NCBI GenBank assembly: GCA_003693705.1
Contig: RBZT01000466.1
Location: 1-20,076, forward strand
Direction: 5' to 3'
DNA length: 20,076 nucleotides
DNA from: Polymyxa betae
Taxonomy: Eukaryota > Endomyxa > Phytomyxea > Plasmodiophorida > Plasmodiophoridae
Shown in pieces: positions 1-20,076 of this stretch. How positions within the stretch are numbered: the stretch's first letter is position 1; each line of letters starts with the position of its first letter. The notes beneath the pieces are model-generated. The model worked only from the letters and a program-made list of their open reading frames with translations, was not told the origin of the DNA and made no database searches. The position numbers and the translations under genes are program-made.

Positions 1-1
1 T

Positions 2-1164
2 GAACTCAATAGTTTTCTCGGAACAAACCCGATGCGTCTCGAACGCTAAGCTAAACGATAGCGACTTGCTAATGAAAGTGCTTTGATTCTAAACTTGGTT
101 GTGTTTTGCAATATATTGGGATGGTGATGAATCTTTACCAGCTTGCGCTTCATCTTGACGCCATAATTTCTCTTCGAGAGCAAGAAGCGCTGAAAACTAT
201 TGTAAAGTTAATAGAGAACAATAAGAAATGGAGCGACTTCGTGCAAACCAAGATACAAACCCAGCGTAATCACCAGAGCGATTTCGTTTCGTACCGAGAT
301 AGTGAGCTTTCACCAGTATTTTCAATTCACCGGTTTTCAAACGACACTGATCAAGTTTGTGAAGTGATTATAAATTCTGATGACAATCTGGACAGCTCCT
401 GCTCTTGTACTTGCACGTTCTTTTGTTCGAATAGACTCCCATGCCGCCATATTTCCCATGTTTTGTCTCAACATTTCAACAGAAGCCCTTTCGATGTCGG
501 CTTCCTTCCTGGTCGATGGAGACTTGATCGCCACCCTCTTCACCAGATGGCATGCCGTCGCCTAGGTCTCAGTGCTGGTATAGAAAGACATCTTTCCGAA
601 CTCAACGAGACTGCAAGCGTTCCAATAAGTTTGCAAGTGGCTGCAAACCAGCAAATTGATTTTCCTCACGATCAAGCTGCGAGTAGCCGCTTAATGCAGG
701 GTTTCAAGCAGGTGGTGGCACAAGCGCATGAATCCCCCAATCTGTACAAGCGAACCAGATTGACGATCGCCAGTTTAATCAACACTGCAGGCTCCCAAGC
801 CACTGACATTTTTGATACAGAAACGGCGCCGGCAATAGGAGTGCTAGCTCCAGAGCGCCAACGGGGGCGTGTCCGAAACCAAGATCTGAAAAAAAAAATC
901 GCTCGGTTTTAGCTCAAACAGGTCAGCGACCTAAACAGCGAGCCAAGGGAGAATGCGCGGTTTCCGTTCTCACAATGTAGTTCCTGTGGAATCCCACCGA
1001 GCAGGGTCATCACGTTGCCCATATACGGTAATATCCTCACAGCCGCTTGCCAGCCAGCATTCGCAGATGCCAACAGCGGCTCCGGTAAACGTCGCCGTTG
1101 CACAGGTTGTGCACGATCAACGAGCTTACAACATGCAGCGTGGTGGCAGGATTTGATGTTCTGA
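2..1164 (+). pseudogene. MULE (Mutator-like) transposase remnant, C-terminal part with SWIM zinc finger
   Basis: The main open frame runs 106-912. It carries a SWIM-type zinc finger at about residues 99-115 (nt 400-450): CSC-T-C near the start, then C113-R-H115, the CxC...CxH pattern typical of MULE transposases. It is followed by a GRWRL-like segment also common after SWIM fingers in this family. Upstream (2-60), another frame reads LGTNP-x-RLER, resembling the NRLE...K motif that precedes the SWIM region in MULEs, so the N-terminal side is frameshifted and continues beyond the window edge. The frame stops at a TAG (910-912) and then stays open in the same phase to a TGA at 1162-1164. This tail has two CxxC pairs (CSSCG and CTGC). 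No catalytic DDE region is inside the window. SWIM-MULE identity is a family inference; the cysteine/histidine pattern and the broken frames are directly visible. Confidence 0.75.
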
Positions 1165-1305
1165 TTGCGAATCGAGAGGGATTCAAATCACAGAATCACA
1201 TCTCAGCGGTTGCCCTCTCCAATCGAATCCACAGCCCAAGTAAAACATAAAAGGTCCATCTCGGAGAATTTTTTACGCGTTCTCTTTAAGATTCGTTATG
1301 TGGTG
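1165..1305. other. non-coding spacer between MULE remnant and left palindromic array
   Basis: I find no supported gene, RNA or repeat here. It separates the MULE tail from the first CATTATG half-site and is the outer flank of the putative large element. Confidence 0.5.
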
Positions 1306-1332
1306 CATTATGACCCATAATGGGCAACGTTG
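1306..1332 (+). repeat. left inverted terminal-like repeat of the large element
   Basis: CATTATGA-CC-CATAATGG-GC-AACGTTG. It matches the reverse complement of 8972-8998 at 23 of 27 positions. Outside it the two flanks diverge at once (3 of 8 positions match). Confidence 0.65.
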
Positions 1333-1575
1333 ATTCAAGCTCCTTTCTGGTTCATAATGGGTAAACTTATAAATACATTATGGTCTTCCACTATGGATCA
1401 TTACGGTCGCCCTTATGGTCCTTTATGGAGGCCTTGTGTTTTCAAGGTGGGTCTCCATTATGGATTATCATTATGGTCAGCAATGGTGAGTCATAATGTA
1501 AAGAGCTGAAACTCCATTTTGGAAAGTTCTGTTGTCCATTATGGCCCATGTCGTTGACCGCAATGGATCATAATG
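1306..1575. repeat. left subterminal array of CATTATGG/CCATAATGG palindromic half-sites
   Basis: About ten degenerate half-sites or pairs are spaced roughly 20-50 bp apart, for example at 1306, 1352, 1376, 1389, 1458, 1491, 1536 and 1561. CCATTATGG and CCATAATGG are reverse complements, and pairs are separated by two to four bases, so each pair can form a hairpin or a dyad binding site. Such arrays are typical of transposase-binding subterminal regions. Binding here is inferred. Confidence 0.7.
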
Positions 1576-1757
1576 TCTGTTATCATGATCAGTTTATCAA
1601 TAAGACGTTGTTTAATACTAGCTATATTAAATATGTTTACAAATCATATGATGAGAATTCAGATGTGGGATTATATGTTTTGTGCTTGCACTGAGTTAAA
1701 TGTGGAACGATGTCATTGTGCGCAGTTTGCTCATAACGGTTCTTTGACTCGGTTATC

Positions 1758-1937
1758 ATGAAGTCATGCTGGGCGTGTGTAGACTCGGGTGCAGAGACGC
1801 AGGCTTGCCGTCCATATCTGTTACGAAGTCATCATCAGCGCAAAGTCCACAAGACTAAAGCTGTTGCCTGTATTCGCAAGTTTATGACCGCATCTTCGTA
1901 TGTAGACCTGTGCCAGATCTGCCAACAATATGAATGA
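1758..1937 (+). CDS. small Cys/His-rich ORF, unrecognised, possibly an N-terminal exon of the transposase
   Basis: This 59-codon frame starts at ATG 1758 and contains CWAC, a further Cys ten residues on, an HHQRKVH stretch and a CQIC near its end. The spacing of Cys and His is suggestive of a metal-binding module but fits no family I can name. It overlaps by four bases (ATGA) the ATG of another frame at 1934-2281, which has no recognisable motif. Lying just inside the left array and upstream of the Plavaka-like transposase, it could be an exon or a remnant of that gene. It may equally be chance. Confidence 0.2.
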   Translation: MKSCWACVDSGAETQACRPYLLRSHHQRKVHKTKAVACIRKFMTASSYVDLCQICQQYE

Positions 1938-2259
1938 CATTTACACATAATCATAGATCCGATGCCGATTTGATAATCTCACATCTCGACCATATGAATG
2001 TGCAATTCAACCAACAAAGACAGAGCATGACCGGTATCGCGTCGTGTTCTGATTTAGAACATATTTGCCGGCAAAACTCTCAATTGGAACATTTCGTTGC
2101 CCTCATGAATGACAGCGTGGTCGCCATGATTGAGGTACTCTCATTTTCTTTTTTAAGTGATCACCGATCAGATTATGAAAACAGGCTTGTGAATCCTCTG
2201 GATCAGAGAGATGGGACCTCCAAAAACTGTCCAATGATGTTTGCGCAGACTGTGATGAA

Positions 2260-5200
2260 TTGGTGGCTGACAATGATCTAGCATACAGCCCACCTTCCGC
2301 TGACAACTCTATGCACATGGTTGACATTGGAGATAATTTACCAGACTCTTGTAGGATAGACATTGCGATTCTCTGCAAAACAACCAAACAGCTGAATTGT
2401 CGCAGACGAAATGTGTGCTCAACGGTGTATCATTCAATATCCAGAATTTCGGGCACCTAACTCCCCAGCTCATCGAGATTTTCTCTATTGGCCATGGCCA
2501 AACAAGCAATGGATGTCAGCTATCAGCTGGAGTGCTTCCCACCTGGGCGAATACTCAGATAATAAGCATCGTGAGTGGATGAAGTATTGTTTTCTTGATC
2601 CCCATCTACCGCACAATTTCCCTACTACATCTGAGGTCGACAATTGGTACAGCGAGAAGTTAAAAGAGATTGTGGGAACAAAAAACAGTTTGCTTGCCTT
2701 CACTCGGTTTGGTAGAATTCGAGAGTCCGGGTCACAAGCCTTTCCTAATGCTAAGCATAAGAGAATACTTACGTCGACTGTGTACCAATCCGAAACTGGC
2801 CGCTGAAATTGATTTATACCCAAGATTACCAGCTGTATCCGGAGACTTCGAGCTGAACGAATCTGCTTTCTGGAGAGCACAGTATCCTGCTCCTTGTGCA
2901 GTTTTGCCCTCCAATAGTGTTACAGAACAAGACTTGGTTTTCTGGTGCGGTGATTTCCACTTCGTGGAAGGTGAGTCTCTCCTGTGTACTGACAAACTTT
3001 GTCAAATACTGCTGTTAATATTGCCTTATTGGACCCCACCCGACGTCTCCATGGATGCAAGTCGTTGTCGTGTTCCAGTTTTCAAAGTGGCGTCGTACGA
3101 TTATCGGTTTAACAGCTCTTCTGTGGATTATGATCTATTGAAATCGCTTGGCTCATTTTTATTGCAACATGAGACAGGTTGCTAGTGGATTTCTAAGCAA
3201 CATTTCGGTTCGAATGCTTCCCATCCAGGAACGCGAACAAGGCACCAAGATTGCTGGTAATCGTTGGAAAATCTAGCTATGGAGTATGCCAATGGCTGTG
3301 AGCGGCCTATTCCAGTGTTCTTTATTGGGATTGGTGCAGGTGGAGATGATTTGAATGTAAGTCGAACTAAGGCAAACTTCGGTAATAATATGTAAGTCTG
3401 ACGTTGGGTTCAACACACCGAAGCTCTACCTGATCGCTTAAGCAGATATATCACTTGTACATCACATCCGAAAAGGTTGAGAGATCAAGGTACCTGGAAC
3501 CTTTTTGCCTTGTGTGAACGGAACCCATTACCTTATCTGTGGCTGCAGTTATTGAAGCAAATTAATCAGTGCCGGTCGGGAACAAACTTTGCAAAATTCA
3601 TTTGCCTACATTTGGACTCTGTAACCTTAGGATTGATCCATTAATATCTCCACATCATGGCTTGCGCAGAAGAATCGTGGTCGTTCCATTTCTCTCTACA
3701 GGAATTGGTGACAATCCAGCTTCTTTAACTATGTGCGGAATGACATCAGGGCGACGCTGCCGCTTTGCTTGGGATTATGGGCTCGCTGAACTTCCAGCTG
3801 CCGTGCCGAACTGCGTTCCAGAGCCTTCAGGCAGGCGAACTTTGGGCCAAGCTGTAGCCATATCAAAATGGGCAGCAACAGCTTCAACCTCGGAAATCAA
3901 GACAATGCAGAAATCAACTGGAATCGCTCTTCTTTCGCCCTACTGTACATCTTTAATTGAGGAACATGCGAGAATGGAAGTTGATGCATATCAGTTGTTC
4001 GGTCCGGAGCTCTTGCACACTTGGAGTTTGGAACTATGCAAATACATTTTGAGGCTTTTGCTGAAACAACTGCTATTGATGGATCATGAACTTATCGATA
4101 TTGTGGAGGAAGCGTTGAACGAGACCAACTGGGTTGAACTTCCCGCCAGGCTCAATGGTCAGTATATTCTGAAACATATTAACTCAATGGTTGGCAAACA
4201 GCTCAGAGCCACCATGATGGCGTTGCCTTTGGCTCTGCGGTCCTTGAATTATAACAATGGCTCTTCTGGCAAAGTGCTGATCATTTGTGATACCGTTGCA
4301 GAGGTTGGGTGACACGTATGCACGTTCGATACCTGTAATCTTGAACCAGATGATGAGACTGGCATATCAACGCCCATTTAACCAACCAGAACAGTTCCGA
4401 GCGCTGGGGCAAACTTTACAAGACCACTGTCGGGCAATGGGATTCGATTTTTGGGCCATGTCAAAGGCCACACGGTTCTGAACCATCTGTGCGATCTGAG
4501 CGAATTGCTTGGAAGTCCCTCACATTGGAGCAGGTCAGAAAACCATAACATCACTGCACCTGTGACATTGATTGATTTAGTGAGTTTTTGGAATCGACCC
4601 ATGTCACAGATCGTGATTTTATATCGAAAAGCAATTGTCTGAACATTTCCAGAGACATTGCCATACACCACCAATTACGAGCTGTCAATGCCCACATCAG
4701 AGACGGTGGATGGTGGCCTTCAGATTACAAAGATCCGTCCTCTGAATTTGTGGTGGCTGGAAAAGAAGCATTTAGCTACGCAACGTTTGCAGAAGAGATG
4801 TCAGATGCAGTAATCATCCTCTATCAGACACTAGACGAGGGTCTCGATCCTGTCCAGTTGGATGATTGTGTACCACAAGAAACCATAACCAAAATATGTG
4901 ACGCTGTTAGAGGATGGAAGCTCTATAAGTGTTATAGATGCAGAAAAACCAAGATGCGAACAGGCGAATTCTTATCTTGTCTCGACAAAGTCATGAATAT
5001 GGGCCACAATAATTCTTGTGCGAGGCTTCAGCCCGACAAGGACAAATTATGTGTAGTCGGAACACGCATCTATGACATTCGGTCATTGAACCAGTTCTAT
5101 TTCACTGGTACTTCGTCAAGGTTGCTCAACATTTACCCACATAAGGATTTCAAGTTTAAGCTTATGATGAGGCAGTTTTGCGGGCATGAGGGCTCTTCGT

Positions 5201-5283
5201 GTCATGAGAATGACATTCTCAATCATGACCAATCCAACAGCATCTATATTGGGCATTCTCGCTTCATTTTCAAAATTAATTGA
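2260..5283 (+). pseudogene. Plavaka-like (KDZ superfamily) transposase, multiply frameshifted
   Basis: The pieces fall in order as in fungal Plavaka transposases. An acidic N-terminal stretch lies at 2260-2410. A YWPWPNKQWM segment (about 2486-2515) is followed by a region ending in KLKEIVG. A SIREYL...NPKL...DLYPR segment lies at about 2750-2825. GDNPASLTMCG at 3707-3739 leads into CRF and, with a one-base shift, CRFC. The hallmark FGPELLHTW...LCKYILRLL lies at about 3998-4065, then YILKHINSMVGKQLRA at about 4160-4215. GHTVLNHL lies near 4460, ESTH at 4591, NISRDIA at 4642-4662, and DGGWW before 4720. These correspond to the TPVEILHT...K-Y, G-RQF, TE-FES-N, SRDIA and SGGFW motifs I know from that family. 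At least five frame changes are visible (near 2410, 2690, 3190-3570, 4310 and 4480-4590), one in an A-run at about 2680. Some may hide introns. The protein is not encodable as it stands. Confidence 0.75.
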
Positions 5284-5647
5284 TGGTGGTCATCAGGTAA
5301 CTGATATAAATTGAAGAGTTCTGGTTGGCACGTTCTGCGCAAATCACCTCAATATCTGACGGAAGGTTAGCTCACTGTCTGTGCTACTCATCTGCAGTTG
5401 TGGCCTTACCGATTTTTGTAATTTCGAATGACTGCTTGAATTTGGAAACAATGGGTGGCAGTTCTCGTAAGGGGTTTTCGCGTCCTAGTATTGTAGGCAC
5501 ATATTTTTACTGCCAAAGGTACACAGTAATTATTGGGCTTTCTGATACTGTTGTGAATATCCGCGACCACATCTTTGCTAAGAATTATCTTGAAATGGCG
5601 AGAGAGGTGATCAGCAACAACTCTAATTGATTCTCTGAGAGATTCAT
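5284..5647. other. transposase 3' flank, no supported gene
   Basis: A 101-codon frame (5325-5630, +) is open but shows no motif I recognise. It could be the decayed C-terminal tail of the Plavaka-like transposase in another phase. I do not call it a gene. Confidence 0.3.
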
Positions 5648-6268
5648 TTAGACTTGACCACAGCTGTTATAGTTTGTTGAGGGACGCTTCAACATTCCGT
5701 TGTTTGGGTATCTAATCAGGATATTAGCTTTTTTATCGCAGCGGATTTTCGCAGTGGTAACTTTGATTGTTGTTTGATGATGCAATGTTGAGTCTCCAAA
5801 CCGGATCGCTTTTGATTTGGGTCCTGAGAGCTCCTTTTTTAACGACGATATCGCTGGATTCCAGAAGATTTTAATCATTTGAGGTTTGAAATTTCCCTTG
5901 CCAAATTGTGATTCTCTTTCGGTCTCACGCTTCAAACCTTATCTGACTAAACTGTCTTCTTCGTAAAATCCGTCCCTATTAAGAGTCTGTGATCGTTCTC
6001 TATTTTTCCGAGCCTCAACGTCCAGAGAAGGTACGCTGTCCTCTGGTGAGACATCCAGGTCATCGCTTGTGTAAATCGACATTGCTTCATCTGGTGACAA
6101 GGTCACCTCATCGTCCATCATGATGCTCATGGAAATAGGGATGGATGTATAAATATTAACTGAGAAGCGATGTGTCCTGGAAAACTGCGTGGGCAATTGA
6201 GACATTGTCTGTTCGGAATCTATCCATCCATCGTCATGGTTGCTGCAGTATCTTTGGAATCCCCCCAA
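5648..6268 (-). pseudogene. unrecognised minus-strand ORF with one in-frame stop
   Basis: Two open stretches, 6268-5942 and 5938-5648, lie in the same reading phase and are separated by one TAA (complement of 5939-5941). Together they span about 206 codons. The N-terminal half contains an acidic, serine-rich stretch (MMDDEVTLSPDEAMSIY, then SDDLDVSPED) and the C-terminal half is basic (FWNPAISSLKKELSGPKSK, later KIRCDKKANI). I recognise no domain and no catalytic motif. It runs head-to-head with the three-exon gene that starts at about 6236 and overlaps it slightly. The acidic-then-basic composition could also come from a non-coding frame. The call rests on phase continuity alone. Confidence 0.3.
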
Positions 6269-7430
6269 TCGGAGGCCGCCACGACCGTTGATGGTACACC
6301 TAGAATCTTAGATACGGCTTCCGCCCGTCGGCTGGCTTTCAGTGATGATATCCCTCATGATCGAGAACAATCATACCGCGAACAAGTTTGCCACATCTGA
6401 AGTTTGAGAATGCCGATTGAACTTGAAACTGGATCTGTCGAATCTGTTGAAGAATTGGTTGAAAAAGCGCTTTATGCTGGTCAAGTCAATGAGAACTATG
6501 AGATCATTGACCCCAATGGTTGGTAGCAGAATATATCATCATTATTCCCAGATGCCATCCATTTGGTGAACGCCGATTTCCAAGACCAAATGGTTGCTGC
6601 TTTTAAACAGCTGGCCATCAAGATCGACCGAATGGGTCAGGAGATTTCTGAGATACGGGAATTGCTCAAGCCAATCACCGCTAGTCTGTGGGTGCCCCCT
6701 CCTAGCATGATTCCTGACGTTGCCATCGCGTATTTCGAATCTAAAATGATGGAGACTTCGGACAGCGCATACTTTCAAACTTTACTCCAGCGAAAACACC
6801 ACGATCAGATTACCGTAAACTTTTGATTGAAATGGATATGCGAGTCTTATGGATAGTGGTCTCTAACAGGACAATATTCAATTGTCTAAGGCAACGAAAG
6901 TTGAGATTTCGGAAATCAGCGCCAATCCCAGCGAGACGAAGCGTCAAGCTAAGGACTTCTGCAAAAAATACCTGACCCGTCTGAATGAATCGGATGCGTA
7001 AAATTTGCACGCCTTGATGGCGGAAGCGAAAGAAAAACTGTTCGGTCGCTTGATTAAAACGCGGCCAGGATTGGCGCTCTCAGAATACGGATATAGCCGG
7101 GCAGACTGTGACAGCCTCGTTACTGCTCATGCCCTATTTCTGGTAAAATATAATGGTCAAACCACAATATATAAGCCAGTCTAACCTGTTTAACTTCAGG
7201 TTGCACTGACAGCAAACAATGACTTCCAAACACCTGGACGTCCTGGCAAAGTAGCCAAGACCGTTGCAAACGCTGATACTGCAGAAGTATCGTTTTGGTC
7301 CCAGTATTCCACTTTTTGCAAGAAAGACAATCATCTCTCCAATCGCGTCTCGAACAAAGGCACCGTTGCCGCAAAAATTCTCGCAATCGCAATGCGAGAG
7401 TTTACGAAATGCATGCTTTTACAGAACTGA
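6236..7430 (+). pseudogene. unrecognised three-exon gene (transposon cargo?), splice sites intact but in-frame stops
   Basis: Exon 1 runs to 6814, exon 2 is 6870-7142 and exon 3 is 7200-7430 (TGA). Intron 1 (6815-6869, 55 nt) is GTAAAC...CTAACAG; intron 2 (7143-7199, 57 nt) is GTAAAA...CTAAC...TTCAG. Both are phase 0 and join frames without loss. The start is either ATG 6236 or ATG 6410. If 6236, there is a TGA at 6398-6400. Further stops are TAG 6524-6526 and TAA 6999-7001. From 6410 the product would be about 320 residues: an acidic start, a possible coiled coil (KQLAIKIDRMGQEISEIREL, about 6606-6665), then a charged alpha-rich exon 2 (KRQAKDFCKKYL; AEAKEKLFGRLIK) and a basic Gly/Pro turn (TPGRPGKVAK) in exon 3. 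I recognise no family. It is the best preserved gene inside the putative element. Confidence 0.6.
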
Positions 7431-8681
7431 GGGTGAATAAACAAAACAAACGCTGTATGTCGTAAACCGACTTAAATTATAGGGGTGCGCAGCCCGCGCA
7501 GTCTGCCGGAGTGCCGGCTGCCGTCAGGATATGCCGTTCGGGTGGTACGCTCGGTTTCCCCGACATCACACCATTGTTGATGCTTATGTTGTTGTCGAGC
7601 TAGCCGAGTTGCCGCCGTGGATGCATCTTTACCATCGCTCGTGCATTAAAGCATCAGGGACCACTCGAACATGTTCTCCCGCGCCCCTGTCACGCCGAGG
7701 CCTGTCTAGCGTTGATGACAGTCAACAGTGAGTTCGGTTTCTAACTTATTGTACACTTGTATAACCTTGATAACGCTAAAAAAGTAATAGCTAGGTGCAG
7801 CATGAGTGGTTGGCTGGCTGACTTGTGAATGAGGTGATCTGCGGCGAACGGAAATATTCGACCTTCTAATGTCTTGGTACAAGAATTACACCAATATACA
7901 GGTGCTCTGATAATTTTTACCGAAACCATACTCTTAGGTCTAAATTGATCCTGACATTGAAGGGATGATCTAAGCAGAGGAATTGTTTTGGAATTTTACA
8001 CCAGCTCGCGTCTGGTGATGTTGTTTAGTGATGTGTCGCTTCTTCTTTGATTGATTGGGGCTCCAGGTTACATTTGATTTCTTGGATTGGATTCTGGAGT
8101 ACTGCTTAGTTTTTGAGAAGGTAGTATTGCACTCTGTTGGCGCTTTGATACAGTTTCGCCTTTAACATTTAGTTCCCTAATTTAATCTCTGTTTTTGGAG
8201 TTTTTTTCAAACAATTACACAATAATCTCAAATGGTTACTAATATCGGTGATTCTTTTATAGGTTATAGGATATCATTGTTACAATGTGGACTTGCTGAA
8301 TTCGTGGGGGCTCTCGTCAGATTTCCGTTTTCGATGGACCAATGTGAGGGTATTTTGCTATGCTGACACTGATCTCACAGACGGCGATTATATGGTCTCA
8401 TGTTAGCACCGCAATTCTTGATAGCTGCAGGTCAGTGCGCCGATCCACTGCGGCCAATAACAATTATAAGCTGAATGAAATGGTCGGAGTGATACCCAGC
8501 CCCATAGCAAATTAGCAGACGTCTAGTTGGTGACGCGAGATCGCGATTTCAAGGATCGTTCGTCCTTTCCTTATTCCTGAACCTCTTTTGGTAGCTGATG
8601 GTGATCCTTTTGTATATAGTTTGTTACTCATTATAAAGCGTAATTTATCTCTCAAAAAATTCGTCCAATCCGAGTAGAATT
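7431..8681. other. non-coding stretch inside the large element
   Basis: 7470-7735 is relatively GC-rich and contains a 66-codon open frame without any recognisable motif. 7740-8681 is AT-rich with long T and A runs and no convincing frame. No tRNA, LTR or TIR was seen. Confidence 0.5.
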
Positions 8682-8998
8682 AATGGACCATATCAACATC
8701 TCATAAAGTATTGATTAGTAATTACTTCATGGTCCATCTTGGATTGAATAAGAATTGCTACCTGGGATTTCTGAATAAACCATTGTGGTCAATAACAATT
8801 AAACATGATGAGATTCCGGAATGGATGACTCCGGTTGTACATTGTGGTCCACAATAAAATTCACTTATGCATTTTACTGAATTTACATTATGACCCATGA
8901 AGGATCTCCATAATGGACCATAATTGCGATACGCATTATGGGCCATAATGGATCTCCGATCCTGAATGCTACAACGTTTGCCATTATGATTCATAATG
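8682..8998. repeat. right subterminal array of CATTATGG/CCATAATGG half-sites
   Basis: Degenerate half-sites lie at about 8683, 8728, 8781, 8840, 8886, 8910, 8933 and 8981. They include CATTATGGGCCATAATGG (8935-8952) and CCATTATGATTCATAATGG (8981-8999), both near-perfect dyads. The array is denser and better conserved toward the outer edge, as in the left array. Confidence 0.7.
8972..8998 (-). repeat. right inverted terminal-like repeat of the large element
   Basis: The reverse complement reads CATTATGA-AT-CATAATGG-CA-AACGTTG and matches 1306-1332 at 23 of 27 positions. Confidence 0.65.
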
Positions 8999-9300
8999 GA
9001 CGCACTTTGCTGTGTCCCTATAACCCAGGATTTGACGAACTGCAAATTGCTGAGGCACAATTACTCAACTTTTGAAATATACATGTTTAAGAAATAAAAA
9101 ATAGGAATCATGCTGAGCAAAACGGGGAACAGTAATTGATATATCCCAAGGAAAACTATTAACCGATATTCAATTCTGATCATAAAACCATCTTTGGCGG
9201 CGAAGGCAAGGCATCGGATCTGCAATAACAACGCCGATCACAGAGGACTGAGACGCTGGGTGAACAGCACAGTGATAAGTTATCTCGAGTATCAAACCAG
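8999..9300. other. non-coding spacer
   Basis: AT-rich flank of the right array with no supported gene. Several short open frames overlap here on both strands but show no motif. Confidence 0.4.
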
Positions 9301-9352
9301 GAGGAAGCGCAGCCTGATTTCAGCCGGAGGAAGAGCAGCCCAGTTTCAGCCG
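9301..9352. repeat. 26-bp imperfect tandem duplication
   Basis: Two 26-bp units, 9301-9326 and 9327-9352, share GAGGAAG-GCAGCC and TTTCAGCCG, with a decayed third start (GCGGAAGAAACG). The unit length is not a multiple of three. It lies at the 3' end of the minus-strand membrane-protein frame, whose stop (9320-9322) falls inside unit 1. Confidence 0.7.
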
Positions 9353-10034
9353 GCGGAAGAAACGAGATTCCGCTTTGCGAAGACAAATCAACACCATCAC
9401 CTCTACTACAAGAATCCAAAATGCTGAAATACTGCATGTAGTGGCACAGAGCATTTGAAACCCCCCTTTTCCGACACAAAACTGTATTTTGATGATAGCT
9501 GGACCCAACAGAGCAAGGGCAGCAATGAAGACGCTGGCCAAAAATAAAACAAGCTTATTGGCAATATATCCATATTGATTGGACAGGGGTCGTGAGAATA
9601 TTGGTAATAAATGTTTGTAGGTAAGCAAGAAACCCAGTTCTGCTTACGATATTGATCTCAGCATCGACAGCGGCGTATACCCCGTTCTTTGATACAAGTT
9701 TTACAGAAAAATAAGCCACGAATAACCCGATGACAAATGCCAACGGAATAATCCTATGTGTAAGCCAACCAGTGTTCACCAACCCATCTAGTAGACAGCT
9801 CTCGGTCACCGCAGGTTCCGAACCCGAAATCAGAACAGAGAATGTGAACGCGACAAAGATTGAATCGCTCTGTGCCGCCACGAGAAACATCACCCTGCAA
9901 ATTGAACATCTTTGATTCTGGACAACCGGAATAATACAACTTTGTGTCGTGGAATCGAAATCCTCGGCGTTCTCAGACAATGCTACTAATACCCTACGTT
10001 CGCCTCCCAGAAGTGTCACAACACGCCAATCCAA
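9320..10034 (-). pseudogene. fragment of an unidentified multi-pass membrane protein
   Basis: The 5' part (10034 to about 9648) contains two hydrophobic segments, one near MFLVAAQSDSIFVAFTFSVL and one IIPLAFVIGLFVAYFSVKLV. A second frame (about 9553-9320) adds LVLFLASVFIAALALLGPAI and a segment ending ILVVEVMVLICL, followed by basic residues (LRKAESRFFRRLK). The two can be joined in phase by a candidate 94-nt intron (minus strand GTAAGC at 9647 to AATAAG at 9554), longer than the other introns of this window. Upstream of the first ATG an in-frame TGA separates another basic stretch, so the N-terminus is unclear. The four helices suggest an integral membrane protein, perhaps a receptor or transporter, but there is no diagnostic motif. 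The 3' end enters a tandem duplication and stops early. Confidence 0.4.
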
Positions 10035-10303
10035 TCAGAATCGCGACAAGTCAATCCGACGAAAAAATTCTCTCGGCTTCCTCTTCCGTGACAATATGTT
10101 GGCTAGCATTAAACGGGTGTTCCTACGCTTTTTGTGATCAATTGCGATGACGCCTTTCGACAGGCACTAGATCATTTTTATATACGCCTGTGGATAAATG
10201 GGTTGATGGTCGAAGAAGTCATTGCGATTCATCACAGGACCGGCGGAACAATGCCCGTTTAATACCATCACCTAATTTTCTATTACACTGAAACATATAC
10301 ATT

Positions 10304-10323
10304 AAACCTGTCCGCAAAGTTTT
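10304..10323 (+). repeat. left terminal inverted repeat of the Harbinger element
   Basis: Pairs with 12855-12874. A degenerate direct copy (CCTGTCTGTAAAGTTT, 10369-10384) follows 62 bp inside and may be an internal transposase-binding site. Confidence 0.8.
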
Positions 10324-10474
10324 GTGAGTTTTTCACGCTATTTTTAGAAGATACGCTCAAAAAATCAGCCTGTCTGTAAAGTTTCCGATAAACAAAGGTA
10401 CGTTCAGGAATTGCAATCTTACGTTCGGATAGGCTACGCGCTTGCTAAGCGATAGACCATTGCTGCCTCCGGTA

Positions 10475-11842
10475 ATGGCGAGCCGAGATGATTGGGCAAG
10501 TTCTACTGAAAGCGAGGACGTGGCTCAATGCTATTTAGATGATGATTGCATGCAGGTGCTGCGAAATGTTTATATATCGGTCAGTGAACCAGTTCATTAA
10601 CACACAGCATCAGGTTCTGTATATTTTGCTTCAAAGATCACGGTTAGCAGCATTAGCAGTAGCAAACATAATGGATATTCTTGAGGATGATGATGATAAG
10701 ACGAGCGAATGGATGGATGGGGATTTTTCTGTAATTCCAGACGCTCCTGTTTATGATTACTTGTCGTTATCCGTTGGCCACGAAAGTATTTTCACCAGTG
10801 AAACTGGGTTCTTGTTTTCGGAATGGAACGAGCTTGTTCAAAGAGTTAGCCCAGTTATCAATTCTAGAGGAAGAGACGGCAGCATCAAAGTCAAACCTGG
10901 AAGATTTCCGAAGTTAAATGCTGAACAGCGCCTGCTAAACTGTATAACTTATTTGAAGAAGGTACTGCGATTGAGGTGAAATTTAATGAATTTGTGCCCT
11001 TATATTGCCTCTAGGACGATAAAATTCGAGGGTGCTCTTCTCGATGAAATTATAATCGTTCATCCATTTGCAGCGACTGTATTTTCATTTGCGAGTGTAT
11101 CATTTATGCTCTTGGCCATGAGCTGGTTTGGCCAAATAAAGAACGACGTATGGACCTAGCCAAGCACTAACCTGAATTTCATGGATGCATCGGCTTTATC
11201 GATGGCACTCTGACAGAGATATCACGCCCTGTTGGGCATTTAAATCCAGATGCTCGTCGTTCTTTCAATGGTTAAGAAGATGTACTGTTTTAATAATTCT
11301 GTCGTAGTAGACCATGACGGGTTGTTTCATCTATGTTGACCCTGGTTATCCTGGATCGTTTCACGATATAAGCATTCTAAAGGCTTCTGATTTATATAAG
11401 AACTGGAGGAATTTCTTTACAGGTGAACTGGACTATTTTGAATACGTGCTTGGAGATCGTAAGGTTAATGAAATTGTCGCAAACTGTTACTAATTGTTTC
11501 GCAAATGCAGCTGGATACCTAGGAGCAGACATGTTCATCATGAGAAGGGTCGATAATCTTGAGGCTGTTGATGTAGATGGGCCATCGATGAATGCATATA
11601 ATCGAAGGCATGCCGGAAAGCGAATTCAGGTAGAATGGGGCATCGGAGGGGTTAAAACGAAATGGAGAGTTCTACAAAATCGCCTTATAATGAGAAGAGT
11701 CAAGTTTTCCATTGTTTTCAAATCCTGCTGTATTTTGACAAATTTTATCCACCGGCGTCGAAGAAATATGGCGATTGTCGAAGTCGGAGACGTTAATGCT
11801 GGCGCCTGGGCAGGAGACGTTTCTGATGATGAAAATGTTTAG
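10475..11842 (+). pseudogene. PIF/Harbinger DDE nuclease (HARBI1-like), 4 exons, two stops and two frameshifts
   Basis: Catalytic subunit of PIF/Harbinger transposition. Exon 1 starts at ATG 10475. Introns are 10556-10607 (52 nt), 10962-11014 (53 nt) and 11459-11510 (52 nt, with TACTAAT). The last join restores LGD-P-GYLGADMFIMRR, the conserved HARBI1 segment, with the Pro codon split across the intron. The acidic triad is present: Asp in FIDGT (11201-11203), Asp in SFHD (11365-11367) and Glu in VEWGIGG (11633-11635). Other family blocks are KKMYC-x-NN, VVVDHDGLF, YKNWRNFFTG and the C-terminal FIHRRRR. Damage: TGA 11045-11047 where the family usually has Trp, TAA 11168-11170, a frameshift at about 11273 (after FNG) and an extra base at about 11328. 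The upstream start and first intron are inferred from phase continuity. Confidence 0.88.
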
Positions 11843-11950
11843 GTTTTTATTTGATTACATTTTTACTTTAACGATAGAGTTAAAGCCAATATTTCTGAAT
11901 TGGACTGACTTTCAGTGATAACATGATGTTGTTTTTTAAAGGAAAGTATA

Positions 11951-12703
11951 TCATGCTGGTTCTTTAGAAGCTCTTGATTCTGCTTCTGAATGCTTCAGTT
12001 TTTGTGTTTCTTGGGCATTGATGTCGTTAGTTTTTAGCGCTTGATAACGGTCCGATTGCTGATGGAAGAAACTCGCTGCTTGTTGAGTCCCAATATCAAT
12101 GGATTTGCAAATCGATTGAATTGCAACAATAGAGCGCCGACGGTGATGGCTTTTTGAAACAGCAACAACGTCGTCAGAATCATCAGCAACCGTAGAGTCC
12201 TCGCCAACATCAACTTCCGACTTTTGACTAGCGACGATCTTGGGTGATTAAAGCTTATTCGAGTTAGCACCCTGAATAATATCCAGGCGACGTTTCTGCA
12301 AGATTTTCGACGCCATCGTATCAGAATCCATGAGTGCAAGCATAATGTCACAATTCTGTAATTCTGGTTTAGCATTCTCCCCATCAGCGTTTGCTGTCCC
12401 AGTGTTTAAACCATCAAGGAATCCACGAAGAGTATCCTTGAGATTTCTTTCATGACGAGCTTGAAGGTTGCATCCTAGTTTATCTTCGACGTCAGCTTTG
12501 ATTTTATCCCAGACAGTCTTGGGAAATTTCTGAGTTGATTTTTGTTTTCTTCCTTTACAGTAGTCGCTGAAATGAAGGTGATGGGACTTCGCTAGTAACT
12601 CGAGAGTTTCTGGGGACACGGGACTAGCCCGTTTGGCTTTCACGTCTTCTGCAACTACCTCAGCGTCATTTTCGGTGCTATCGACGAGTACTGGAACGTC
12701 CAT
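11951..12703 (-). pseudogene. Myb/SANT-like DNA-binding partner of the Harbinger element, one nonsense codon
   Basis: Second gene of PIF/Harbinger elements; its product normally binds the element ends and brings the nuclease to the nucleus. The frame starts at ATG 12703 (MDVPVLVDS). A helix-rich segment at about residues 45-95 (FSDYCKGRK, FPKTVWDKIKADVEDKLG, then ARHERNLKDTLRGF) fits a Myb/SANT-like trihelix with spaced Trp/Phe. The frame meets a TAA at 12248-12250 and then stays open in the same phase to a TGA at 11951-11953, giving 250 codons. The C-terminal half is Asp-rich and then Gln-rich (FFHQQSDRYQALK), consistent with a genuine tail rather than a frameshift. It converges on the nuclease gene with about 108 bp between the stops. 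Confidence 0.75.
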
Positions 12704-12829
12704 CGATGGTCCTAACTTTCAACTTGGACGTTTGCTCTATTTTCGGGCCTTCGGGAGATTTTCCAACCACACGTACGGACATTAAGAACTGCGGCGCCCA
12801 GCCTCCGCAAAAAATCGGACCAACGTAGT

Positions 12830-12843
12830 TTCAACCGGTTGAA
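12830..12843. repeat. 14-bp perfect palindrome near the right end of the Harbinger element
   Basis: TTCAACCGGTTGAA. Its 12-bp core TCAACCGGTTGA occurs again at 15294-15305. Confidence 0.8.
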
Positions 12844-12854
12844 CGAAAAATTAC

Positions 12855-12874
12855 CCCATTTTACGGACAGGTTT
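12855..12874 (-). repeat. right terminal inverted repeat of the Harbinger element
   Basis: Reverse complement matches 10304-10323 at 15/20 positions, perfect over the first 11 bases. Confidence 0.8.
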
Positions 12875-12877
12875 ATT

Positions 12878-13466
12878 GTACGACTGTGATTCATTTCAAC
12901 CAAGAGGGTGCCTCAAGTAGAATTTGCAATAATATTTATGAAGATCACATGAATATAAGTGCGAGTGGCTCGATAATTTTCTCTTAGACAATTTTAATGA
13001 CCATCTAAGTGGTCTATAATCATAATGCAATGATATCGTTGTAACATGAATCACAGACAGGTTGGGGCTCTGATCGCATCGGTACCGGCGGCCGCCCGAG
13101 TTTCTATAGAGGCCATCATCTGCTCTGTCCTTTTACTGACAGAGGGAATGCAGATCAATAACAGGTTTTTTCGCATGCCCCTTTAAGGCGATTCACAATT
13201 AGGCAAAGTCAATTCGCATTGGCGAATCTTGACAACTATTGTCATGAAGACGGTTTCCTGACTGTTTTGGATTGGATTGGATTGGATTGCACTATTTGTT
13301 AGCACCTGACTGGTTTAATTGCTTCAAGCGAAAACGAGTCGTTATTGCTCGTGGTACATTTCGCTCTGCCTTGAATATCGCTATATTTTCATTTTCTCTC
13401 TAACGAATATGGATACAATCCGCCTTGTTGGCGGAACAGTGGTGCACTGAATCGCAGTTACCTCAA
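12878..13466. other. non-coding spacer with a short microsatellite
   Basis: No supported gene. At 13267-13289 there are four TTGGA units plus TTG. The rest is unremarkable. Confidence 0.6.
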
Positions 13467-13958
13467 ATGACAGACGATTTGACGCGTTGGGTGTACCCGG
13501 TTGCACATCTAATGTACACGGCCAATTTTTACATGGCTCGGCCATTGTCCGAGGACACACGGCTGTATCTACAGCGTCAATTTGCCGGCAGAATTCGAAC
13601 CGCCGGGGCACGGTTGATCGAGGCCTATACCTGGTGCTGTGCCTACGCTACATTCAAACCGTTGGCTGAAGTCGCTGATTTTTTTATTGCATTCAAACGT
13701 CCTGTTCCCGATCGCCTGCAGGCAGCACTTTCGAAGGTCGACACGGCAGTCGTCCGATCGCGGATGCTCAAAGAGGTCGGTAAAACGGTTCGAAATCCTA
13801 CTCGCGGTACTGAATTTCATATCACTTATACGACAAACGCCGCAATCCTGACGGCGCGGCCCATTTCCTGTACCTGTTTCGTCGCGTCATTCATCCGTTA
13901 CATTCCAACTCAAGTCAGATGCTCTGTTTCCGCTATGGTGCCCTCTTGTTCCACCTGA
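13467..13958 (+). CDS. unrecognised ORF upstream of the SET-domain pieces, possibly its 5' exon
   Basis: Open frame of about 163 codons from ATG 13467 (MTDDLTRWVYP). The frame is open back to 13404 but without an earlier ATG. Up to about 13860 the composition is protein-like: helical, Leu/Ala-rich, with FKPLAEVADFFIAFKRP and a basic stretch RSRMLKEVGKTVRNPTRG. It has no motif I recognise. The last 30 codons are Cys/Ser-rich and look less coding, so an exon may end near 13850. Same strand and adjacent to the SET-domain fragments, it may be the N-terminal part of that gene; this is inference from position only. Confidence 0.35.
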   Translation: MTDDLTRWVYPVAHLMYTANFYMARPLSEDTRLYLQRQFAGRIRTAGARLIEAYTWCCAYATFKPLAEVADFFIAFKRPVPDRLQAALSKVDTAVVRSRMLKEVGKTVRNPTRGTEFHITYTTNAAILTARPISCTCFVASFIRYIPTQVRCSVSAMVPSCST

Positions 13959-14959
13959 TCTAGAGACTGCTGTGACTGCGCAAACGCTGCGCCCAGTCAG
14001 GCAATGCAGCTACTCAAAAAGCCCAATGTCGATATGTGCAACCTAAAGAACGGCCTGAAAATGGATTGCAACTCTGATTGTCCCGGCTCGAACGAGCGGG
14101 ATTGCTGGAATCAGATCGTCAGACAAGCCTGGTATCCTAAACTGGTTCTTGGCCAAACATTGCACTGTGGAACAAGCTTGTTCGCTGATAAGGAGATTCC
14201 CGCTTTCACTTTCATCGTTGAGTACACAGGCAAGGTATTAGAGCGGTTTCGTCAGATCGCGATAAAGCTGCTACTAAAATCGGCAGCACTTCAGTCAGTG
14301 GTAAATGAATTGTGTTTTATTTCCAGCTCGAATCCCAGCTTCATTCAGCTCAGTCCGAACGGACACCGTGCGGACTCCGCGGGGGTCTAGCCCATTAATA
14401 TTACGGTACGTCTTCATACTTTAGTCTTGTTCGCATCTTTGTTACGCATCAGATTTATGCTTGAGTCATCAAGGCTTCTCTGCGTGCGCTGATCTTCAAT
14501 CTGCGTACGCACTTTAGAAGGGATAAGATTTTATAATGTTTTTTTAATAAATCTGATACAGTATACTTGTTCCCATCATCTAGCAAACATGTCGTAATCT
14601 GGTGTGTAGAATGTGGAGGGAGGTGAATGGGAGAACAACCCCAAATATGACGCAAACTACACGGCCTACATTGATCCGGCAACGATGCTCTGCCAACATA
14701 TGATCGGAGGCAGTTATCCACTTGCTGCTTATGCGAACAGTATGTGTGACCCCAACTGCGAACTGAAGCCCTGGCGAGTCCCTAATGACGGCAAACGACC
14801 CGCTGAAAGAAAAATACTGGTGTCCAAACGTCCGATGAAAAAAGGAGAGGAAATCGGTGGGACTATCTGAAAGAAAAGATTTGGCGCCAATTCGTAAATG
14901 GCCTGTGCAGTGCCTGCTGTCCCTGCAGTCGATGTCGGGCGTCGCGTCAACAGGCATGA
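13959..14959 (+). pseudogene. SET-domain (putative histone lysine methyltransferase) gene, interrupted and frameshifted
   Basis: First block (13959-14255): a Cys-rich pre-SET/AWS-like cluster (CCDC, DMC, DCNSDCPG-type spacing) followed by CWNQ. Then comes a canonical SET start, LFADKEIPAFTFIVEYTGKV. Second block (about 14600-14867): DANYTAYIDPATM, then PLAAYANSMCDPNCEL (14736-14762), equivalent to the N-HS-C-x-P-N cofactor-binding motif, then KKGEEI. The catalytic Tyr motif WDYL follows at 14858-14869 but in the next phase: one base is missing after GEEI (14856-14857). After the shift the frame runs on through a post-SET-like CSACCPCSRC to TGA 14957-14959. 14256-14590 is intron, insertion or decay. 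SET proteins methylate lysines using S-adenosylmethionine; this copy is not encodable without the shift. The domain call is strong, the target unknown. Confidence 0.75.
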
Positions 14960-15793
14960 GGGACAGAGCGATATGTTAGCCCCTGACTCCAACATTGACC
15001 AACAATAAGGGTCCCAACACCCGGCAACCGGACCGCTGGTCGTGGTGGTAGACCGCAGGCGACCCATGCAACTGCTCGGGTGTCGCCGGTAACACTACCA
15101 ATAAACAAACAGTGAGACCCTGCTACTCTACCACCTTTCGGGGTGGCCGGGCCTGATATTTTTCTCAAAATCAAGAACGAGGTGTTTCGAAACAGTAAAT
15201 GAGCTGGGTTTGTTGTCTACCCCACTTGTGAGGTTTTCGCAGCCGGCTAACGCATGCCTCTGCGCTGGTCGCCCATCTGTTGAACGCCGCTGATCAACCG
15301 GTTGAACACTGTTGCATTTACCGTTGCCAGCAGTTGCAATAATCGTTGTCAGATGTTGTACTTACCGTTGCTATCGTGGTTCGGTGAAAATGGCAACCCT
15401 TTTATGTACCACCTGTTTGTACAAGGGTTCCTAACCGTCACGCGAGCGGGTTTCCGCGTGTTTCCCAACCGCTGTCGACAGTTAACGCAAATGTTGTTGA
15501 GATTTTATGTGAATATTAAAAAAACAATGGGCGCAACGCATCCCGCCAGAGGAGCGCTTTCACCTCCAGCGATTGACATGCACACTGTGCAAAACTAGCA
15601 GTAAGGGTTCGGAAGTCAGACATACAGACTCCAGGAAGCCAACCACATGACCGCATTTCGTGCTAGGCGGCGAAACGGGCGAATCGAAACCTATCGGGCA
15701 TAGCACATGCACCGGAGGGCGGGCAATCGGGGCCACGAACCCTGCTTTCTCCTACTTTAAATACGCGACATCGGCGCCGCTGTTGGAATCCAA
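14960..15793. other. region without a supported gene
   Basis: Open frames exist on both strands (for example 15302-15598, +) but none shows a motif. 15294-15305 holds the palindrome TCAACCGGTTGA, also found in the Harbinger right end. A small GC-rich hairpin, CCACC-tttcgg-GGTGG, lies at about 15131-15146. Confidence 0.4.
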
Positions 15794-16037
15794 TCAGGCA
15801 TCAGACTTTAAATTGATGACAGAGTCTCCGCTGTCGTTGCTGCTCGAAACCATTGCGTCCGATTCATCTACTGTTCCGAATACTTCTGCAGCGATGTGAC
15901 TGCGTTCAGCCGTGGGACGGTCTGCGACCGCTGGCTCCGGTGGCGGTTGATCGATCCCGAGCACCTGACGCCATCCTCTCCCCCGTTGCATAGGGATCTG
16001 TCGCCTGCCCCGCATGGCGACGACGACGCCCTAGGAC
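15794..16037 (-). pseudogene. 3' fragment of an unrecognised minus-strand gene, left of the pogo insertion
   Basis: A minus-strand frame (ATG at 16015) reads RGWRQVLGID, then a Pro/Ala stretch, and ends in an acidic Ser/Asp-rich tail (DESDAMVSSSNDSGDSVINL). This looks like a true protein C-terminus. A second frame ending at 15868 covers the same bases and is the one in phase with the ORF on the far side of the pogo element. No family recognised. It abuts the TA target of the pogo insertion and may be the downstream part of the gene whose upstream pieces lie at 18063-19080. Confidence 0.25.
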
Positions 16038-16039
16038 TA
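16038..16039. repeat. TA target-site copy, left of the pogo element
   Basis: TA directly outside the left inverted repeat. The matching TA is at 18061-18062, as expected for the Tc1/mariner/pogo superfamily. Confidence 0.8.
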
Positions 16040-16065
16040 CCATAATTCTTGCGGGAACAACCCCT
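16040..16065 (+). repeat. left terminal inverted repeat of the pogo element
   Basis: Pairs with the reverse complement of 18035-18060; mismatches at positions 3, 14, 16 and 19 only. Confidence 0.85.
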
Positions 16066-16440
16066 TTGCCCAAATAGCCCCCAATGGTGCACATATTTAT
16101 TGCGTTCGTTACGGAATTTCAGCATCTCTATCGTCGGTGCAAAGAGAGGAAAAATGTCGCAAGCCAACGCTGAGATCGTTGGCCTTCGAAAGCCTGAGAA
16201 TGGGCGCACGTGTGAGCTGCATGAGGCCTGTGAACTGGTTAGTCGGTGTCGTCACGCTGTTGCGGTTCAAATTCACAGTCATTGAGAGTAGCTGCTCCAA
16301 TTTTTTCTGTAAACATTAACCCCAGTTTACACGATTCTCTTAACTAGGGAATGGTTTAGTCGAAGAAGCGGAGGCCGCCCATGCAGTAACCAACGGTAAC
16401 GAATCTTGTCGTGTCGCATTTCTCCCCAACAGCTGCATGC

Positions 16441-17876
16441 CTAATCGCGAGCGATTTGTTGGGAAGTTCGCTCAGGTGGTAGAACTATATTCCATTTCCG
16501 AAAATTCCCACAAACGTCGAGAAGATGCCCGAAATTGTGGAATGGAGTCGTGCGTGCTCCTGGATGCAATTCCTGTATTAGAATAAAAACACAGTCACTG
16601 CTGTGAGGCAGCCTTAATTCCCACATGGCTCCATTTGTTAAAGTCGATACCTGGCTCCAGGCGTACAGCGCCCGGAGTGCGATGTCCTGCCGACGAGGTT
16701 TCTCATTCGGCGCTGACCGATTGATGAGAAACTCGGTATGATTTTGTTGAAAGTGGAATTTAAACGGTCGGTTTATACCTACATCAAGTACCTGCAGCTT
16801 GGAGGTATAAGCAGCCACAATGACTTCGGCCTGAAAACAATGTCAAGGTAACGAAATGTACATTTCTGCATATACTTCGGTCCCAAGTTCGGCAAGCTTG
16901 TCGATTACGGTGGATTCCAGATGAGCCGAAAAGCAGTCAAGCAACAGGTCGGAGGCACGAGCTTGTCGAGCTAGAATCCAAGGTTGCCAAACCCGTTTAA
17001 TCCACTCGAGCATGATTTCTACATCCATCCAAGCGTTCGTCTGCACAGTCATGACAATGCCTCCAGGGTATCCGCGACTGATGAAGGCACCGACCACCTC
17101 ACGATGGTTTTTTCCCTTGCGTATTCCCTTGAAGACGAGGAAAACCGGAAGCTTCTTGCCCGTTAACGTGACCCCCAGCAGAGCGGTGGCACGCCCGGAG
17201 GAGCCGTTTCCGGTCACAACAATGGTTCGCCGACCACGACGAGACAAAGTTGTTTTAGCCGGAAGATCAAACTGAATGTCTGTTTCGTCGATATTGACCA
17301 CGAACTCTGGTGGAATTGCCATCATTGTGATAGGATCATTGACAGCAGCAACGAAGTCGTCAATGATGGTAGCCTCGTGTCGCGTGTTCTGGGAGACATG
17401 GGTTGCACGCCTCTGTACAAACCCTTCTCTCTCGAAAAACCGATAAATTCGTTTCCTCAGAGCCCAATCATTGCCGACACAAAAAGATGGCTGGAATCTA
17501 TAGATAAAATGAATGTATTCTTATAATACTATCCTAAAAATCGTGAAAACAAAAAGCCAATACCGACGAACTTTATGAACCAGCATCGATCCAGTGACAA
17601 CATGGTCCGGAGCCGTATTTGATCAATAAATTCTCGAAGATGATCCCAAACATCTTGGCCCTCTACGATGGCTTGAATGGAAGACAGCGGCCGGTGCATT
17701 CTGGCCCGACGGTCGATGTCATCGCTGATGTCCAGCTGCTTCTTCCATCTCTTGATATTTCGCCAGTCGACGCCATTTTTCTTTCCTGTTTGATACAGCG
17801 CCCCAGGCCGTTCAAATGCTTTATTGACAATGGCTATTTTCTCTCCAATTGTAAACCGACAGATGTTGCGGCCCAT
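16441..17876 (-). CDS. pogo-family transposase (CENP-B-like HTH plus DDE_1), three exons, nearly intact
   Basis: Cuts and pastes the surrounding element at TA sites. Exon 1 (17876-17572, ATG at MGRNICRF) holds the helix-turn-helix: FTIGEKIAIVNKAF and WRNIKRWKKQL, followed by the first half of a CENP-B-type domain. A candidate 74-nt intron (17571-17498; a 66-nt variant breaks phase) leads to exon 2 (17497-16876), with ALRKRIYRFFEREGFVQRR and then the DDE_1 core. Acidic residues are Asp in NIDETD (17289-17287), Asp in LLLDCFSAHL (16938-16936) and, after a 45-nt intron (16875-16831, CTTGAC...TTTTCAG), Asp in LQVLDVGINRPFK (16785-16783). No stop interrupts these exons, about 440 residues in all. 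Near 16640 the usual C-terminal motif (NKWSHVGI) lies in the next phase, so a single frameshift probably replaces the true end (TGA 16595) by a tail ending at 16441. Confidence 0.85.
16831..16875 (-). other. 45-nt intron in the pogo transposase
   Basis: Minus-strand GTATAT...CCTTGAC...TTTTCAG. Removing it eliminates a TGA and brings LAELGTE next to AEVIVAAYTSKLQVLDVG, the expected family order. Phase 0. Confidence 0.75.
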
Positions 17877-17975
17877 GGTACTATGATGATATGCAATCCG
17901 CACATGGTTCGAATCGTCGTAGCCCGTGCCGTTTTTTGGGGCCGTTTTCAGACGATTTTATGAAAAGAAAGAATT

Positions 17976-18057
17976 TATTTCTTGCACAAATAACCCCCTT
18001 CATACAGAAAAAAGGCCGCGCTCTGCACATTAGTAGGGGTTATTTCGGCAAGAATTA
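17976..18057. repeat. inverted repeat (22-bp arms) at the 5' end of the pogo element
   Basis: Arms 17976-17997 and 18036-18057 match at 19/22. The right arm is part of the terminal repeat and the left arm an inverted inner copy. It lies about 100 bp upstream of the transposase ATG (17876), where a promoter or transposase-binding site would be expected. Confidence 0.75.
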
Positions 18058-18060
18058 CGG
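18035..18060 (-). repeat. right terminal inverted repeat of the pogo element
   Basis: Reverse complement of 16040-16065 with four mismatches, followed by TA at 18061-18062. Confidence 0.85.
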
Positions 18061-18062
18061 TA

Positions 18063-18517
18063 TCACAATGACCGCACACTACGGCGATTGAGGGTTGCGC
18101 CGACACCCTCATCATCCCGCCCTCCCATGCGAAATCAACCACGTCTTGAGCTGTTTCCAGGGCGATAGCTGTGAACTTTGCCAGGGAGTGTTTTGGGCTG
18201 ATTTTATTGCGGTGGTATCTGAGGAAACAGAAACGGGAGACAATGGCTCTCGAATGCTCCCACCCCTGAGGATTCTTCAGTGAATTGTGTGAGCGCGTAA
18301 TGTGACTGCACGGTTCGTGGTGCATGTCTGCCAGACAGTTGGAATGCCTCCAACTTTTCTTTCGGGACTGTCCTGGCGCCGATGCGCTCCTGCCACTTTC
18401 GCACGTCTGTTGGACGGAAGCGGACCTGACTCGTCCGGAGAGCGACCTTGAAGAAACCCTAGATGAGCTCGTATCAGCTGAAATAGATAACTCATTGGCG
18501 GGAAACCGGCTCGACAT
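18063..18517 (-). pseudogene. unrecognised minus-strand ORF truncated by the pogo insertion
   Basis: A minus-strand frame with ATG at 18517 stays open into the pogo end. Outside the element its last part reads SLAKFTAIALETAQDVVDFA, then SIAVVCGHCD, which looks coding. The N-terminal 70 codons are Ser/Arg-rich and less convincing. An overlapping frame (18404-18204) contains RKWQERIGARTVPKEKLEAF and may be an earlier exon in another phase. Deleting the pogo element with one TA joins CGHCD in phase with SPRASSSPCGAGD on the left side. No domain recognised. Confidence 0.3.
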
Positions 18518-18689
18518 GGGTGCGTTGTAGAAGCGTCGAGGGCGTCAACTCGTGATTCGTGACTCGCCACGTCGGCAGAAGCAGCCCGGTATCCCGCATT
18601 GGTTCGGGCAGCAGTGGCAGCACTGTATCAATCCACCAGTTCAGCTTGTCGGCGATGATCTGCGTCAGATCGTGAGGCCGCGACTCCAA
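18492..18689 (-). pseudogene. unrecognised coding-like fragment
   Basis: The minus-strand frame reads QIIADKLNWWIDTVLPLLPE, then GLLLPTWRVTNHELTPSTLL. The Trp/Leu/Pro pattern and lack of low complexity suggest real protein. No family recognised. It is probably part of the same gene as the neighbouring minus-strand fragments; the phases differ, so an intron or frameshift must lie at each junction. Confidence 0.3.
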
Positions 18690-18718
18690 ATGCCCTAGAT
18701 AACCATCATTTGGTAGTT

Positions 18719-19080
18719 CTACAACGATCTAAACGCCAGGCAGTGCCGCTTAAGTGTCCTTGGTGTGCGCTTGAACGACTTCGATTCCCAAGTCCTTGTA
18801 GGCGTAGACAGCGCAAACCGGATATCAGCGACCTTGGCGCGGCACCATTCTTGACTTCTGATCGAGCGGGTCCATAGCTGCACGGCAGCGGTCATGAACG
18901 TCAGCACCTCTGAGTAGACTGCCTCCGGAAGTGTACACGACTCTGAACACAACTTCGCCCAGGCTTGTATCTTGGCGTCTGTTTCCAATAGATGCTTGGC
19001 AGCGACGTCCCAAACCTCCGGGCTTTCCAGAACCGTGCTAACACTAGCATGACCTCCACGGGCGCCACGATTCTGCCGCT
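18719..19080 (-). pseudogene. unrecognised coding-like fragment, upstream part of the interrupted gene
   Basis: The frame is open on the minus strand from about 19080 (directly after CTCTCTAG, a possible acceptor) to a TAG at 18721. It contains SPEVWDVAAKHLLETDAKIQ, WAKLCSESCTLPEAVYSEVL, then TFMTAAVQLWTRSIRSQEW and a basic end. About 120 codons, helix-rich, with no recognised domain. The first ATG is at 18988, so the fragment probably begins as an internal exon. Confidence 0.35.
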
Positions 19081-20076
19081 AGAGAGTACGAGTCCGGAAT
19101 GTGGTCTCTTGGCGCAGATATCGAAGTGGATCCAAATGACACTATTTTACGCAAACAAACGGGAATAGCATAATACAGGATGGATGGAGTTTATTATACA
19201 GCATCTTACCAATCATGCATGTCTTTCAAGGGCTGTTGATGCTTTTGATCATTGTTAGCCAATCAGATCGCTGGAAATCAAAGGCACCAATTTTGCGCGC
19301 GTCTTGAAAAGTTTCCCGCTTAATATCTGCATAGTCTAGACTGAGTGCGAACGGCAATATTGTCGGGCATAAGATTGAACCTTTCCGGATTATGGGCGCG
19401 ATTCTGCCAGAATCAGATAAACATGTGTCGACTTGTGATAAGCGCGGGCCATTACAGCGTAGTTGTAATGGGCGACATCCATCATGGCGCTGGCAACGAG
19501 CCGGAAGTTATTCTTGAAAAATGCTGCTCGCAATTAGATCTTTACCATGACATGGTAGAGGCACGTACAGTATCCAGTTTCGATCTGCCGAGACAGCCTT
19601 GTATCACGAAACAACGGAATAAGACTGATCAAGTGCGCATGTAATGTAATACCTGAACGTAACGGCATTTCTATTTACAATAACATTATCATTTTGAAAA
19701 CTGTCAATATTTGGGATCGCGTTCTTTGGCAGGCTTCGAATTGCCAGATCGGTGGCCTGCAGTTCCGCTGTTGATATGTGTTGGTTTTCTCGCTCGGTGA
19801 GCGGCTACGATTCAGAACGATGTGAGCCGAACACAATCAATAACAGAATGAGATGTATTAGAAGTGAAAATTGATCTTTAAATACTCGAGTCTATTAGGG
19901 CGCTCTCATACCTTGGTAAACTCCGCGGCGGAGTTTTCATCCACCGTGGCTGTAGGCCATCACCCACTGGTTTCACAGTATAGTAATTCTGCGCGTCGGG
20001 GTTCTCGAGCGACTTGGGTTGTTGTGGAGGCGCCACACTGCTGGAAGGTGTACAGATACTAGTCGAGTGTTGGCTC
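19081..20076. other. no supported gene
   Basis: Open frames (19345-19644 and 19871-20062, +) show no motif and are not called. The only structure noted is the 19-bp quasi-palindrome at 19918-19936. Confidence 0.45.
19918..19936. repeat. 19-bp quasi-palindrome
   Basis: AAACTCCGC-g-GCGGAGTTT: perfect 9-bp arms around one base. Function unknown; followed by TT but no long T run, so a terminator is not implied. Confidence 0.6.

What the first reader, a model, noticed from the sequence alone, without database searches (positions are those of the whole stretch)
1306..8998. A large Plavaka-like transposon bordered by inverted arrays of palindromic half-sites
The sequence shows two arrays of CATTATG/CATAATG dyads 7 kb apart whose outer 27 bp match in inverted orientation (23/27), plus a second inverted match of 13/13 deeper in each array. 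A KDZ/Plavaka-type transposase lies between them with 2-3 kb of extra coding DNA. I know of no described Plavaka element with this end architecture; that the ends and transposase belong together is inference.
Basis: partly seen in the sequence, partly recalled or inferred. Interest (0 to 1): 0.8.

Follow-up and report, generated by a model that had tools for sequence, protein, structure and literature searches.

The report
Decayed CACTA-like transposon with arrayed ends
This is the broken remains of a 7.8-kb cut-and-paste jumping gene of the CACTA/RAG-like type, whose ends carry clusters of a short palindromic DNA sequence that were probably docking sites for its own proteins; it is a new family with a familiar design.

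The parts
1230..9014 (+). Whole element, 7,785 bp, 5'-CACAGC...GCTGTG-3'
   Evidence: Empty sites in C494 and C408 join 1230 to 9015; C141 reads through the site too (by eye); first base C in 5 of 5 left ends
1228..1229 (.). Left target-site duplication, TC
   Evidence: Filled versus empty site letters
9015..9016 (.). Right target-site duplication, TC
   Evidence: Filled versus empty site letters
1230..1235 (+). Left terminal inverted repeat CACAGC (perfect 6 bp; the left end continues CCAAGTAAAAC, conserved in related copies)
9009..9014 (-). Right terminal inverted repeat (CACAGC read inward)
1306..1575 (.). Left subterminal array: 9 exact CATTATG/CATAATG half-sites plus one-mismatch copies, ending about 180 bp upstream of the transposase start
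8682..8998 (.). Right subterminal array: 6 exact half-sites, all in 8886-8998, plus degenerate ones further in
1758..5280 (+). Transposase gene, broken (open pieces in three frames; a likely intron by eye); RAG1/Transib-type DDE by homology
   Evidence: fold of a fungal relative
3566..4309 (+). Longest open piece of the transposase (248 aa) with the GDNP motif and the LHT..L..KY motif
6236..7415 (+). Second gene, broken, no Pfam family above cut-off; candidate subterminal-repeat-binding or accessory protein
127..1229 (.). Left flank: repeat holding a SWIM-zinc-finger reading frame (76-912), probably an older MULE-like element (recalled type), into which the transposon inserted
9015..9373 (.). 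Right flank: continuation of the same interrupted repeat

Best explanation
A decayed cut-and-paste DNA transposon of the CMCT clade (CACTA/EnSpm-Mirage-Chapaev-Transib), CACTA/EnSpm-like in layout, 7,785 bp, inserted into an older repeat with a probable 2-bp target duplication. Shown: the ends, empty sites, two formerly selected genes on the plus strand, half-site clusters at the left ends of two families, homology of the transposase to fungal proteins, one of which models with the RAG1 fold. Inferred: the transposase recognised and cut at the CACAGC ends; dimers of an element-encoded DNA-binding protein (the second gene, or the Cys/His-rich N-terminus of the transposase) bound the 17-bp palindromes CATTATG-N3-CATAATG in both arrays, pairing the two ends and, because the left array sits just upstream of the transposase gene, perhaps also controlling its transcription, as TNPA does in maize Spm/En.
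Against: The C(2)C zinc pair of the clade is not seen in strict form: the window and its one metagenome relative P0001 have CRFA where most fungal members have C(2)C. Only the window's copy keeps a recognisable right end. The 2-bp duplication rests on one insertion; with the ends read as ACAG.. it would be 3 bp (TCC). No Pfam family recognises the window's transposase. The commonest Pfam match among the 51 rows of A3 is an unrelated short model, Rv0078B (9 rows, best E 0.00048), which I take for chance; RAG1 and tnp2 touch one row each. The window's own transposase piece gave a worthless model (pLDDT 37); the fold result is for a relative. Foldseek alone ranks Transib weakly (E 0.018, probability 0.47). 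That the arrays bind any protein is untested.
Confidence: 0.87

Rival explanations
1. A Plavaka or KDZ element.
For: Kojima (PMC12730594, passages read) places Plavaka in the same CMCT clade, reports Plavaka duplications of 2-3 bp, and notes that some rust EnSpm transposases resemble Plavaka.
Against: No Pfam match, so neither Plavaka (PF18759) nor KDZ (PF18758), to the joined transposase at E up to 10; none among the families listed for the fungal relatives (0 of 35 rows; none among the 25 shown of 27 families for 51 rows). Ends are CAC..GTG, not TGT..ACA (PlavakaA) or CATCA..TGATG (PlavakaB). The genome searches with both Pfam models were silent, but so were their controls, so they do not count.
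Confidence: 0.08
2. A distinct new lineage of the CMCT clade, equal in rank to EnSpm or Plavaka: 2-bp duplications with CAC..GTG ends, an altered zinc motif, and palindromic arrays.
For: 2-bp duplication rather than the 3 bp given for EnSpm; CRFA in place of C(2)C in the window and P0001; only one relative of the 248-aa piece in the search of 5.8 billion proteins, none for the joined transposase.
Against: Only about 20% identity to one fungal family was measured; no tree with reference lineages could be built here; one duplication only, with a 3-bp reading still possible.
Confidence: 0.25
3. Two arrays belonging to unrelated repeats that happen to flank a transposase relic.
For: The right end has no second DNA copy, so the pairing of right array and transposase is seen only once.
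Against: The empty sites lose everything from 1230 to 9014 as one unit; the arrays match in inverted orientation at the outermost 27 bp; the right array matches left arrays of other copies in inverted orientation (C528 E 8e-6, C53 and C200 E 0.001, C425 E 0.004; weaker matches of E 0.1 and above occur in both orientations).
Confidence: 0.03

Closest known systems
CACTA/EnSpm elements of plants (Spm/En, Tgm, Tam1)
   Same: CAC..GTG termini, short terminal repeats, subterminal regions of several hundred bp with direct and inverted copies of a short motif able to form palindromes, two element proteins (PMC8978399 and PMC2613891, passages read)
   Different: Probable 2-bp rather than 3-bp duplication; terminal repeat only 6 bp perfect; different motif; transposase not recognised by the Pfam tnp2 model; host unnamed
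Fungal EnSpm and Plavaka elements (Kojima 2025, PMC12730594, abstract and passages read)
   Same: CMCT clade; CA..TG termini; 2-5 bp duplications; H(3-4)H before the last acidic residue
   Different: Plavaka ends differ (TGT..ACA or CATCA..TGATG); the EnSpm duplications given are 3 bp; the word 'subterminal' has no occurrence in that paper's main text
Transib transposons and RAG1
   Same: Fold of a fungal relative of this transposase; terminal CACAG equals the first five bases of the V(D)J heptamer (recalled)
   Different: Transib makes 5-bp duplications (recalled) and has no such arrays that I know of; 10-13% identity in the structural alignments
CMC elements Sly1-1 of Neurospora (PMC4592977) and CNIRT6/CNEST of Cryptococcus (PMC12810828), passages read
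   Same: Fungal CMC elements; Sly1-1 also carries a transposase plus a second gene of unknown function; CNIRT6 makes 3-bp duplications and has a CACTG end motif
   Different: Homologues of the two Sly1-1 genes in Chaetomium are divergently transcribed; here both are on one strand; 'subterminal' has no occurrence in either main text

Membership tests
CMCT clade (CACTA/EnSpm-Mirage-Chapaev-Transib) | 5'-CA..TG-3' termini | tested here: met
   CACAGC..GCTGTG fixed by empty sites and copies
CMCT clade (CACTA/EnSpm-Mirage-Chapaev-Transib) | 2-5 bp target-site duplication | tested here: met
   TC, 2 bp (3 bp TCC under the other end reading); one insertion
CMCT clade (CACTA/EnSpm-Mirage-Chapaev-Transib) | DDE transposase with RAG1/Transib-like fold | tested here: met
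   Met for a fungal homologue; the window protein is linked to that family by profile E 3.6e-9; its own model was unusable
CMCT clade (CACTA/EnSpm-Mirage-Chapaev-Transib) | C(2)C motif after the second D | tested here: inconclusive
   CRFA in window and P0001, with other conserved Cys nearby; both Cys present in 90% or more of the fungal rows
CMCT clade (CACTA/EnSpm-Mirage-Chapaev-Transib) | H(3-4)H before the last E | tested here: met
   GHTVLNHL then SENHN in a separate reading frame (by eye); a pattern scan of 121 proteins matched 7, five of them of the form HxxxHL..E
EnSpm/CACTA superfamily | CAC..GTG termini | tested here: met
EnSpm/CACTA superfamily | 3-bp target-site duplication | tested here: inconclusive
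   2 bp on the favoured end reading; one insertion only
EnSpm/CACTA superfamily | Subterminal arrays of short direct and inverted repeats at both ends | tested here: met
EnSpm/CACTA superfamily | Transposase recognised as tnp2 (PF02992) | tested here: not met
   No match for the window protein; 1 of 51 alignment rows, weak, E 0.021. So it is filed at clade level only, as CACTA-like
Plavaka | Termini TGT..ACA (A) or CATCA..TGATG (B) | tested here: not met
   CACAGC..GCTGTG; criteria from PMC12730594
Plavaka | Pfam Plavaka domain PF18759 | tested here: not met
KDZ (Kyakuja-Dileera-Zisupton) | Pfam KDZ domain PF18758; duplications of 4-8 bp (PMC12730594, PMC12810828, passages) | tested here: not met
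   No match; 2- or 3-bp duplication

The most novel reading that the evidence does not exclude
A separate lineage of RAG/Transib-clade transposons, in a eukaryote of unknown kind, that built a plant-like end system of its own: a dedicated second protein reading 17-bp palindromes spaced one helical turn apart in both subterminal regions, alongside a transposase with an altered zinc site. If so, subterminal arrays plus a partner protein evolved more than once, or are ancestral to the clade.
Probability: 0.25. Interest if true: 0.55.

Novelty: new member of a known kind. Interest (0 to 1): 0.36.

Why it matters
The window gives a cleanly delimited element (ends, empty sites, two families) of a transposase lineage that Pfam does not name, and shows by fold that a member of a large group of hypothetical mushroom proteins is RAG1-like. 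It also offers a further case, beside the well-studied plant elements, in which subterminal array, transposase and partner gene can be compared across diverged families to ask how such end systems evolve.

Tried and rejected
Plavaka and KDZ: rejected as above. Arrays as borders: rejected by the empty sites. Satellite or free MITE: 3 left-array DNA matches, the window and two element copies, and no second right-array match; the search skips very common words and missed three more diverged arrays, so this is not final. Structure of the window's own 248-aa piece with one relative: pLDDT 37, not used. PDB sequence search with the joined catalytic part: one chance match, E 1.8. Search with the joined transposase (residues 170-880): none of 7,993 scored candidates at E 0.01. 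Right ends in other copies: none recognised in the 13 fetched loci. Papers: searches for EnSpm with oomycete and subterminal and for fungal CACTA with subterminal and palindromic returned nothing in the held library; a looser one gave 22 papers, 15 listed, of which I read passages of two (PMC12730594, PMC8978399); one search gave 14, 10 listed, of which I read passages of three (PMC12730594 again, PMC12810828, PMC4592977). I do not claim that such arrays are unpublished.

Not done: the genome-wide scan for CATTATGNNNCATAATG, a right-end search with 7300-9040, and own-genome searches with the joined proteins, because the genome machine was busy; no transposase tree with reference lineages; host not identified.

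Full report
What is in the sequence. The window is a whole 20,076-bp contig (C265) of an unnamed 24.4-Mb genome in 541 contigs. Exact CATTATG/CATAATG occurs 9 times in 1231-1620 and 6 times in 8660-9014, against dinucleotide-shuffle means of 0.17 and 0.26 (maximum 2 in 300 shuffles each), 0 times in the 7 kb between, 0 times in 1-1230 and 3 times in 9015-20076 (mean 1.72). The outermost 27 bases of the two arrays match inverted at 23 of 27; 20 shuffles of the right arm gave 16-18, and the direct orientation 20.

Where the element really ends. A DNA search of the genome with 1100-9200 gave 26 matches, the window's own included, and 13 stretches were fetched. C494 holds window 127-1230 joined directly to 9015-9373 at 95%, and C408 holds 572-1230 joined to 9015-9377 at 93-95%; a third, more diverged copy in C141 also reads through the site (by eye). 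These are empty sites in paralogous copies of a repeat whose left part holds a SWIM zinc-finger frame (18.7 bits, just below the Pfam cut-off of 19.6). Comparing filled and empty letters, the insert is 1230-9014 with TC duplicated. The alternative reading, 1231-9014 with TCC duplicated, is less likely because the first base C is present in all 5 copies that keep a left end (window, C200, C425, C53, C528). The element is 7,785 bp, 5'-CACAGC...GCTGTG-3', with a perfect inverted repeat of only 6 bp. The arrays start 76 bp (left) and 16 bp (right) inside the ends.

Copies. C200 (84-85%) has the same left boundary and lacks about 1.1 kb of the transposase region. C425 holds window 1229-1711 and C218 holds 1706-6822 (less about 70 bp), 92-94% identical. 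The two contigs share a 207-bp stretch at 98% at their junctions and the six bases AACGAT; a Ty3-like gag-pol frame starts beside the junction in C425 and an integrase frame lies beside it in C218 (identified by eye). I infer one copy split by a retrotransposon. C53, C409 and C528 form a second family, 65-71% identical to the window except one 106-bp stretch at 81%, and mostly 84-93% to each other, with short stretches at 77-81%. Fragments lie in C299, C474, C48 and C403. None of the fetched copies keeps a recognisable right end, so the right end is documented by the window and the empty sites alone.

Arrays travel with the transposase. In 6 of 6 loci holding the region upstream of the transposase start (window, C200, C425, C53, C409, C528) the same half-sites are clustered there; exact counts in the left arrays are 9, 3, 8, 4, 2 and 6 (shuffle statistics were run for the window only). 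In C409 the sequence outside the array is not homologous, so its terminus was not counted. Pairs CATTATG then CATAATG exactly 10 bp apart occur 5 times in three arrays (window left, window right, C528); 0 of 20,000 random placements reached that at 10 bp, and 1 at any distance of 7-59 bp. The distance was noticed before it was tested, which is why the any-distance figure is the one to quote; C53 and C425, which show it too, were left out as homologues. The full site is thus a 17-bp palindrome with half-sites about one helical turn apart, the kind of site a protein dimer reads; that last step is inference.

Genes. Open pieces of a transposase run from 1758 to 5280 and of a second gene from 6236 to 7415, both on the plus strand and both broken. 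Between window and C53 the differences concentrate at third codon positions: 105/112/187 in 406 transposase codons (p 2e-7) and 79/59/148 in 281 codons of the second gene (p 1e-10); between window and its close copy C218 there is no significant excess: 86/89/110 (p 0.17) and 13/11/10 (p 0.81). C409 (p 3e-6), C528 (p 0.0003) and C299 (p 0.003) also show the transposase excess, C200 weakly (p 0.03) and C474 not (p 0.65); for the second gene C403 shows it (p 0.001), C200 and C48 do not (p 0.58 and 0.085). Matched stretches were pooled without removing overlaps, so codon counts are approximate. Both genes were therefore under protein-level selection between families and have since decayed.

Comparison with the known. 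Kojima (PMC12730594; [quoted passage not shown] The present ends fit the clade and EnSpm termini, not Plavaka. A background passage in PMC8978399 describes the full-length CACTA layout as terminal repeats, subterminal repeats of several hundred bases with closely spaced direct and inverted copies, and two reading frames, one the transposase and one of unknown function; passages of PMC2613891 describe subterminal palindromes in a soybean element and TNPA recognition of subterminal repeats in Spm/En. That is this element's plan. I therefore call it a CACTA-like member of the CMCT clade, without filing it in EnSpm proper, because the tnp2 test is not met and the duplication length is uncertain.

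How it probably worked. By analogy with Spm/En: the transposase cuts at the CACAGC ends; a partner protein coats the arrays, brings the ends together and may repress the transposase promoter, since the left array ends about 180 bp upstream of the transposase start. The second gene is the natural candidate for that partner, but nothing here tests its binding. This copy cannot act on its own: both genes are broken.

Verdict. A well-bounded new family of a known kind.

Noticed in passing
10306-12872: A Harbinger-like element: inverted ends ACCTGTCCG.. (10306 and 12865-12872), a DDE_Tnp_4 frame at 11381-11839 (+, E 5.9e-9) and a second frame at 12248-12718 (-). Ends by eye.
   Followed up: partly
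16843-17520 (-): Pogo/Tigger-type transposase piece (DDE_1, E 7.5e-10; the type name is recalled).
   Followed up: no
76-912 (+): SWIM zinc-finger frame (just below the Pfam cut-off), probably the end of a MULE transposase; it belongs to the repeat that the element interrupted.
   Followed up: partly
14133-14870 (+): Pieces that look like a broken SET-domain gene (weak Pfam match E 0.046 to 14133-14267; the rest by eye).
   Followed up: partly
L034:1-297 and L043:1-297: Contigs C218 and C528 begin with the same 297 bp at 98.7% identity, each cutting off a copy of this element: another repeat inserted there or an assembly break at a repeat.
   Followed up: no
L034:5382-5588, L035:5555-5761: A Ty3-like retrotransposon with terminal repeats of about 207 bp (98% alike) and a likely AACGAT duplication splits one copy of the element across two contigs.
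   Followed up: partly
P0002-P0121: A large family of unannotated mushroom proteins without precomputed Pfam domains; one member models confidently as a RAG1-type transposase.
   Followed up: partly
7417-8650: 1.2 kb between the second gene and the right array with no DNA match elsewhere in the genome and no gene recognised.
   Followed up: no
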